Below are positions 1 through 64,000 of a stretch of 64,000 nucleotides of DNA, in pieces. Below the pieces are notes generated by a model. It did not search any database. It saw only the letters and a list, made by a program, of their open reading frames with translations, and had not been told where the DNA came from. Position 1 is the first letter of the stretch. Every line of letters begins with the position of its first letter. Location of the stretch: the NCBI RefSeq assembly GCF_000012965.1, contig NC_007575.1, positions 682,001 through 746,000 of the forward strand, given 5' to 3'. Source of the DNA: Sulfurimonas denitrificans DSM 1251. GTDB lineage: Bacteria > Campylobacterota > Campylobacteria > Campylobacterales > Sulfurimonadaceae. A program made the translations under genes and the position numbers.

Positions 1-221
1 TTGGAACAGAGTTTAACCTAGTGAACCGTTTGCGTTCAAAAAATACTTACGTTCTCTCATCCACAAAGCCTGAGTGTCCAACTATGAATGAGACAACACT
101 AAGAGATGTTTACGATGTTTTAAAATCTATTGATGATGGCGCACCTTTAAATGAGATTCATATCGATGAAAACACTCAAAAATGGGCAAAAATTGCATTA
201 GATAGAATGATGGCATTATGA
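1..221 (+). CDS. nadA: Quinolinate synthase, C-terminal end (partial)
   Basis: Only the last 73 or so codons lie in the window; the frame is open from base 3 (GTEFNLVNRL), so the gene starts upstream. Quinolinate synthase is the 4Fe-4S enzyme that condenses iminoaspartate with dihydroxyacetone phosphate in NAD synthesis. The visible tail carries the conserved CPTMNETTL segment, whose cysteine is a cluster ligand in this family, and a typical ALDRM end. Its stop overlaps the nadC start as ATGA, so the two are translationally coupled. Confidence 0.88.
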   Translation, partial: GTEFNLVNRLRSKNTYVLSSTKPECPTMNETTLRDVYDVLKSIDDGAPLNEIHIDENTQKWAKIALDRMMAL

Positions 222-1033
222 TAGAAGATTTTGTAAAAGAGACATTAGCACAAGATGTTGGACGAGGTGATTTGTACGCACTTGTTGAGCCGAGTGTAGA
301 AGCCTCCGCTAAAATAGTTGCAAAAAGTGATGGTGTTATGGCAGGAGTTACATATTGTAATGTTTTGGCAAAGTTAGAGAATTTTAGAGTAGTTTGGAAT
401 AAAAATGATTCAGAGAGTTTTGTAAAAGGAGATGTTTTAGCCACATTAAGTGCAACATCACATGTACTTCTTAGAGTTGAGAGAACATTTCTAAATATGC
501 TTCTTCATGCAAGCTCTATAGCAACACTTACTAAAAAATATGCAGACATTATCGAGCCATACGGCGTAAAACTCTTAGATACAAGAAAAACAAGACCTAT
601 GCTTAGAGTTTTTGAAAAATACGCAACAAGATGTGGTGGTGCGGTAAATCATAGAATGGGCTTAGATGACTCTTTAATGATAAAAGATACTCATTTAAAA
701 ACAATAAAAGATTTGAAAAGTTACATACAAAAAGCTAGACAAAAGATTCCATTTACTGCAAAAATAGAGGTAGAAGCTGAAACACTAGAGATTGCAAAAG
801 AGGCGTTTAAAGCGGGTGCTGATATAGTTATGTGCGATAATATGACACCCTCTCAAGTTCAAGAGATTGTAAAATATAGAGATGCAAATTTTTCACATGT
901 ACTTCTTGAAGCAAGTGGAAATATCTCACTTCAAACTATAGAGAACTATGCTAAAGTTGGAGTTGATGCGATAAGCAGCGGCTCATTAATTCATCAAGCA
1001 AACTGGATAGATTTATCCATGAAAGTAGATTAA
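218..1033 (+). CDS. nadC: Nicotinate-nucleotide pyrophosphorylase (carboxylating)
   Basis: 271 residues, normal for NadC. It converts quinolinate and PRPP to nicotinate mononucleotide, the step after NadA. The sequence shows the conserved RTFLNMLLHASSIATLT helix, the DTRKTRP motif that binds the phosphoribosyl substrate, the GGAVNHRMGL segment and the IEVEAETLEIAKEA barrel strand, with the late EASGNI and DAISSGSLIH motifs. The start overlaps the nadA stop by four bases. flhB follows nine bases after the stop, so all three are probably co-transcribed. Confidence 0.95.
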   Translation: MIEDFVKETLAQDVGRGDLYALVEPSVEASAKIVAKSDGVMAGVTYCNVLAKLENFRVVWNKNDSESFVKGDVLATLSATSHVLLRVERTFLNMLLHASSIATLTKKYADIIEPYGVKLLDTRKTRPMLRVFEKYATRCGGAVNHRMGLDDSLMIKDTHLKTIKDLKSYIQKARQKIPFTAKIEVEAETLEIAKEAFKAGADIVMCDNMTPSQVQEIVKYRDANFSHVLLEASGNISLQTIENYAKVGVDAISSGSLIHQANWIDLSMKVD

Positions 1034-1041
1034 GTTAATTT

Positions 1042-2094
1042 ATGGCGGATGATGCAGAAAAAACGGAAGAACCCACCTCCAAAAAGATAGAGGATGCCCG
1101 AAAAGAGGGGAATGTTCCAAAATCACAAGATGCTTCTGGTGTTATGACGCTCTTTGTGGCAATATTGGCTTTTTTGATGCTCTTTCCATATATGCTTTCG
1201 CATATACTCTCAATATTTAAATACTACTTTTCTCTCATTGGCATGACAATTGATAGAGCACTAATGCTAGATATCGCAATAGTAACTATTAAAGAGATAT
1301 TTCTTATCATTATGCCTCTCTCTATTGCAGTTGCAATTGCAGGTGTCATAGCGGCTATTTCTCAGTTTGGATTTTTATTTACTACAAAATCAATCACTCC
1401 TGATCTTAAAAAACTAGATCCAATCAAGGGGATGAAAAATCTCTTCTCCATGAAAAAATTGATAGATGGAATCAAGATAACTTTTAAATCTTTTACAACT
1501 TTGGGCATTGGATTTGTTTTTTTCTTTTTATTTATCATGGAACTTCCCACAGTTGCCCTTTTTGGATTTACTGATCAGATGATTTGGCTTAGAGACAAGG
1601 CGATAATCATTGCTTTTGTTATGTTATTAATTATTTTTATTTTTGCGGTTATTGATATTGTAATTGTTAGAAAACAGTACTTCGATGGGCTTAAGATGAG
1701 CAAGCAAGAGATTAAAGATGAGATGAAAAATATGGATGGAGATCCACTTATAAAAGGAAAAATAAGACAAATTCAGATGGAAGCTTCAAGAAAAAGAATG
1801 ATGTCAGCAGTCCCAGAAGCAGACGTGGTTATAACAAATCCAACACACTATGCAGTCGCAATAAAGTATGATGAACAAAAATCACATGCACCGATTGTTG
1901 TGGCAAAAGGCATGGATAATATAGCGCAACAGATTAAAAAAATTGCTAGAGAAAATGGTGTTCATATAGTACAAAATCCACCATTAGCAAGAAGCCTTTA
2001 TGCGGAAGTGGAACTAGATAAGCCAATACCTAGCGAACTCTTTGGAGCAGTTGCAGAAGTTCTAGCTTATATTTACAAAATGAATAAGAAGTAG
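1042..2094 (+). CDS. flhB: Flagellar type III export switch protein FlhB
   Basis: 350 residues. FlhB is the inner-membrane gate protein of the flagellar export apparatus and switches export from rod/hook to filament proteins. The N-terminus has the family signature EKTEEPTSKKIEDARKEG; four hydrophobic segments follow, then the cytoplasmic domain with the self-cleaving NPTH motif at residues 266-269. It is intact, which matters because flhF elsewhere in this window is broken by a transposon. It sits behind nadA-nadC, away from the fliA/fliM cluster. Confidence 0.96.
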   Translation: MADDAEKTEEPTSKKIEDARKEGNVPKSQDASGVMTLFVAILAFLMLFPYMLSHILSIFKYYFSLIGMTIDRALMLDIAIVTIKEIFLIIMPLSIAVAIAGVIAAISQFGFLFTTKSITPDLKKLDPIKGMKNLFSMKKLIDGIKITFKSFTTLGIGFVFFFLFIMELPTVALFGFTDQMIWLRDKAIIIAFVMLLIIFIFAVIDIVIVRKQYFDGLKMSKQEIKDEMKNMDGDPLIKGKIRQIQMEASRKRMMSAVPEADVVITNPTHYAVAIKYDEQKSHAPIVVAKGMDNIAQQIKKIARENGVHIVQNPPLARSLYAEVELDKPIPSELFGAVAEVLAYIYKMNKK

Positions 2095-2131
2095 TATATA
2101 ATCCCATAAAAATACTCGAAGCAGTCTTTAA

Positions 2132-3013
2132 TTGAATGAAATAATAAAAAAAATAGATAGTGCAACTCATATAGTTATCCTCTGTGATGAGGGTTTTGAT
2201 GCGGATTTGATAGGAAGTGCTAGTGCTTTTTACACTTTTTTGCTTCAAAAGCATAAAAAGGTCTCTTGGGTACTTAAAAGTCAGAGCATAAGTCACAAGC
2301 TTGCTTTTATCCCGTGGGTGGATGATATAAAAAACACATTTCCTAAAAATGCAGATTTTGTTATAAGTTTTGGCTCTTTAGGTAAAGAAAATTTAGATAT
2401 TGAGATTGATTGTGAGTTGATAAACTTTCACTATAAAACAGAAATTTTATACCATTTTTTCAAAGAAAATAGAATAAAGATAAATAAAAAAATGGCGACA
2501 GCGCTATACGCTGGACTTCTTGAGAGTACAGATTGTTTTTTATATGAGGAGCTCTCTGGTACGACATTTGCTATTGCTAAAGAGTTAATAGAGAGTGGCG
2601 CAGATTTTAAGTTATGTAATAAAAATATAATGAAAAGTGTAACTCTTGGCGCTGTGAGATTAAGGGCTATTATGTTTAAAAATATGCTCTTAGAATATGA
2701 TGCAACAGTTGCTCTTTTTTGTCTCAGTGATGAAGATTTGCAAGCAAGTGGGGCAACACAACTTGATGCTAAGATGGTGCTAAAAGAGTCACTCTCTTTA
2801 GCACATGTAGAAGTTGCTGTTTTGATAATGCAGAAGAGTGATTTTAAAATCCAATGTGTAATTCATTGTAAGAGTGAGCCTATTTGTGCAAAAATAGCAC
2901 TAAAGTTTGATGCTAAATCACTTAGTAACCGCTTAGATTTTACACTTAATAAGACGGTATCGCTACATGTAGCCAAAGAGTTTGTGCTTAATTTAATAAA
3001 AAAGGAAATATAG
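2132..3013 (+). CDS. NrnA-like DHH-family protein with degenerate active site
   Basis: 293 residues, TTG start. The fold order resembles the NrnA/DHH phosphoesterases: an N-terminal DEGFDADLIGSA segment stands where active members have HxxPDxDxxGS, and ALYAGLLESTDCF stands where they have ALYTGxxTDTGxF. The DHH triad itself is not seen (INFHYKTE at that place) and the first histidine is absent, so several metal ligands are missing. I infer a non-catalytic or altered member. The stop abuts the start of the M23 peptidase gene, so they form one transcription unit leading to lpxC. Confidence 0.6.
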   Translation: MNEIIKKIDSATHIVILCDEGFDADLIGSASAFYTFLLQKHKKVSWVLKSQSISHKLAFIPWVDDIKNTFPKNADFVISFGSLGKENLDIEIDCELINFHYKTEILYHFFKENRIKINKKMATALYAGLLESTDCFLYEELSGTTFAIAKELIESGADFKLCNKNIMKSVTLGAVRLRAIMFKNMLLEYDATVALFCLSDEDLQASGATQLDAKMVLKESLSLAHVEVAVLIMQKSDFKIQCVIHCKSEPICAKIALKFDAKSLSNRLDFTLNKTVSLHVAKEFVLNLIKKEI

Positions 3014-4384
3014 TTGAAAAGAAGAGAAAATAGTTCTTTGTATGTTGTGTTGTTTGTTTTATCAATCATAGTCGGTGGTACATTTTACATGTACAACTCT
3101 CTAATTTTTGAGAGAGAGGCTCCAGCTATCGCTTTAGATAGTGATGGTTATTGGAATTTAAAAGATCCATTAAAGTTATCCATTCAAGATGTTAGTGGAC
3201 TTAAATCCTACAAAGTTACACTAAAGAGTAGCAGTGAAGACACTGTCTTATATCATGAACAGTTTATGGAAGCAAAAAGTCCTATTGAACTTAAAATAGA
3301 GTCACCAAAAAGTGCTTATACTATGAAAGACAAAGAGATAAAAATAGTTGTAGAAGCGCTAGATGCAAGCAAATGGAATTTTTTTCAAGGAAACTCTACG
3401 CAAAGAGAGTATAGTCTGAAAATTGATAAAAAAAGACCGCTTGTAAGCATAATTGGAAACTCATATAAAATCAGCAAAGGCGGCTCCGCACTCGTTATAT
3501 TTAAAATAGAAGATGAAAATCTAAAAGATTTTTATATAGAGACGAATTTTGATAAAAAATTTAAAGCACAACCATTTTACAAAGAAGGATACTATATTGC
3601 CCTTCTAGCATGGCCAATAATGGAGTCAAATTTTAAAGCAACTGTTGTTGTTGAAGATTATGCAAAAAACACTACTCAAGTTTATATTCCACTCTATTTA
3701 AGAGAAAAAAGCTATAAAGTTTCAAATATTAAGCTCTCAGATAGTTTCTTAAAAGGTAAAATAGCTGAATTAGCAGAGGAGTTTGAAGAGACTCAAGGTG
3801 TAACTGATTCAATAGAGCAATTTAAACTCATAAATGAAACAGTGCGATTAAAAAATGAGAGTTTAATTCATGAGATAACCTCAAAAGTTCCTCAAAAGAT
3901 GGTTCAAGACTTCCATATAAATAGCATGTATCCTCTTAAAAATGGTGCAGTTGTCGCTCATTTTGGAGATCATAGAATATACTCATATAATGATAAAGAT
4001 GTAAGTGAGTCTTATCACATGGGATTGGATTTAGCAAGCAATGCACAAGCTGAGATAAGACCTCAAAATGGCGGAGAAGTTGTATATTCAGAATATAACG
4101 GACTTTATGGAAATATGCCAATAATAAGCCATGGACTTGGGCTTTATACGCTCTATGGACACTGCTCAAGTATAGTTGTAAATAATGGAGATGTGGTAGG
4201 AAATGGCGCTCATATTGCAAATACAGGCAAAAGCGGATACGCAATGGGAGACCATCTTCACTTTGGAGTATTAGTTCAAGGTATAGAAGTTCATCCAGCT
4301 GAGTGGATGGATGATGAGTGGATGAAACTTAATATTACTGATATTATTAAGAGCGCAAAAGATATAATTGATAAAAAAATATAA
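3014..4384 (+). CDS. Membrane-anchored M23 (LytM) murein endopeptidase
   Basis: 456 residues with a TTG start immediately after the preceding stop. A single N-terminal membrane segment (about residues 9-30) places the rest in the periplasm. After a beta-rich middle part, the C-terminal third is a peptidase M23 domain with zinc ligands in HMGLDLA (HxxxD) and HLHFGV (HxH). Such enzymes cut peptide cross-links in peptidoglycan; in helical Campylobacterota relatives act in cell shape. The place next to lpxC matches the Campylobacter order. The exact cleavage bond cannot be told from sequence. Confidence 0.88.
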   Translation: MKRRENSSLYVVLFVLSIIVGGTFYMYNSLIFEREAPAIALDSDGYWNLKDPLKLSIQDVSGLKSYKVTLKSSSEDTVLYHEQFMEAKSPIELKIESPKSAYTMKDKEIKIVVEALDASKWNFFQGNSTQREYSLKIDKKRPLVSIIGNSYKISKGGSALVIFKIEDENLKDFYIETNFDKKFKAQPFYKEGYYIALLAWPIMESNFKATVVVEDYAKNTTQVYIPLYLREKSYKVSNIKLSDSFLKGKIAELAEEFEETQGVTDSIEQFKLINETVRLKNESLIHEITSKVPQKMVQDFHINSMYPLKNGAVVAHFGDHRIYSYNDKDVSESYHMGLDLASNAQAEIRPQNGGEVVYSEYNGLYGNMPIISHGLGLYTLYGHCSSIVVNNGDVVGNGAHIANTGKSGYAMGDHLHFGVLVQGIEVHPAEWMDDEWMKLNITDIIKSAKDIIDKKI

Positions 4385-4416
4385 AATCATAAAAGATTTA
4401 ATTACAGGAGCAAATA

Positions 4417-5301
4417 ATGTATCAAACAACTATAAAAAAAAGTGTTGAGTTAGTTGGAATAGGACTACACAAAGGCTCTGCGGTTAAATTAAGACTTGAA
4501 CCATTAGAGTCTAACAGTGGGTTAATTTTTTACAGAAGTGATGTAGATGTAGCAATTCCACTTCTTCCAGCGAATGTTGTTGATACAAAAATGGCGACAG
4601 TTATAGGCAAAGATGGATATGTTATCTCTACAATTGAGCATATGTTATCTGCGATATATGCTTATGGAATAGATAATCTTAAAATAATAGTTAATGCAGA
4701 TGAAGTCCCTGTTATGGATGGAAGCAGTGCAAGTTTTTGTATGCTTTTAGATGAAGCAGGAGTTGTTCAGCTGGATGTTCCTAAAAAAATTATGAGAATA
4801 AAAAAAGAGATAATTGTGCAAGAGGGTGAAAAGTATGTAAAACTCTCTCCTTCTACTGATTTAAAATATGGTTTTACAATAAAATTTCCACATCCAGTAA
4901 TTCAGCAGCAGGAGTACGTTTTAAACTTTACAAAACAGAATTATAAAGATGAGATAGCACGTGCTAGAACCTTTGGTTTTTTACATGAAGTGCAGTATTT
5001 GCGTTCAAAAGGGTTGGCTCTTGGAGGCTCACTAGAGAATGCAATAGTTCTTGATGATAAGAAAGTACTAAACCCAGAAGGACTAAGATTTGATGATGAG
5101 TTTGTAAGACATAAGATATTAGATGCAATCGGAGACATGGCACTGATTGGGATGAATTTTGTTGGTAACTATGAAGCGCTGGCTGGAAGTCATGACTTAA
5201 ACCATAAATTAACACTAGAACTTTTAAAAGATGCAGAAAATTATGAAGTTATTGAACTTGTTGATGAAAAAACAAAAGAGTTAGAAAAAGCGTATGCCTA
5301 A
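4417..5301 (+). CDS. lpxC: UDP-3-O-acyl-N-acetylglucosamine deacetylase
   Basis: 294 residues, the usual length. LpxC performs the committed zinc-dependent step of lipid A synthesis in the cytoplasm. The zinc and catalytic residues are visible in STIEHMLSA, RHKILDAIGDMAL and SHDLNHKL. A good Shine-Dalgarno sequence, CAGGAGC, precedes the ATG. The end overlaps the start of tsaB by eight bases. This indicates an LPS-bearing Gram-negative cell. Confidence 0.96.
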   Translation: MYQTTIKKSVELVGIGLHKGSAVKLRLEPLESNSGLIFYRSDVDVAIPLLPANVVDTKMATVIGKDGYVISTIEHMLSAIYAYGIDNLKIIVNADEVPVMDGSSASFCMLLDEAGVVQLDVPKKIMRIKKEIIVQEGEKYVKLSPSTDLKYGFTIKFPHPVIQQQEYVLNFTKQNYKDEIARARTFGFLHEVQYLRSKGLALGGSLENAIVLDDKKVLNPEGLRFDDEFVRHKILDAIGDMALIGMNFVGNYEALAGSHDLNHKLTLELLKDAENYEVIELVDEKTKELEKAYA

Positions 5302-5755
5302 GAGTGTTGAGCTTGTTTTTATAACTCTCTCGTCTCCAATTTTAATTGGAATTTATGAGGATGCAAAACTTATCCAAACAATAAGAAGCGATGAGAAAAG
5401 CTCTGAAATACTGCCTATCCTCTTTGATGAAATATCAAAAAAATACAGCATTAAATCTCTTTTTTATGCAAATGGACCAGGTAGTTTTATGGCTATAAAA
5501 ATCGCTTATATATTTTTAAAATCTATAAGCATATTAAAGAATATACCACTGTATGCAACAGATGCTTTTTATTTTAATGAAAATCAGCCAATCAAAGCGA
5601 TTGGAAAGCTATATTTCGTTAAAATTTCATCAGAAATAAAAACTCAAAAACTAGAAACAGTGCCAGAGATAAGATTTACGCTTAGAGATGTACTTGATTA
5701 TAGTGAGTTTAGTACAACAACTACGCCTCTTTATGGAATTGGAGCGGTGGGATAG
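5294..5755 (+). CDS. tsaB: TsaB-like tRNA threonylcarbamoyladenosine (t6A) factor
   Basis: 153 residues, shorter than the roughly 230 of E. coli TsaB, as is usual in Campylobacterota. TsaB pairs with TsaD in making t6A37 on tRNAs that read ANN codons. The key visible motif is [12 protein letters not shown], equal to the GPGSFTGLRIG signature of the ASKHA fold, with an N-terminal [14 protein letters not shown] strand. The assignment also rests on its place between lpxC and thrB. The C-terminal half is poorly conserved, so family level is firm but function less so. Confidence 0.75.
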
Positions 5756-5762
5756 GAACAAA

Positions 5763-6644
5763 GTGACAATAAGCGTACCAGCAACCAGTGCAAATCTTGG
5801 GCCAGGATTTGATTCTTTAGGTTTAGCAGTTGATCTGCGAAATGTAGTTGAATTTCATCCATCGAAATTTTTTAGCGTAAGCATAAAAGGTGAGGGTGAA
5901 AACAACCCAAAATTAAAAGGTAATAACCTATTTATAAGCATCTTTAATGAGCATTACAACAGATTAACGAAAAAAAAGCAAAATTTTAAATTTAACTTTT
6001 ACAATCAAATACCAATGTCAAGAGGACTTGGCAGCTCTTCAGCTGTAATTGTCAGTGCAATTGCAAGTGCACATGAAGCAGCAGGAATTAAAGTTTCAAA
6101 AAGAAGAATACTAAATCATGCACTTGTATATGAGTCGCATCCAGATAACATTACACCAGCTGTTATGGGCGGATTTAATGCAGCAACAGTTGAGAAAAAT
6201 AAGGTTTTTTCTCAAAAAAAACATCTCCCAGATTATATAAAAGCAGTTGTTGTAATACCAAACAAACAGATGAGCACAGCCAAAGCAAGAACACTTTTGC
6301 CAAAATCATACTCAAAAGAGAGTGCTGTTTATAACCTATCTCATACAGCATTGAGTGTTGCTGCTTTTTTCAATGAAGATTGGGAAATTTTAAAAATTGC
6401 TTCTCAAGATAGATTTCATCAAAAAGCAAGAATGAAAACTCTCCCAGAGCTTTTTAATGTCCAAAAAGTTGCTTATGAGAGTGGAGCTTTAATGAGTACG
6501 CTCTCAGGAAGCGGTTCAACATTTTTTTCTATGGTTTATGATGAAGATTCTGAAATGATAGCTAGCAAGCTAGCTTTAAAATTTCCAGAATTTGCCGTAA
6601 AAATTCTTAATTTTGATAATGATGGGCTAATTATTGATAAATAG
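5763..6644 (+). CDS. thrB: Homoserine kinase
   Basis: 293 residues from the GTG at 5763. An open frame reaches back to 5688 inside tsaB, but the AGGAA at 5754-5758 and the family N-terminus [16 protein letters not shown] point to this GTG. ThrB is a GHMP kinase phosphorylating homoserine for threonine synthesis. The ATP loop [13 protein letters not shown], the [17 protein letters not shown] start and the late GSGSTFFS motif are all present. It starts eight bases after the tsaB stop. Confidence 0.93.
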
Positions 6645-6687
6645 TTTACGCTCACCTTTGAAATAAATCAAGGAACTTTTAGATATA

Positions 6688-6951
6688 ATGGCGAAAAAAT
6701 TTAACCAGCCTCTTAGGATGTGTGTATCTTGTAGAGTAAGAGATACTCAGATAAATCTTTTCAGACTTCAGTGCTTAGAATCACAACTTAGTCTTTTTAG
6801 AGGAAATGGTAGAAGTTTTTATATATGTAAAATTTGCCTCAAAGATGAAAAAAAAGTATTAAAAGCCTTTATGCGACAGTGTAAAAGCTCAGATAGAGAT
6901 AAATTTTCGAACATACTAAAGGAGATCATCACTGATGACAGAAAAAGTTAG
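6688..6951 (+). CDS. ylxR: YlxR family (DUF448) RNA-binding protein
   Basis: 87 residues. It matches the small YlxR family, found throughout bacteria just before infB, with the CVSCR segment near the start and [13 protein letters not shown] in place of the usual GRGAYVC. In Firmicutes a YlxR protein (RnpM) binds RNase P RNA; whether this one does is unknown. It overlaps the infB start by 17 bases, so the two are translationally linked. Confidence 0.85.
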
Positions 6952-9559
6952 AGTACACGAAATTGCTAAAGAGTTAGGAATCACTTCAAAAGATGTAGTA
7001 AAAAAAGCCTCAGACATGGGCATTGAAATAAAGTCGGCAAATAGTTCAGTTTCAATGGAAGAGGCAGAAGGCCTAATGAACTATATAATGAGTGGTGAGC
7101 TGGCACAATCACCAACAGCTGAACAAAAAGTACAAACCAAAGCGCCTAGCCATACCCCTAAAGAAGAAGATCCTACACAAGAAAGCAACAAATCTCAAAC
7201 AACTCTCTCAAAAAAAGCTAGTGAAACTCCAATACAACATGTAGTAGAAAAAGCTAAAGAAATAGATGTAAAAAACAGTGAGAAAGAAGTTATATCTGAG
7301 GTTAAAGAGATTAAAAAAGAAGAAGAGAGCATAGAATCATCTGAACTTAAAAAGATGCAGATTAAAAAATCTGGACTTAAAATTGTTAAGAAAAAGCAAC
7401 CAAGAGAAGAGGAAAAAATCCAAGATGATTTTATCTCTTCAGTAAAACAGACTCAAGCTTCAATCTCCTCATATGGAAAAATTAGCGCTGAAGTGTTAGA
7501 AGAACTTGCAAACAAGAAAAAAGCAAAGCAAGCTTCAAGCGGAGCTAAAAAACAGGAACAGGGTGTAAAAATTGATATTTTTGGAGCCTCTTTATCAGAA
7601 GTCTCTATGGATATGGATGACCAAATAGTTCTCCTTGACTTAAATTCTACACAAAGACAAGAGCTAATTGCAGAAGAGCCAAGAAAGCCAAAAGTAGTGA
7701 AGCCAGCTGGAAGAAATGCAAATAAAAAATCTGCACCAAAAGGTAGAAATGTTTCTCGTGACAAGAGAAAAAAATATGCAAAAGATAAGCCAGAAGATTT
7801 AATTGTAACACATGTAGAAATCCCTGAAGATATTCGTGTTTATGAATTTGCAGAAAAATTAAACCGTCCAATTAGCGATGTTATAAAAGTGCTCTTTAGT
7901 CTTGGTTTGATGATGACAAAGAATGACTTTTTAGGCAGTGATGAGATTGAAATATTATCTGAAGAGTTTGGCGTAGAGGTAACTATAGTGGACCCTAAAG
8001 ACGCTTTTAACTACGAAGAAGATTTGGCTGAAGTAATCGATGAAAATGCTACAGAGAGACCTCCTGTTATAACAATAATGGGTCACGTAGATCATGGTAA
8101 AACTTCTCTATTAGATGCGATAAGAAAAGCAAAAGTAACACAAGATGAAGCTGGTGGAATAACGCAGCATATTGGTGCTTATACAATTGAGCAAAATGGC
8201 AAAGCTATCACTTTTCTAGACACTCCTGGTCACGCTGCATTTTCACAAATGCGTCAAAGAGGAACGGATGTAACTGATATTATTATTATTGTTGTTGCTG
8301 CTGATGATGGTGTTAAGCCACAAACTGAAGAGGTTATAAAACTGGCAAAAGAGTCTAAAGTACCAGTTATTGTAGCGGTAAATAAAATGGATAAGCCAAC
8401 AGCAAACCCAGATATGGTAAAAGCTCAAATGGCTGAGCGCGGATTAAACCCAATTGATTGGGGTGGAGATATTGAATTTATTCCAATCTCTGCAAAATCA
8501 GGAATGGGTATTGATGAACTACTTGAAAATATACTCTTAACAGCAGAAGTTTTAGAGCTTAAAGCTAATGAAAACGCTATGGCTAAAGCCGCAGTTGTTG
8601 AGTCTTCATTAGAAAAAGGACGTGGACCAGTTGCTACTGTAATTGTTCAAAATGGAACTTTAAATGTTGGTGATTATGTGGTTTGTGGTAGCTCTTATGG
8701 ACGTGTAAAAGCACTTATTAATGAACATAAGCAACAGATAAAAAGTATAAAACCAAGCCATACAGCTGTTGTTGTCGGACTAAATGAAGTTCCATCTTCA
8801 GGTGAAATTATGATGGCTATGAGTAGTGATAAAGAGGCAAGAGAGTATGCTCTAAAACGTCATGAATATGACAGACATAAAGAGCTTTCTCATAGCACAA
8901 AATCTACTCTAGAAGATATGACTAGTATGATTGCTGAGGGAAGACTAAAGTCTCTTAAAGTTGTTCTTAAAACAGATGTTCATGGTTCACTAGAGGCGAT
9001 TAGAAGTTCACTTAATGAGTTAAGAAACGATGAAGTTAAGATAAATGTTATCTCTTCTGGTGTGGGTGGAATCACAGAAAATGATGTTGAACTTGTTTCA
9101 AATAGTGAAAACTGTGTACTTCTTGGATTTAATGTTCGCCCAACAGGTAGTGTAAAAGCTTTAGCAAAACAGAAAAATGTTGATATTAAGACATACTCTA
9201 TAATCTATCAACTCTTAGATGATATGACAGGTATGTTAATGGGCATGATGGCTCCTAAATTCTCAGAGATAAACACTGGTCAAGCAGAAGTAAGAAACAC
9301 ATTTAAAGCACCAAAAGGCATGGTTGCTGGATGTGTTGTTGTTGATGGGAAGCTTATTCGTGGAGGCTTGGTTCGCGTTATTCGCGATGGAGTTGTTGTT
9401 CACGAGGGAGAACTCACATCACTTAAGCGTTTCAAAGATGACGTTGATGAAATCGGAAATGGTTATGAGTGTGGTGTTATGATAAAAGGTTACGATGATG
9501 TAATCGTAGGCGATGTGATTGAGACATTTAAAAAAGTTGAACAAAAAGTATCTCTGTGA
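6935..9559 (+). CDS. infB: Translation initiation factor IF-2
   Basis: 874 residues. IF-2 is the GTPase that brings initiator tRNA to the 30S subunit. An N-terminal IF2_N helix bundle ([19 protein letters not shown]) is followed by a long charged, lysine/glutamate-rich linker to about residue 290, a second IF2_N domain, and the GTPase domain with G1 GHVDHGKT at 383-390, DTPGH, NKMD and SAKSG. Domains II-IV follow. The stop overlaps the rbfA start. Confidence 0.98.
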
Positions 9560-9906
9560 CAGAAGCTCAAATTAAACTCAAAAGAACAGAATCTCTGCTT
9601 TTAGAGCTTATTCCAGCAGCTCTTGGCAGTTTAAATGATGAGAGACTTCATCAGCTTGATATAATTGATGTTAAATGTTCACGTGGGAGAAGTGATGCGA
9701 AGGTTTATATTCATCCTTCATCATATACGGAGCAAGAGAAAAACGAATTTATTAAGCTTTTAAAAAATGCCAGACCAATTGTTGAAACTTATTGCATGAA
9801 AAATCAGGGCTGGTTTCGTTCTCCAACACTTACATTTGAGTTTGACGAACAGTTTGTGAAAGCTCAAAGTCTTGAAGAATTATTTAAAAAAATTGCTAAA
9901 GAGTAG
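9556..9906 (+). CDS. rbfA: Ribosome-binding factor A
   Basis: 116 residues with a GTG start that overlaps the infB stop codon. RbfA is a KH-fold factor binding immature 30S subunits during late 16S maturation. Support comes from size, the [14 protein letters not shown] and [13 protein letters not shown] strands, and the universal infB-rbfA-rimP order. rimP follows after 12 bases. Confidence 0.88.
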
Positions 9907-9918
9907 GCGGATTTATTT

Positions 9919-10368
9919 ATGAGTTTAGAAAAAGATATTGAATCATTTGTTAAATCACTTGATTTAGAGCTATATGAAATTTCTGTTGCTAGAGATGGTG
10001 ATGACTCTATTTATAGAGTTAATGTACTATCGACTCAAATAGAAGATGGCAAGAAAAAGGGTGTTAGTTTGGATGAGTGTGTTCATTTAAGCCGTCTTAT
10101 TTCGCCTCTTTTGGATGTTACTCCACCAATGTCTGGTGAGTACAGACTCGAAGTTGGAACTCCAGGGATAGAGAGAAAAGTAAGTACGCTTAAGCAATTT
10201 GTTTTATCAATTGGCGAGAGAGTAGCTCTTACTTTAAAATCAAAAGAGAAACTTAAAGGCTTGCTCTTAAGAGTAGAAGAATCAAATATTTATCTTGATG
10301 TTGATGCAGAAGAGGTTTGTGTCGAGTTTGCTCAAATCTCAAAAGCCAAAACATATTTTGAATGGTAA
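9919..10368 (+). CDS. rimP: Ribosome maturation factor RimP
   Basis: 149 residues, normal for the family. RimP acts in 30S subunit assembly. The conserved centre DECVHLSRLISPLLD and the YRLEVGTPGIERKV signature (family consensus YxLEVSSPGxxRxL) are clear, followed by an Sm-like C-terminal domain. It overlaps the start of ribD by seven bases. Confidence 0.93.
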   Translation: MSLEKDIESFVKSLDLELYEISVARDGDDSIYRVNVLSTQIEDGKKKGVSLDECVHLSRLISPLLDVTPPMSGEYRLEVGTPGIERKVSTLKQFVLSIGERVALTLKSKEKLKGLLLRVEESNIYLDVDAEEVCVEFAQISKAKTYFEW

Positions 10369-11372
10369 TTGACGAAAATTTTTACATGCGCCTTGCCCTA
10401 AATGAGGCTTGGAAATATCAAGGACTAACATATCCAAATCCAGCAGTTGGATGTGTTATTATCTCAAAGAGCGGTGAAATTTTAGCGCTTGAGGCTCATA
10501 AGAGGGCTGGACTTCCCCATGCAGAAGTTGAAGCTCTAAAATCTGCTTATATCGTTCTAAGTGGTGATAAGAAGATTTTAGAACTTACAGAATCTGCTCA
10601 AATACATAACTATCTTCTAGAGAATCATAATGATTACTTTAAAGATGCGACTATATACACAACACTAGAACCATGCTCACACATTGGTAAAACTCCATCG
10701 TGTGCAACACTTATATCAAAGCTAAATATTAAAAAACTCATAGTTGGCTCACTTGATTCTAATGAGATTGCATCTGGTGGAAATAAAGTAGTTAATGATG
10801 CTGGTGTTGAGATAAAATATGGTGTTATGCAAAAAGAGTGTGATGAACTACTTTTGCCCTTTTGGCTTTGGCAAAAAGATAAATTTGTTTTTTTTAAATG
10901 GGCGCAGAGATTAAATGGTACTGTAGATGGCGGAATAATCAGCTCTTCTAAATCAAGAACAAAAGTTCATGCTATGAGAGATGTTTGTGACTTGTTAGTA
11001 ATTGGTGGAAATAGCGTAAGAGTAGATAGGCCAACACTTGACGCAAGGCTTGTAAATGGCAGAGCACCAGATATTTTGATAGTATCAAAAAGTGATGATT
11101 TTGATAAAACCATACCACTATTTAGTGTTAAAAACAGAGATGTAGTTATTTCAGATAATTTTGACATTTTAAAAAATTATAAAAATATTATGATTGAGGG
11201 AGGAGGGGGAATGTTTGAATATTCAAAAGATGTGGTTAATTATCATCTTACTTTTATATCTCCTCTCATAGGCGGAGATGATGGTTTTACATGTAGTAGT
11301 GAGAAGTTTAAGATTTTAAATCTAGACCAAGATGAGCAAGATATAATCATGTGGATGAAAAGGGAATTATAA
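10362..11372 (+). CDS. ribD: Bifunctional riboflavin deaminase/reductase
   Basis: 336 residues. RibD deaminates and then reduces the pyrimidine intermediate of riboflavin synthesis. The N-terminal deaminase has the zinc motif HAEVEAL and the pair of cysteines in EPCSHIGKTPSCATLI. The C-terminal reductase begins near residue 175 (FFKWAQRLNGTVDG) and has VDRPTLDARLV and the IEGGGGMFEYSKD loop. It overlaps rimP and lies just before menG. Confidence 0.94.
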   Translation: MVIDENFYMRLALNEAWKYQGLTYPNPAVGCVIISKSGEILALEAHKRAGLPHAEVEALKSAYIVLSGDKKILELTESAQIHNYLLENHNDYFKDATIYTTLEPCSHIGKTPSCATLISKLNIKKLIVGSLDSNEIASGGNKVVNDAGVEIKYGVMQKECDELLLPFWLWQKDKFVFFKWAQRLNGTVDGGIISSSKSRTKVHAMRDVCDLLVIGGNSVRVDRPTLDARLVNGRAPDILIVSKSDDFDKTIPLFSVKNRDVVISDNFDILKNYKNIMIEGGGGMFEYSKDVVNYHLTFISPLIGGDDGFTCSSEKFKILNLDQDEQDIIMWMKREL

Positions 11373-11375
11373 ATA

Positions 11376-12095
11376 ATGCAAGAGCAAGAAAAACAAAATA
11401 AGATAGTTTCAATGTTTGATGATATTGCACCAACTTATGACACTGCAAATCGTGTTATGAGTATGGGTGTTGATAAGAGCTGGAGAAGAAAAGCTTGTGA
11501 TTTATCATACGGTTTTTATGCTAAAGATAGTATTGATAAGATAGTAGATGTTGCTTGTGGCACGGGCGATATGATGGACTTTTGGAAAAAAAGAGCAGAA
11601 ACTAACGGCATAGCTGTTGGTGAGATTGTTGGTGTTGATCCATCAAAAGGTATGGTAAATGTAGCAAGAGAGAAATTTCCTAAATTTAACTATCATATAT
11701 CAAAAGCAACCCAAATACCGCTAGAAGATGCAAGTGCGGATATTCTTAGCATAACTTATGGCATAAGAAATGTAGTAGAGAGAGAAGCCGCTTTAGTAGA
11801 GTTTAGTAGAGTTTTAAAAAGTGGTGGCTTAGTGGTTATACTAGAATTTATGAAAAATGAAAATCCATCGTTCCTTGGGCGCATTAGAGATTTCTACATG
11901 AATAAAATTTTGCCAAAAATTGGCGGTTTTATCTCTAAAAACTTAGAAGCGTATGAGTATCTTCCAAACTCAATAGAGAGCTTCTCAACAGTAGAAAATA
12001 TGAAAAAAGAGTTAGAGAGTGCTGGATTTGAGGTAATTTATTCAAAGAGTTTTTCAATGGATATCTCCACTCTTTTAATTGCAAGAAAAAAATAG
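11376..12095 (+). CDS. menG: Demethylmenaquinone methyltransferase (UbiE/MenG)
   Basis: 239 residues. A class I SAM methyltransferase with motif I VVDVACGTGDMMDFW and the UbiE family motifs NRVMSMGVDKSWRR and ITYGIRNVVEREAALVEFSRVLKSGG. Campylobacterota use menaquinone, so the likely reaction is the last C-methylation of menaquinone. It starts three bases after ribD; xseA starts nine bases after its stop. Confidence 0.92.
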   Translation: MQEQEKQNKIVSMFDDIAPTYDTANRVMSMGVDKSWRRKACDLSYGFYAKDSIDKIVDVACGTGDMMDFWKKRAETNGIAVGEIVGVDPSKGMVNVAREKFPKFNYHISKATQIPLEDASADILSITYGIRNVVEREAALVEFSRVLKSGGLVVILEFMKNENPSFLGRIRDFYMNKILPKIGGFISKNLEAYEYLPNSIESFSTVENMKKELESAGFEVIYSKSFSMDISTLLIARKK

Positions 12096-12104
12096 GCGCT
12101 TTGT

Positions 12105-13355
12105 GTGTACACACTAAGTGTCTCTTCTCTCAATGAGCAGATAAAAGCTCTCCTAGAAGAGAGTTTTAGCCGTGTTTTAGTTGAGGGCGAACTCTCCAGA
12201 ATTACATTTCATAGTAGCGGACACATATACTTTACACTCAAAGATGAAAACTCAACTATCAAAGCAGTTATCTTTAAAGCGAATGCTGCAAAATTAAAAT
12301 TTCAACTTCAAGAAGGGCTTAAAGTTATACTCGATGGTGCGATAACTCTCTATAAACCACGTGGTGAGTATCAGATAAACTGTTTTAGTATCTCACCAGC
12401 AGGGCATGGTGCGTTAGCTTTGGCCTATGAGCAGCTCAAAAATAGGCTTGCATCAAAAGGGTACTTTGAGAGCTCAAGAAAAAAACAACTTCCAAAATTT
12501 CCAAAACGAATAGCTCTTATAACCTCTGCAACAGGGGCAGCAGTTGCAGATATGTTAAGAGTAGCAATGAGCAGATACAGAGCAATAGAGATAGATATAT
12601 ATGATGTTTTAGTTCAAGGAGATAATGCAGCTCCATCCATCATAAGAGCGCTCTCTTTAGCAGATACGAAAGGTTATGATATTATTGTTTTGGGGCGAGG
12701 TGGCGGAAGTATAGAGGATTTATGGGCATTTAATGAGGAGATTGTAGCCGATGCAATATTTAGTGCAATAACTCCGATAATCTCTGCGGTTGGACATGAG
12801 ATAGATTGGGTTATAAGTGATTTTGTAGCTGATTTAAGAGCGCCAACACCAAGTGCTGCAATGGAGATGTGTCTCCCTGATGAGAAAGAGTTGTATCAAT
12901 TTATAGACTCATTAGTAGCGAGATATGAGCAGATGATTTCACAAAAACTCTATGGCGTAAAACAAGAACTTGAACATATAAGCAGACTCTACCAAGACCA
13001 CTCTATAGAAAAAAAAATAAGTTATAAACTAGAGGAGATTGCTCAGTTAAAACTCTCTTTTACTAATAGCATCTATTTTAAGATGCAAAGTTTTAATAAA
13101 GAGGTAGAGTCCATAAAAATCAGATTCCCAAATGCAATACAGAGTAGAATAAATATTGTTCAAAATCAAGTATTGACTCTGCAAAAAATGTTAGAATCCA
13201 ACCATCCAAGATTAAAAACCAAAAAAGGTTTTGCACAAATTTCTAAGGATTCAAAGGTTATTGACATAGAGTCACTCATAGTTGATGAAGTTTTTGATTT
13301 GATGAGTGATAGAGTAGTTATAAGTGCAAAAGTAATAAATAAAAAAAATATATAG
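12105..13355 (+). CDS. xseA: Exodeoxyribonuclease VII large subunit
   Basis: 416 residues from a GTG start. XseA is the catalytic large subunit of the nuclease that degrades single-stranded DNA from both ends. The N-terminal OB fold (VEGELSRITFHSSGHIYFTLKD) is followed by the catalytic part with ITSATGAAVADMLR, GRGGGSIEDLWAFNEE and the GHEIDWVISDFVADLRAPTP segment, then a coiled region. No xseB is adjacent in the window. Confidence 0.95.
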   Translation: MYTLSVSSLNEQIKALLEESFSRVLVEGELSRITFHSSGHIYFTLKDENSTIKAVIFKANAAKLKFQLQEGLKVILDGAITLYKPRGEYQINCFSISPAGHGALALAYEQLKNRLASKGYFESSRKKQLPKFPKRIALITSATGAAVADMLRVAMSRYRAIEIDIYDVLVQGDNAAPSIIRALSLADTKGYDIIVLGRGGGSIEDLWAFNEEIVADAIFSAITPIISAVGHEIDWVISDFVADLRAPTPSAAMEMCLPDEKELYQFIDSLVARYEQMISQKLYGVKQELEHISRLYQDHSIEKKISYKLEEIAQLKLSFTNSIYFKMQSFNKEVESIKIRFPNAIQSRINIVQNQVLTLQKMLESNHPRLKTKKGFAQISKDSKVIDIESLIVDEVFDLMSDRVVISAKVINKKNI

Positions 13356-13363
13356 GAGTTTAC

Positions 13364-13960
13364 ATGAAGTATCCAGAATTTTTTGATAACGTAGAGAGTA
13401 TAAAAGTTGTAGATCCACTCTCAAATGTCTTAGGAGCATTTGAAGGTGGTTTATATGAAATAAGTTTCTTAGAAGTTGTAAAAGCAGCAGGGCACAGTTG
13501 TCCAACAGTTGCAGGTGCTTACATAACAACATTAGTGGGTTTAAAAGCTCTATATCCAAATGCAAGAGCAGTTCGTGGAGAGATAAAAGTTGAGTTTAAA
13601 GAGTCACTAGAAGATGGTGTTGCTGGAGTTATTAGTAATGTTATCTCTCAAATCACAGGTGCTACTGATAAGAGCGGATTTAAAGGTTTAAGTGGAAAAT
13701 TTGCTCGTCACTCACTAATGAAATTTGATGCAAATATAAGTTCATCAGTAAAGTTTACAAGAGCAGATAATGGTAAAAGCGTAGATGTATATTATGACCC
13801 ATCATCAATTGGTGGAAGCCCTAAAATGCAACAATTAATGCAAAAAATGATGGGTGGCTTGGCTAGTGGTGATGAAGTAAAAGAGTTCGGCGAACTTTGG
13901 CAAGATAGAGTTAAGCGAATCTTTGAAAATATACCAACAGTTACAAGAGTTATAATCTGA
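13364..13960 (+). CDS. FmdE-like conserved protein
   Basis: 198 residues. The segment AAGHSCPTVAGAYITTLVGL resembles the N-terminal motif of FmdE-type proteins (GHxCPG...), a family named after a gene in formylmethanofuran dehydrogenase operons and widespread outside methanogens. The single cysteine and histidine in GHSCP could bind a metal. A good AGGAG precedes the ATG. I do not know the substrate; the FmdE relation is by motif only. Confidence 0.55.
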   Translation: MKYPEFFDNVESIKVVDPLSNVLGAFEGGLYEISFLEVVKAAGHSCPTVAGAYITTLVGLKALYPNARAVRGEIKVEFKESLEDGVAGVISNVISQITGATDKSGFKGLSGKFARHSLMKFDANISSSVKFTRADNGKSVDVYYDPSSIGGSPKMQQLMQKMMGGLASGDEVKEFGELWQDRVKRIFENIPTVTRVII

Positions 13961-14020
13961 TTGTAATATTGCAGTAATAAATTTGTTATATACTTCTTCG
14001 CAAAAAAAGGAGCAAAAAAA

Positions 14021-14431
14021 ATGGCATATTTTGATAATGCAAAAGTTGGTGATAAAGTTTTTGGTTTAGTCTTTGGTGCTGGAGAGATAGCTCAAATATT
14101 TGAAAATAGCCACTATAAAATAATGGTAAATTTTAAAAATGGCTATGAAGTTCCATATACTGAAGATGGAATTCCTGGCTGGGGAAATTTTAATAAACAG
14201 ACACTCTATTTTAAAAATGATATAGATTTAACTGATGTTGATTTTTCTCCTATCTCAAAAGTACTAACCATAAAAAAAATAATAAAGCTAAAAGATAAGA
14301 AAAAGCTTCAAGTGAGACTTCCTTCAGGTGTTTGGAAAAAAGTCAAAAAGGCAGAAGAGTCTTATGTTGAAGACCTTTTAGAGAGAGAAAAATATCATAT
14401 GTTTAGAAAAAAACCTGAAAAAAAAGATTAA
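14021..14431 (+). CDS. Conserved hypothetical protein
   Basis: 136 residues, soluble and lysine-rich at the C-terminus (FRKKPEKKD). The first half (VGDKVFGLVFGAGEIAQIF) looks like a small beta-barrel of the kind found in RNA- or protein-binding modules, but I do not recognise a named family. A strong AAAGGAGC ribosome site precedes it. It is followed after four bases by the alkyltransferase gene. Confidence 0.6.
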   Translation: MAYFDNAKVGDKVFGLVFGAGEIAQIFENSHYKIMVNFKNGYEVPYTEDGIPGWGNFNKQTLYFKNDIDLTDVDFSPISKVLTIKKIIKLKDKKKLQVRLPSGVWKKVKKAEESYVEDLLEREKYHMFRKKPEKKD

Positions 14432-14435
14432 TTCT

Positions 14436-14903
14436 TTGATAAAAGATAGTCGTATTGTCTCTACTCCAATTGGTTACATGTTAGCAGTTGCAAGTGAGAG
14501 CGCTTTGCTCTATCTTGATTTTATTGATGAAAAAGTAGAGACACAAAACTCAAACAATCCAATTTTACTTAAGCTAGAGCAAGAACTAAGAGACTATTTT
14601 GTTAAAAAATTGCGAACCTTTAGCATACCGCTCTCTCCTAGTGGAACAGCGTTTCAAAGAGCTGTTTGGGATACACTTTTAAAAATTCCATATGGTTTAA
14701 CTCTCTCTTATGCTGATGAAGCAAAACTATTTGGCAATCCAAAAGCAACAAGAGCAGTTGCAAATGCAAATGGCAAAAATCCAATCTCTATTTTAATCCC
14801 ATGTCATCGTGTTATATCTTCAGATGGCTCAATTGGTGGATATAGCGGCGGCGGAATCTGGAGAAAAGAGTTTCTACTCTCTCTTGAGGGAGTAGAAAAA
14901 TAG
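14436..14903 (+). CDS. ogt: Methylated-DNA--protein-cysteine methyltransferase
   Basis: 155 residues from a TTG start. This suicide enzyme removes alkyl groups from O6-alkylguanine onto its own cysteine. The active-site motif IPCHRVI is present, preceded by the DNA-binding helix region TRAVANANGKNP and followed by GGYSGGGIWRKEFLLSLE. The gene ends two bases from the end of the convergent sppA gene. Confidence 0.93.
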   Translation: MIKDSRIVSTPIGYMLAVASESALLYLDFIDEKVETQNSNNPILLKLEQELRDYFVKKLRTFSIPLSPSGTAFQRAVWDTLLKIPYGLTLSYADEAKLFGNPKATRAVANANGKNPISILIPCHRVISSDGSIGGYSGGGIWRKEFLLSLEGVEK

Positions 14904-14905
14904 TT

Positions 14906-15775
14906 TTATCTTAGCGATAAAGTTGGGAAGTAAGTATGAAGAGTAATCGCAGTTTGAGTAGAAATCTTTTTCATAAATTTATCAAATCTGTTCTCCTCAT
15001 TCCATTGTGGAGTAGTTACTCCGCTTAATTCTATCAACCTTTTTTTCGCATCAAATGAGACTCCAAGAGTGTCCACAAGACCGACTTCCTTGGCTTGGCT
15101 AGCAGTAAATATATGTGCATTTGCATAAAAATCTCTCTTATTTATATCAAGACCTCTAGCATCTGCAACGTCTTTGGTAAAAAGCTCATAAGTTCCTTGA
15201 ATAACTTTGTTTAACTCATTTTTTTCATACTCTGTCCACTCTCTATCACTTGCACCTACTTTTTTGTATTTTCCTGCTTGCACACTTTGTGATTTTATGC
15301 CTATTTTGCTCATAAGTTCACTAACATCAGCACCTTGCATTATAACTCCAATGCTTCCAACCATAGAACCAGGATTTGCGATTATCTCATCTGCCCAGAT
15401 ACTAGCGTAGTAACTTCCACTTGCAATCGTCCCACTTGCATAAACAATAACTGGCTTGCTCTCTCTTGCACGCTTTATTGCGTATGCTATCTCAATAGAT
15501 GGTGCAACTGCTCCACCGGGAGAGTCAACATTTAACAAAATTCCTTTTACAAAATGATTTGCAGCAGCATCATCTATCTGTTTTAGAACTTCTGAGACTT
15601 CCATAATAGGACCTACTAGATTTATCTGTTCAAGATTGTTTGGTTTTAAATCCTCTTTGCTTTGAGGAGCAAATATTAAAAAGAGTATAAGCACAAAAAT
15701 CATAGCCTTGAAATGTTCTTGAATAAACTTCATTGTAAAGAGTATTGGAGAGAACAGTTTTTTTATAAATTGCAT
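14906..15775 (-). CDS. sppA: Signal peptide peptidase SppA (S49), short form
   Basis: 289 residues. A hydrophobic N-terminal segment (about residues 20-37) anchors a periplasmic S49 serine protease that degrades cleaved signal peptides. The short, single-domain form has the family blocks NVDSPGGAVAPSIEIAYAI, YASGTIASGSYYAS and NPGSMVGSIGVIMQG, which hold the catalytic lysine/serine pair region. Its start codon abuts the stop of the amidohydrolase gene, so they are one operon. Confidence 0.92.
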   Translation of the reverse strand: MQFIKKLFSPILFTMKFIQEHFKAMIFVLILFLIFAPQSKEDLKPNNLEQINLVGPIMEVSEVLKQIDDAAANHFVKGILLNVDSPGGAVAPSIEIAYAIKRARESKPVIVYASGTIASGSYYASIWADEIIANPGSMVGSIGVIMQGADVSELMSKIGIKSQSVQAGKYKKVGASDREWTEYEKNELNKVIQGTYELFTKDVADARGLDINKRDFYANAHIFTASQAKEVGLVDTLGVSFDAKKRLIELSGVTTPQWNEENRFDKFMKKISTQTAITLHTYFPTLSLR

Positions 15776-17001
15776 TAAGCACCTTTTTTGGGAATAAGTT
15801 TTCCATTGATATAAATTTGGGAGATATTATATCTATGAAGTATTAAATGGATAGCCAACTCATCATTTGGCTCTTTATCTAAATCTAAAACTAACATATC
15901 AGCATTTTTGCCCTCTTCTATCTCGCCAGAGTTTATGCCAAGAGCTAAAGCTGCATCTTTTGTTACACTGCTTATGAGTTGCTTTGCTAAAGGCAGAAGA
16001 GGCATATTAGAGTGCATAAAAAGAGCGCACTTCATCTCTTCAAAAAGGTCAAGTTTGTAGTTTGAACTAAGTCCATCAGTTGCGCATATCCAGTTAATAT
16101 TTTTCTTATTTATTTCGTTCAAATCAAGCGCACCATTGCCAAGAAGTCTATTTGAAATAGGGCAGTGGATTATAGTGTGGTTGCCCTTTTTTATGCTCAG
16201 TAGCTCTTCTTCATTTGCTTTTACTACATGTGTAAATAGAGTTTGTTGCTCATTAAAATGCTCTAAAAACTCACTAGCGCCACATGTAGCAGAGTTTTGT
16301 TTTAGTAACTTCTCAAAAAACTCTTTAAAATCGCCCTCGCTTTTATCTAGCCACTCTCTCTCAGCACTGCTTTCCATAAAATGAGCAGTTAGTTTAAGGT
16401 TCTCATTTTTTACGATTTGAAGGGCTTTTTTAATTAAAATAGGATGAACAGAGTAGGGTGAGTGAATGGCAATGGCTGGGTAAAAACCCTCTCTATTTAC
16501 GCTCTTTGAAGCATCAAGTCTTGCCAAAAAATCAGCGAAAAGGGCATCCGCCATAGTTGCTTGAGAACCGATTAGCTCATTGAAAAAAACAACATTTTGC
16601 TTTGCATCAGCGCATACATCCAAATCCATTCCATGCGAGCTAATTGCCCCAAAAGTTGTGATTCCAGACTCAAGCATACAAGAGATAGCTTCTCTCATAC
16701 ACCCTTTTTTACACCCCTCTATAAGAGTCTCTCTATTTTCAAGTACACTATAGAGCCAAGGGATAAAATCTCCATATGAAAGCTCTGTCTTGTTTGCACT
16801 AAACTCTACATGTACATGGGCATTTATAAGTCCTGGCATAAGAAGAGAATTTTTCTGTAGCTTAATAATTTTTGCATCTGGAAATAGAATTTTCAACTCT
16901 TCAAGCGGTGCGATTTTATGTATGGTTTTATCAAATGCAACGCTAAAATTGCGAAGAAGGTTTTGCGGTGTTAATATGTACTCTGGGGTAATTATTTGCA
17001 T
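15775..17001 (-). CDS. mqnX: Amidohydrolase, probable aminofutalosine deaminase
   Basis: 408 residues, metal-dependent amidohydrolase barrel. Zinc ligands are seen in NAHVHVEF (HVH at 62-64), the HFMESSAERE histidine and the CATDGLSSN aspartate. The place beside sppA and aroQ matches the Campylobacter homologue, and enzymes of this branch in Campylobacterota deaminate 6-amino-6-deoxyfutalosine in the futalosine menaquinone pathway. The exact substrate is inferred from that context and from menG nearby; another aromatic or adenosine-type deaminase is possible. Confidence 0.72.
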   Translation of the reverse strand: MQIITPEYILTPQNLLRNFSVAFDKTIHKIAPLEELKILFPDAKIIKLQKNSLLMPGLINAHVHVEFSANKTELSYGDFIPWLYSVLENRETLIEGCKKGCMREAISCMLESGITTFGAISSHGMDLDVCADAKQNVVFFNELIGSQATMADALFADFLARLDASKSVNREGFYPAIAIHSPYSVHPILIKKALQIVKNENLKLTAHFMESSAEREWLDKSEGDFKEFFEKLLKQNSATCGASEFLEHFNEQQTLFTHVVKANEEELLSIKKGNHTIIHCPISNRLLGNGALDLNEINKKNINWICATDGLSSNYKLDLFEEMKCALFMHSNMPLLPLAKQLISSVTKDAALALGINSGEIEEGKNADMLVLDLDKEPNDELAIHLILHRYNISQIYINGKLIPKKGA

Positions 17002-17093
17002 CTTTCATCTTTTTTTAGAATTTAAAATAGATTATGCTTTATTTAGATAAAATGGCTCCTTAAAATTTTAATTATTAAATAAAAAGGCAATAT

Positions 17094-17576
17094 ATGAAAA
17101 TAGCAGTAATTCAAGGACCAAACTTAAATATGTTAGGTGTTAGAGAGCAACAAATTTACGGTTCTATGAAACTAGAGCAGATTCATGCTCAAATGAGAGA
17201 TTTTGCAGCACAAAGCGGACTAGAGATAGAGTTTTTTCAAAGTAATCTAGAGGGTGAAATTGTAGATAAGATTCAAGAGTGCTATGGCGATGTAAACGGC
17301 ATAATCATAAATGCAGCAGCATATACGCATACATCAATAGCTATACGTGATGCAATATCTGCGGTCAATCTTCCAACAGTAGAAGTTCATATCAGCAATA
17401 TCAATCGTCGTGAAGAGTTTAGAAAACAGAACATGATAGCGCCAGTTTGTACATCATCAATTGTTGGGTTTGGGCCATTTGGCTATCACCTTGCAATGGT
17501 TGGTATGATTCAAATTCTAAATGAGATAAAAGCAGTTCAAGAGATGCAAAAACAACAAGCTCCTCAAGCAGAGTAG
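17094..17576 (+). CDS. aroQ: 3-dehydroquinate dehydratase, type II
   Basis: 160 residues. Third step of the shikimate pathway. Type II signatures are clear: [18 protein letters not shown] at the N-terminus (active tyrosine), [32 protein letters not shown], and [15 protein letters not shown] with the catalytic histidine. It is transcribed divergently from the amidohydrolase gene across a 92-bp AT-rich gap with a TAAAAT box near 17048. folK follows after three bases. Confidence 0.96.
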
Positions 17577-17579
17577 GAA

Positions 17580-18065
17580 ATGTTTATAGAGCGTAAATTA
17601 AACGATAGTTTGACTATCTATAAAAATTTACGTTTTTATAAAAAAGAGCAAAAAAGCTTCCATCGTTATAGAGTTACTATCGGTATAGGTGGAAATGTTG
17701 GCGATGTCAAAAGAAGATTTGCACATCTTGAAACATATTTTAAGAGAGATAAAAGAGTTGAGTTTTTGCAAAAATCGTTGATTTTAAAAAATCCTCCTTT
17801 TGGTTTTATGAATCAGGATGATTTTTTTAATTCAATAATTATATTAAAAACGAGTATGCAACCTATGCTATTTTTAAATTATTTAATGAGAGTTGAGAAG
17901 AAATTTGGACGTAAAAGAAGTTTTGCAAACGCTCCACGAACACTTGATTTGGATATTATATTTTTCGATGAGAGAGTTGTTAAAAAAGAGAGACTTTCCA
18001 TTCCGCATCCTGAGTATTCAAAGAGAGTCAGTGTGCTAATTCCACTTAAAGGTTTAAAAAAATGA
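17580..18065 (+). CDS. folK: Hydroxymethyldihydropterin pyrophosphokinase
   Basis: 161 residues. FolK transfers pyrophosphate from ATP to hydroxymethyldihydropterin in folate synthesis. After a lineage-specific N-terminal extension of about 30 residues, the family motifs appear: GIGGNVGDVKRRFAHL, the FFNSIIIL segment, and the signature NAPRTLDLDIIFFD. The stop overlaps the ATG of the interrupted flhF gene by four bases, so flhF was translated behind folK before the insertion. Confidence 0.93.
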   Translation: MFIERKLNDSLTIYKNLRFYKKEQKSFHRYRVTIGIGGNVGDVKRRFAHLETYFKRDKRVEFLQKSLILKNPPFGFMNQDDFFNSIIILKTSMQPMLFLNYLMRVEKKFGRKRSFANAPRTLDLDIIFFDERVVKKERLSIPHPEYSKRVSVLIPLKGLKK

Positions 18066-18406
18066 AAATATTAACTTTTGTTGGAAAAACACCATCAGAT
18101 GCTCTAAAAAAAGCAAAAATGAGTCCTAACTATGCCCAAATGCTTCATATCGACACTAAAGAGATACAGAAAAAATCACTAGGGCGAGATGCGCTATATG
18201 AGATAATAATGGGTATAGAGAGTGAGGGTGAACAGACATATCAAAAAAATAGCTCTACAATAAAAGATGGCAGACCTCTTACTCAAAAAAGTGCCGATGT
18301 TCTTTACGACATCTCTTATGCAGCAAAACAGATATCTAAAATAGCAGAGGTAAAAGACCCACTATATGGGTATAAAGAGCAGAGTAGCCAAAATAACAGT
18401 AGTATG
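18062..18406 (+). pseudogene. flhF: flhF, 5' fragment (interrupted by Tn7-like element)
   Basis: Codons 1-115 of flhF. The reading frame MKILTFVGKTPSDALKKAK is the N-terminal B domain of the FlhF GTPase, which sets flagellar number and placement. The frame enters the transposon at 18407 and stops at 18445 after 12 foreign residues. The final native codon (ATG, 18404-18406) lies in the target duplication and is continued in frame by CTT GAG CCA at 36039. The folK-flhF-flhG order confirms identity. Whether the 127-residue truncated product is stable is unknown. Confidence 0.92.
18402..18406. repeat. Target site duplication GTATG, left copy
   Basis: Five bases directly outside the left transposon end, identical to 36034-36038 at the right end. 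Five-base duplications are the hallmark of Tn7-type cut-and-paste transposition. Confidence 0.93.
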
Positions 18407-18433
18407 TGTCATTTACAAAAACTAATGTTACTC
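18407..18433 (+). repeat. Left terminal inverted repeat
   Basis: The first 27 bases match the reverse complement of 36007-36033 at 24 positions. The outer 12 bases TGTCATTTACAA are identical, and both ends share GTTACTC at repeat positions 21-27. The inner block is the presumed TnsB site. Only 84 bases separate the end from the stop codon of the first cargo gene. Confidence 0.88.
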
Positions 18434-18490
18434 GTAGACAATTAAGCATTTTCGGCTTAATTAAAAAAAAAGAATCATAGAAGCCAAAAT

Positions 18491-20143
18491 TTATTCATAT
18501 TTTGTACCTTTTAAATTAGTTATAATTTTGTTTAAGAACTGTAAAATATTGATGGCATTTTCACACTCTTTTTTATATATCTCAGCATTAGCATCATCAT
18601 GTGATGTTGGATTTAAGATGAAGTTTTTATAAAACTCACCTCGTTTAATTAGAGCTTTAATTGTTTCGTTAGAAATTGTCCCGTCAGCATTTTGAATTTT
18701 TTCAGTAAACTCAATTTCTGTTTTGTTTAATGGGTTAAATGAAGATTTAATACAATTAATTTTAACTTGTTCATTTTTTGTGGAATCATCCAAAATTTTT
18801 TGCACACTCTGATAAAAACGATTTGTTACTTTGTGCGACCGAATATAATGCTTGTCTTCTGATTTTAAAGTATCTATAATGTTTTGTAACTCCTCCACTC
18901 TCCCCAACTCTAAAAGTTGTTCAAATTCTGTAATAATTCTCTCAAACTCTTTTCGTATAAAATTCCCAGCAGAGTATTCATCACCCGTTGAAAGGCTACC
19001 CTTTGCATCTGTTAAATAGCTAATATCTTTATCGTACAAAAAGGCTTGATGATCGTGTACAAAAAGTTTTTGTACTTTCCATTGATTAGCTTCTTCACTA
19101 TCTAAATTGATCATTTTTCTTGCCATATTAAAAAACTGTAAATTATGGGTCAAAATAAGCTTTTGATAATCTTGGAACTCTTCTAAAATATACTTCATAA
19201 TCAATTTTCGATTCGCCATATCAAGGGACGTCAAAAAATCATCTAATACCAAAAGTTTAAATCCATCACGCTTTTCTTCATATTTTTTGGCAAGTGCAAA
19301 ATAGATAGCCACGCTAATTAGTTTTAATTTGGCTTCATTGAAGTGTTGGGATGGCTTTCCATTGCATTCTATATCATCAATCTTAATTTTTATGACAGGT
19401 GGGTTAAATTCCAAAATATCGCTGTTTCCTGAGTGTGCTGGAGTAATTGAAAATGAAATCTTGAAGGACTCATCAAACTTTTCTATAACTTCATTAATTT
19501 CTTTAAGAGGAAAATAATTTTCAAAAACTAATTGTAATAGATCGTTTTCTAATTTGAGCATCTCTTCAAATTTTGCTCTAATCGCTGTGGCATCGTCATT
19601 GCCAATTTCATCAATTATCTTGTTCTTTAACGTATCAAGATTGCCAAATTGAGCAAAACGCTTAAAATGATAATTTTCATTCTTATCAGTAACAGGACTT
19701 TTCATTTGGGGAAAATGCTCAAATAATGTATCATTTAATGCAATATAAAAATTTTCTTTTGTAAGTCTATTCAGGACTTTTTCATTCGCAAAATAGATGC
19801 TTGGATCAATTCCGATAATATTTTGGGGTTGTGTTTTACGAGTTAATACACTAAAATCTGATAGTTCATCTGCATTACAGTTTAAGACCTTGTCCTCATC
19901 TAGGATAATATTAACTTTTAAAGTCTCAGCTTCACATCCACGCGACCTATATGTTTCTTGAACTTTTGAAGCAATATCTTTATCTAACCTTTTTTGATGA
20001 TAAAAATTTGAGTATAAAGCTTCATAAATAGAACTTTTACCTGTGCCATTTTCACCATAGATCAGCAAGCTTTTAGCATTAAAATCAACAGTTAAATCTT
20101 TATGAAATTTAAAATATTTAAGCTCGGCTTTTTGAACTCTCAC
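18491..20143 (-). CDS. ABC/SMC-type AAA ATPase, partner of DUF262 protein
   Basis: 550 residues. The N-terminus is RecF/SMC-like with Walker A GENGTGKS at 30-37; a signature-like helix FNEAKLKLISVAIYFALA and Walker B LLVLDDFLTSLD with D-loop follow near residue 270-310, then an LTHN switch histidine. The C-terminal 170 residues are helical and end in FILNPTSHDD before a last helix. ATPases of this type act in several phage-defence pairs (general knowledge); this exact pairing is not one I can name. Its ATG overlaps the stop of the DUF262 gene, so it is translated behind it. Confidence 0.7.
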   Translation of the reverse strand: MRVQKAELKYFKFHKDLTVDFNAKSLLIYGENGTGKSSIYEALYSNFYHQKRLDKDIASKVQETYRSRGCEAETLKVNIILDEDKVLNCNADELSDFSVLTRKTQPQNIIGIDPSIYFANEKVLNRLTKENFYIALNDTLFEHFPQMKSPVTDKNENYHFKRFAQFGNLDTLKNKIIDEIGNDDATAIRAKFEEMLKLENDLLQLVFENYFPLKEINEVIEKFDESFKISFSITPAHSGNSDILEFNPPVIKIKIDDIECNGKPSQHFNEAKLKLISVAIYFALAKKYEEKRDGFKLLVLDDFLTSLDMANRKLIMKYILEEFQDYQKLILTHNLQFFNMARKMINLDSEEANQWKVQKLFVHDHQAFLYDKDISYLTDAKGSLSTGDEYSAGNFIRKEFERIITEFEQLLELGRVEELQNIIDTLKSEDKHYIRSHKVTNRFYQSVQKILDDSTKNEQVKINCIKSSFNPLNKTEIEFTEKIQNADGTISNETIKALIKRGEFYKNFILNPTSHDDANAEIYKKECENAINILQFLNKIITNLKGTKYE

Positions 20144-21537
20144 TGCTCACCTCTAAAAAACCGTTCATAAAGTTCACGGGTGGCTTTTCCTGGCATGTCA
20201 TACATTCTGCGTTTTAATTTATAAGGATATACTGAAAGTTGATTTGAATCTAAATACTTTTCTAAAAGCTCAAACCCTCTATATAGCCTACCAAAACCAT
20301 AAGGACAAGTATAGTTTTTATCGTAAAAAACTTCCCATTTTTCGTGCATTATTTTAATAACAAGGTCATACATGTCATGTTTGATATATGTTGTAGAGCC
20401 TTTTGCATACGATTGTCTCACAAGTGATTTGGCAAATTTTGTAGTATTGTCACTACCTACATTTAAATTATTTTTGACCAAATAAACTATGACTGTATCT
20501 TTTGGATAAGCGTTGGTGTACAAGTCTATAAGTTGAAACCATTTAGCAAGTTCATTATCAGATTGTTGTTTTGTTTCTTCAAAATATTCAACGGAATCTA
20601 CAATACGATTTAAATCATCTAAAATTTCTCTATATGTCTTTTTTTTAAATGGTGAGTATTCCGTTTTTTCAAAAAAATCTCTCAGGCCTATCTCAGAGCT
20701 CTTTATCCCTTGTTCTCCTCTAGTCATATAAGAATAAATCTTAAAAGCTCTAAGTTTTAGTTTATCATCTATTGCTTCACATCGCTCATCAAAGGATTTC
20801 CAGAGTTCAACAAAAGTATCCTGCTCATTATGCCTGTTAGCCATATAATAGAGGTTTGATTTAAAAATATCACTATCATCAAGTGGCATTCCCCTGTTAT
20901 TCATTGTCTCAAAAATCTTCAGCGCTTTTTCTCTGGCTTTAGCAGTATTTTCAGCTTCTGTGAAAATAGGGAGTAACGAAACATCATAAAGAATAAAATC
21001 TATAAAATCTTTTATATCATTTCCATCTTGATCAATAAAATCTTTAATCTTTTCATAGAAAAAATAGATATTTGTTTTAAATTTATCTTTTTTATTTTGT
21101 GGTTTTTCATATTGATAATTTTCGTCTAAAACTTCATTGAATGATAGGGAATCCCGTTCAATAAAAATATTTGTTATGACTCTTTGTTCTATGATTGCAT
21201 CTGTTCTATCATCTAATATCCAAATGGTATTTTTGAGCTTTCTATTTTTTGCATCAAATGCCCATAAAACTTTTAAAAGCATAATCAATGTGGTTAAACG
21301 TTGCTGCCCATCTATAACCTCAAATTCATCTCTGGCAGATGTTGCAAGTACAAGATTGCCAATAAAATAGCCTTCTGATTTATTTTTTTGAAAAGCGGTT
21401 TTTAAATCCTCAAAAAGTTCTTCACATTCACTTTCAGTCCAAGTATAGGCCCTTTGATATGGAGGAATTATATATTTGGTTTTATCTCCAAAAATTTTTA
21501 ATATATATTTTTGTTCTGCATTGAGTTGTAAAGCCAT
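20140..21537 (-). CDS. DUF262 (GmrSD/ParB-like) domain protein
   Basis: 465 residues. The N-terminal DUF262 domain is clear: IPPYQRAYTW (24-33) and the VIDGQQRL motif (DGQQR at 76-80), the nucleotide-handling site of this ParB/sulfiredoxin-like fold. DUF262 proteins such as GmrS and SspE are nucleases or NTPases against modified phage DNA. The C-terminal half shows no obvious DUF1524 HNH motif, so nuclease activity cannot be claimed. A good AAAGGA site lies before the ATG. It is the first gene of a two-gene unit divergent from tnsA. Confidence 0.75.
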   Translation of the reverse strand: MALQLNAEQKYILKIFGDKTKYIIPPYQRAYTWTESECEELFEDLKTAFQKNKSEGYFIGNLVLATSARDEFEVIDGQQRLTTLIMLLKVLWAFDAKNRKLKNTIWILDDRTDAIIEQRVITNIFIERDSLSFNEVLDENYQYEKPQNKKDKFKTNIYFFYEKIKDFIDQDGNDIKDFIDFILYDVSLLPIFTEAENTAKAREKALKIFETMNNRGMPLDDSDIFKSNLYYMANRHNEQDTFVELWKSFDERCEAIDDKLKLRAFKIYSYMTRGEQGIKSSEIGLRDFFEKTEYSPFKKKTYREILDDLNRIVDSVEYFEETKQQSDNELAKWFQLIDLYTNAYPKDTVIVYLVKNNLNVGSDNTTKFAKSLVRQSYAKGSTTYIKHDMYDLVIKIMHEKWEVFYDKNYTCPYGFGRLYRGFELLEKYLDSNQLSVYPYKLKRRMYDMPGKATRELYERFFRGEQ

Positions 21538-21829
21538 TTTTATCCTTTGAACATAGGTGAAATAAGGTATGTTTTATAATTAATTTTACCTAAACTGATA
21601 TAAAGACGGTATAAAAATTTTTAAACTATTTGAATTTGCCGTATTGATTTGTACCATAATGGTATTTAGCAACTACTTATATTATGCTTCAGGTAAAAAT
21701 TATTTCCAAAAAAATATATAAACTAATGTTACAAAATATATTTATAATAATTAATATATTTATTTTTACAATAATTAATGTTATTAAATTTACATCTAAA
21801 ATTATTTTTAATTTTGATATAATTATTTC
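21538..21829. promoter_or_regulatory. Divergent regulatory gap between DUF262 gene and tnsA
   Basis: 292 very AT-rich bases with no gene. Visible items are a perfect 13-bp palindrome TACCATAATGGTA at 21652-21664, which could be an operator, and a TATAAT box at 21818-21823 only six bases before the tnsA ATG. No regulator gene is encoded in the element that I recognise, so what would bind the palindrome is unknown. Confidence 0.4.
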
Positions 21830-22477
21830 ATGAGTGTCAGAAAAATAAAGAAGAGCTACATCTCTTGTGTCGGATATTTTAAAAGCTATAAGAACAACAA
21901 GCAATTAGCTTTTGAATCTATTTTGGAAAGAGATTTTTTTATGCTGTTAGAATTTAATAAGGATGTTGTTTCGTTTGAAGAACAACCACTGAAAATCAAT
22001 TACAAGCTAAAAGCAAAAAACACAAGATATACCCCTGATGTACTAGTGATATATAAGGATGGCTCTAAAAAAATCTTTGAAGTTAAATACCAAAGTGATA
22101 TAGATTCCGATACAAAACTACAACATAAGATATCTGTTTTAAAAGAAGAAATAGCCCGACAAATGTCACTTCCTTTTGAAACATTCACAGACGCACAAAT
22201 AGACCAAATATATTTCAAAAACTGTGTTTTTCTCTATAAAAATGCTTTTATCTCTGAAAGTCAAACTATGACCAATAAAGTACTAGAGAATATCAATAAG
22301 CTTTCTGAGCCCATTTCTATCAAATCATTTTTAGAACTTTTATCAACCAATCAAACTGAACAATTGCAAACACTTCCCTATCTTTGGCATAAGATATTTA
22401 AGGAACCTTCTCTGATAAACATGCACACAAAGATTACTATGTCTTCTCTTATACTTAAAGGAAAAATTCATGAGTAA
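21830..22477 (+). CDS. tnsA: TnsA-like transposon 5'-end endonuclease
   Basis: 215 residues. TnsA is the restriction-enzyme-like subunit that cuts the 5' strands, allowing clean cut-and-paste. A PD-(D/E)xK core is visible: FESILERDFF (E29/E33), then YTPDVLVIY (D70) and IFEVKY (E84, K86). No Shine-Dalgarno stands before the ATG and a TATAAT box lies six bases upstream, so the mRNA may be leaderless or translation may begin lower down. It overlaps tnsB by eight bases. Shorter than the 273 residues of Tn7 TnsA. Confidence 0.85.
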   Translation: MSVRKIKKSYISCVGYFKSYKNNKQLAFESILERDFFMLLEFNKDVVSFEEQPLKINYKLKAKNTRYTPDVLVIYKDGSKKIFEVKYQSDIDSDTKLQHKISVLKEEIARQMSLPFETFTDAQIDQIYFKNCVFLYKNAFISESQTMTNKVLENINKLSEPISIKSFLELLSTNQTEQLQTLPYLWHKIFKEPSLINMHTKITMSSLILKGKIHE

Positions 22478-24326
22478 ACTAGACCTTTCTATAGGTTCCA
22501 AAGTCTTCTACAATAACGTTGAGCATATCATATTGAAAGCCGTCAATTTTCACACCCTATCCATAGCTCCAACAAATAATCAAAATGAAATCATCAATGT
22601 AAAAATACAAGACTTATCTTCAAAGCCTCAAGAAGAAAAAACGCAACTAGACAGCTATACGGATGAGGAGTGGAGTGAAGCAAAAAAGAAATACAATGCT
22701 ATTAAAGAGCTCGTCTTTAGAAAAAAGTCACGTGACGAAGTTGAAGAGGTAGCTGCTAAGTACAAAGTGACCGCTATGACCGTCTATCGTTGGATAAAGA
22801 CCTATGAAGAATCAGAAAAAATCAGTTCACTAATCTCAAGCAAACATAAACGCGGCAAAAAAGGAAGTCGCATAGAGCCTTTAACAAATAAGGTCATTGA
22901 AGATGTTATAGAAGAACTCTATCTTACCAAACAAAGAATCGGTTTTCCGAAAATCTTCAACACCATTAAAGCAGAATGCAAGAAGCTCAACATAATCCCT
23001 CCACATGAGAACACTGTCCGCAATAGAATAAAAACAATCGATCCAAAATTCGCTCTGAAAAAACGTTTTAGTGCAAAAAAAGCGAATGAAAAATATGGGA
23101 ATTTTGAAGGAGAATATCCAGAGGGAAACTTTCCTTTGGAAGTGTATCAGATAGACCATACTCCACTTGACATCATACTTGTTGACTCTCACTCAAGAAA
23201 ACCTCTAGGAAGACCTTATTTAACACTGGCGATTGATGTATATTCCAGAATGGTTGCAGGATTTTATCTCTCCTTGCAAGCGCCCGGATATTTCAGTGTG
23301 AGTCAGTGTCTCTACAATGCTTTTTTGCCAAAGGATGATTTTCTAAAAAAATACGATATTCAAGGCGAATGGGAAATATACGGGATTCCTTCAAAATATG
23401 CAGTCGATAACGGCAAAGATCTAATAGGGCTTGATATGCAAAGAGTATGCGATGAATTTGGCATGACTATGGTTCGAAGACCCGTTGGAAGACCACAATA
23501 CGGAAGCCACGTAGAGAGGATTTTTTTGACTATAAATAAAGAAATTCATAATTTACCAGGTACTACATTTTCCAATATAGCCGAAAAAGCTGAGTATGAT
23601 TCCATCAAAAACGCAACTTTTACCCTTGATGAGATAACAAAGTGGCTCACGGAGTTTATCGTCAATGTTTATCATAACCGTGTACATCATGGAATAGGCA
23701 TGACACCGAGACAAAAATACAGTTTAGGCATCTTTGGCGATGATGAGAATCCGGGTACAGGCTTGCCGCCAATTGTAGAAGATAGGGAGTCGATTAAAAT
23801 CGCTCTCTTACCTGCATTTTACCGAACCGTTCAAAAAGACGGCATCACACTTGATGGTATTACGTACTATTCGGATGTTCTGAGAACTTGGATAAACAGG
23901 GATGATGAACAAGGCAATAAGCTAAAGTTTAAAGTCAAAAGAGACCCTCTGAGTATCCAAAAGCTTTACTTCTTTGACCCGGAACTCAAAGAGTATTTTG
24001 AGTTAAGCTACAGAAAGCTTCATGCTCCAGATATGACCGTATGGGATCTCTATACAGCAAAGAGATATCTAAAAGAGAATAGTATCAAAGATACAAATGA
24101 AGATGACCTCTTTGATGCTTACGAACGGCTTACACACATAGAAAAACAGGCAAAAGAGAAAACAGCCAAACATAAAATAAGAAAAAGCAAAGCACCTAAA
24201 ATGAGCGACATCAAGTCAAAAAGCAAAACAGAGAGTCAAGTTGTAAAAGAGAAAGAGACCAAACAAGCTGATGATGTTTTTCATGACCTCTTTGACAACA
24301 TAGAAACTTTTCACATTAAAGAGTAG
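22470..24326 (+). CDS. tnsB: TnsB-like DDE transposase
   Basis: 618 residues. An N-terminal helix-turn-helix region (KYKVTAMTVYRWIKTYEE and following) binds the ends; the rve/DDE core has D229 (YQIDHTPLD), D313 (YAVDNGKDLIG) and E349 (YGSHVERIF), a D-x35-E spacing. The C-terminus is lysine-rich and would contact TnsC. TnsB makes the 3' breaks and joins them to target. Overlap with tnsA and three bases to tnsC indicate one operon. No frameshift or missing residue is seen. Confidence 0.93.
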   Translation: MSKLDLSIGSKVFYNNVEHIILKAVNFHTLSIAPTNNQNEIINVKIQDLSSKPQEEKTQLDSYTDEEWSEAKKKYNAIKELVFRKKSRDEVEEVAAKYKVTAMTVYRWIKTYEESEKISSLISSKHKRGKKGSRIEPLTNKVIEDVIEELYLTKQRIGFPKIFNTIKAECKKLNIIPPHENTVRNRIKTIDPKFALKKRFSAKKANEKYGNFEGEYPEGNFPLEVYQIDHTPLDIILVDSHSRKPLGRPYLTLAIDVYSRMVAGFYLSLQAPGYFSVSQCLYNAFLPKDDFLKKYDIQGEWEIYGIPSKYAVDNGKDLIGLDMQRVCDEFGMTMVRRPVGRPQYGSHVERIFLTINKEIHNLPGTTFSNIAEKAEYDSIKNATFTLDEITKWLTEFIVNVYHNRVHHGIGMTPRQKYSLGIFGDDENPGTGLPPIVEDRESIKIALLPAFYRTVQKDGITLDGITYYSDVLRTWINRDDEQGNKLKFKVKRDPLSIQKLYFFDPELKEYFELSYRKLHAPDMTVWDLYTAKRYLKENSIKDTNEDDLFDAYERLTHIEKQAKEKTAKHKIRKSKAPKMSDIKSKSKTESQVVKEKETKQADDVFHDLFDNIETFHIKE

Positions 24327-24329
24327 CGT

Positions 24330-25271
24330 ATGAATATTGAACTAACAGAAGAAACAAAAAAAATACTTGACAGCTCTGATGAAGAGAGAATCAAATATAT
24401 CAACGAAGAGTATTGGATTGACTATCCTATCGCTCAAAATATCTTAGAAAAGATGGAAGATATTTACAATTTCGGCTATGGCAAGACCAGATATATCAGC
24501 ATCTTGCTTGTGGGTGGAAGCAACAACGGAAAGACATCTCTGCTCAAACAGTTTTTGGAGAAGCATCCGCCCTACGATTACAATATCGATGGCGAACAGC
24601 CTGATTGGATCACAGATGACTTCTTTGATAAATACACCGGTATTGGCAGACCTGTTTTATATGTCATCTCACCAACAGAACCAAGCGAGAGCAGACTCTA
24701 CAGTATTATCTTGGAGCAATTGAATATACCCTATAAAACACGTGACTCCTTGGATGTAAAAGCTAAACTCGTAGAGTATTACCTCAAAGCTCTTAATGTC
24801 AGAGTCCTTATCATCGATGAGATTCATAACATTCTTAACGGCTCCCCTGCAAGACAAAAGCAGATTATGAGTGCTATAAGAGATTTAAGCAGCAAACTGA
24901 CAATGCCCGTCATTTTAGCAGGAGTCAAAGAAGCTTTACGTGCCGTAAACACAGAAGATCAGATTAGCAGCAGATACAGACCGGAATATCTCACAAAATG
25001 GAAGATGGATAAAGATTACATCAGTCTCTTAGCCACCACAATAAGCAAACTGCCACTAAAAAAACAATCTACAATTATCAACAAGGATGATGCACAAGAG
25101 ATTCTTGAACTATGTAACGGATATATTGGGGAGATTGTGAACTTGATTAAAGCAGCTGCCGTATATGCCATAAAAACAGGAAGCGAGAGAGTTACCATCA
25201 ACGAGATAAAAGAGTGTGGATTTAATACTCTGCAAAATATTCATAAGACTATGAATCTCAAAGATATATGA
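24330..25271 (+). CDS. tnsC: TnsC/TniB-like AAA+ target-selection ATPase
   Basis: 313 residues, much shorter than Tn7 TnsC (555) and close to TniB and CAST-type TnsC. Walker A GGSNNGKTS is at 62-70 and Walker B VLIIDEIHNIL near residue 160, with an SRYRPEYL arginine segment later. TnsC links the target-choice protein to the transposase. It overlaps tniQ by four bases (ATGA). Confidence 0.9.
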   Translation: MNIELTEETKKILDSSDEERIKYINEEYWIDYPIAQNILEKMEDIYNFGYGKTRYISILLVGGSNNGKTSLLKQFLEKHPPYDYNIDGEQPDWITDDFFDKYTGIGRPVLYVISPTEPSESRLYSIILEQLNIPYKTRDSLDVKAKLVEYYLKALNVRVLIIDEIHNILNGSPARQKQIMSAIRDLSSKLTMPVILAGVKEALRAVNTEDQISSRYRPEYLTKWKMDKDYISLLATTISKLPLKKQSTIINKDDAQEILELCNGYIGEIVNLIKAAAVYAIKTGSERVTINEIKECGFNTLQNIHKTMNLKDI

Positions 25272-26404
25272 TCAAAAAGATAAACTTTCCGGAACTAAAA
25301 AATGAAAACTTTGTAATCATCCCTCTACCGCTTGAAGATGAACTGCTTTCCTCCTGGATAGTTCGCACGGCATATGCCCACAAGACGCATCCACATACTT
25401 TTACAAATCAATATCTAAACTACAGACAGCACTCTTTTTTTCTTGCTCAAAGCGATCTTACTTTAGATCCAGAGATGATTAAAATCATCGAAGAAAAAAG
25501 TCATCACAAAATAGATATTCGTTCCCTAATACTAACAACCTACTCAGGATATATTCAAGAAAATATCTATGAGAATAATCCAGCTACATTTTTTACCCAT
25601 CAAAAATATTGTCCTATCTGTCTACGAGAAGACAAAGTGCCCTACTTTAGAAAAAAATGGCGGGTTGTTTTTTACAATATTTGTCATAAACACCAATGCC
25701 GCTTATACGAGCATTGTCCTTCTTGCAAAACAAAACTCGATACCTCGCAAATGTATGAAAACAGGCTACCTTACACACACTGCCACCATTGCGGATTTGA
25801 ACTGAAAAAAGGAAGAAAACTACCGATTCATAAAAAGCATATTTCAAGTCTTGAGTATCAAAACAAGATTTTTAAAACTATAGAAAACGGCTATATCCAG
25901 CTTGGCAAAACTCCTGTCTACTCATTTTTATTTTTTGAAGTTTTTTCAAAACTATCCAAGCTTATACTCCTTAATTACAAGCATAAATTTATAGATAAAC
26001 ATCCATTATTTTTACTCATAAAAGATGCGAAACACCAAAATGTGAATCATCCTATATTTAAAAAAGTAGATGCAAAAGCACAATCAGCACTTTTTGGGTT
26101 GATTATGTATATATTTGAAGATTTTCCACACAATTTAAAAGCCTATATCCAAGCAAACAGGCTTACTTATTACGATTTAACGACAAAGGTACATAATATA
26201 CCGTTTTGGTATGAGAGCATTGTTAATGACATTTCACCGCGATATCTGCCGCATAGCATGACAGTCACAAAAGAAGAAGTAGAACATGCAGAGCAATATT
26301 TAAAGTCAATACGCAAAGAAATAAACAAAGCCAATCTTACTAAATTACTAGGGTGTAATTTTGGTAGTAATGATAATAATTTAAAAAACTTCATTCAACA
26401 ATAA
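25268..26404 (+). CDS. tniQ: TniQ/TnsD-like target-selection protein
   Basis: 378 residues. The N-terminal TniQ part has PLEDELLSSWIVRTA and paired zinc fingers: YCPICLRED, CHKHQCRLYEHCPSCKTKL and HCHHCGFELKKG. The C-terminal part (to 378) is helical and long enough to hold a site-recognition region, though shorter than the 508 residues of Tn7 TnsD. No CRISPR or cas gene is nearby, so it is unlikely to be RNA-guided. What site it recognises is not visible here, because the insertion is within flhF. Confidence 0.88.
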   Translation: MIKKINFPELKNENFVIIPLPLEDELLSSWIVRTAYAHKTHPHTFTNQYLNYRQHSFFLAQSDLTLDPEMIKIIEEKSHHKIDIRSLILTTYSGYIQENIYENNPATFFTHQKYCPICLREDKVPYFRKKWRVVFYNICHKHQCRLYEHCPSCKTKLDTSQMYENRLPYTHCHHCGFELKKGRKLPIHKKHISSLEYQNKIFKTIENGYIQLGKTPVYSFLFFEVFSKLSKLILLNYKHKFIDKHPLFLLIKDAKHQNVNHPIFKKVDAKAQSALFGLIMYIFEDFPHNLKAYIQANRLTYYDLTTKVHNIPFWYESIVNDISPRYLPHSMTVTKEEVEHAEQYLKSIRKEINKANLTKLLGCNFGSNDNNLKNFIQQ

Positions 26405-26414
26405 TGCCACTACT

Positions 26415-26771
26415 TCAAGTGTAAATATAATATTCCATAGCCCAAAAATGACTCCCCATATCTTTTCTTTCAAGCAAAGATTTAAAGTCTTTCCTTATTA
26501 ATCTACTAGACACAGTTTTTAGATTATTGACAAATGAAGATAGCTTTATATGAGGCGGGGCACTAAAATGAATTATTACTTTTGACTGTTCCTCTATTGT
26601 GATGTCTACAAGCTTACATTTATGCTTATCGATATTTTGCAATATGATATTTTTTAGATTTTCTTCTAGTGTATCATATATAATTTTTTTGCCCTCAAAT
26701 ATACTTACAACTAAATAATAGTTTAGGTTATAAAATGAGTGTCTATTCCTTTTAAATCCGCTATTTAACAA
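26415..26771 (-). pseudogene. IS200/IS605 TnpA-like remnant without HUH motif
   Basis: 118 residues. The order NLNYYLVV, a central strand, SAPPHIKLSSFVNNLKTVSSRLIRK and HFWAMEYYIYT follows Y1 transposases closely. But the HUH motif (family DHVHLLIS) is replaced by QSKVIIHFS, and the frame stops before the catalytic-tyrosine helix. In the same frame after the TGA one can read SSGIIVE and another stop, resembling the lost tail. It still has AAGGA eight bases before its ATG. Most likely an inactive remnant; use as a DNA-binding protein cannot be excluded. Confidence 0.65.
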
Positions 26772-26783
26772 TATAATTTTTCC

Positions 26784-26812
26784 TTGACAACTAATTATTT
26801 TTTTTGTATAAT
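26784..26812 (+). promoter_or_regulatory. Perfect sigma70 consensus promoter for the hsdM operon
   Basis: TTGACA at 26784-26789, a 17-base spacer, and TATAAT at 26807-26812. Both boxes are exact consensus at optimum spacing. It reads toward hsdM, whose ATG is at 26945 after AAAGGAG. Resident Campylobacterota promoters generally lack a -35 TTGACA box, so this looks imported. Confidence 0.8.
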
Positions 26813-26828
26813 ATTATATATTAGTGTG

Positions 26829-26859
26829 ATTTGTCAAGCGTTTTAAAAATATGACAAAT
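26829..26859. promoter_or_regulatory. Inverted repeat downstream of the promoter, possible operator
   Basis: ATTTGTCA (26829-26836) and TGACAAAT (26852-26859) are perfect 8-base arms with a 15-base spacer, starting 17 bases after the -10 box. The position suits a repressor or controller site in the 5' leader, or an RNA hairpin. The half-site is partly echoed in the TTGACAA of the -35 box. Confidence 0.45.
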
Positions 26860-26944
26860 TGCAATATATTTTTAAATTTTAAAATATTTTCTATACTCTT
26901 CTTTTATATAAAATATTTTTGGATAGAATACCAAAGGAGTTAAG

Positions 26945-28537
26945 ATGACGATGATACCAAACAGAGCTAAAATTCTTGAAAAAAGTCTATGCGATTACTA
27001 CTGGGCTTATTCTGATATCCTTAGAGATATAGGGATTAATGAATCTACTTATGACCAAAGAATCATGGCTTTTATGGCTTTAAAACTTCTAATTGACAAT
27101 GACAAGCTTATGTTCACTTTTGAATATAATAATAATTTTGGCTTGGATCATGCAATATTTGCTAAATATGACTTGGGTGAAACAAAAAAAACTTTTCTAA
27201 ATATTATAAAAAATATAGAAAAGCTTGGGCAAAATCTAAATTATTTCACACAAGAGAGCAAATATAATCCAGATACCTCTAAAAATATTTTGACCTATTT
27301 AAATCATTTTAAAACATTTGAACTTGAAAGATACATTCAAGAGCTACCTAATAATTATCTTGAAAATGTACTTGACATTTACACATATAAGGCAAATTTT
27401 AGAGACTATCCAAAAGAACAGTACAAAGACTTGTATGAAGCTACTATTTCAAGAATGAAAAAACTTAGTGGTGATTTAACAGGGCAACATTTCACTCAAA
27501 AATCTATTGTACATCTTATGTGTGAGGTTTCTAAATTTGAAGCTGAGGGGTATGATAAGCTTGCTATTTATGATCCAACTTGTGGAACTGCCAGTATGCT
27601 CATGGAATCTGCACACTACTTTTATAACAAAAATAAAATAGAAAATATTGAGGTTTATGGACAAGAGTTACACGGGCAAACTTGGCTTTTAGCAAAAATA
27701 TTTCTTGAAATTAGTTCTCTTGATGGAAAATCACAAGGTATTAAAAATACGATAGCTTATGGAAACACTTTAACTAATCCTGCTTTTGCAAATGGAATCA
27801 ATGGAGATACAAGCTTCGACTTTATCATAGCAAATCCACCATTTGGCGTGGATTGGAAGCATAACTATGATGAAATAGTACAAAATATGAGTAGCAAAAA
27901 AAGTGACTTTTTTGTAGTTAAAGATGAAAAAAATAAAGTAGTAACTCCTAAAAAATCTGATGGTCAATTTTTGTTTATGCAACACATAATAAATCTGATG
28001 AAATCAGAAAAAAGAAGGAATAAACACGCTCATGCGGCTATAATTAGTTCATCTACGCTTATAAGTACTGGAAATGCTACAAGTAGTGAATCAAAGATAA
28101 GAAAAGAGATATTTAATACAGGTTTTGTAAGTGCTGTGCTCGAACAGCCAAGTGCAATGTTTACCAATACGGATATAAGTTCGCATATATGGTTTTTGGA
28201 TAGTGACCCAAGCGAAAAAATCACAATAGTAAAAGCAGACACAAAAGAGGAAGAACTTTTTTCACCACATCTACAAGCCAAAGATAAGATGAAGAATTCT
28301 TATAGTCAAAAAAATATTCGTAGACTTGCCACCCTTATCAACAGTAAAAAAGAGTTTAAATATAAATCAAAATTTATAGACTCAAAAGATAGATATGAGA
28401 TAAATATATCAAATGAGATAGGCTTCAAAGACGAGGTGGAAGATTTAAACTTCGATGAGCTTACAAATGAGCTTAATATGCTCATGAAAGAGATGTGTGA
28501 AGAGTTTCAGAACAGCTCACTCTTTGGGATAAAATAA
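26945..28537 (+). CDS. hsdM: Type I DNA adenine methyltransferase subunit (HsdM-like)
   Basis: 530 residues. An N-terminal helical HsdM domain leads to GDLTGQHFTQKSIVHLM, the SAM motif DPTCGTASM (210-218) and the catalytic NPPF (297-300), the pattern of N6-adenine methylases. It would methylate adenines at sites chosen by the specificity subunit. AAAGGAG precedes the ATG; hsdS starts directly after the stop. There is no hsdR in the element; the next genes are McrB/McrC-like. Everything expected for an active enzyme is present. Confidence 0.92.
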   Translation: MTMIPNRAKILEKSLCDYYWAYSDILRDIGINESTYDQRIMAFMALKLLIDNDKLMFTFEYNNNFGLDHAIFAKYDLGETKKTFLNIIKNIEKLGQNLNYFTQESKYNPDTSKNILTYLNHFKTFELERYIQELPNNYLENVLDIYTYKANFRDYPKEQYKDLYEATISRMKKLSGDLTGQHFTQKSIVHLMCEVSKFEAEGYDKLAIYDPTCGTASMLMESAHYFYNKNKIENIEVYGQELHGQTWLLAKIFLEISSLDGKSQGIKNTIAYGNTLTNPAFANGINGDTSFDFIIANPPFGVDWKHNYDEIVQNMSSKKSDFFVVKDEKNKVVTPKKSDGQFLFMQHIINLMKSEKRRNKHAHAAIISSSTLISTGNATSSESKIRKEIFNTGFVSAVLEQPSAMFTNTDISSHIWFLDSDPSEKITIVKADTKEEELFSPHLQAKDKMKNSYSQKNIRRLATLINSKKEFKYKSKFIDSKDRYEINISNEIGFKDEVEDLNFDELTNELNMLMKEMCEEFQNSSLFGIK

Positions 28538-29967
28538 ATGATAGGAACTTTAGATAGTCAAGTTATTGAAAAGTTTAAAGAGTTTCAGGAAAAAACTGGG
28601 AAATATGCTGATTTAGATATTAATAAAGTACTTTTTGATAAAAAAACAATAGATGATATTGTTGATGACTTTATAAAAGGTTCAACTCCTAAATATTCGC
28701 ATAATCCCACGGATACAATGGTTATAAAATCTGGACAAGCTCGAGGGAATTATAATGAGTTTAACTTTACGAAAACAGCTTATTTGGATTTATCAAAAGT
28801 CAAGAACCCTAAATATTTACAAAAAGGTGATATCTTAATTAATACAACTGGTGTAGGTACTTGCGGGAGAGTAACACACTTTTCGATCTTGATGGAAATT
28901 ACGTATCTGATAGTCATATAACTACTCTTAGATATGATAAAAATATAATTAATCAATTTTACTTGTTATATTTTTTCGTAAAATTTGGATTTAAAAAATT
29001 GGAGTCAATGGCAGAAGGTTCTGGTGGTCAAATAGAATTGAGTATGGATAATGTTAAGCCTTTGTCTATTTCTATTCCTAAAGATTATAATGAATATAAA
29101 TCTATTGATATACAAAATATAATAGTTGAATTTTTAGAATTTTGGAAAATAAATTATACAGATATCTTTAGAAAAACTGTTGACCATCAAAAACCAATTA
29201 TAGAAAAAATCAAAAAAGCTTTAGTTCCTGCTACATTTAAATATGACAAAATATTAACAAAAAGTTTTAATAGTTTTGCAGATGACAATGGCTATGATCT
29301 TACTCTAGAAAGTATAGTGTTTAAAGAAGTACCTTTTTTTGATTTAGTTAAGGTAACAAATGGTTCTGAATTTCCAGCTGGTTATGTTAAAAGAGGAACA
29401 GGCGAGATTCCATTGATAAGTGCTGGTGTGAAAAAAGACATAATGGGAACTATAAAAAGTTTATTGGGAAATAATAAATCTGAGCCTTTAAAACATTATG
29501 TATTTAATGACACTAAACAAAAATGGAACGAAGTAAAGCATTATATTGGAAAAAATTATTATACGCTAACAGCAGATGGAGAAGGTGGAAATATTACAAA
29601 AAGAGCCAAAGAAAATTATCCAAAAGGGTTTTACACTACTAATATTTGTAAAACTTTAGAATTTAATGAGGCAGATATACAGGATGATTATTTCTATATG
29701 TCTTATAAATTCACAAAATACAAATATAATTTTGATTTTGGTAATAAAGCAAATAACGATAATTTATCTTTCATAAAAATTACCTTACCTGAGAATCATA
29801 ATCTCTATTCATCTTTAGATTTACAAAAAATATTAATAGAATTTTGGAATAGTATTTTACAAAGTATAGATAATCAATTTGAAAAATTTGAAAATATTAC
29901 TATACTAACTGATAAAATAGATGAAGCTTTTTTATATAGAACTTTTAGCAAAATAGAATGGAGATAA
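28538..29967 (+). pseudogene. hsdS: Type I specificity subunit (HsdS-like), split by a 2-bp frameshift
   Basis: Two target-recognition domains lie in two frames. The first frame (28538-28921) reads to GTCGRVTHFS and then garbles; the second, open from 28861, continues LFDLDGNYVSDSHITTLRYD. Taking two bases from the ACACAC at 28874-28879 restores GRVTLFDLDGNYVSD and gives about 475 residues, normal for HsdS. As it stands a 127-residue half and a second half (up to 368 residues) would be made. Cause could be slippage in a short dinucleotide run, mutation or a sequencing error. HsdS chooses the DNA site for HsdM. Confidence 0.8.
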
Positions 29968-32114
29968 TGATGACAAAAGAAGGAATATATAGCCAAATAG
30001 AGAAATTCAATATTAATATAGCAAATTCAAAAGAAACTAAAAACAATAAATATTACTATATTAATTCAGATGAAGCATTACTAAAATCACAATTTATCAA
30101 TGAAATACAAAAAGATATAGTTATTAAAAATAAATTAGATTCTATTGAAACAGTGATGGATTTATGTTTTGGTAGTGGGAATTTAGCTTCACATATATTA
30201 TTAGAAAATCAAATACAATATAAAAATATTATTTTAAATGATTACTTTTTAGATGAATGTAATCAAGAATTAGAAAACTTATTAGAAAACTGTGAATTGA
30301 AACAATGTGATTTTTTTAATTCAGATTGTTTTGAAGAAAATAGTGTTGATTTGCTTATATTTAATCCTACCCATGGTGGTAAACCAACAATAAAAGATTT
30401 TGTTAATAAAGAAAATAAAGATTTTGATGCTTTAAATAAAACATTATCTAAAATATTAAAGCCTAATTCACTTGTTATTTTTCGAGGTTTGAAAGAAGAT
30501 TTTCAAGAATTGATATTTTCTAAATTTAAATATAAAAAAATCTATTTAGAGGGGAGTCAGTCTTTATATGTTTGTTACGATATAGAGGCTGAAAAGAAAG
30601 ATTGCTACGAATATACAAATAATCAATTTATAGAAAATGAAAATTGTGAAATAGAAAAAAGTTCTGATGAAGAAGATTTAGATATTGGAGAACTTATGCA
30701 AGAATTAGAAGAAAATAAGATTGAAAATAGTTTCAATGGTGTTCTTCAATCTGAATCATCAATTGTAACTAATGCACAAAATGATAATGAAGAAAAATTT
30801 ACGGAGTGGTGGTTAAGTAGTAGTTATCACTCTGTTGATGGAAAACCTTATGCAGAAAGTACTAAGAAAGGATATTTACGTGCTTTAAAACAATTAAAGA
30901 CGGAGTTGATTACTTTTGGATTTGATAATATTGATATATTTAAACTTCAAGATTTAAAAGAAGTAAATGAACTATTAGATAGATTAGAATCAGGCGATTT
31001 ATATGATTATAATAAACGACATGATAACTCTGATACAAGTAATGGATTAAAGCAATATATAAAATTTTTAAAAGGTGAAAGTAATATAAATACCTTTAAT
31101 AATAGTAAAGAAGAAGAAGACAATATGAAAGATACAGAAATTATAAAAATAAAATTTTCAGATGAAGGAAAAGGAAACTTAGATTTTTCATATAAAAATA
31201 TTCTTTTTAAAGGTGTTCCAGGTACTGGGAAAAGTAGGGCTATAAATGAGATTATAAAAAATCATTTAGAATTAGCAAAAAATGATAAAAATGCACTGCG
31301 TATAAATATACATTCTGCATCTTCAAATAGTGATCTTATGCAAGGAATAGGAATATCAACAAGTGATAAAGGAAATATCAAATATAGTGAAAAGCAGGGG
31401 CTTATATTAGATATTATAAAAAGAGCTACATTTCATCCAAATCAACCTTTTGTATTGATTCTTGAAGAGATACAAGAAAATAGCCTCAATGAGCTTATTG
31501 GGGATTTAATCTACTTAATTGAAGATGATAAAAGAGCAAAATTAACCGCTGATAATAAAGAATATGATAACTATGAAGACCTTGTGGATAAATTGGTAGA
31601 TGAAGATGATACTTTAGACTATGTTGAGATACCATATCTTGTAAATGATAGTACGAAGTATAAAAAAATGATAATGCCATATAATTTATATATATTTTGT
31701 ACATCTAATTATAGAGATGATAAAAAAGTGATAGAAGATAATCTCTTAAGAAGGTTTGAGGTTATTGAAATTTATCCAAAGGAAACTATCGTAAATGATT
31801 ATGCAAAAGATTTTTTTGATAAATTGAATAAGTCTATTAATGCTGTTATGGAAAAGCAAGGCGAAATTCATCCTGATAGATTTTTAATAGGTCATGCTAT
31901 ATGGAAAGATGTTGAAAATAAAGAGTTATTTTATAAAGCATTTTCTAAATTGATAACAGAATTTAAAGATATAAGAGAAATAGAATTTGATGTTTTTAAA
32001 TCTATCATAGAAGGTATATCTTTACCTGAAGATGTTAGTATTGAGATTGAAAATAGCTATTATAAAATGATAAAAGATATTCAATCAAAAATTCACTATG
32101 ACTTCCTTAGTTAA
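29958..32114 (+). CDS. McrB-like AAA+ protein fused to a methyltransferase-like domain
   Basis: 718 residues as drawn; GGAG at 29960-29963 favours starting at 29967 or 29970. Domain 1 (about 1-210) is a Rossmann methyltransferase fold with motif I DLCFGSGN (68-75), but motif IV is NPTH (136-139), not NPPY/F, so it may bind DNA or SAM without catalysis. Domain 2 (about 282-375) resembles the helical domain seen ahead of some McrB proteins. Domain 3 is McrB-type AAA+ with GVPGTGKS (419-426), FVLILEEIQENSL as Walker B and CTSNYRDD near the sensor. It overlaps hsdS and the mcrC-like gene. Confidence 0.75.
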   Translation: MEIMMTKEGIYSQIEKFNINIANSKETKNNKYYYINSDEALLKSQFINEIQKDIVIKNKLDSIETVMDLCFGSGNLASHILLENQIQYKNIILNDYFLDECNQELENLLENCELKQCDFFNSDCFEENSVDLLIFNPTHGGKPTIKDFVNKENKDFDALNKTLSKILKPNSLVIFRGLKEDFQELIFSKFKYKKIYLEGSQSLYVCYDIEAEKKDCYEYTNNQFIENENCEIEKSSDEEDLDIGELMQELEENKIENSFNGVLQSESSIVTNAQNDNEEKFTEWWLSSSYHSVDGKPYAESTKKGYLRALKQLKTELITFGFDNIDIFKLQDLKEVNELLDRLESGDLYDYNKRHDNSDTSNGLKQYIKFLKGESNINTFNNSKEEEDNMKDTEIIKIKFSDEGKGNLDFSYKNILFKGVPGTGKSRAINEIIKNHLELAKNDKNALRINIHSASSNSDLMQGIGISTSDKGNIKYSEKQGLILDIIKRATFHPNQPFVLILEEIQENSLNELIGDLIYLIEDDKRAKLTADNKEYDNYEDLVDKLVDEDDTLDYVEIPYLVNDSTKYKKMIMPYNLYIFCTSNYRDDKKVIEDNLLRRFEVIEIYPKETIVNDYAKDFFDKLNKSINAVMEKQGEIHPDRFLIGHAIWKDVENKELFYKAFSKLITEFKDIREIEFDVFKSIIEGISLPEDVSIEIENSYYKMIKDIQSKIHYDFLS

Positions 32115-34308
32115 ACTAATATTCCTTAAAGAGAATGAAAAAGATATTTTTTATTCTCTTCAAAATCAAGGGATAAATTCTTCTAAATTTGAACATCATT
32201 TTATTGATTTATTTAATAAAATGTATAACAATGAAGTGGGTTATTACATCTTCAAGCAAGATGAACAAATTTATAAAATTATCATATTACCTAAAACGAT
32301 TGATGAAAAAAGTCCAACTGCACAAAAAGATTTTGTGAATTATTTACTTCATTATCATAGAGTAAATAATAAATACAGATTTGACACAACAAAACAGATA
32401 CCAAATTCACTTTTAAGTCTTGCATTTGAAGAAAACAATCAAGATGAAAACAACTCTCATAACCCAATTGAAGAGTTTGAATATTATAAGTACAAATCAA
32501 TACTTGAATCAATAGAGTACTTTTTTAAAAAGCATAAAAATTTTAGAAAAATTCATATAGATTATAAATCACAAGATATTAAATATAAACTTAATCTCTC
32601 AAAAAATATAAAAGAGTTAGACAAAACAAAAATACATCAAACACAATCGTTAGATGTACTGTATTCTCAAATAGCAACTATAACTTATGGTGCTTTAAAA
32701 TTGTTTGCTAAAAGAAGAATAGATATTATCAAAGATGAAGAATATAAAAAGCAACTCATCCAAGAAGCAAGAGAACTGATAAGCTTTATCGCTAAAAAAT
32801 ATCCTATAGATAAGAATTACAAATTTAGTTTATCAAAATTGAATAATTCTAAAACAACAAAAGTGTATAGTAACAAGAGTGATACCAAGTTGTTGTTAGT
32901 GGATATAAAATCATTGTTTGGTTTTGAGCAGATGTATCAAGATAATGAAGTGTATGTTAGCAATCGATATGATTTAACTACAACATCATTTTTTATAAAT
33001 CCTTCAACATTCTATGAATGGTATATTTATGATATTTTTGAAAGTACTGTAGGTCATCAATATTCTGTACTTTTTGATAAGCACAAAGAAGCAAGTAAAA
33101 AAACCCAGACACAATATGATTTAACCTCAAAATATGATGGTGATACAAAGAGAAATTCAAAACCTGACTATATTTTGATTGATGAAGAAAAGAAAATAAA
33201 AGTTGTACTTGATGCTAAATGGAAAAACATTCCTAAGTTTAATGAAATTGGATCTGAAGATTTTTTAAAGTTAAAGCTTGATACAGAGTTATTAAATAAT
33301 AACGGCTATTCAACATTGGCTTATTTGATTTATCCATATTATCCACATGAGAATGACCATATTAAAATTACAAAAGAAAGTAACCAATATTTTAACTTTG
33401 GTGTTTTGAAAATTGATATGAATTTCGATAAAGATAAAAATAGTATTAATTTTAAATATGATTTTGAAAGAATTGAAGAACAGATTAGAAAAGAAGAGAA
33501 TGACGCCATAATTCAATCAAGCTCTGAAAGATTTACAAGTGAAATAGATGTTCGCAGAAGTGAGTTAATTACTAAACTCTTAAACAGTGAAGATCTTGAA
33601 AACAAAGAAGAAGTTTTTGCTGAACTTGATAATACACTTTTAGAATCAGCAACAAAATTAAGTGAAGAGATAGGAGAAAAAATATCTCCAGAAGTTCAAG
33701 AAGTTCTTGACCAATATAGTGATATTTTAGAGGAAGATAGTATAAAGTTTTTAAAATCTTCTTCTTCAATATACAACTATTACGTAGCTAGAAACTTTGA
33801 ACATTTTGATTATTCTATGCCCGCAAGTGGTTTATGGAAACTAGTTGAACTTGAGCTTAATACGTCTTTTTCATGGTTTCTAAGAATCAAAAGTAATGTT
33901 TGTAATAATACTTCTCCTTGGATAAATATATCAAACTCAAGACGAAGTATCACTCAAGATTTAGAGAATAGAAAGCAAGTGAAGTTAAATCAATTCGAAC
34001 ACAATAATATAAGTAAACTTCAAGGCATAATGCTAGGTGGAATTATTTTGCTTCTTAAAGATGCAAAAACAATTGAGGAGTTTGATGAAATAGAAAATTT
34101 GAATAGAGTATTTTTCACATCAGAATTAACTGGATTTCTCTCAGAAATTATTAACTTAAGAAATGAACATGCACATATAAAAGCAATGTCATTAGAAAAA
34201 TTTGATGAACTTTATAAAAAATTATTTAACAATAATGATTTAACAAAAACAAACATTTACAAACTATTAAAATTTAAAAAATCAACCAAATCTTTTATTA
34301 CAAAATAA
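32098..34308 (+). CDS. McrC-like PD-DxK nuclease with C-terminal HEPN-like motif
   Basis: 736 residues. The centre matches DUF2357/McrC proteins: FINPSTFYEWYIYDIFE, then a PD-DxK nuclease core KPDYILID...VVLDAKW (D357, D372, K374). Beyond residue 480 comes a coiled, acidic linker and an extra helical domain of about 160 residues ending in INLRNEHAHIKAM, where R688-x4-H693 fits the R-x4-6-H signature of HEPN RNases. The start overlaps the McrB-like gene by 17 bases, so both proteins are made together, as McrB and McrC are. The nuclease call is firm; the HEPN call is by one motif plus helical context. Confidence 0.7.
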   Translation: MTSLVKLIFLKENEKDIFYSLQNQGINSSKFEHHFIDLFNKMYNNEVGYYIFKQDEQIYKIIILPKTIDEKSPTAQKDFVNYLLHYHRVNNKYRFDTTKQIPNSLLSLAFEENNQDENNSHNPIEEFEYYKYKSILESIEYFFKKHKNFRKIHIDYKSQDIKYKLNLSKNIKELDKTKIHQTQSLDVLYSQIATITYGALKLFAKRRIDIIKDEEYKKQLIQEARELISFIAKKYPIDKNYKFSLSKLNNSKTTKVYSNKSDTKLLLVDIKSLFGFEQMYQDNEVYVSNRYDLTTTSFFINPSTFYEWYIYDIFESTVGHQYSVLFDKHKEASKKTQTQYDLTSKYDGDTKRNSKPDYILIDEEKKIKVVLDAKWKNIPKFNEIGSEDFLKLKLDTELLNNNGYSTLAYLIYPYYPHENDHIKITKESNQYFNFGVLKIDMNFDKDKNSINFKYDFERIEEQIRKEENDAIIQSSSERFTSEIDVRRSELITKLLNSEDLENKEEVFAELDNTLLESATKLSEEIGEKISPEVQEVLDQYSDILEEDSIKFLKSSSSIYNYYVARNFEHFDYSMPASGLWKLVELELNTSFSWFLRIKSNVCNNTSPWINISNSRRSITQDLENRKQVKLNQFEHNNISKLQGIMLGGIILLLKDAKTIEEFDEIENLNRVFFTSELTGFLSEIINLRNEHAHIKAMSLEKFDELYKKLFNNNDLTKTNIYKLLKFKKSTKSFITK

Positions 34309-35974
34309 TTTTTTTCAAAACACTCTCACACCATCTCTCAACACTGTCATCGTCAACATCGCCTTTTTTATGCTCTTTTTGCTCAAATGAAAGAGAGTAG
34401 TTCTTTTCAACATACCTAGCAAGGTCTTTATACGGCAAATCTTCTTCAATGTAGTGTTCTATTATCTCTTGCATATCATGTTCAGTATACGGCTCCGTAT
34501 CTTCACTTGTAAAAAATATCCAGGTTGATGGTCCCCAACTGCTGTCTTGCTCTATCTCAACAATGTATACAGCTTTTTGGTCATAAGCAAGCTCTCCAAA
34601 CAGAAATCTTCTTTGCTTGTCCTCATCACCATGCAGTAGTGACCTTGACTTAGTTGACTTTCGTTTTTTGTTTTGAATCTTTTTTATTTTTAACGGTCCA
34701 ACGAGTTCTGAACCCTCTACAAATGCAAAAGTCAGTAAAGCCTCATAAAACTGATAAAAGTTTTCTAAATTAAATATCTTCTTCTCTGTATTGTTTTCTT
34801 CTGAGTCGTTTGAGATTGCAACTTCACCAAGATTTTTATCTCCATCAGCTGTCGGAGTTTCAAAACTGTTCCCCACCGTTTTTGGAATATTATCAACAAG
34901 CAGTTCTGATTCATTCTCTAAATAGATAGTTGTTTCATGCATAGGTACTTTGTTTTTATAGTATTCATCTTCGTTTGTGCGTATGATATATGTTAGATAC
35001 TCACTAGATGGTGTGCCCGTATAAATCTTATTGCTTCTTTGAGGCTTTTTTCTTTTGAACTTTTTCTTAGGCGGCTTGGGAATATTATATTGCTCAGGAC
35101 CAATATCTCTAGGGTCTGCTTTGGCACTAAACTGTTTATAGTAAAGCTCTTCAAATCCTAGCGCTGAGTTATCCGAATGTATATTTAGGACCAAGTACTT
35201 AGGATTACCTCTTTCATCGTCTCCTAGGTATATGTATGAAGCGTATATCTCGAAAGGATTTTTAACAGGGAATTGCGCCTTGATTTGTTGATACTCAAAG
35301 CTCGCACTTAAAGATTTTTGATTTGAAATATATTCAAGTCTTGCTCTTGCAAAAGAATTACCTATAAAACGACATAAAAAAGGCAGGTCTTTTTTTCCTG
35401 CTTTCTTTTTAATATGCAGCTTTATGACAGTTTCTCCTTTGGCATTTTTTTCATTATGGAAACTACCTTCATAATAAAGCTCTCCAAGCGTCTCACTCAT
35501 AATCGCATGTTTCATAGATGAAGATAAGAAGTAGAATCTATTTGCTATCGTATAGCACGGTATTATAAGTGTACATTCATCTTGTACTTCTACATGGGCA
35601 TATTGTCTCAACAGGTACTTAGCTACATCTTCATAATCTATTATGTTTTTAGCTTCTTCTTCACTAAGGACCGTTGATAAACGCACAAGATTTACATCAA
35701 TATTTTCATTGACTGTAAACTCACCCTTGAGCAAAGTTTTATTCTGACCAACATGCTCACCGTCAGTATATATATGACCGACTTTATACTTATATCTCAT
35801 CATTTCAGGGGCTATATGTTCTGAACGAAATCTGCCTGTTTTTATATTACGAAAAATTGCTTTGTAGTAGTTGGGGTGTTCTTTGATATTGATATCTGTA
35901 ACTGTTACAAATTCAAACGGTTGGTTAGGAAATTTTGAGAAGAAATTGAGGATTGCTGAATTGTTTTGTGACAA
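34298..35974 (-). CDS. tnsE: Probable TnsE, DNA-structure-guided target selector
   Basis: 558 residues (Tn7 TnsE has 538). TTG start with GGAGG eight bases before it, inside the transposon right end. Similarity to Tn7 TnsE as I recall it: IPCYTIANRFYFLSSSMKHA against IPQLELARSLFLINSYF, a variable middle, a strand block YIVEIEQDSSWG against FVLLEVDASDG, and the end VERWCESVLKKI against MEGWAERVVRE. TnsE directs Tn7 to replicating or broken DNA without a fixed sequence, which suits the insertion inside flhF. It converges on the McrC-like gene, overlapping 11 bases at the 3' ends. Alignment by eye only. Confidence 0.6.
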   Translation of the reverse strand: MSQNNSAILNFFSKFPNQPFEFVTVTDINIKEHPNYYKAIFRNIKTGRFRSEHIAPEMMRYKYKVGHIYTDGEHVGQNKTLLKGEFTVNENIDVNLVRLSTVLSEEEAKNIIDYEDVAKYLLRQYAHVEVQDECTLIIPCYTIANRFYFLSSSMKHAIMSETLGELYYEGSFHNEKNAKGETVIKLHIKKKAGKKDLPFLCRFIGNSFARARLEYISNQKSLSASFEYQQIKAQFPVKNPFEIYASYIYLGDDERGNPKYLVLNIHSDNSALGFEELYYKQFSAKADPRDIGPEQYNIPKPPKKKFKRKKPQRSNKIYTGTPSSEYLTYIIRTNEDEYYKNKVPMHETTIYLENESELLVDNIPKTVGNSFETPTADGDKNLGEVAISNDSEENNTEKKIFNLENFYQFYEALLTFAFVEGSELVGPLKIKKIQNKKRKSTKSRSLLHGDEDKQRRFLFGELAYDQKAVYIVEIEQDSSWGPSTWIFFTSEDTEPYTEHDMQEIIEHYIEEDLPYKDLARYVEKNYSLSFEQKEHKKGDVDDDSVERWCESVLKKIIL

Positions 35975-35982
35975 ATCTCAAT

Positions 35983-36033
35983 CCTCCAGTAACATTTATT
36001 ATTGTAGAGTAACTTTTGTTCTTGTAAATGACA
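35983..36033 (-). repeat. Right terminal repeat with inner TnsB-like repeat
   Basis: Read inward from 36033 the end begins TGTCATTTACAA and matches the left end at 24 of 27 bases. A second copy of the inner core, ATGTTACT, lies at 35988-35995 on the minus strand and overlaps the region holding the tnsE ribosome site. Multiple TnsB sites at the right end are typical of Tn7-like elements; here I can see only two. Confidence 0.8.
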
Positions 36034-36038
36034 GTATG
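36034..36038. repeat. Target site duplication GTATG, right copy
   Basis: Exact match to 18402-18406, directly outside the right end. Its ATG (36036-36038) is flhF codon 115 and could serve as a start codon for the downstream fragment. Confidence 0.93.
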
Positions 36039-36971
36039 CTTGAGCCAAAAGAGTTAAAAGAGATAAAATCAGAAATAGCGAAATTAGGGGATAAGGTTAA
36101 GATTATTCAAAATATGTTCTGGGAAGAAAAAGCCCCAGATTTAGATAGTCATATTCCATCTGAATTTGCAGAGATTTACAGACTTGCTTCTCAAAGTGGC
36201 ATGAACAAAGAGCATTTAGATGCTATTATGAGAATGACACTAGAACATATGCCATTTAAAATGAGAGAAAATTCATCTACAATAAAGAGATATTTTCAAA
36301 CAATACTCAGAAAAATGGTGCCTGTAAGACTTGAAGCGCTGCCCTCAATTGGAAATAAAAAGGTGATAATGTTAGTTGGTCCAACAGGGGTTGGCAAAAC
36401 AACATCTGTTGCAAAATTGGCTGCAAGATACTCCTTTTTGATGCAAAAAAAGTATAAAGTAGGGCTTATAGTTCTTGATACTTACCGTATAGGTGCAGTT
36501 GAGCAACTTATGCAGTATGCAAGAATGATGAAATTAGCAATTGAGACAGTAGTAGATCCATCAGATTTTGCTAGTGCGCTTGATTCACTTAAATATTGTG
36601 ACTATATTTTAATAGACACAATGGGTTCTAGTCCATACGATAGAAATAAGATTGAAAAAATTTATGAGTGTTTAGATGGAAATGATACAAAGTACAATAT
36701 AGACGTTGTCTTAGTAATGCCAAGCTCTATAAAATATGAAGATTTAAAAGCAACTTATGAAAATTTCTCTAGTCTAAATGTGGATACGCTAATGTTTACA
36801 AAGCTTGATGAAACAAGAGGTTTTGGGAATATATTTTCCCTTGCATATGAGATAAAAAAGCCAATAAGTTACTTCTCTGTTGGGCAAGAAGTTCCTGAGG
36901 ATTTGGTTTGTGCAACAAGCGATTTTTTAGTTGAGTGTTTATTAAATGGTTTTAATAGGAGCAAAGCATGA
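36036..36971 (+). pseudogene. flhF: flhF, 3' fragment: complete NG GTPase domain
   Basis: 311 codons from the duplicated ATG. It continues the 5' fragment exactly (SSM|LEPKELKEIK) and contains the whole SRP-type GTPase: G1 GPTGVGKTT (229-237 of the restored 425-residue protein), LDTYRIGAVEQL, IDTMGSSPYD and FTKLDETRGFGN. Only the N-terminal B domain is lost. The frame stays open 55 codons back into the transposon, so a chimeric start is possible, but no good ribosome site is seen before the ATG. It overlaps flhG by four bases. Confidence 0.9.
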
Positions 36972-37843
36972 TAGGGAATCAAGCTAAAGGGCTTCAAGAA
37001 TTAGTCTCATCTAACTCGCCAAAAAAATCAAAAAAAACACGCTTTATTGCAATAACTAGTGGAAAAGGTGGTGTTGGAAAAAGTACGATAAGCTCAAATT
37101 TGGCGTATGTTTTATCTCAAAGTGGATTAAATGTAGGTATATTTGATGCTGACATAGGTCTTGCAAATCTGGATGTAATGTTTAATGTAAAAATAAAGAA
37201 AAACATATTACATGTACTAAAAGGCGAGGCAACAGTTGGAGATATTTTGATACCGATAACAAGAAATCTTATTCTTATCCCTGGTGAGAGCGGTGATGAG
37301 ATTTTGAAGTATTCAGATAAAGCTCTATTTGAGAGATTTATGAGCGAAGCTGAGGTGTTAGATAAGTTAGATATTATGATAATCGATACAGGAGCTGGCA
37401 TTGGAGAGCATATACAGATGTTCCTAGATGCAGCAGATGATGTCATTGTGGTAACTGTCCCAGACCCTGCAGCAATTACAGATGCCTATGCAACTATAAA
37501 AACAATAGCCGCTTTGCGCAGTGACATCGGTTTGATTATGAATCAGGTGAAAAACGAAAAAGAGGCAGCAGCAGTATATGAGAAGATAAAAAAGGTAGCA
37601 TTTGCAAATATTGGAGATAAACTTAATTTAAAATTAATTGGAAAAATTGATAGTGATGTAAAAGTATCTTCATCTATTAAACAAAGGGCGCTCTTTACTA
37701 TTGTACATGAAGGTTCAAGCGTTCATAAAGATGTCATAGCTATTGCTAAGAATATAGTAAAAAATTTGGAACGAAATGTGCTAGTTTCTCCAAGCGAGAG
37801 TGGTTTATCTGGGCTTTTTAAGCGTTTAGTAAAACATTTTTAA
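36968..37843 (+). CDS. flhG: MinD-like ATPase FlhG, flagellar number regulator
   Basis: 291 residues. A deviant Walker A KGGVGKS at 33-39, the DADIGLANLDVMF segment and IDTGAGIGEH identify the ParA/MinD family. The N-terminal NQAKGLQ (4-10) matches the DQAxxLR motif by which FlhG stimulates FlhF GTPase. The C-terminus has a short amphipathic helix (SGLFKRLVKHF) suited to membrane binding. It is intact, although its partner FlhF is broken and any promoter upstream of folK is now 18 kb away. Confidence 0.94.
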   Translation: MIGNQAKGLQELVSSNSPKKSKKTRFIAITSGKGGVGKSTISSNLAYVLSQSGLNVGIFDADIGLANLDVMFNVKIKKNILHVLKGEATVGDILIPITRNLILIPGESGDEILKYSDKALFERFMSEAEVLDKLDIMIIDTGAGIGEHIQMFLDAADDVIVVTVPDPAAITDAYATIKTIAALRSDIGLIMNQVKNEKEAAAVYEKIKKVAFANIGDKLNLKLIGKIDSDVKVSSSIKQRALFTIVHEGSSVHKDVIAIAKNIVKNLERNVLVSPSESGLSGLFKRLVKHF

Positions 37844-37862
37844 ATCAAGTTGAGGCTATTAG

Positions 37863-38195
37863 ATGTTAGGTGAGAACTTCGTATATTTTTTTACTGTCCA
37901 AGGTTTTTTTGTTGGGATAGTTTTTGGTATATTAAAGTCATTTGATGCAGAGGGACTACTTGTATATACATCTCTAATAACAGGTTTTTTCTACCTTTTC
38001 TCACATATAGTCATTGCCTTTTATTACAAAACAACAGTTGCGAAAAACTACTTTTTTCCAAAAGAAAATCATGAAAGAAAGCTTGATATATTTGTAATAG
38101 AGATAACTAAAAGAGAAAAACTTATCGACTCTGCTATCAAAATTACAGATGCGGCAATTAAAGCTAATGCTGTAGATGTTGAGGTCAATCGATGA
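37863..38195 (+). CDS. Small membrane protein of the flhG-fliA operon
   Basis: 110 residues. Two hydrophobic segments (about 8-25 and 33-55) are followed by a charged cytoplasmic tail. A gene of this kind sits between flhG and fliA in Campylobacter as well, so it is conserved in place, but its function is not known to me. It overlaps fliA by four bases, indicating translational coupling. Confidence 0.7.
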   Translation: MLGENFVYFFTVQGFFVGIVFGILKSFDAEGLLVYTSLITGFFYLFSHIVIAFYYKTTVAKNYFFPKENHERKLDIFVIEITKREKLIDSAIKITDAAIKANAVDVEVNR

Positions 38196-38875
38196 TTAGC
38201 GCATATACTCAAGATTTAAAACATAAAGAAGATGAGTTGGCAATTCAGTATTTGCCCGCTGTTAAAGCTATGGCTTTTAGATTGAAAGAGAGACTTCCAA
38301 GCTCAGTTGATTATATGGATCTCTCAGCAATTGGCACAGAAGAGTTGATAAAACTTGCAAGAAGATATGATGAGAGTCTCAATGACTCATTTTGGGGATA
38401 TGCAAAAAAACGTGTTTATGGTGCAATGCTTGATTATCTTAGAAGTTTAGATATCGTAAGTCGTGCAAGCAGAAAACTTATAAAAGCGATAGATTATGCT
38501 ATTGAAGAACATAGAGCTATACATGATGAGGAGCCAAGTGACGAAGAGTTGGCTCTTATAATAGGCGAAGATATTGAGAAAATTCATGAAGCTAGAATTG
38601 CTTCATCCATATACGCAGTTATGCCTCTACATGATCAACTTCAAGTTGGAGATGAGGGCGCATCGCTTGCAAATATAGAAAAAGAGGAGTTGATAGATGT
38701 TATTAAAACTGTTCTTGGCTTATATAGTGAGAGAGAACAGATGATTATTCAGCTATACTATTTTGAAGAACTTTCTCTAAAAGAGATTAGTGATGTCTTA
38801 GGAATAACAGAATCAAGAATTTCCCAAATTCATAAATCAGTAATTCATAAGATAAAAGAGAGTGTAGGGGCTTAA
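38192..38875 (+). CDS. fliA: RNA polymerase sigma-28 factor FliA
   Basis: 227 residues. FliA drives late flagellar genes such as flagellin. Region 2 (VKAMAFRLKERLPSSVDYMDL, FWGYAKKRVYGAMLDYLRSLD), region 3 and region 4 (LYSEREQMIIQLYYFEELSLKEISDVLGITESRISQIHKS) are complete. It overlaps the preceding small gene and is one base before fliM, so it would suffer from any polar effect of the transposon. Confidence 0.96.
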   Translation: MISAYTQDLKHKEDELAIQYLPAVKAMAFRLKERLPSSVDYMDLSAIGTEELIKLARRYDESLNDSFWGYAKKRVYGAMLDYLRSLDIVSRASRKLIKAIDYAIEEHRAIHDEEPSDEELALIIGEDIEKIHEARIASSIYAVMPLHDQLQVGDEGASLANIEKEELIDVIKTVLGLYSEREQMIIQLYYFEELSLKEISDVLGITESRISQIHKSVIHKIKESVGA

Positions 38876-38876
38876 G

Positions 38877-39995
38877 ATGGCAGACATACTTTCACAAGAA
38901 GAGATAGATGCGCTCTTAGATGTTGTAGATGATGAAGATGGAGGAGGTGATCTTTTTGATGAAATGGGAAGTGATTCGCATACATCAAACAGACAGGTAA
39001 CACTTTACGATTTTAAACGTCCAAATAGAGTCTCAAAAGAGCAGCTCCGTGCATTTAAGGGTATCCATGACAAGATGGCAAGGTCTCTATCCTCTCAAAT
39101 TTCTTCAATTATGCGCTCAATCGTTGAGATACAGCTACACTCTGTAGATCAGATGACATATGGTGAGTTTTTGATGTCACTTCCAAACCCTACAAGTTTT
39201 AATGTTTTTTCAATGAAACCATTAGAAGGAAGTGGCGTTATAGAGATAAATCCATCAATTGCTTTTCCAATGCTTGATAGACTATTAGGTGGAAAAGGTG
39301 AACCTTTTGATGCGAGTAGAGAATTCTCAGATATAGAGCTTAGTCTTTTTGAGACAATTTTAAGAGTTATGATGAGTACTTTAAAAGATGCTTGGGGTCC
39401 AGTTATGGAGATTTTCCCAAATATAGAGTCAAAAGAATCTAGCCCTAATGTTGTACAAATCGTTGCTCAAAATGAGATTGTAGTCATGGTTGTTATGGAG
39501 ATTATTATTGGTCAGAGTTCAGGTATGATGAATATCTGTTATCCTGTTATCGCACTAGAGCCAGTTTTACCAAAGTTAGCAAGTAGAGACTTGATGCTTA
39601 ATGAAACAAGTACTAAAAAGAGTCGTAACACAGAGCTACATGTACTTCTTGGAGGCGCAAAAGTTGGCATAGAAGCGATGCTTGGAAATGCTGAGCTTAC
39701 TTTGAGAGATGTTTTAGACCTTCAAGCTGGAGATATAGTTAGACTTACAAGCCCAGCAGATGATATTGTCACAATTTGTGTTGATGGAAAAGATAGATTT
39801 CGCGGTAAAATTGGACTAAGAAGATTTAGAAAATCAGTTCAGGTAACAGAAATAATTGATACAGAAAGAGATGCAGTAAAGAGAGCGTTAGAGAATTTTG
39901 AATCAATTAGAAGAGAAAAAATATCAGGTGTAAAAGAGATGGTTTTTGATGAAAAAAATAGATATATAGAAGAAGATGATGAGGATGAGGAGTAG
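38877..39995 (+). CDS. fliM: Flagellar motor switch protein FliM
   Basis: 372 residues. Part of the C-ring that sets rotation direction. The N-terminal LSQEEIDALLDVV peptide is the CheY-P binding motif; an acidic spacer leads to the CheC-like middle domain and a C-terminal SpoA domain (LHVLLGGAKVGIEAMLGNAELTLRDVLDLQ). The acidic C-terminal tail (EEDDEDEE) is longer than usual. Confidence 0.96.
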   Translation: MADILSQEEIDALLDVVDDEDGGGDLFDEMGSDSHTSNRQVTLYDFKRPNRVSKEQLRAFKGIHDKMARSLSSQISSIMRSIVEIQLHSVDQMTYGEFLMSLPNPTSFNVFSMKPLEGSGVIEINPSIAFPMLDRLLGGKGEPFDASREFSDIELSLFETILRVMMSTLKDAWGPVMEIFPNIESKESSPNVVQIVAQNEIVVMVVMEIIIGQSSGMMNICYPVIALEPVLPKLASRDLMLNETSTKKSRNTELHVLLGGAKVGIEAMLGNAELTLRDVLDLQAGDIVRLTSPADDIVTICVDGKDRFRGKIGLRRFRKSVQVTEIIDTERDAVKRALENFESIRREKISGVKEMVFDEKNRYIEEDDEDEE

Positions 39996-39998
39996 ATA

Positions 39999-40850
39999 AT
40001 GAGCGATTTTATAAAGTTATTTGAGAGTGAAACTGTAGGTACTATTGAAGCTCTTATAGGTCAAGCTCCTTCTATGGAACTAAAAGAGAGACAAGAGTTA
40101 AGTATAATCTCTAGCATTGTTCCTCCTATAGTTTTGCTTAATGTATCTGTAAGCGGAGACACTAATAGCTCTGCAATGCTTGCTTTAACACCACGTTTGG
40201 TTGCCTCTTTGTCTGATATGATGATGGGAGAGGATCAGAGCAATAGAGAAGATGTTAGTGAAGATGATTTAGATGCTGCCAAAGAGATAGCATCCAACAT
40301 TTTTGGAGCAATAAGCAATAGCCTTGGAGCACAAAAAGAGTTGCCAAAACTATCTTTTAATATAGATAACATAGAGTATATTGATGAAAATAAAGATGTT
40401 TCACTTGAGAACTACTCTAAAATGTTTGTTTATCATTTTGTCATAGGCGAGACAAACTCGTTACTTATGCTTATAATGGACGAAAATCTAAGCAATATAC
40501 TATTTCAAAAAGATAAAACATTGGGTGATGATAGAAAAAATGAGTCAAATAAAAATAGTGCTACTGTCTCGCTAAGCTCTGATGAGATGAGTAATATTGC
40601 TCTTATAATGGATGTGAAACTTCCAGTTAAAGTTAGAATTGGGAAGAAAAAAATGCTACTTAAAGATGTTTTAAATATGGATATTGGTTCTGTTATAGAG
40701 CTTAATCAATTAGCAAATGATCCCCTTGATATATTAGTAGATGATAATGTAATTGCAGAGGGTGAGGTTGTAATTGTTGATGGAAATTTTGGTGTTCAAA
40801 TCACTAGTATCGGTACAAAAAGAGAGAGATTAAATCAGCTTAAATCATAG
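39999..40850 (+). CDS. fliY: Flagellar motor switch protein FliY/FliN type
   Basis: 283 residues. An N-terminal CheC-like part (DDLDAAKEIASNIFGAISNSLG) precedes a C-terminal SpoA domain (VKLPVKVRIGKKKMLLKDVLNMDIGSVIEL) that is FliN-like. In Campylobacterota this protein stands with FliM in the C-ring and may dephosphorylate CheY. Its place four bases after fliM supports the name. Confidence 0.9.
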   Translation: MSDFIKLFESETVGTIEALIGQAPSMELKERQELSIISSIVPPIVLLNVSVSGDTNSSAMLALTPRLVASLSDMMMGEDQSNREDVSEDDLDAAKEIASNIFGAISNSLGAQKELPKLSFNIDNIEYIDENKDVSLENYSKMFVYHFVIGETNSLLMLIMDENLSNILFQKDKTLGDDRKNESNKNSATVSLSSDEMSNIALIMDVKLPVKVRIGKKKMLLKDVLNMDIGSVIELNQLANDPLDILVDDNVIAEGEVVIVDGNFGVQITSIGTKRERLNQLKS

Positions 40851-40864
40851 CAGGAGTTATATTA

Positions 40865-41644
40865 GTGAAAAAAAACAGGGATGATTTAGCAAAAAAATAT
40901 GTAAAAGATATAAAATCTGCAGATGTTTGGAGTGTTTTTAGAATACTTAGTGACTTTGTAAAAGGTTTTGATGGACTTGGAGATCTTGGTCCGACTGTTA
41001 CAATATTTGGAAGTGCTAAGACAAAAGAGAGTAATAAATATTATAAAGCAACTCAAGAGCTCTCTTCAATGCTTGCAAAAAGAGGATTTAACATAATGAC
41101 TGGTGGCGGACCTGGGATTATGGAAGCTGCCAATAAAGGTGCATTTAAATACAAAAATGTAGAATCAGTTGGACTTAATATCGATCTTCCTTTTGAACAA
41201 ACCCCAAACAAATATACTACAACAGAGTTGAGTTTTGAGTATTTCTTTTCAAGAAAAGTTATGCTCGTAAAGTACTCAATCGCATATGTGATTTTTCCAG
41301 GAGGGTACGGAACTCTAGATGAATTTTTTGAAGCTTTAACACTTGTTCAAACGAAAAAGATTACTGGTGTAAAAATATTTCTTATAGGAACGTCTTTTTA
41401 TAAGCCTCTCGTGAAATTTTTAGAAAATAAGTTATATAAAAATGGGATGATAACACTTGAAGATTTGCATATTATAACTTTGAGTGATGACTTGGATAAA
41501 GTATTAAAAGAGATAGAAGAATCGCTTTTAAATCAAATAAATATATTAAAAGAGTCTGGGCTTGGAGATACAAAATATTGTAAATCTCTTTTAGAGTTTT
41601 TTGTAGATAAAGATATAACTATACCAGAGAATTCAAATGTCTAA
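40865..41644 (+). CDS. LOG family protein (Rossmann-fold phosphoribohydrolase)
   Basis: 259 residues, GTG start. The LOG/lysine decarboxylase-like motifs are present: GGGPGIMEAANKGA and PGGYGTLDEFFEALTLVQ. Members cleave nucleoside 5'-monophosphates, in plants releasing cytokinins; the bacterial role is often unclear. It overlaps mnmA by eight bases, so it is co-translated with a tRNA modification gene. Confidence 0.88.
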   Translation: MKKNRDDLAKKYVKDIKSADVWSVFRILSDFVKGFDGLGDLGPTVTIFGSAKTKESNKYYKATQELSSMLAKRGFNIMTGGGPGIMEAANKGAFKYKNVESVGLNIDLPFEQTPNKYTTTELSFEYFFSRKVMLVKYSIAYVIFPGGYGTLDEFFEALTLVQTKKITGVKIFLIGTSFYKPLVKFLENKLYKNGMITLEDLHIITLSDDLDKVLKEIEESLLNQINILKESGLGDTKYCKSLLEFFVDKDITIPENSNV

Positions 41645-42662
41645 AAAAGTACTTCTTGGAATGAGTGGAGGAGTTGACTCTACAGTATCAGCAATGTTTT
41701 TAAAAGAAGAGGGATATGAGGTTGAAGGATTGTATATGAAACTTCACTCAAATCCTGGTTATCATGAAATACATGAAGCAAGAGCAAGAAAAGCTGCCGA
41801 TTTTTTAGGTATAAAGTTACATGTAATAGATTTGCAAGAGATATTTAATGAGAAAGTTTTTAAACCTTTTGTTGATACTTACGCAAAAGGAAAAACGCCA
41901 AACCCATGTGCGCTTTGTAATAGAAGTTTGAAGTTTGGAGAGATGTTAAAGTTTGCGTATAAAATAGGTGCAGATTTTGTAGCTACAGGACACTACATAA
42001 AAACTGATGGAAAATATTTTTATGAAGCTGACGATGACACAAAAGATCAGAGTTATTTTTTATTTTATGTAAACAAAGAGATATTACCAAGGCTTCTTTT
42101 TCCTTTAGGAGATAGAAAAAAAAGTGAAATTAAAGAGTTGGCAGCTTCAATTAACGGATTAGCAACATTCGCATCTCAAAGAGAATCAAGCGAGATATGC
42201 TTTGTTGAGACTACATATACAGACCTGCTTCAAGATTATGTTGAAGTGGACAAAGTAGGAGAAGTCCTCGATACTAGTGGTAAAGTAGTAGGAGAGCATA
42301 AAGGGTATATGCACTATACAATTGGTAAAAGACGAGGGTTTAGTGTTAATGGAGCTCACGATCCACATTATGTAGTAAGTATTAACCCAGATAAAAACCA
42401 GATAATTGTAGGAAAAAAAGAGGATTTAGCATGTAATAGTGTTGTCTTAAATAACTTAAACCTTTATTCGGATGAGAAAAGTTTTGATACAACAGTGAAG
42501 TTAAGATATAGAACAAAGGCAATCCCTTGCCATGTAGATATTATAGATGATAAAGCACATGTAACTCTCAAAGAGAGTGTTTTTGGCGTTGCTGTAGGAC
42601 AAGCTGCTGTTTTTTATGACGGGAATAAACTACTTGGCGGCGGCTGGATAGAAGATAATTAA
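41637..42662 (+). CDS. mnmA: tRNA-specific 2-thiouridylase
   Basis: 341 residues. MnmA inserts sulphur at U34 of tRNAs for Lys, Glu and Gln. The PP-loop GMSGGVDSTVSAMF, the first catalytic cysteine in TPNPCALCNR and the second in SSEICFV are present, with the C-terminal beta-barrel (YTIGKRRG). It is the last gene before the rRNA operon. Confidence 0.95.
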   Translation: MSKKVLLGMSGGVDSTVSAMFLKEEGYEVEGLYMKLHSNPGYHEIHEARARKAADFLGIKLHVIDLQEIFNEKVFKPFVDTYAKGKTPNPCALCNRSLKFGEMLKFAYKIGADFVATGHYIKTDGKYFYEADDDTKDQSYFLFYVNKEILPRLLFPLGDRKKSEIKELAASINGLATFASQRESSEICFVETTYTDLLQDYVEVDKVGEVLDTSGKVVGEHKGYMHYTIGKRRGFSVNGAHDPHYVVSINPDKNQIIVGKKEDLACNSVVLNNLNLYSDEKSFDTTVKLRYRTKAIPCHVDIIDDKAHVTLKESVFGVAVGQAAVFYDGNKLLGGGWIEDN

Positions 42663-42681
42663 GTAAAAATATTCTTATAAT

Positions 42682-42701
42682 ATGCGGTATTAAACCCGCA
42701 T
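42682..42701 (+). terminator. Possible terminator after mnmA
   Basis: ATGCGG and CCGCAT form a 6-bp stem with an 8-base loop, followed by a T-rich run (TCATTATTTT). The stem is short, so this is tentative. Confidence 0.4.
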
Positions 42702-43055
42702 TCATTATTTTAAGCGTCTTCTAAGCAATCCTTCCCTATAATTCCCATCCACAAACACAGAGACCTAAAGTTTAGGTATCTAGGCTTCAAGTAGAGGCTT
42801 ATAACGGTAGTTTGAGATCATTGAAAACTAAGCAAGTAAATAGACTTTAATAACTAAAACTAGTTATTATTTAAGTCGAGTAAGTTTACTTATAAAAACT
42901 AAATAACAACAACCGTCTATTCTATTTGGTCTCTATTAATTTAGAGATACCCAATAGTATAGATACTATACAATAAAGTCCATCAAGTATTAAATTACAT
43001 GATGGCAACATAAAGCCAATGATTTTTAAATCTTGGGCAAAGATTAAACAAACCA
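42702..43055 (+). promoter_or_regulatory. rRNA operon promoter and leader
   Basis: About 350 bases without a gene. A TATAAT at 42737-42742 is the best -10 box, without a -35 consensus, which is usual for this phylum. The leader then holds the 5' arm of the 16S processing stem (42816-42845) and a smaller hairpin CCATCA/TGATGG shortly before 16S. Confidence 0.5.
42816..42845 (+). repeat. 16S processing stem, 5' arm
   Basis: The block with GATCA and AAAACTAAGCAAGTAAA pairs with 44646-44676 after the 16S gene, with two or three mismatches over 30 bases. Together they close the pre-16S stalk expected to be cut by RNase III. Confidence 0.8.
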
Positions 43056-44577
<1,522 letters not shown>

Positions 44578-44645
44578 CTAGAGTAGAGTCAATCATTCAT
44601 TTGAATTGACATACAAGAAAATCTCACAAGAGAAACAGTTATTTT

Positions 44646-44676
44646 AGTCTTTTACTTGCTTAGTTTTCAGTGATCA
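44646..44676 (+). repeat. 16S processing stem, 3' arm
   Basis: TTTACTTGCTTAGTTTT and TGATC here are complementary to the leader arm at 42816-42845; the pair brackets mature 16S. Confidence 0.8.
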
Positions 44677-44698
44677 TTGTTCATTTGAAATTGAAAAT

Positions 44699-44774
44699 GG
44701 GGAATTAGCTCAGCTGGGAGAGCGCCTGCCTTGCACGCAGGAGGTCAGCGGTTCGATCCCGCTATTCTCCACCA
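44699..44774 (+). tRNA. tRNA-Ala (TGC)
   Basis: 76 nt, cloverleaf with acceptor GGGGAAT/ATTCTCC, D arm AGCTCAGCTGGGAGAGC, anticodon loop CTTGCAC giving TGC, T arm with GTTCGATCC, and encoded CCA. It lies in the 16S-23S spacer; no tRNA-Ile follows. Confidence 0.96.
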
Positions 44775-45068
44775 TTTCTTATTTATATAGATAAAAATTT
44801 AGAAAGTTTAATTCAAGTTCTTCAACTCAAGAGTTTGAATTAGACTTTATAGTCTATGTTCATTAAATTATTATTGTTAAAGTCAACATATAGTTATAAA
44901 AAGATAGCTAGATATATGTAAATATATTTAGAGATTAGTTTATAAATTATATCAACTAAAATAACTACAATTAAACAGGATACTGCCCTACATTAAGTAA
45001 GGTAGTGAACGCAAAACTAATGAAGTGATTTTAGCGTAAGCTAAAAAGTTTCTTTAGTAAATTAGAAT
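44775..45068 (+). other. Rest of the 16S-23S spacer with 23S stem arm
   Basis: About 294 bases with no second tRNA. It holds the 5' arm of the 23S processing stalk: 44873-44890 and 44994-45011 are each perfectly complementary, over 18 bases, to 48031-48048 and 47983-48000 after the 23S gene. Confidence 0.8.
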
Positions 45069-47958
<2,890 letters not shown>

Positions 47959-47982
47959 CATTCTATTTATAGAATAACAATT

Positions 47983-48048
47983 CGTTCACTACCTTACTTA
48001 GTGTATAGGTACCTGATGTAGTTATTTAGTTATGTTGACTTTAACAAT
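47983..48048 (+). repeat. 23S processing stem, 3' arm
   Basis: Two 18-base blocks (47983-48000 and 48031-48048) are perfect reverse complements of 44994-45011 and 44873-44890 before 23S. They form a long double-stranded stalk suited to RNase III. Confidence 0.85.
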
Positions 48049-48136
48049 GATATTTTATGCATTAATTGCATAAAACTCACTCTAACTTAAGAACAATTAC
48101 TTTTAAGTACACAAAACAGTGTATTTAAATGTGATT

Positions 48137-48256
48137 GTCTAGGTGGCTATAGAGAGAGGGAAACGCCTGGTCCCATTCCGAACCCAGAAGCTAAGCCTCT
48201 CATCGCTGATAATACTGATCCTTGCAGGATTGGAAATGTAGGTCGCTGCCTAGTTG
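48137..48256 (+). rRNA. rrf: 5S ribosomal RNA
   Basis: About 120 nt. The terminal stem CTAGGTGGC/GCTGCCTAG and the core CCCATTCCGAACCCAGAAG are typical 5S. The 145 bases after it, up to 48401, show no gene or clear terminator. Confidence 0.94.
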
Positions 48257-48401
48257 ATCATTTCTACTACTTACCAACACTTCTTTAACTTCAATCAAAT
48301 CCACTTTTTAATTCTAGTCTAACTCTTTTATAAACTTTATTCATTTACTGTTTTAATTCTTTTTGCTAAATACAGGTAAGCAATACTTTAGTATATAAAT
48401 T

Positions 48402-49406
48402 TTAATCAACTCTAAATCTAGCAACTAATGGGAGGTGGTCTGAATAGCCTTGTCCTTTATGTTTTTTTACTCTTGCTTTAGAGATTTGCCATCTGTAGAT
48501 GTTGTTTTTTTTAAAAAGGTACTCTTTATTAAAATTTGAGATAGTGTTATGAATGTATGAGACATCTTTAGCATTTAAGAGAGATTGAGATATCAAAATA
48601 TTATCAAGCACCTCTTTTTTGCCTCTATAGAGATAAGAGTACCTTTTATCTTCATCTGTATCGTACCAGAGGTTATAAAAACTCTCTTTTTGATAATTTA
48701 CATGTAGGGCTGAATTTCTTTGATTTATAGTGCCTAAGATATGGTTTATGCCCGTTATACCATCTGTGTCATTATGTTCTCTTTTTTTTGCAAATTTCAG
48801 ATACTCCTCATAGTCTGAATTAAAATCTCCAAGCAAAATTATATTTTTATCAAATCCTATCTCTTTTACCCTTTTCATTAAACTCTTTGCGCATAATACT
48901 CTTTGACTCTCAGCACCAGATTTTGATTTCCAATGATTGACAAAAATATAGAGCTCTTTTCCATTAATGTTAAATTTTGTCTCTAAAATATTTCTGTATT
49001 CATAAGTTTGAGTCACACTTATCTCTTTGGAGTAAACAAATGGTACTTTACTAAGAAGAGCTACTTTAACAGTTGTGTTTTTTTTATCCGCAATACTATA
49101 ATAACCATAATATAGACCGCTTTGTTTTAGTGCAAACCTGAGGTCTAAGAGTGCTTGGAGTGATTCAACCTCTTCTAGGGCTATAATGTCTGCATCTATA
49201 TCTTTTATAACCTGAGCGATATTTTTTAATTTTATCTTATAATTTTTTTGATTCCACTCTGAGGTAGAGTTTGGTATATATTCACTATATTCATAACCGC
49301 TTGTTTCTAAATCAAAGAGATTTTCTACATTATATGTTGCAATTTTCAAAATAGTCTCTCCAAACAGTGATGTATAAATTAAAAGGGTAAAAAACAGAAT
49401 TTTCAT
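48402..49406 (-). CDS. Secreted endonuclease/exonuclease/phosphatase (EEP) protein
   Basis: 334 residues with a signal peptide (MKILFFTLLIYTSLFGE). The EEP fold is shown by IATYNVENLFD, DIIALEEVES, the HWKSKSG and LLGDFNSDYEEY motifs, and the late SDHLPLVARF with the catalytic histidine. It is probably a periplasmic or secreted DNase I-like nuclease; a phosphodiesterase on another substrate is possible. Its start abuts the stop of the M3 peptidase gene. Confidence 0.85.
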   Translation of the reverse strand: MKILFFTLLIYTSLFGETILKIATYNVENLFDLETSGYEYSEYIPNSTSEWNQKNYKIKLKNIAQVIKDIDADIIALEEVESLQALLDLRFALKQSGLYYGYYSIADKKNTTVKVALLSKVPFVYSKEISVTQTYEYRNILETKFNINGKELYIFVNHWKSKSGAESQRVLCAKSLMKRVKEIGFDKNIILLGDFNSDYEEYLKFAKKREHNDTDGITGINHILGTINQRNSALHVNYQKESFYNLWYDTDEDKRYSYLYRGKKEVLDNILISQSLLNAKDVSYIHNTISNFNKEYLFKKNNIYRWQISKARVKKHKGQGYSDHLPLVARFRVD

Positions 49407-51355
49407 TAGATGATACCATTTAGTCTTAATAAATTCTCAGGATTTGCTTGGGTACCCATAAACTCTTTATATAAAATATCCATACTCTTAGAGCCTCCGC
49501 TTCTTAGGATAATTTCTAGATATTTTTTTGCACTCAAAGAGTCAAAAATTCCCTCATCAACAACACTAAAAAAAGCATCTGCACTTAGAACTTCAGCCCA
49601 TTTGTAGCTGTAGTATCCAGCAGCATATCCGCCAGCAAAAATATGTGAAAAACCATTTTGAAACTTGTTGTACGAGGGTGGTTTAATAAGTGCGGTTTGC
49701 TCTCTGATAGAGTCTAAGAGCTCTTGAACTTCACTGCCTTTATGGAGCTTTGCATGTAGTTTAAAGTCAAAGATAGAGAACTCTAGTTGTCTGAGCATTC
49801 CTAAGGCTGATTGGAAGTTTTTGCTTTTTACTAACTTCTCTATCATCTCTGCTGGGATAATCTCTTTGGTTTTATAGTGAGTTGCAAAGAGTTTTAAAAC
49901 TTTAGGCTCATAAGCAAAGTTTTCTAAAAATTGTGATGGAAATTCAACGGCATCCCACTCTACGCCATTTACGCCACTAACTCCGCTCTCATTTACTTCA
50001 CTTAACATGTGATGTAGTGCGTGACCCATCTCATGAAATAGCGTTACTACATCATCATGTCTTAATAGAGATGGAGTTTTACCTTTTGATGGCGGAAAAT
50101 TACATACTATAACAGCTGAGGCAAGATGCTCTTTGCCTTTTTCATCTATATGATGTGAGCTAAAATTATTCATCCATGCTCCGCCTTGTTTGCCTTTTCT
50201 GGCTTCTAAATCAAGGTAGAGCCTCGATTTTAAAATACCATCTACATATAAATCATAAGAGAGAGCCTTTTTATCCCATAGCTCCTCACTATTTTTTTTG
50301 AAACTGATTTTGAAGAGTTTGTTTAAAAATTCAAACGTACCATCTAACACACTATTTTGCTCAAAGTATGGGCGATACTCCTCTTCGTCTATATTATACT
50401 TCTCTTTTTTAAGAAGCTCACTGTAAAAAGCCGTATCAAAACTATTAAGAGGTTTTTTTGTTATCTCTTGGAGTTCTCTCAGCTCTTTTTTAGCTTGAGG
50501 TTTTGATTTTGAAATTAGCTCTTCTAAAAATTCAATTACGCTACTCTCATCCGTTGCCATTTTACTAGCAAGTGAATATGAAGCGTAATTATCAAACCCA
50601 AGTAGTCTGCTCATCTCGTTTTTTAGTGATAATAGTTCATCAATAATCAGCGCATTTTGAGGCGCTCTAGTCACATAAGAGCGGTAGAGCTCTTCTCTTA
50701 TATTTTCGTTCTTACCGTATGTCATATAGGCTATGTATGAGGGCATTTGAAGGGTAAATTTGTACTTAGTTACGCCATCTTCTTTAAACATTGCATTTGC
50801 CAAATCGCTCTGAGGAATTCCCTCTACATCTTTTATGTCGGTAACAATATATTTGTACTCATTTGTTGCATTTAAGAGGTTTTGAGAGAAATCATTTGAT
50901 AGGGTGCTCTTTTTGAGGTTTATCTCTTGTAGTCTTTTTTTTATTTTTTCATCGAGATGAGCACCGCTTAACTCAAAGCCCAAAATATTTAGCTCTAAGA
51001 CTCTCTTTTGTTCTTGATTTAGGCTTTTTTGCTCATTTTTAAAAATCTCTTTGTAGGCGTTATATATATCTATGTTTTGAGAAAGTTTTGTTGAGTAATC
51101 TGTGACTATTGGTAGAGATGCAGCATATATTTTTTGCGTTTTAGCGCTGTTTTTTACAGAGTTAAGGTGTGATAATTGTGTAAAAAACTGCTCCAGTTTC
51201 TCATCCATCATCTCAAGAGGTTTTACAAAATTTGCAAAATTTTTCTCTTTTATTTTTAGAAGTTTTTCAACGCTTTTGTTGTTTTTTTCTAATCTTACAT
51301 TTAGTTCTTCTATAAAACTGCCCAAATCTACTCTTAACTCTAAAAATTTACTCAT
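49406..51355 (-). CDS. prlC: M3 family oligopeptidase
   Basis: 649 residues, similar in length to oligopeptidase A. The zinc motif HEMGHALHHML is present, with the conserved GGAWMNNFSSH and FPSQFLENF around it and the late FAGGYAAGYYSYKWAEVLSADAF. It degrades short peptides in the cytoplasm. The gene starts three bases after the end of the serine protease gene and ends in the EEP gene start, so the four minus-strand genes form one unit. Confidence 0.9.
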   Translation of the reverse strand: MSKFLELRVDLGSFIEELNVRLEKNNKSVEKLLKIKEKNFANFVKPLEMMDEKLEQFFTQLSHLNSVKNSAKTQKIYAASLPIVTDYSTKLSQNIDIYNAYKEIFKNEQKSLNQEQKRVLELNILGFELSGAHLDEKIKKRLQEINLKKSTLSNDFSQNLLNATNEYKYIVTDIKDVEGIPQSDLANAMFKEDGVTKYKFTLQMPSYIAYMTYGKNENIREELYRSYVTRAPQNALIIDELLSLKNEMSRLLGFDNYASYSLASKMATDESSVIEFLEELISKSKPQAKKELRELQEITKKPLNSFDTAFYSELLKKEKYNIDEEEYRPYFEQNSVLDGTFEFLNKLFKISFKKNSEELWDKKALSYDLYVDGILKSRLYLDLEARKGKQGGAWMNNFSSHHIDEKGKEHLASAVIVCNFPPSKGKTPSLLRHDDVVTLFHEMGHALHHMLSEVNESGVSGVNGVEWDAVEFPSQFLENFAYEPKVLKLFATHYKTKEIIPAEMIEKLVKSKNFQSALGMLRQLEFSIFDFKLHAKLHKGSEVQELLDSIREQTALIKPPSYNKFQNGFSHIFAGGYAAGYYSYKWAEVLSADAFFSVVDEGIFDSLSAKKYLEIILRSGGSKSMDILYKEFMGTQANPENLLRLNGII

Positions 51356-51358
51356 ATA

Positions 51359-52447
51359 TTAATCCTCTTCATCTCTTTTTAATTTTATCGCGCCAAATTT
51401 ATCAATTAGTATATCATCATACATGTCAGAATATTTAAACAGCCTCTCAAATGCTACACGACCCTCTTCTAATGTCAGAGATGAGTCGATTACAAGGTAG
51501 GACAGATAGATGATATTTTGATTTATGCAGAAGTGCAGATATGAAAATTTTTTATTTTCATCAAGTAGGTAGTCATAAATGCGTTCAATATTTTCTTGTG
51601 GTATAACGCAAAGTTTTGACTCTCCTATGATGATACCATTTTCATAGTACGTTATCTCTATTCTTGCGGTGCCAAAGTTCACTCGCCATGAAGCTTGTGA
51701 GCGTCTAGCTAATGTAACATTTACATCAAGAGAGTTTAAAATCTCTTCTAATAATTTTGTGCTTCCTGTTGGTTTATACCCTTTTCTTCTAAGTTTTGCG
51801 ACCTCTAGTTTTATGCCACATCTTGGGCAGTAGTCATCTTTTATATCTTTTTCATCGATAAGGTTTTTACATGAGTGACACTTTAAAATATTTTTTATAT
51901 TGAAATTTTTGTAGCTCTTTAGCGCTTCATCAACATAAAAGTACGGAAGTGCAAAGCCTAAGTTATTTGAATCTTGAATGATAAATGTATTTACTCCGAT
52001 GACTTCTCCATCAATATTTATAAGAGGTCCGCCACTGTTTCCTGGGTTGATTGCGGCGTCAATTTGTACATACTCTAGCTCTCCATAAATTCTTGAAGCT
52101 TTTGAGACAATACCCTCTGTTGCGCTATAATTAAGCCCATAAGGGTGCCCTATAGCGATAACACTATCTCCATTTTGAATCTCTTTTGTAGATAAAGTAA
52201 GCGGATTTTCTGGTCTATCAAATCCAAAACTAATAAAAGCCAAATCAAAATAAGCATCATCGTAAACGACCTCTGCAATAGAGCGTTTAATCTTTTTTGA
52301 GCTAATTACTACCTCTTTTAGCCCAGCTACAACATGAGAGTTTGTAACAATCAAATCATCAATAATAAATCCAGTTCCACTTCCATAAGGAGTCATGATT
52401 TGTATGATGTTTTCTATATACTGCTCAAGTATTAGTTGTGTGTTCAT
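51359..52447 (-). CDS. Trypsin-like serine protease with zinc ribbon, no signal peptide
   Basis: 362 residues. The S1C/HtrA-like catalytic triad is clear: H38 (VTNSHVVAG), D68 (DLAFISF) and S138 (NPGNSGGPL). Instead of a PDZ domain it has a zinc ribbon CHSCKNLI...YCPRCGIKL and a C-terminal alpha/beta domain of about 140 residues perhaps related to YbjN-type sensor domains. No signal peptide or membrane anchor is seen, so it should stay in the cytoplasm, unlike HtrA. It lies two bases after the hypothetical gene before it. Confidence 0.8.
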   Translation of the reverse strand: MNTQLILEQYIENIIQIMTPYGSGTGFIIDDLIVTNSHVVAGLKEVVISSKKIKRSIAEVVYDDAYFDLAFISFGFDRPENPLTLSTKEIQNGDSVIAIGHPYGLNYSATEGIVSKASRIYGELEYVQIDAAINPGNSGGPLINIDGEVIGVNTFIIQDSNNLGFALPYFYVDEALKSYKNFNIKNILKCHSCKNLIDEKDIKDDYCPRCGIKLEVAKLRRKGYKPTGSTKLLEEILNSLDVNVTLARRSQASWRVNFGTARIEITYYENGIIIGESKLCVIPQENIERIYDYLLDENKKFSYLHFCINQNIIYLSYLVIDSSLTLEEGRVAFERLFKYSDMYDDILIDKFGAIKLKRDEED

Positions 52448-52449
52448 GG

Positions 52450-53763
52450 TTATATCTCCTCATAATTGAGATTTTTTAGTTGTAGATAAAAGCTGTTGTT
52501 TAGCTCGTTTAGTGATGAGAAGTTGAGCTTGTCTCCAAAAGGTTCTAACTTTTTAAAGTGGTTTTTATGAGTTGAGACAATAGAGTCCACTTTTGAGACA
52601 ATAGCTCTTTTTGCAAATATCTGACTCTCTTCGTCATATAAAGGTGTGTATCCCAGAGCTTTAAAAAAACTTGGGTTTTGAATCTCTACTAAAGTGTGTA
52701 AAAGCTCTTTAGTAAGAGGATTTAACCCATAATTATAAAGCAGATACATTGCGATATATTTATACATGGTAGGGATGATTTGGTTGTATCTGTTGTTTTT
52801 ATACCATCTTATCTTTGAGAGAGACTCTGTTATAAATATCTCTATCTCTTCATTAGGTGCTTTGTCTGTTGGGTTAAAGGTGTATTTTGCATTATAGAAA
52901 TTTTTTCTAAATTCATCAAAACTCATCTCTTGAAGTTCTAGGATATGCTCTCTGAGTTCATCATTTTTTGCTTCAACAGTTAAGTTTTCATCACTAAAGT
53001 ACTCTTGAATTTTTTTAGTTGATTTTTTAAAAATAGTGAATTTTGGAACTAACATGTAGTCTATTTTAAAAAGAAGATAAAGCAGGATAAAAGACTCCAT
53101 CCCAGCGTTGTCATTTGATGGAAGAGAGAGGATTTTAACATTTATCTCATCAATCCATTTGTGCATAAAGTTATACTTTAGAGACAACTCCTCTTCGCTT
53201 AAAGTTTTTACATGTGATACATCTTCTATTGAAATATCCAAAAATTCACTCTTTATATACTCTTTATCAAAGTCTGCATTTAGAGCAATCTCTCTAAGAG
53301 GAAAAAAGAGTTTTTGTGGACTCATAGTTGTGTTATCAAGAGAGAGTTTTAGTTTTATGTACTCATCATCGCTAAAATAATAGGTGTAAGTAAATTGGTA
53401 GTTTCGCTCTAAAATAAGACGTTTTAGGGCTACATGTGCAGATGATTTTTTACAAAGGATTGCTTCTGCATTAAGGCTCTTTTTTGTAGCTTTGCCTCTT
53501 ATTAGCGCACCTCCTTGGTATATCTCAAAATAAAGAGAGTCATCTTCTTTTTTTATGATTACGTTCTCATTTGAGACGCCATTTGAGTAGTTGATAAGAG
53601 ATTTTAGGAAGTACTCATAAGCTAAGAGTATCTCTTTATCTTCAAATGCCTCATAAGATTTGTTAAATAACTTCTCCTCATCTTTGGAGATATTAGCATT
53701 TATGCTTCTTCCAAATGTATGTTTTAATTCATCTTTTTTCTTAAAAAAATGTAACCAGTTCAT
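52450..53763 (-). CDS. Hypothetical protein, partner of the cytoplasmic protease
   Basis: 437 residues, no signal or membrane segment, mostly charged and helical with an N-terminal FKKKDELKHTFGRS. I recognise no domain. It is the first gene of the minus-strand unit protein-protease-M3 peptidase-EEP nuclease, and the two-base spacing to the protease suggests a joint role, perhaps as a substrate or regulator. Confidence 0.55.
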   Translation of the reverse strand: MNWLHFFKKKDELKHTFGRSINANISKDEEKLFNKSYEAFEDKEILLAYEYFLKSLINYSNGVSNENVIIKKEDDSLYFEIYQGGALIRGKATKKSLNAEAILCKKSSAHVALKRLILERNYQFTYTYYFSDDEYIKLKLSLDNTTMSPQKLFFPLREIALNADFDKEYIKSEFLDISIEDVSHVKTLSEEELSLKYNFMHKWIDEINVKILSLPSNDNAGMESFILLYLLFKIDYMLVPKFTIFKKSTKKIQEYFSDENLTVEAKNDELREHILELQEMSFDEFRKNFYNAKYTFNPTDKAPNEEIEIFITESLSKIRWYKNNRYNQIIPTMYKYIAMYLLYNYGLNPLTKELLHTLVEIQNPSFFKALGYTPLYDEESQIFAKRAIVSKVDSIVSTHKNHFKKLEPFGDKLNFSSLNELNNSFYLQLKNLNYEEI

Positions 53764-53941
53764 AGACGCTCTTTTGGAAAAATTTAGAGCTGTATTATAG
53801 TAAAAGCTTCTTTACAAAAGATTAGTATTACTTAAAGCCTAAATAAAATTATCTTTTTTAAGATAAAGAATTGTAATATAAGAAGAGTGTTGTTTTGTAT
53901 TGTTATACATTTATTAACTATTTCTAAAAAAAGGGTGGTAT

Positions 53942-55492
53942 ATGCAAGATTTATATGAAGAGAAAAAAACAAAAAGTTTTAATTTTTTTCTACTTATTGC
54001 TGCTATCCCGATAGCTGGTGTAATAATTATATTTTCTATTATGGCTAAAAACAGACAAGATAAAATAGAGTTTACAAAACTTGAACTTTGCGGAATAGAA
54101 GTAATAGCTGAAATACAAAAAAGCGTTTTGGATATTCAAAAAATAAGAGCACTAACCTCAATAGAAAACCCAAATAGTGATACTTTAAAGAAGCTAGAAA
54201 TAAAAAAAGAAGATATTTTAAAGGGTATGAATCTAATAGAGAGTAAATTATCAAAGATAGACGATAGCATTACTTTGAAAAAAGAGCTTTTGAGTTTTAT
54301 AAAATTTATAAAAGATAGTAAGCTAGACTCTCTGAATTTTGATGAACTTACTCAAATAGTTGAAAATCTCACATCTTATTCAAGTCGAATTTCTTACCAT
54401 TCCAAACTCATTTTAGATGAAAATTTAGATATATTTGTTTTAGTAAACAATGTCGTTTTTCTGTTTGTAGAGCTAATAGAGCATAATGGACAAATTAGGG
54501 GAGTAGCAGTAAATACAACAAATGGTAATATAGATTTTAACCAAAGACATAAGATAATTATGCGACTTGATAAAATTGATGATAAACTTAAAAAGCTTGA
54601 CTTGAATCTCTTTTTATTAGGAGAGGTTGCTTATGCCAATAAGTTAAAAGAGAGTTATGAAGATATGAAAGAAGCTCAAAGAGTGATAATAGATTTTACT
54701 AATAATGAGTTGTTAAGAGATGATGCAATAGCTGTTGATTCTAATGGAATCTATGAGCAGATAACTAAAAACATAGATTCTGTAATCGCTTTATACGAGA
54801 TAAATCTAAATCTTTTAAGAGAAAATTTAGAAAAAAAACTAAAAGAAAATCAAAAAAGTTTGATATTTATAGCTATTTTTGGATTTCTATCTATCATGTT
54901 TGTCATAATCATAAACAGAATATTTTATCTAAACAATAGAAAATATATAGACAAGATTGAGGAGTTAACTATTACTGATGGTATGACATCTTTATATAAT
55001 CGAAGATATTTTGATGAAATATTTGATAATTATCTCCGTAGCAACCAAAGAACTAAACAGGTGCCAGTATTTATTATCATGGATATAGACCACTTCAAAG
55101 AGTACAATGATACATATGGGCATCAAGCGGGTGATGTAGCCATAAAAATAGTTTCAAAAGTGATGAAAACTTTTTTAAAAAGAGCAACAGATATGGCATT
55201 TAGACTTGGTGGAGAGGAGTTTGGCATCTTATGCTCTGGCATAAACGCAATAGAAGCGCTCCATTTAGCTCATGATATAAGAAAGGGGATAGAAAATGAA
55301 AAAATTGAGCATAAAAGCAGCAAAGTAAATGAGTATTTAACAATCTCTATCGGGATAATCGTAATTGAAGAGGGCAAGATAAATAGCACCAAAGAGATAT
55401 ATAGATGTGCAGACAAAGCTCTATACAAAGCAAAAGAAAATGGACGTAATCAAGCGGTATTATATGATGCAAAAATGTTTTGCGATGATTAA
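53942..55492 (+). CDS. Membrane diguanylate cyclase (GGDEF)
   Basis: 516 residues. Two membrane segments (about 15-36 and 304-325) enclose a helical periplasmic sensor region of some 270 residues. The C-terminal GGDEF domain has TDGMTSLYNRRYFDE, the active GGEEF at 423-427 and an RATD inhibition site at 414-417 five residues before it, so it should make cyclic di-GMP with product feedback. The ligand sensed is unknown. The 178 bases before it hold only AT-rich promoter-like sequence. Confidence 0.92.
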   Translation: MQDLYEEKKTKSFNFFLLIAAIPIAGVIIIFSIMAKNRQDKIEFTKLELCGIEVIAEIQKSVLDIQKIRALTSIENPNSDTLKKLEIKKEDILKGMNLIESKLSKIDDSITLKKELLSFIKFIKDSKLDSLNFDELTQIVENLTSYSSRISYHSKLILDENLDIFVLVNNVVFLFVELIEHNGQIRGVAVNTTNGNIDFNQRHKIIMRLDKIDDKLKKLDLNLFLLGEVAYANKLKESYEDMKEAQRVIIDFTNNELLRDDAIAVDSNGIYEQITKNIDSVIALYEINLNLLRENLEKKLKENQKSLIFIAIFGFLSIMFVIIINRIFYLNNRKYIDKIEELTITDGMTSLYNRRYFDEIFDNYLRSNQRTKQVPVFIIMDIDHFKEYNDTYGHQAGDVAIKIVSKVMKTFLKRATDMAFRLGGEEFGILCSGINAIEALHLAHDIRKGIENEKIEHKSSKVNEYLTISIGIIVIEEGKINSTKEIYRCADKALYKAKENGRNQAVLYDAKMFCDD

Positions 55493-55556
55493 ATATAAGT
55501 TTTTTACGCTATAAATCTTTAAAAGATTAAATTTAAATACAACGAGGGCTTTTATC

Positions 55557-56369
55557 GTGTCTTATCTAGTTCCTAGTGAATTTGTTACAAAAATGATTGA
55601 TGCTGGTGAGTCAAAAGTTTACATGTCAACCAAAGATACCATAATTAGAGCCTTTATGGCTGGAGCCATTTTAGCGCTCTCCGCTGCTTTTGCTATAACA
55701 GTAGCCATGCAGAGTGGCTCAGCTCTTGTTGGTGCTATGCTTTTTCCAGTTGGCTTTATAATGCTTTATCTTATGGGTTTTGACCTCTTGACAGGAGTTT
55801 TTGTTCTAGTTCCTCTTGCTCTGCTAGATAAGAGAAAAGGTGTGACAATAAAACAGGTTCTTCGTAATTGGGGATTGGTTTTCTTAGGCAATTTTGCAGG
55901 GGCGATTCTAGTAGCTTTTATGATTTCTTTTATCTTAACTTATGGTTATTCAATAGATGCTGGAGCGCTTGGAGAGAAGATAGGAAGCATAGGCGAGGAG
56001 CGTACACTGGGCTATAAAGAGCATGGAATCTCTGGCTGGTTTACGATTTTTATTCGTGGAATGCTTTGTAACTGGATGGTTTCAATGGGAGTAGTTGGTG
56101 CTATGATTTCAACCAATGTAAGCGGAAAAGCCATAGCTATGTGGATGCCAATTATGCTATTTTTCTTTATGGGTTTTGAGCACTCAGTTGTAAATATGTT
56201 TTTGTTTCCATTTTCTATGATAATGGGTGGAGATTTTACGGTAGCTGATTATATTATCTGGAACGAAATTCCAACAGTATTTGGAAATCTCATTGGAGGA
56301 TTAGCTTTTACAGGACTTACACTCTATGCAACACATGTAAAAACTGGTGCAAAAAGAGAGTTAGACTAA
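55557..56369 (+). CDS. Formate/nitrite transporter family channel
   Basis: 270 residues, GTG start, six hydrophobic segments. FNT signatures include GAILALSAAFAITVAMQSG, GNFAGAILVAF and the RGMLCNWMVSMGV loop, and GFEHSVVNMFLFP with the conserved pore histidine. These pentameric channels carry formate, nitrite or hydrosulfide; which one cannot be told from sequence. Confidence 0.9.
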   Translation: MSYLVPSEFVTKMIDAGESKVYMSTKDTIIRAFMAGAILALSAAFAITVAMQSGSALVGAMLFPVGFIMLYLMGFDLLTGVFVLVPLALLDKRKGVTIKQVLRNWGLVFLGNFAGAILVAFMISFILTYGYSIDAGALGEKIGSIGEERTLGYKEHGISGWFTIFIRGMLCNWMVSMGVVGAMISTNVSGKAIAMWMPIMLFFFMGFEHSVVNMFLFPFSMIMGGDFTVADYIIWNEIPTVFGNLIGGLAFTGLTLYATHVKTGAKRELD

Positions 56370-56531
56370 AGAGGAGATAGTGATATTTTAAACACTTCTT
56401 CATTTAGTTTTAAATTCAAAATATTTTTAACAAAAAAAAGTGTAAACTTTGTTAAAAAACTATACGAAAACTCAACGATTAAATCAAAGCAATATCAAAG
56501 ACAAACTTAAGTACAATTCGCCCAATTTTAA

Positions 56532-57257
<726 letters not shown>

Positions 57258-57288
57258 ATTAAATCACCTAAAACCAAAAGGATAGAAG

Positions 57289-57507
57289 ATGAAAATAGAA
57301 GAATTAACAGCCAAAATATTAGATAATAACCCAAACATGGATCGCTACCAATTAGCAATCGCAGTGGCAAAAAGGACAGATGAACTTTTAAATGGTGCTA
57401 ATAGCAAATTAAATGTCTCTAAAAAGATAAAAACAGCTGATTTGGCTCTTATGGAAATTGCTGAGGGCCTTATTATAATTAAAGGCTTTGCTGATATAAA
57501 AAAATAG
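57289..57507 (+). CDS. rpoZ: RNA polymerase omega subunit
   Basis: 72 residues. The segment NMDRYQLAIAVAKRTDELLNG corresponds to the omega signature (NRFELVxLAAxRARQL), and KTADLALMEIAEG to the second helix. Omega helps assemble RNA polymerase and forms part of the ppGpp site; spoT follows directly, as in many bacteria. Confidence 0.85.
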   Translation: MKIEELTAKILDNNPNMDRYQLAIAVAKRTDELLNGANSKLNVSKKIKTADLALMEIAEGLIIIKGFADIKK

Positions 57508-57517
57508 TTGGTTAATT

Positions 57518-59665
57518 TTGAGTCAAGTTGATATAGGACAGATCAAAAAAATAGATACTGTTGACTTAGCTATAAAGTATCTTTTTGCTCAAATTCCGCC
57601 AAGCCAAGCTTTGCAAAAAGCTCTGGACTACTCCACTCTAGCACATGTAAACCAGTTTAGAAAAAGTGGTGAACCATATATAATTCATCCAATTCTAGTG
57701 GCTAGTATTGTCTCCTCCATAACAAATGATGAGTCTATGGCAATTGCTGCACTTCTACATGATGTTGTAGAAGATACAGAAGTTGATATAGAAGAGATAA
57801 AAGATGTCTTTGGTGCAGATGTAGCGCATCTTGTTGAAGGTCTTACAAAAATTGATTCAATTAGAGATACAGAACTAGTATCTTCAAATTCAAATGAAAA
57901 ACTTGTAGTATCAGCACTCTCCTTTCGTAAAATGCTCCTAGCAAGTATTAAAGATGTAAGAGTTTTAGTTGTAAAGCTATGCGATAGACTTCACAATATG
58001 CTAACTCTTGAATCTTTAAGCGCGCAAAAACAGCAGAGAATCGCAGAAGAGACTCTTGTCGTTTATGCACCAATTGCTCATCGTTTGGGTATCTCCTTTT
58101 TAAAAAATCTTCTAGAAGATTTAAGTTTTTCAACTCTTTTTAAAGAAGAAAAAGAGCAGATAGATAGCTACCTTGAAGTGCACTACCATGCAATAGAGAT
58201 GAAGCTTATCGAATTTAAAGAAGCAATTGAGAAAGTTTTAGTACAAAATGGCTTTTGTGAAGATGATTTTGAGATACTCTCTAGGGTAAAACATAAATAT
58301 TCAATTTATCTTAAAATGCAGAGAAAGGGTGTTGGAATAGAGGAGATTTTAGATCTCTTAGCGCTAAGAATTTTAACAAAAGATCCTGTTAAGTGTTATA
58401 GCATCTTAGGACTTATTCATCTCCATTTTCAACCATTATCTTCAAGATTTAAAGACTATATCGCCGTTCCAAAAGATAATGGTTATAGAACAATTCACAC
58501 TACAGTATTTTACAAAACTGCTATTTTTGAAGTACAAATCAGAACTTATGAGATGCATGAAACAGCGGAGCTTGGAGTTGCAGCACATTGGAAATACAAA
58601 AGTGGCGGCAACGATGCGATTAAGTTGGATTGGCTTCATAATCTTGGATATCAAAATGAGTCAATTGAAGAGTTCTATGACTTGATAAAAAATGACCTCT
58701 ACAGTGAGGATATATCAGTTTTCTCTCCAAAAGGTGAAGTTTTTACTCTTCCGCGAGGTGCAGTTGTGCTTGATTTTGCTTATGCAATTCATACACATGT
58801 AGGAAATCATGCAAAATCTGCTCTTGTAAATAAAGCAAAAACATCACTTATTAATGAGCTTCACAATGGGGACATAGTTAAAATTGATGTTGATGAAAAT
58901 ATTATTACCAGATGTAGCTGGCTTGATGCAGTAAAGACATCAAAAGCAAAAACAAATATGAGATATAACTGTAACGCAAGAGTAAGAGATGTTGATTCAA
59001 AATCTAGCATCAATATTGTTGCAACAGCTATGAATTTAAATAGCTCGGTAATTGAAGCTTGGTTTGAAAAAAATAGTTGTGATAAGAGAGCTACAATTGC
59101 TACTGATATTGAGCATCTTAGAGATGTTGTTCAAAGATATATTGCAGAGATAGAAAAGAATAGTCGTATAAAAGGATTTCTATCGAGACGCAGATTCAAA
59201 TTAAAACCATATAGCTTTAGAGGTTTAGAGATATATAGCACATCAAATATAAATGATGTGGTTTTTGATTACTGCTGTCATCCAAAAAATGGCGATGAAA
59301 TAATGGCTTTTTTAGAAAAAAACAAAGCTCACGTTCATCATAAAATGTGCTCAAGTGCAACAAAAAAGTTAGATGAGAAAGAGGCTATGGTTTTTGTAAG
59401 ATGGGAGAAATTAAACATCTATAACTATAATATGATAGTTTCACTTCATAGCGGAGTTGGAACATTAGCAGAGTTCTTAAACTTTTTAGCAAAATTAAAA
59501 ATTGATATAAATCAGATTGAACTTGGAAAAAATAAGAGCGAATCTACGCGTTATTGTGAAATAGGATTTGAGTCAAAAGAAGCCGATATTAATGCACTAC
59601 GTGCTAAAATCGAGCAAAAAATAAAAGTAATACATTTTATTCGCACAGATGATGCGTATAGGTAG
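57518..59665 (+). CDS. spoT: Bifunctional (p)ppGpp synthetase/hydrolase
   Basis: 715 residues, TTG start. The hydrolase domain has HPILVASIVSS and LLHDVVEDTEV (HD motif); the synthetase has SRVKHKYSIYLKMQRKG and RFKDYIAVPKDNGYRTIHT; a TGS domain follows (VFSPKGEVFTLPRGAVVLDFAYAIH) and a C-terminal ACT-like region. Campylobacterota usually carry a single such enzyme, so it probably governs the whole stringent response. Confidence 0.94.
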   Translation: MSQVDIGQIKKIDTVDLAIKYLFAQIPPSQALQKALDYSTLAHVNQFRKSGEPYIIHPILVASIVSSITNDESMAIAALLHDVVEDTEVDIEEIKDVFGADVAHLVEGLTKIDSIRDTELVSSNSNEKLVVSALSFRKMLLASIKDVRVLVVKLCDRLHNMLTLESLSAQKQQRIAEETLVVYAPIAHRLGISFLKNLLEDLSFSTLFKEEKEQIDSYLEVHYHAIEMKLIEFKEAIEKVLVQNGFCEDDFEILSRVKHKYSIYLKMQRKGVGIEEILDLLALRILTKDPVKCYSILGLIHLHFQPLSSRFKDYIAVPKDNGYRTIHTTVFYKTAIFEVQIRTYEMHETAELGVAAHWKYKSGGNDAIKLDWLHNLGYQNESIEEFYDLIKNDLYSEDISVFSPKGEVFTLPRGAVVLDFAYAIHTHVGNHAKSALVNKAKTSLINELHNGDIVKIDVDENIITRCSWLDAVKTSKAKTNMRYNCNARVRDVDSKSSINIVATAMNLNSSVIEAWFEKNSCDKRATIATDIEHLRDVVQRYIAEIEKNSRIKGFLSRRRFKLKPYSFRGLEIYSTSNINDVVFDYCCHPKNGDEIMAFLEKNKAHVHHKMCSSATKKLDEKEAMVFVRWEKLNIYNYNMIVSLHSGVGTLAEFLNFLAKLKIDINQIELGKNKSESTRYCEIGFESKEADINALRAKIEQKIKVIHFIRTDDAYR

Positions 59666-59716
59666 CAAAATGACTCTTGAAGTCAAAAATAACTAAATTA
59701 GATAGGAATATATACC

Positions 59717-60916
59717 ATGTTAAAAGAGGCTATAAGTGAAATACAAAGAGGATGCGCTGAAATTATAGATGAGCCAAGGGTTGAGAAATTACTAAAAGCT
59801 TACTTTGAAAAAGGCGAGACATACACAGTTAAAGCTGGTTTTGATCCAACTGCACCAGATTTACATTTAGGTCACACTGTTCTTCTTCAAAAATTAGCTA
59901 TTTTTCAAAAATATGGTGCAAGGGTACAGTTTCTTATAGGCGACTTTACCGCTCAAATTGGTGATCCATCAGGTAAGAGTGCAACTAGAAAAATTTTAAG
60001 TACTGAAGATATTTTAGAGAATGCAAAAAGCTATAAAGAGCAGGTTTTTAAAATACTTGATGCCTCTAAAACAGATGTAGTTTTTAACTCTGAGTGGTTA
60101 AATGCTCTTGGCGCTTCTGGCATGATAACATTAACAACTACTTTTAATGTTGCTAGAATGCTTGAGCGTGATGATTTTGACAAAAGATATAAAAGCGGTA
60201 CATCAATTGCAATTAGTGAGTTTTTATACCCACTTCTTCAGGGATATGATAGCGTACATTTAAAGAGTGACATAGAGGTAGGCGGAACTGATCAAAAGTT
60301 TAATCTTCTTATGGGAAGACACTTGCAACGCTCTTATGATGTAGGAAAAGAGCAGGCTGTTTTAATGGTTCCTATTTTAGAGGGACTAGATGGTGTTCAA
60401 AAGATGAGTAAATCTTTGGGTAATTACATAGGCGTTAGTGAAAATCCAAATGAGATATTTGGTAAAGTACTTAGCATAAGCGATGAATTGATGTGGAGAT
60501 ATTACGAGCTTCTTAGTACAAAAACATTAGCAGAGATAGAGAGACTAAAGAGCGGAGTTGAAGCTGGCACGCTTCATCCAAAAAAAGTTAAAGAGGAGTT
60601 GGCGATTGAGATAACTGCTAGATTTCACTCCTCTGAGTCTGCACAAAATGCAAAAGATGAGTTTGATAGAGTTCATTCAAATAACCAGATACCAACAGAG
60701 ATGGATGAATTTTCTTCATCTGAGGCTATATCTATAACAAAAGCACTCGTAGATTGCAATTTAACACCATCAACATCACAAGCAAGAAGAGATATTAAGC
60801 AAGGTGCTGTTAGAATAAACCAAGAAAAAATTGATGATGAAACTCTATCGTTAGAAAGTGGAGAGTACATACTTCAAGTTGGAAAAAGAAAATTTGCAAA
60901 GTTAAAGGTGAACTAA
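59717..60916 (+). CDS. tyrS: Tyrosyl-tRNA synthetase
   Basis: 399 residues, class I. The HLGHTV (HIGH) and KMSKSLGN motifs are present, with [15 protein letters not shown] at the N-terminus and a C-terminal S4 RNA-binding domain ([13 protein letters not shown]). The stop shares one base with the start of the next gene. Confidence 0.96.
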
Positions 60917-62007
60917 TGGGTAATAGATCATTAAAGATTGGTAAACATATAATAGAAAAACCAATAGTTCAAGGCGGAATGGGTGTTGGAGTAAGTTGGG
61001 ACTCTCTTGCTGGGAATGTCTCAAAAGAGGGCGGTTTGGGAGTGATAAGTGCTGTTGGAACTGGCTATTATGAAGATAAAAAGTATGCTTCAAAACTTGT
61101 AGCTGGAAGACCTCTTGATGTTCTTGGTTTCTACTCTAAAGAGGGGTTTGATGCAATTATAAAAAATGCAAGAAAAATTTGTGGAGATAAACCACTTGCT
61201 GCAAATATTTTATATGCGATTAACGATTATGAGCGTGTTGTAAGAGATGCTTGTGAGAGTGGAATTGATATTATTATAACAGGAGCTGGTCTTCCTACAA
61301 ATATGCCAGAGTTTACAGAGGGCTATCCTGACGTTGCTCTTGTTCCCATAGTCTCATCAGCTAAGGCACTAAAGATAATTTGCAAAAGATGGCAGAAGAG
61401 ATACAACAGACTTCCTGATGCAGTAGTTTTAGAGGGTCCAAAGAGTGGAGGACACCAAGGTTTTACTTATGAGCAGTGTGCAATGGAGGAAAACCAGTTG
61501 GAAAATCTAGTTAGACCGGTTGTGGAAGAGGCTGCTCTTTGGGGAGATATTCCAGTAATTGCAGCTGGTGGCATTTGGGATAAAAATGATATTGATGAGA
61601 TGATGGCTCTTGGTGCCTCAGGTGTACAGATGGGAACTCGTTTTATTGCTACTCATGAGTGTGATGCACATGATAACTTCAAAAAAGTACTTCTTGATGC
61701 AAAAAAAGAGGATATTCAACTTTTTTCATCTCCTGTAGGTTATCCTGCTCAAGGAATTAGAACAAATTTAACTTTGCTTGTTGAGAAAAGAGAGGGACCA
61801 GCTATAAAATGTATATCAAACTGCGTTGCTCCATGTAATCGTGGTGAAGAGGCAAAAGAGGTTGGTTACTGTATTGCAGATAGATTGAGTGATGCGTATA
61901 ATGGAAATCTTGAAACTGGGCTATTTTTCTCTGGCACAAATGGATATAGAGTTGATAAAATTATCTCAGTAAAAGAGCTAATGGATAAGCTAGTAAATGG
62001 TGAATAG
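60916..62007 (+). CDS. Nitronate monooxygenase/FabK-like flavoprotein
   Basis: 363 residues, TIM-barrel FMN enzyme of the NMO/2-nitropropane dioxygenase group. Visible are PIVQGGMGVGVS at the start, EGPKSGGHQGF, and VIAAGGIWDKNDIDEMMALGASGVQMGTRF binding the FMN phosphate. A cysteine group CISNCVAPCN near the C-terminus is unusual for plain NMO and is seen in related oxidoreductases. It could act on nitronates or be an enoyl-ACP reductase-like enzyme. Confidence 0.8.
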   Translation: MGNRSLKIGKHIIEKPIVQGGMGVGVSWDSLAGNVSKEGGLGVISAVGTGYYEDKKYASKLVAGRPLDVLGFYSKEGFDAIIKNARKICGDKPLAANILYAINDYERVVRDACESGIDIIITGAGLPTNMPEFTEGYPDVALVPIVSSAKALKIICKRWQKRYNRLPDAVVLEGPKSGGHQGFTYEQCAMEENQLENLVRPVVEEAALWGDIPVIAAGGIWDKNDIDEMMALGASGVQMGTRFIATHECDAHDNFKKVLLDAKKEDIQLFSSPVGYPAQGIRTNLTLLVEKREGPAIKCISNCVAPCNRGEEAKEVGYCIADRLSDAYNGNLETGLFFSGTNGYRVDKIISVKELMDKLVNGE

Positions 62008-62015
62008 TTTAAGAT

Positions 62016-63425
62016 ATGATTAAACCTTTTCTATTACTACTCTCTTTTTTTATAGCTTCAGGCTTATTTGCTAACAGTGAAATACTCAAACGTGCCCAAA
62101 AGCAGATGCAAAGTGGTTCTACAAGTGAAATTTTTCGTGCATATAATGACTATAAAAGTCTATATCTACATTCGATGGTAGAAGATGATTATGAGTTAAA
62201 AACAGAGTGTTTAGATGGCATAGTAAAGAGTGGAAATAGGCTAAGTATAGATGTAAGCAAGTATGAAGCGGAGCTAAAGAGCCTCTCTAAAACTAACTAC
62301 AATAAACCAGAACCAAAAGCAAATAAAAAAACAAAGCATATTGAAGAAATACATGTAGAAACACTGGCTAAACTAAAATCAACTTCATGGCGTGGTGAAA
62401 CACTTCTTATTGATTTTGACAAAAGTATAAGTGGCGAGCAGATTAACTATTTTACTCTACATGATAATAGAAAGAGTAAGTATAGATATGTTTTTGATAT
62501 AAAAACTACAATGCTTACGAGTTCGCACAATATAAATAAAAATAGTGTCGCCAATATAAAAATTGCACAATTTAATCCTACAACTCTGCGTTTAGTTATA
62601 GAAAACAACTCTCCCCTTAAAATTACATATAACGTCAACAATAGTGCACTTGAGATAGCCCTTAACACTGAGGGTGTTACTGTTATAGCAGAAAAAAAAG
62701 TACAAGAAAAAAATATTTATGACAAAAGCATTCAATCAACAAAATATAACAACAAAACTATTGTTATTGATCCAGGACATGGCGGAACAGATCCAGGGGC
62801 TATTGGGCATAAAGGTTATAGAGAAAAAATCATAGTTTTTAATATCTCAAAAGAGCTAGAAAATATCTTAAGAGTGCGTGGTTATAAAGTCTTAATGACA
62901 AGAAAAGATGATACATTTGTAAAGTTAAGCAAAAGAACTGAGTTTGCAAATGATAAAAAAGCAGATATTTTTGTCAGTATTCATGCAAATGCAGTACCAG
63001 CTGCAAATGCTCAAAATGTACATGGTATTGAGTGCTATTTTCTCTCGCCTTCACGCTCAGAGAGAGCAAAAAAAGCAGCTGCACAGGAGAACTCTGCTGA
63101 TATGAGTGATATGAACATGTATGGTAAAGATAGCTATCTGAACCTTTTAAACCACCACAATATTTTAGCTTCAAATAAACTAGCTATTGATTTGCAACGA
63201 GGAATGCTCGGGCTACTTAATCAAAAATATAGTGATGTAAAAGATGGTGGAGTGAGAGAGGGTCCTTTTTGGGTTTTAGTTGGAGCGCAAATGCCTTCTG
63301 TTTTAGTAGAAGTTGGTTTTATCTCACACCCAAAAGAGGCGGAGCGTCTAGTTAGCAACGATTATATAAAGCTCATTGCAAGAGGCTTAGCCGATGGGAT
63401 TGAGAGATATTTTACAAATAACTAA
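62016..63425 (+). CDS. amiA: N-acetylmuramoyl-L-alanine amidase (Amidase_3)
   Basis: 469 residues with signal peptide MIKPFLLLLSFFIASGLFAN. A helical region and an AMIN-like beta domain (about 120-225) precede the zinc amidase: IVIDPGHGGTDPGAIG, the REKIIVFNISKEL glutamate region, FVSIHANA and VLVEVGFISHPKE. It cuts the sugar-peptide bond of peptidoglycan to part daughter cells. Campylobacterota usually have one such amidase. Confidence 0.93.
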   Translation: MIKPFLLLLSFFIASGLFANSEILKRAQKQMQSGSTSEIFRAYNDYKSLYLHSMVEDDYELKTECLDGIVKSGNRLSIDVSKYEAELKSLSKTNYNKPEPKANKKTKHIEEIHVETLAKLKSTSWRGETLLIDFDKSISGEQINYFTLHDNRKSKYRYVFDIKTTMLTSSHNINKNSVANIKIAQFNPTTLRLVIENNSPLKITYNVNNSALEIALNTEGVTVIAEKKVQEKNIYDKSIQSTKYNNKTIVIDPGHGGTDPGAIGHKGYREKIIVFNISKELENILRVRGYKVLMTRKDDTFVKLSKRTEFANDKKADIFVSIHANAVPAANAQNVHGIECYFLSPSRSERAKKAAAQENSADMSDMNMYGKDSYLNLLNHHNILASNKLAIDLQRGMLGLLNQKYSDVKDGGVREGPFWVLVGAQMPSVLVEVGFISHPKEAERLVSNDYIKLIARGLADGIERYFTNN

Positions 63426-63441
63426 AGAGGTATAAAAAAGA

Positions 63442-64000
63442 TTAATTCTCTTTTTTATACTCTAAATCTCCAGCAATCGCCTCTTTTTCATTAATTATTT
63501 TTTCTATCTGTTTTTTTACTAAGTCATATCTGTACTGTTCTTTAAAGCCTATAATGCGACCTCCAGCAGCATTTGGATGTCCGCCTCCGCCACACCACTC
63601 TTTTGAAATCTGAGATACGCTTACGTTGTTGTTTGCTCTAAAGCTTAGTGTCCCTCTAAAGCTTACATCAACAATAAAATCATACTCTGGGTAGGCGAGT
63701 AAAAAGCCGTTCCCTATGATTGAAGTATTTCCAACTCCATAACTAAGAAAACCTCTATAACCTTTATAATAGATAGTTTTTTCATCTTTTGCATCTCCTA
63801 AGAGTTTTACAACATAAGTAGTTGCTAAATTATCTAGAGTGTCATTTTTATCTATTTTAAAAAAGTTTTTCTTTAACATGTGAATATTTTCATCTAAAAC
63901 AATAGGAGCATCAGCCTCATCCATAAATTTTACAGCTTCATGTAAAAGTGATAGTTTGTAGTTATTGTCTTGCTCAGCGAACATAATCTTATTTAATTCT
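63442..64000 (-). CDS. DHH family phosphoesterase, C-terminal part (partial)
   Basis: At least 185 residues; the frame stays open to the window edge, so the methionine at 63984 is likely internal and the N-terminal DHH domain lies beyond. The DHHA1 signature CGGGGHPNAAGGRI is clear. Such proteins cleave short RNAs or cyclic dinucleotide products (NrnB/NrnA type). It converges on the amidase gene, 16 bases apart. Confidence 0.82.
   Translation of the reverse strand, partial: ELNKIMFAEQDNNYKLSLLHEAVKFMDEADAPIVLDENIHMLKKNFFKIDKNDTLDNLATTYVVKLLGDAKDEKTIYYKGYRGFLSYGVGNTSIIGNGFLLAYPEYDFIVDVSFRGTLSFRANNNVSVSQISKEWCGGGGHPNAAGGRIIGFKEQYRYDLVKKQIEKIINEKEAIAGDLEYKKEN

Follow-up and report, generated by a model that had tools for sequence, protein, structure and literature searches.

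A type I-like hsdM–hsdS operon with X–McrB and McrC-like genes and no adjoining hsdR, carried by a Tn7-like element of Sulfurimonas denitrificans

The operon and the element that carries it

The window, that is, the whole stretch of 64,000 nucleotides of Sulfurimonas denitrificans DSM 1251 analysed here (NC_007575.1, 682,001–746,000), contains an operon of four forward-strand genes whose open reading frames overlap or abut. The original prediction of HsdM and HsdS joined to a methyltransferase-like/McrB fusion and a McrC-like nuclease, with no HsdR, is confirmed in part. The first gene (26945–28537) encodes an HsdM-like adenine methyltransferase (N6_Mtase, 2.8e-45; PADLOC type I methyltransferase, 1e-50) with the NPPF motif at 27833.

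The hsdS gene (28538–29967, forward strand) is present as predicted, but not as a single gene: it is frameshifted inside the first recognition domain and is read in two frames, 28538–28921 and 28861–29967. In genome G390, where hsdS is one intact gene, consecutive portions of it match the two frames. As hsdS is frameshifted, this copy of the operon may be inactive and probably lacks normal activity; intact relatives of the operon exist, the one in G390 among them.

The fusion gene (29958–32114, forward strand) starts with a domain that we call X (29958–30602). It resembles the methyltransferase fold and not the B3 domain, with NPTHGG at the position where N6 methylases have NPP[YF]. Stand-alone X homologues are seen in three loci (L036, L037, L069). 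The McrB-like AAA+ domain (31125–32114) matches AAA_5 (1.6e-7) and E. coli McrB (6hz4, 1.1e-9) and has the Walker A motif GVPGTGKS and an NxxD-type motif, NYRD; the top Foldseek match of its model is McrB (6ut3). X and the AAA+ domain are separated by an extra segment of about 110–120 residues (30762–31124), absent from G390 and from locus L001. By eye this segment looks like an integrase N-terminal domain; it has no significant Pfam match.

The last gene (32098–34308, forward strand) encodes the McrC-like protein, with the PD...DAK nuclease motif at 33163–33225. Pfam and NCBIfam gave no real matches to it, and neither did a PDB search with its profile. On the other hand, the residues P356-D357 and D372-A-K374 are invariant in all four aligned homologues, and Foldseek, run with its model of low confidence, places at the top four chains from E. 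coli McrBC structures, which we take to be McrC. The AlphaFold models are too poor (pLDDT 49 and 43) for arguments about fold, hence Foldseek is used only as support for the McrB and McrC assignments. A PHROGs search yielded nothing significant.

The helical C-terminal tail of the McrC-like protein (33505–34305; pLDDT below 50) had been proposed to be HEPN-like. Its RNEHAH motif (34159–34176) is kept in both homologues that have the tail, those of the window and G390, but neither Pfam nor PDB returned a HEPN domain, the sole PDB match (E = 1.2) being a ribosomal protein. HEPN ribonucleases are recognised by the HEPN fold with RX4-6H, and the tail may be called HEPN-like by its motif only; the second stage against RNA in the original prediction is not supported.

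The operon is the cargo of a Tn7-like element of 17,627 bp (18407–36033) inserted in flhF. It has TGT...ACA ends, a 12-bp terminal repeat TGTCATTTACAA and a 5-bp target-site duplication, GTATG, read directly on the left (18402–18406) and on the right (36034–36038). The forward strand encodes a TnsA-like protein (21830–22477; Tn7_TnsA-like_N 6.1e-16, TnsA_C 3e-11), a TnsB/TniA-like transposase (22470–24326; Mu-transpos_C 1.6e-8), a TnsC/TniB-like ATPase (24330–25271; TniB 4.4e-53) and TniQ (25268–26404; 2.9e-24), so that all features expected of a Tn7-like element are observed. A possible tnsE lies on the reverse strand (34298–35974); its TnsE_C match (E = 0.0029, 17.9 bits) is below the 26.7-bit cut-off, and a PDB search gave no match. 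A second, identical copy of the element (L033) is situated at the 3' end of argJ in the same genome. The two copies differ in one column only, at the border of the insertion site, and carry the same split of hsdS. A Tn7-like element is thereby seen to have moved such a putative defence system inside one genome. Neither the cargo role nor the second copy was noticed in the original prediction.

Distribution of the operon and the search for HsdR

The gene order hsdM–hsdS–X–mcrB–mcrC is observed in six genomes, a small sample from one phylum: the window genome (G000) and five relatives, in all of which HsdS was confirmed. X is fused to McrB in the window genome, G390 and L001, and is encoded separately in G380, G414 and G210. 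The McrC tail is present in two of the six, being absent from L001, G380, G414 and G210, and also from the related pair in genome G040.

The profile of the HsdM clade passes the 1e-40 threshold in six of 397 Campylobacterota genomes. Four of these score 840–1000 bits, and the next two only 159 and 143; the first of the latter, G376, has an ordinary operon of HsdM with HsdM_N, S and an HSDR_N protein. The X profile likewise passes 1e-6 in six of the 397 genomes; the hits in G161 and G181, with E of about 1e-7, were set aside as methylases bearing the NPPY motif. The four genomes with strong X are the same four that have the strong HsdM. Family searches found X in three of 104 genomes (G390, G380 and the new G414) and in one of 180 (G000). 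The McrB profile matches 36 of 397 genomes at 1e-5; neighbourhoods were read in the window genome, G390, G040, G380 and G210, so that generic McrB genes with neighbours of other kinds may occur among the rest. The McrC profile, which is blind to the nucleases of G380 and G210, finds four of 397, the fourth being G134 (4.9e-8). A contig profile scan yielded L001 and one further locus, L002, where the AAA match is weak. Viral contigs contain no matches to the X, AAA or HsdM profiles, and plasmids none to X or McrC; the McrB fusion matches plasmid and phage proteins at less than 60% identity, with at most a part of the protein covered. Given the conservation of gene order and the co-occurrence of the HsdM clade with X, the arrangement is not due to chance, and chance adjacency is rejected.

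No hsdR is present in the operon, nor near the homologous loci in the fetched stretches, the upstream side of L001 being a contig end. The window genome has a single HSDR_N match, about 272 kb downstream of the operon and within a separate operon with its own hsdS and hsdM, the product of the latter being 28.6% identical to the operon HsdM over 255 residues. In G390, whose assembly is one contig, 99% complete and with the intact operon, there are no HSDR_N matches, though an HsdR lacking this domain would escape the search. There are three matches in G380 and two each in G210, G414 and the L001 genome; those in G380, G210 and G414 are on contigs other than that of the operon. An HsdR acting in trans was rejected, since the HsdR of the window genome has its own hsdM and hsdS beside it and G390 has no HSDR_N.

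Recognition domains and effector lineages

In the comparison of G380 with G414, HsdM, AAA and the nuclease are 96, 98 and 97% identical and X 89%, whereas the second recognition domain of HsdS (TRD2) shows only 10–40% identity per 20-residue block. Similarly, between the window and G390, X is 91% and the AAA domain 86% identical, and the TRD2 domains are unrelated; the window TRD2 resembles TRD1 of G380 (54.6%). That recognition domains are exchanged next to effectors that stay conserved suggests HsdS as the common reader for marking and cutting. Recognition of sites by the McrBC part itself seems less likely than the original prediction implied.

The dN/dS ratios of hsdM, X, AAA and McrC for the window and G390 are about 0.1–0.25, and those of X for the window and L001 are high (0.65/0.89, at 34% identity); in some of these comparisons the synonymous sites approach saturation. 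Since X has diverged more than HsdM, AAA or the nuclease between G380 and G414, and has high dN/dS between the window and L001, it could be a reader, or else be loosely constrained.

Two effector lineages appear to serve one HsdMS-X core: the AAA domain of the G380 type matches that of the window (hhalign probability 96, E 3.4e-9). A PDB search with the former gave no match. For the G380-type nuclease and McrC the hhalign probability is only 12.8, with PD and DAK in register.

Possible mode of action and known systems

Type I enzymes are driven by ATP through HsdR, and McrBC enzymes, usually of type IV, by GTP. Four things are read directly from sequence: which genes are present, how they are conserved, their motifs and the exchange of recognition domains. 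They are probably best explained by a restriction-modification system that resembles type I, with X and an exchangeable McrBC module in the place of HsdR and with HsdS setting the specificity. In such a system, HsdM with HsdS would methylate adenines, the two recognition domains choosing the site. X, with a methyltransferase fold but no longer the catalytic motif NPP[YF], would serve as an adaptor docking the McrB hexamer on HsdMS. An unmethylated site would then trigger the nucleotide-driven motor of McrB, the nucleotide presumably being GTP by analogy with McrB, and cutting by the PD-(D/E)xK site of McrC. The complex, the adaptor role and the cutting of unmethylated DNA are what we infer from this arrangement.

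An alternative similar to LlaJI, in which X and the extra segment read the site by themselves and the sole task of HsdMS is to shield the host through methylation of that site, is unlikely, although it has precedents. LlaJI is reported to owe its specificity to the McrB homologue R1 (PMC1459862), which reads the site through a B3 domain (PMC12707154). Further, the AAA domain is 58% identical to McrB of G040, where a McrBC pair of the same lineage is encoded without HsdMS but with Vsr and two 5mC methylases, and no effector part differs more between G380 and G414 than X does. However, TRD2 has changed between the window and G390 with X still conserved, and X is not B3-like. Still less probable is a pair of systems that work independently, namely an orphan type I methylase and, next to it, a type IV McrBC directed against modified DNA. 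E. coli K-12 also has type I and McrBC genes as neighbours, and the two often adjoin according to the available text of PMC11090510. On the other hand, here the genes overlap, their order is kept in six genomes, X and the HsdM clade share the same four of 397 genomes, and G390 has no HSDR_N. A sensor of infection or methylation loss, with HsdMS-X monitoring DNA and McrBC and a HEPN-like RNase killing the cell, is very doubtful: the RNEHAH tail is conserved in the window and G390, but it is missing in four of the six genomes and in G040 and matches no HEPN entry in Pfam or PDB.

The chances are about even that the operon represents a restriction class of its own, intermediate between types I and IV. 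In this class, a McrBC driven by GTP would be slaved to HsdMS through an adaptor that has the methyltransferase fold but is catalytically dead, and at least two McrBC lineages would use one HsdMS-X core. Natural part-swapping would then bridge the divide between type I and McrBC, one reader–writer core using exchangeable motors. Through X one could easily study how a methylation reader turns on an AAA+ motor, and by exchanging HsdS one could obtain McrBC-type enzymes for any desired site. This operon type was not found described in the open-licence PMC papers searched; a 2024 census of McrBC announced further work on methyltransferase-associated McrBC.

Several known systems share parts of this design. 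As in LlaJI-type systems, a McrB-like and McrC-like pair accompanies a cognate methylase, but the operon has an adenine-type HsdM with HsdS instead of two 5mC methylases (the LlaJI-type control G040 has two DNA_methylase genes) and X instead of the B3 reader. PcaI is also a mobile methylase with a McrBC-like endonuclease acting on unmethylated DNA; as far as the available text of PMC8989522 goes, its methylase is Dcm-like and cytosine-specific, and it has neither HsdS nor X. Type IV McrBC of E. coli likewise combines an AAA domain bearing the Walker A and NxxD motifs with a PD-(D/E)xK partner; unlike it, the operon encodes a methylase, and a reader domain for modified DNA was not found in the operon. 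CoCoNuT systems, defined in the available text of PMC11090510 by McrB with NxD and long coiled coils, differ from the operon in the motif, NYRD being NxxD. The window HsdM matches mad2 of MADS (PADLOC, 1.5e-14), as does X of G380 (4.9e-8), and HsdS of G210 and G414 match mad5; but McrB matches mad8 only weakly (0.0078), McrC has no match, and the remaining mad genes, as generally listed, are not in the operon.

The operon shares with type I (HsdRMS) systems HsdM with NPPF, which is an adenine methylase, HsdS with two swappable recognition domains, as seen in the relatives, and an effector gene after hsdS; it differs in having X with McrB and McrC and no HsdR, and in an HsdM without a Pfam HsdM_N match, which HsdM of G376 has. 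In the four plasmid relatives of HsdM that were inspected (of 2538 records), S is directly followed by a gene for a helicase or a type I endonuclease, in the slot occupied by X and McrB in the operon.

The operon and its relatives

The hsdM gene (26945-28537) matches N6_Mtase (2.8e-45) and the PADLOC type I methyltransferase model (1e-50). It is followed by hsdS, the X-McrB fusion (29958-32114), whose ends overlap the neighbouring genes, and the McrC-like gene (32098-34308), whose start overlaps the X-McrB end. The original prediction placed this four-gene set correctly, but hsdS is two differing frames (28538-28921 and 28861-29967) rather than one gene. Both match type I specificity models and align with consecutive portions of the intact 463-aa HsdS of the genome G390 (76.9% for residues 1-117, 48.9% for 113-463). 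A 118-aa small ORF (26415-26771, minus strand) separates tniQ and hsdM.

The McrB fusion finds matches in 36 of 397 Campylobacterota genomes at 1e-5, mostly generic AAA, the strong ones being the window's genome, G390 and G040; L001, a Sulfurovaceae MAG locus, comes from a separate scan of genome contigs. G390 (L034) and L001 carry hsdM, a single intact hsdS, X-McrB and McrC. In G380 (L036), G210 (L037) and G414 (L069), hsdM and hsdS are followed by three separate genes, for X, the AAA protein and the nuclease. Several frames of the G210 locus are short, so it is decayed or poorly assembled. Thus the gene order recurs elsewhere, as the original prediction had proposed to check: the operon is present in six genomes (seven loci in all), with G380 and G414 representing one orthologous site in one genus, not independent insertions.

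The window's genome has one HSDR_N gene, within a separate operon of its own; its complete ordinary type I system (L050 312-10750) has an extra hsdS-like fragment at the start. The G390 genome yields no HSDR_N matches, and such genes are present in the G380, G414, G210 and L001 genomes. An R-type gene lies downstream of S in four plasmid HsdM relatives (4 inspected of 2538) and in the G376 operon, where one gene intervenes. According to the CoCoNuT census, McrBC is often associated with type I systems and DNA methyltransferases, the association with methyltransferases being deferred to a forthcoming paper (PMC11090510). No paper on HsdMS-McrBC lacking HsdR turned up in the literature searched, though the arrangement may have been described elsewhere.

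X, HsdMS and McrBC

X is alignable along its length in five rows, with invariant FGSGNL and NP..GG. N6 methylases carry NPP[YF]; the motif of X is NPTHGG or NPQIGG, and its methyltransferase matches are weak (PDB 7wm6, 0.0016; Methyltransf_25, 0.0031). We infer that X is probably a dead methyltransferase fold. Strong scores for its profile (E at most 5e-78) occur in four of the 397 genomes; two further weak genome matches were discarded. The HsdM profile, with the best three candidates per genome scored, yields 840-1000 bits in the same four genomes, the next two having 159 and 143. The chance of two random four-genome sets coinciding among 397 is 1 in 1.0e9, a figure that is indicative only, as loci with X were the source of the HsdM profile, the genomes are related, not independent, and scoring was limited to those three candidates per genome. 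With the same reservation, X and this HsdM clade appear to travel together.

The window AAA part matches E. coli McrB, which is also the top Foldseek match of its model (mean pLDDT 49); the best four matches of the McrC model (mean pLDDT 43) are chains of McrBC structures. By hhalign, the AAA of the G380 type and that of the window are homologues (96%, 3.4e-9) and the G380-type nuclease matches window McrC weakly (12.8%), so a single HsdMS-X core occurs with two McrBC lineages. The window lineage, in turn, is found in G040 beside Vsr and two 5mC methylases (AAA 58%, McrC 37% identity). Together, this argues for HsdMS-X and McrBC being separable modules. The G040 locus (L035 5248-11759) is a LlaJI-type operon: besides Vsr and the two 5mC methylases it encodes McrB, McrC and a 243-aa protein without family assignment. 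The McrC tail, HEPN-like by motif, is not core to the system; it is 72% identical between the window and G390, with RNEHAH in both, and absent from L001, G380, G414, G210 and G040.

Between the window and G390, dN/dS is about 0.15 (hsdM), 0.20 (X) and 0.12 (AAA), and about 0.25 and 0.16 for the N and C parts of McrC. The dS of X is unusually low, only 0.21, which suggests its recent exchange. Compared with L001, the window's X has only 34% identity and a dN/dS of about 0.7 (end-trimmed alignment).

Site recognition and the split hsdS

In LlaJI the site is recognised by the McrB homologue (PMC1459862), whereas here HsdS is what varies. G380 and G414 are 96% identical in HsdM, 98% in AAA and 97% in the nuclease, while HsdS TRD2 falls to 10-40% per 20-residue block, although the sequence on either side of it is well conserved (TRD1 of G414 was masked). 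The window and G390 share 91% in X and 86% in AAA, yet their TRD2 are unrelated; that of the window resembles TRD1 of G380 (54.6% identity). Since HsdS swaps beside an effector with a fixed site of its own should leave the host exposed, the sequence comparisons favour HsdS as the shared reader. The lower identity of X in G380/G414 (89%) leaves room for its having a role in recognition as well.

If the effector attacked unmethylated host sites by itself, failure of HsdS should kill the cell, and the persistence of two identical split-hsdS copies fits a shared reader. It also fits a dead effector, or residual activity of the half-HsdS, half-HsdS dimers being functional in engineered type I enzymes (PMC6158711). 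An assembly error would also produce the split, which is present in both copies of the carrier element.

The Tn7-like carrier element

The operon lies in a Tn7-like element (18407-36033) with a 12-bp terminal repeat and a GTATG duplication at each side, downstream of the TnsA, TnsB, TnsC/TniB and TniQ genes. At the far end, 34298-35974 (minus strand) has a weak TnsE_C match (E=0.0029, below cut-off); a putative TnsE could explain insertion off the usual attachment site. The element interrupts flhF (FlhF N-part match 0.00024, C-part 1.5e-51), and this copy should disrupt the flagellar gene. Copy 2, at about 1.66-1.68 Mb of the same genome (L033 502-18131), is wholly identical in element sequence (17.6 kb) and is inserted at the stop codon of argJ, the ArgJ identity being confirmed, with a TTTAT duplication.

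Defence genes are known cargo of Tn7-like elements (PMC8649781); that paper mentions none of McrB, HsdM, argJ and flhF. A second candidate defence pair inside the element (18491-21537, minus strand) consists of a RecF/SMC-like ATPase (SMC_N 4.1e-15; PADLOC mad3 3e-12) and a GmrSD_N/DUF262 protein (5.7e-39; PADLOC HEC-06). Immediately left of copy 2, a 44-bp stretch (L033 456-499) is 88.6% identical to the element right end, as if a related element had formerly occupied the argJ site.
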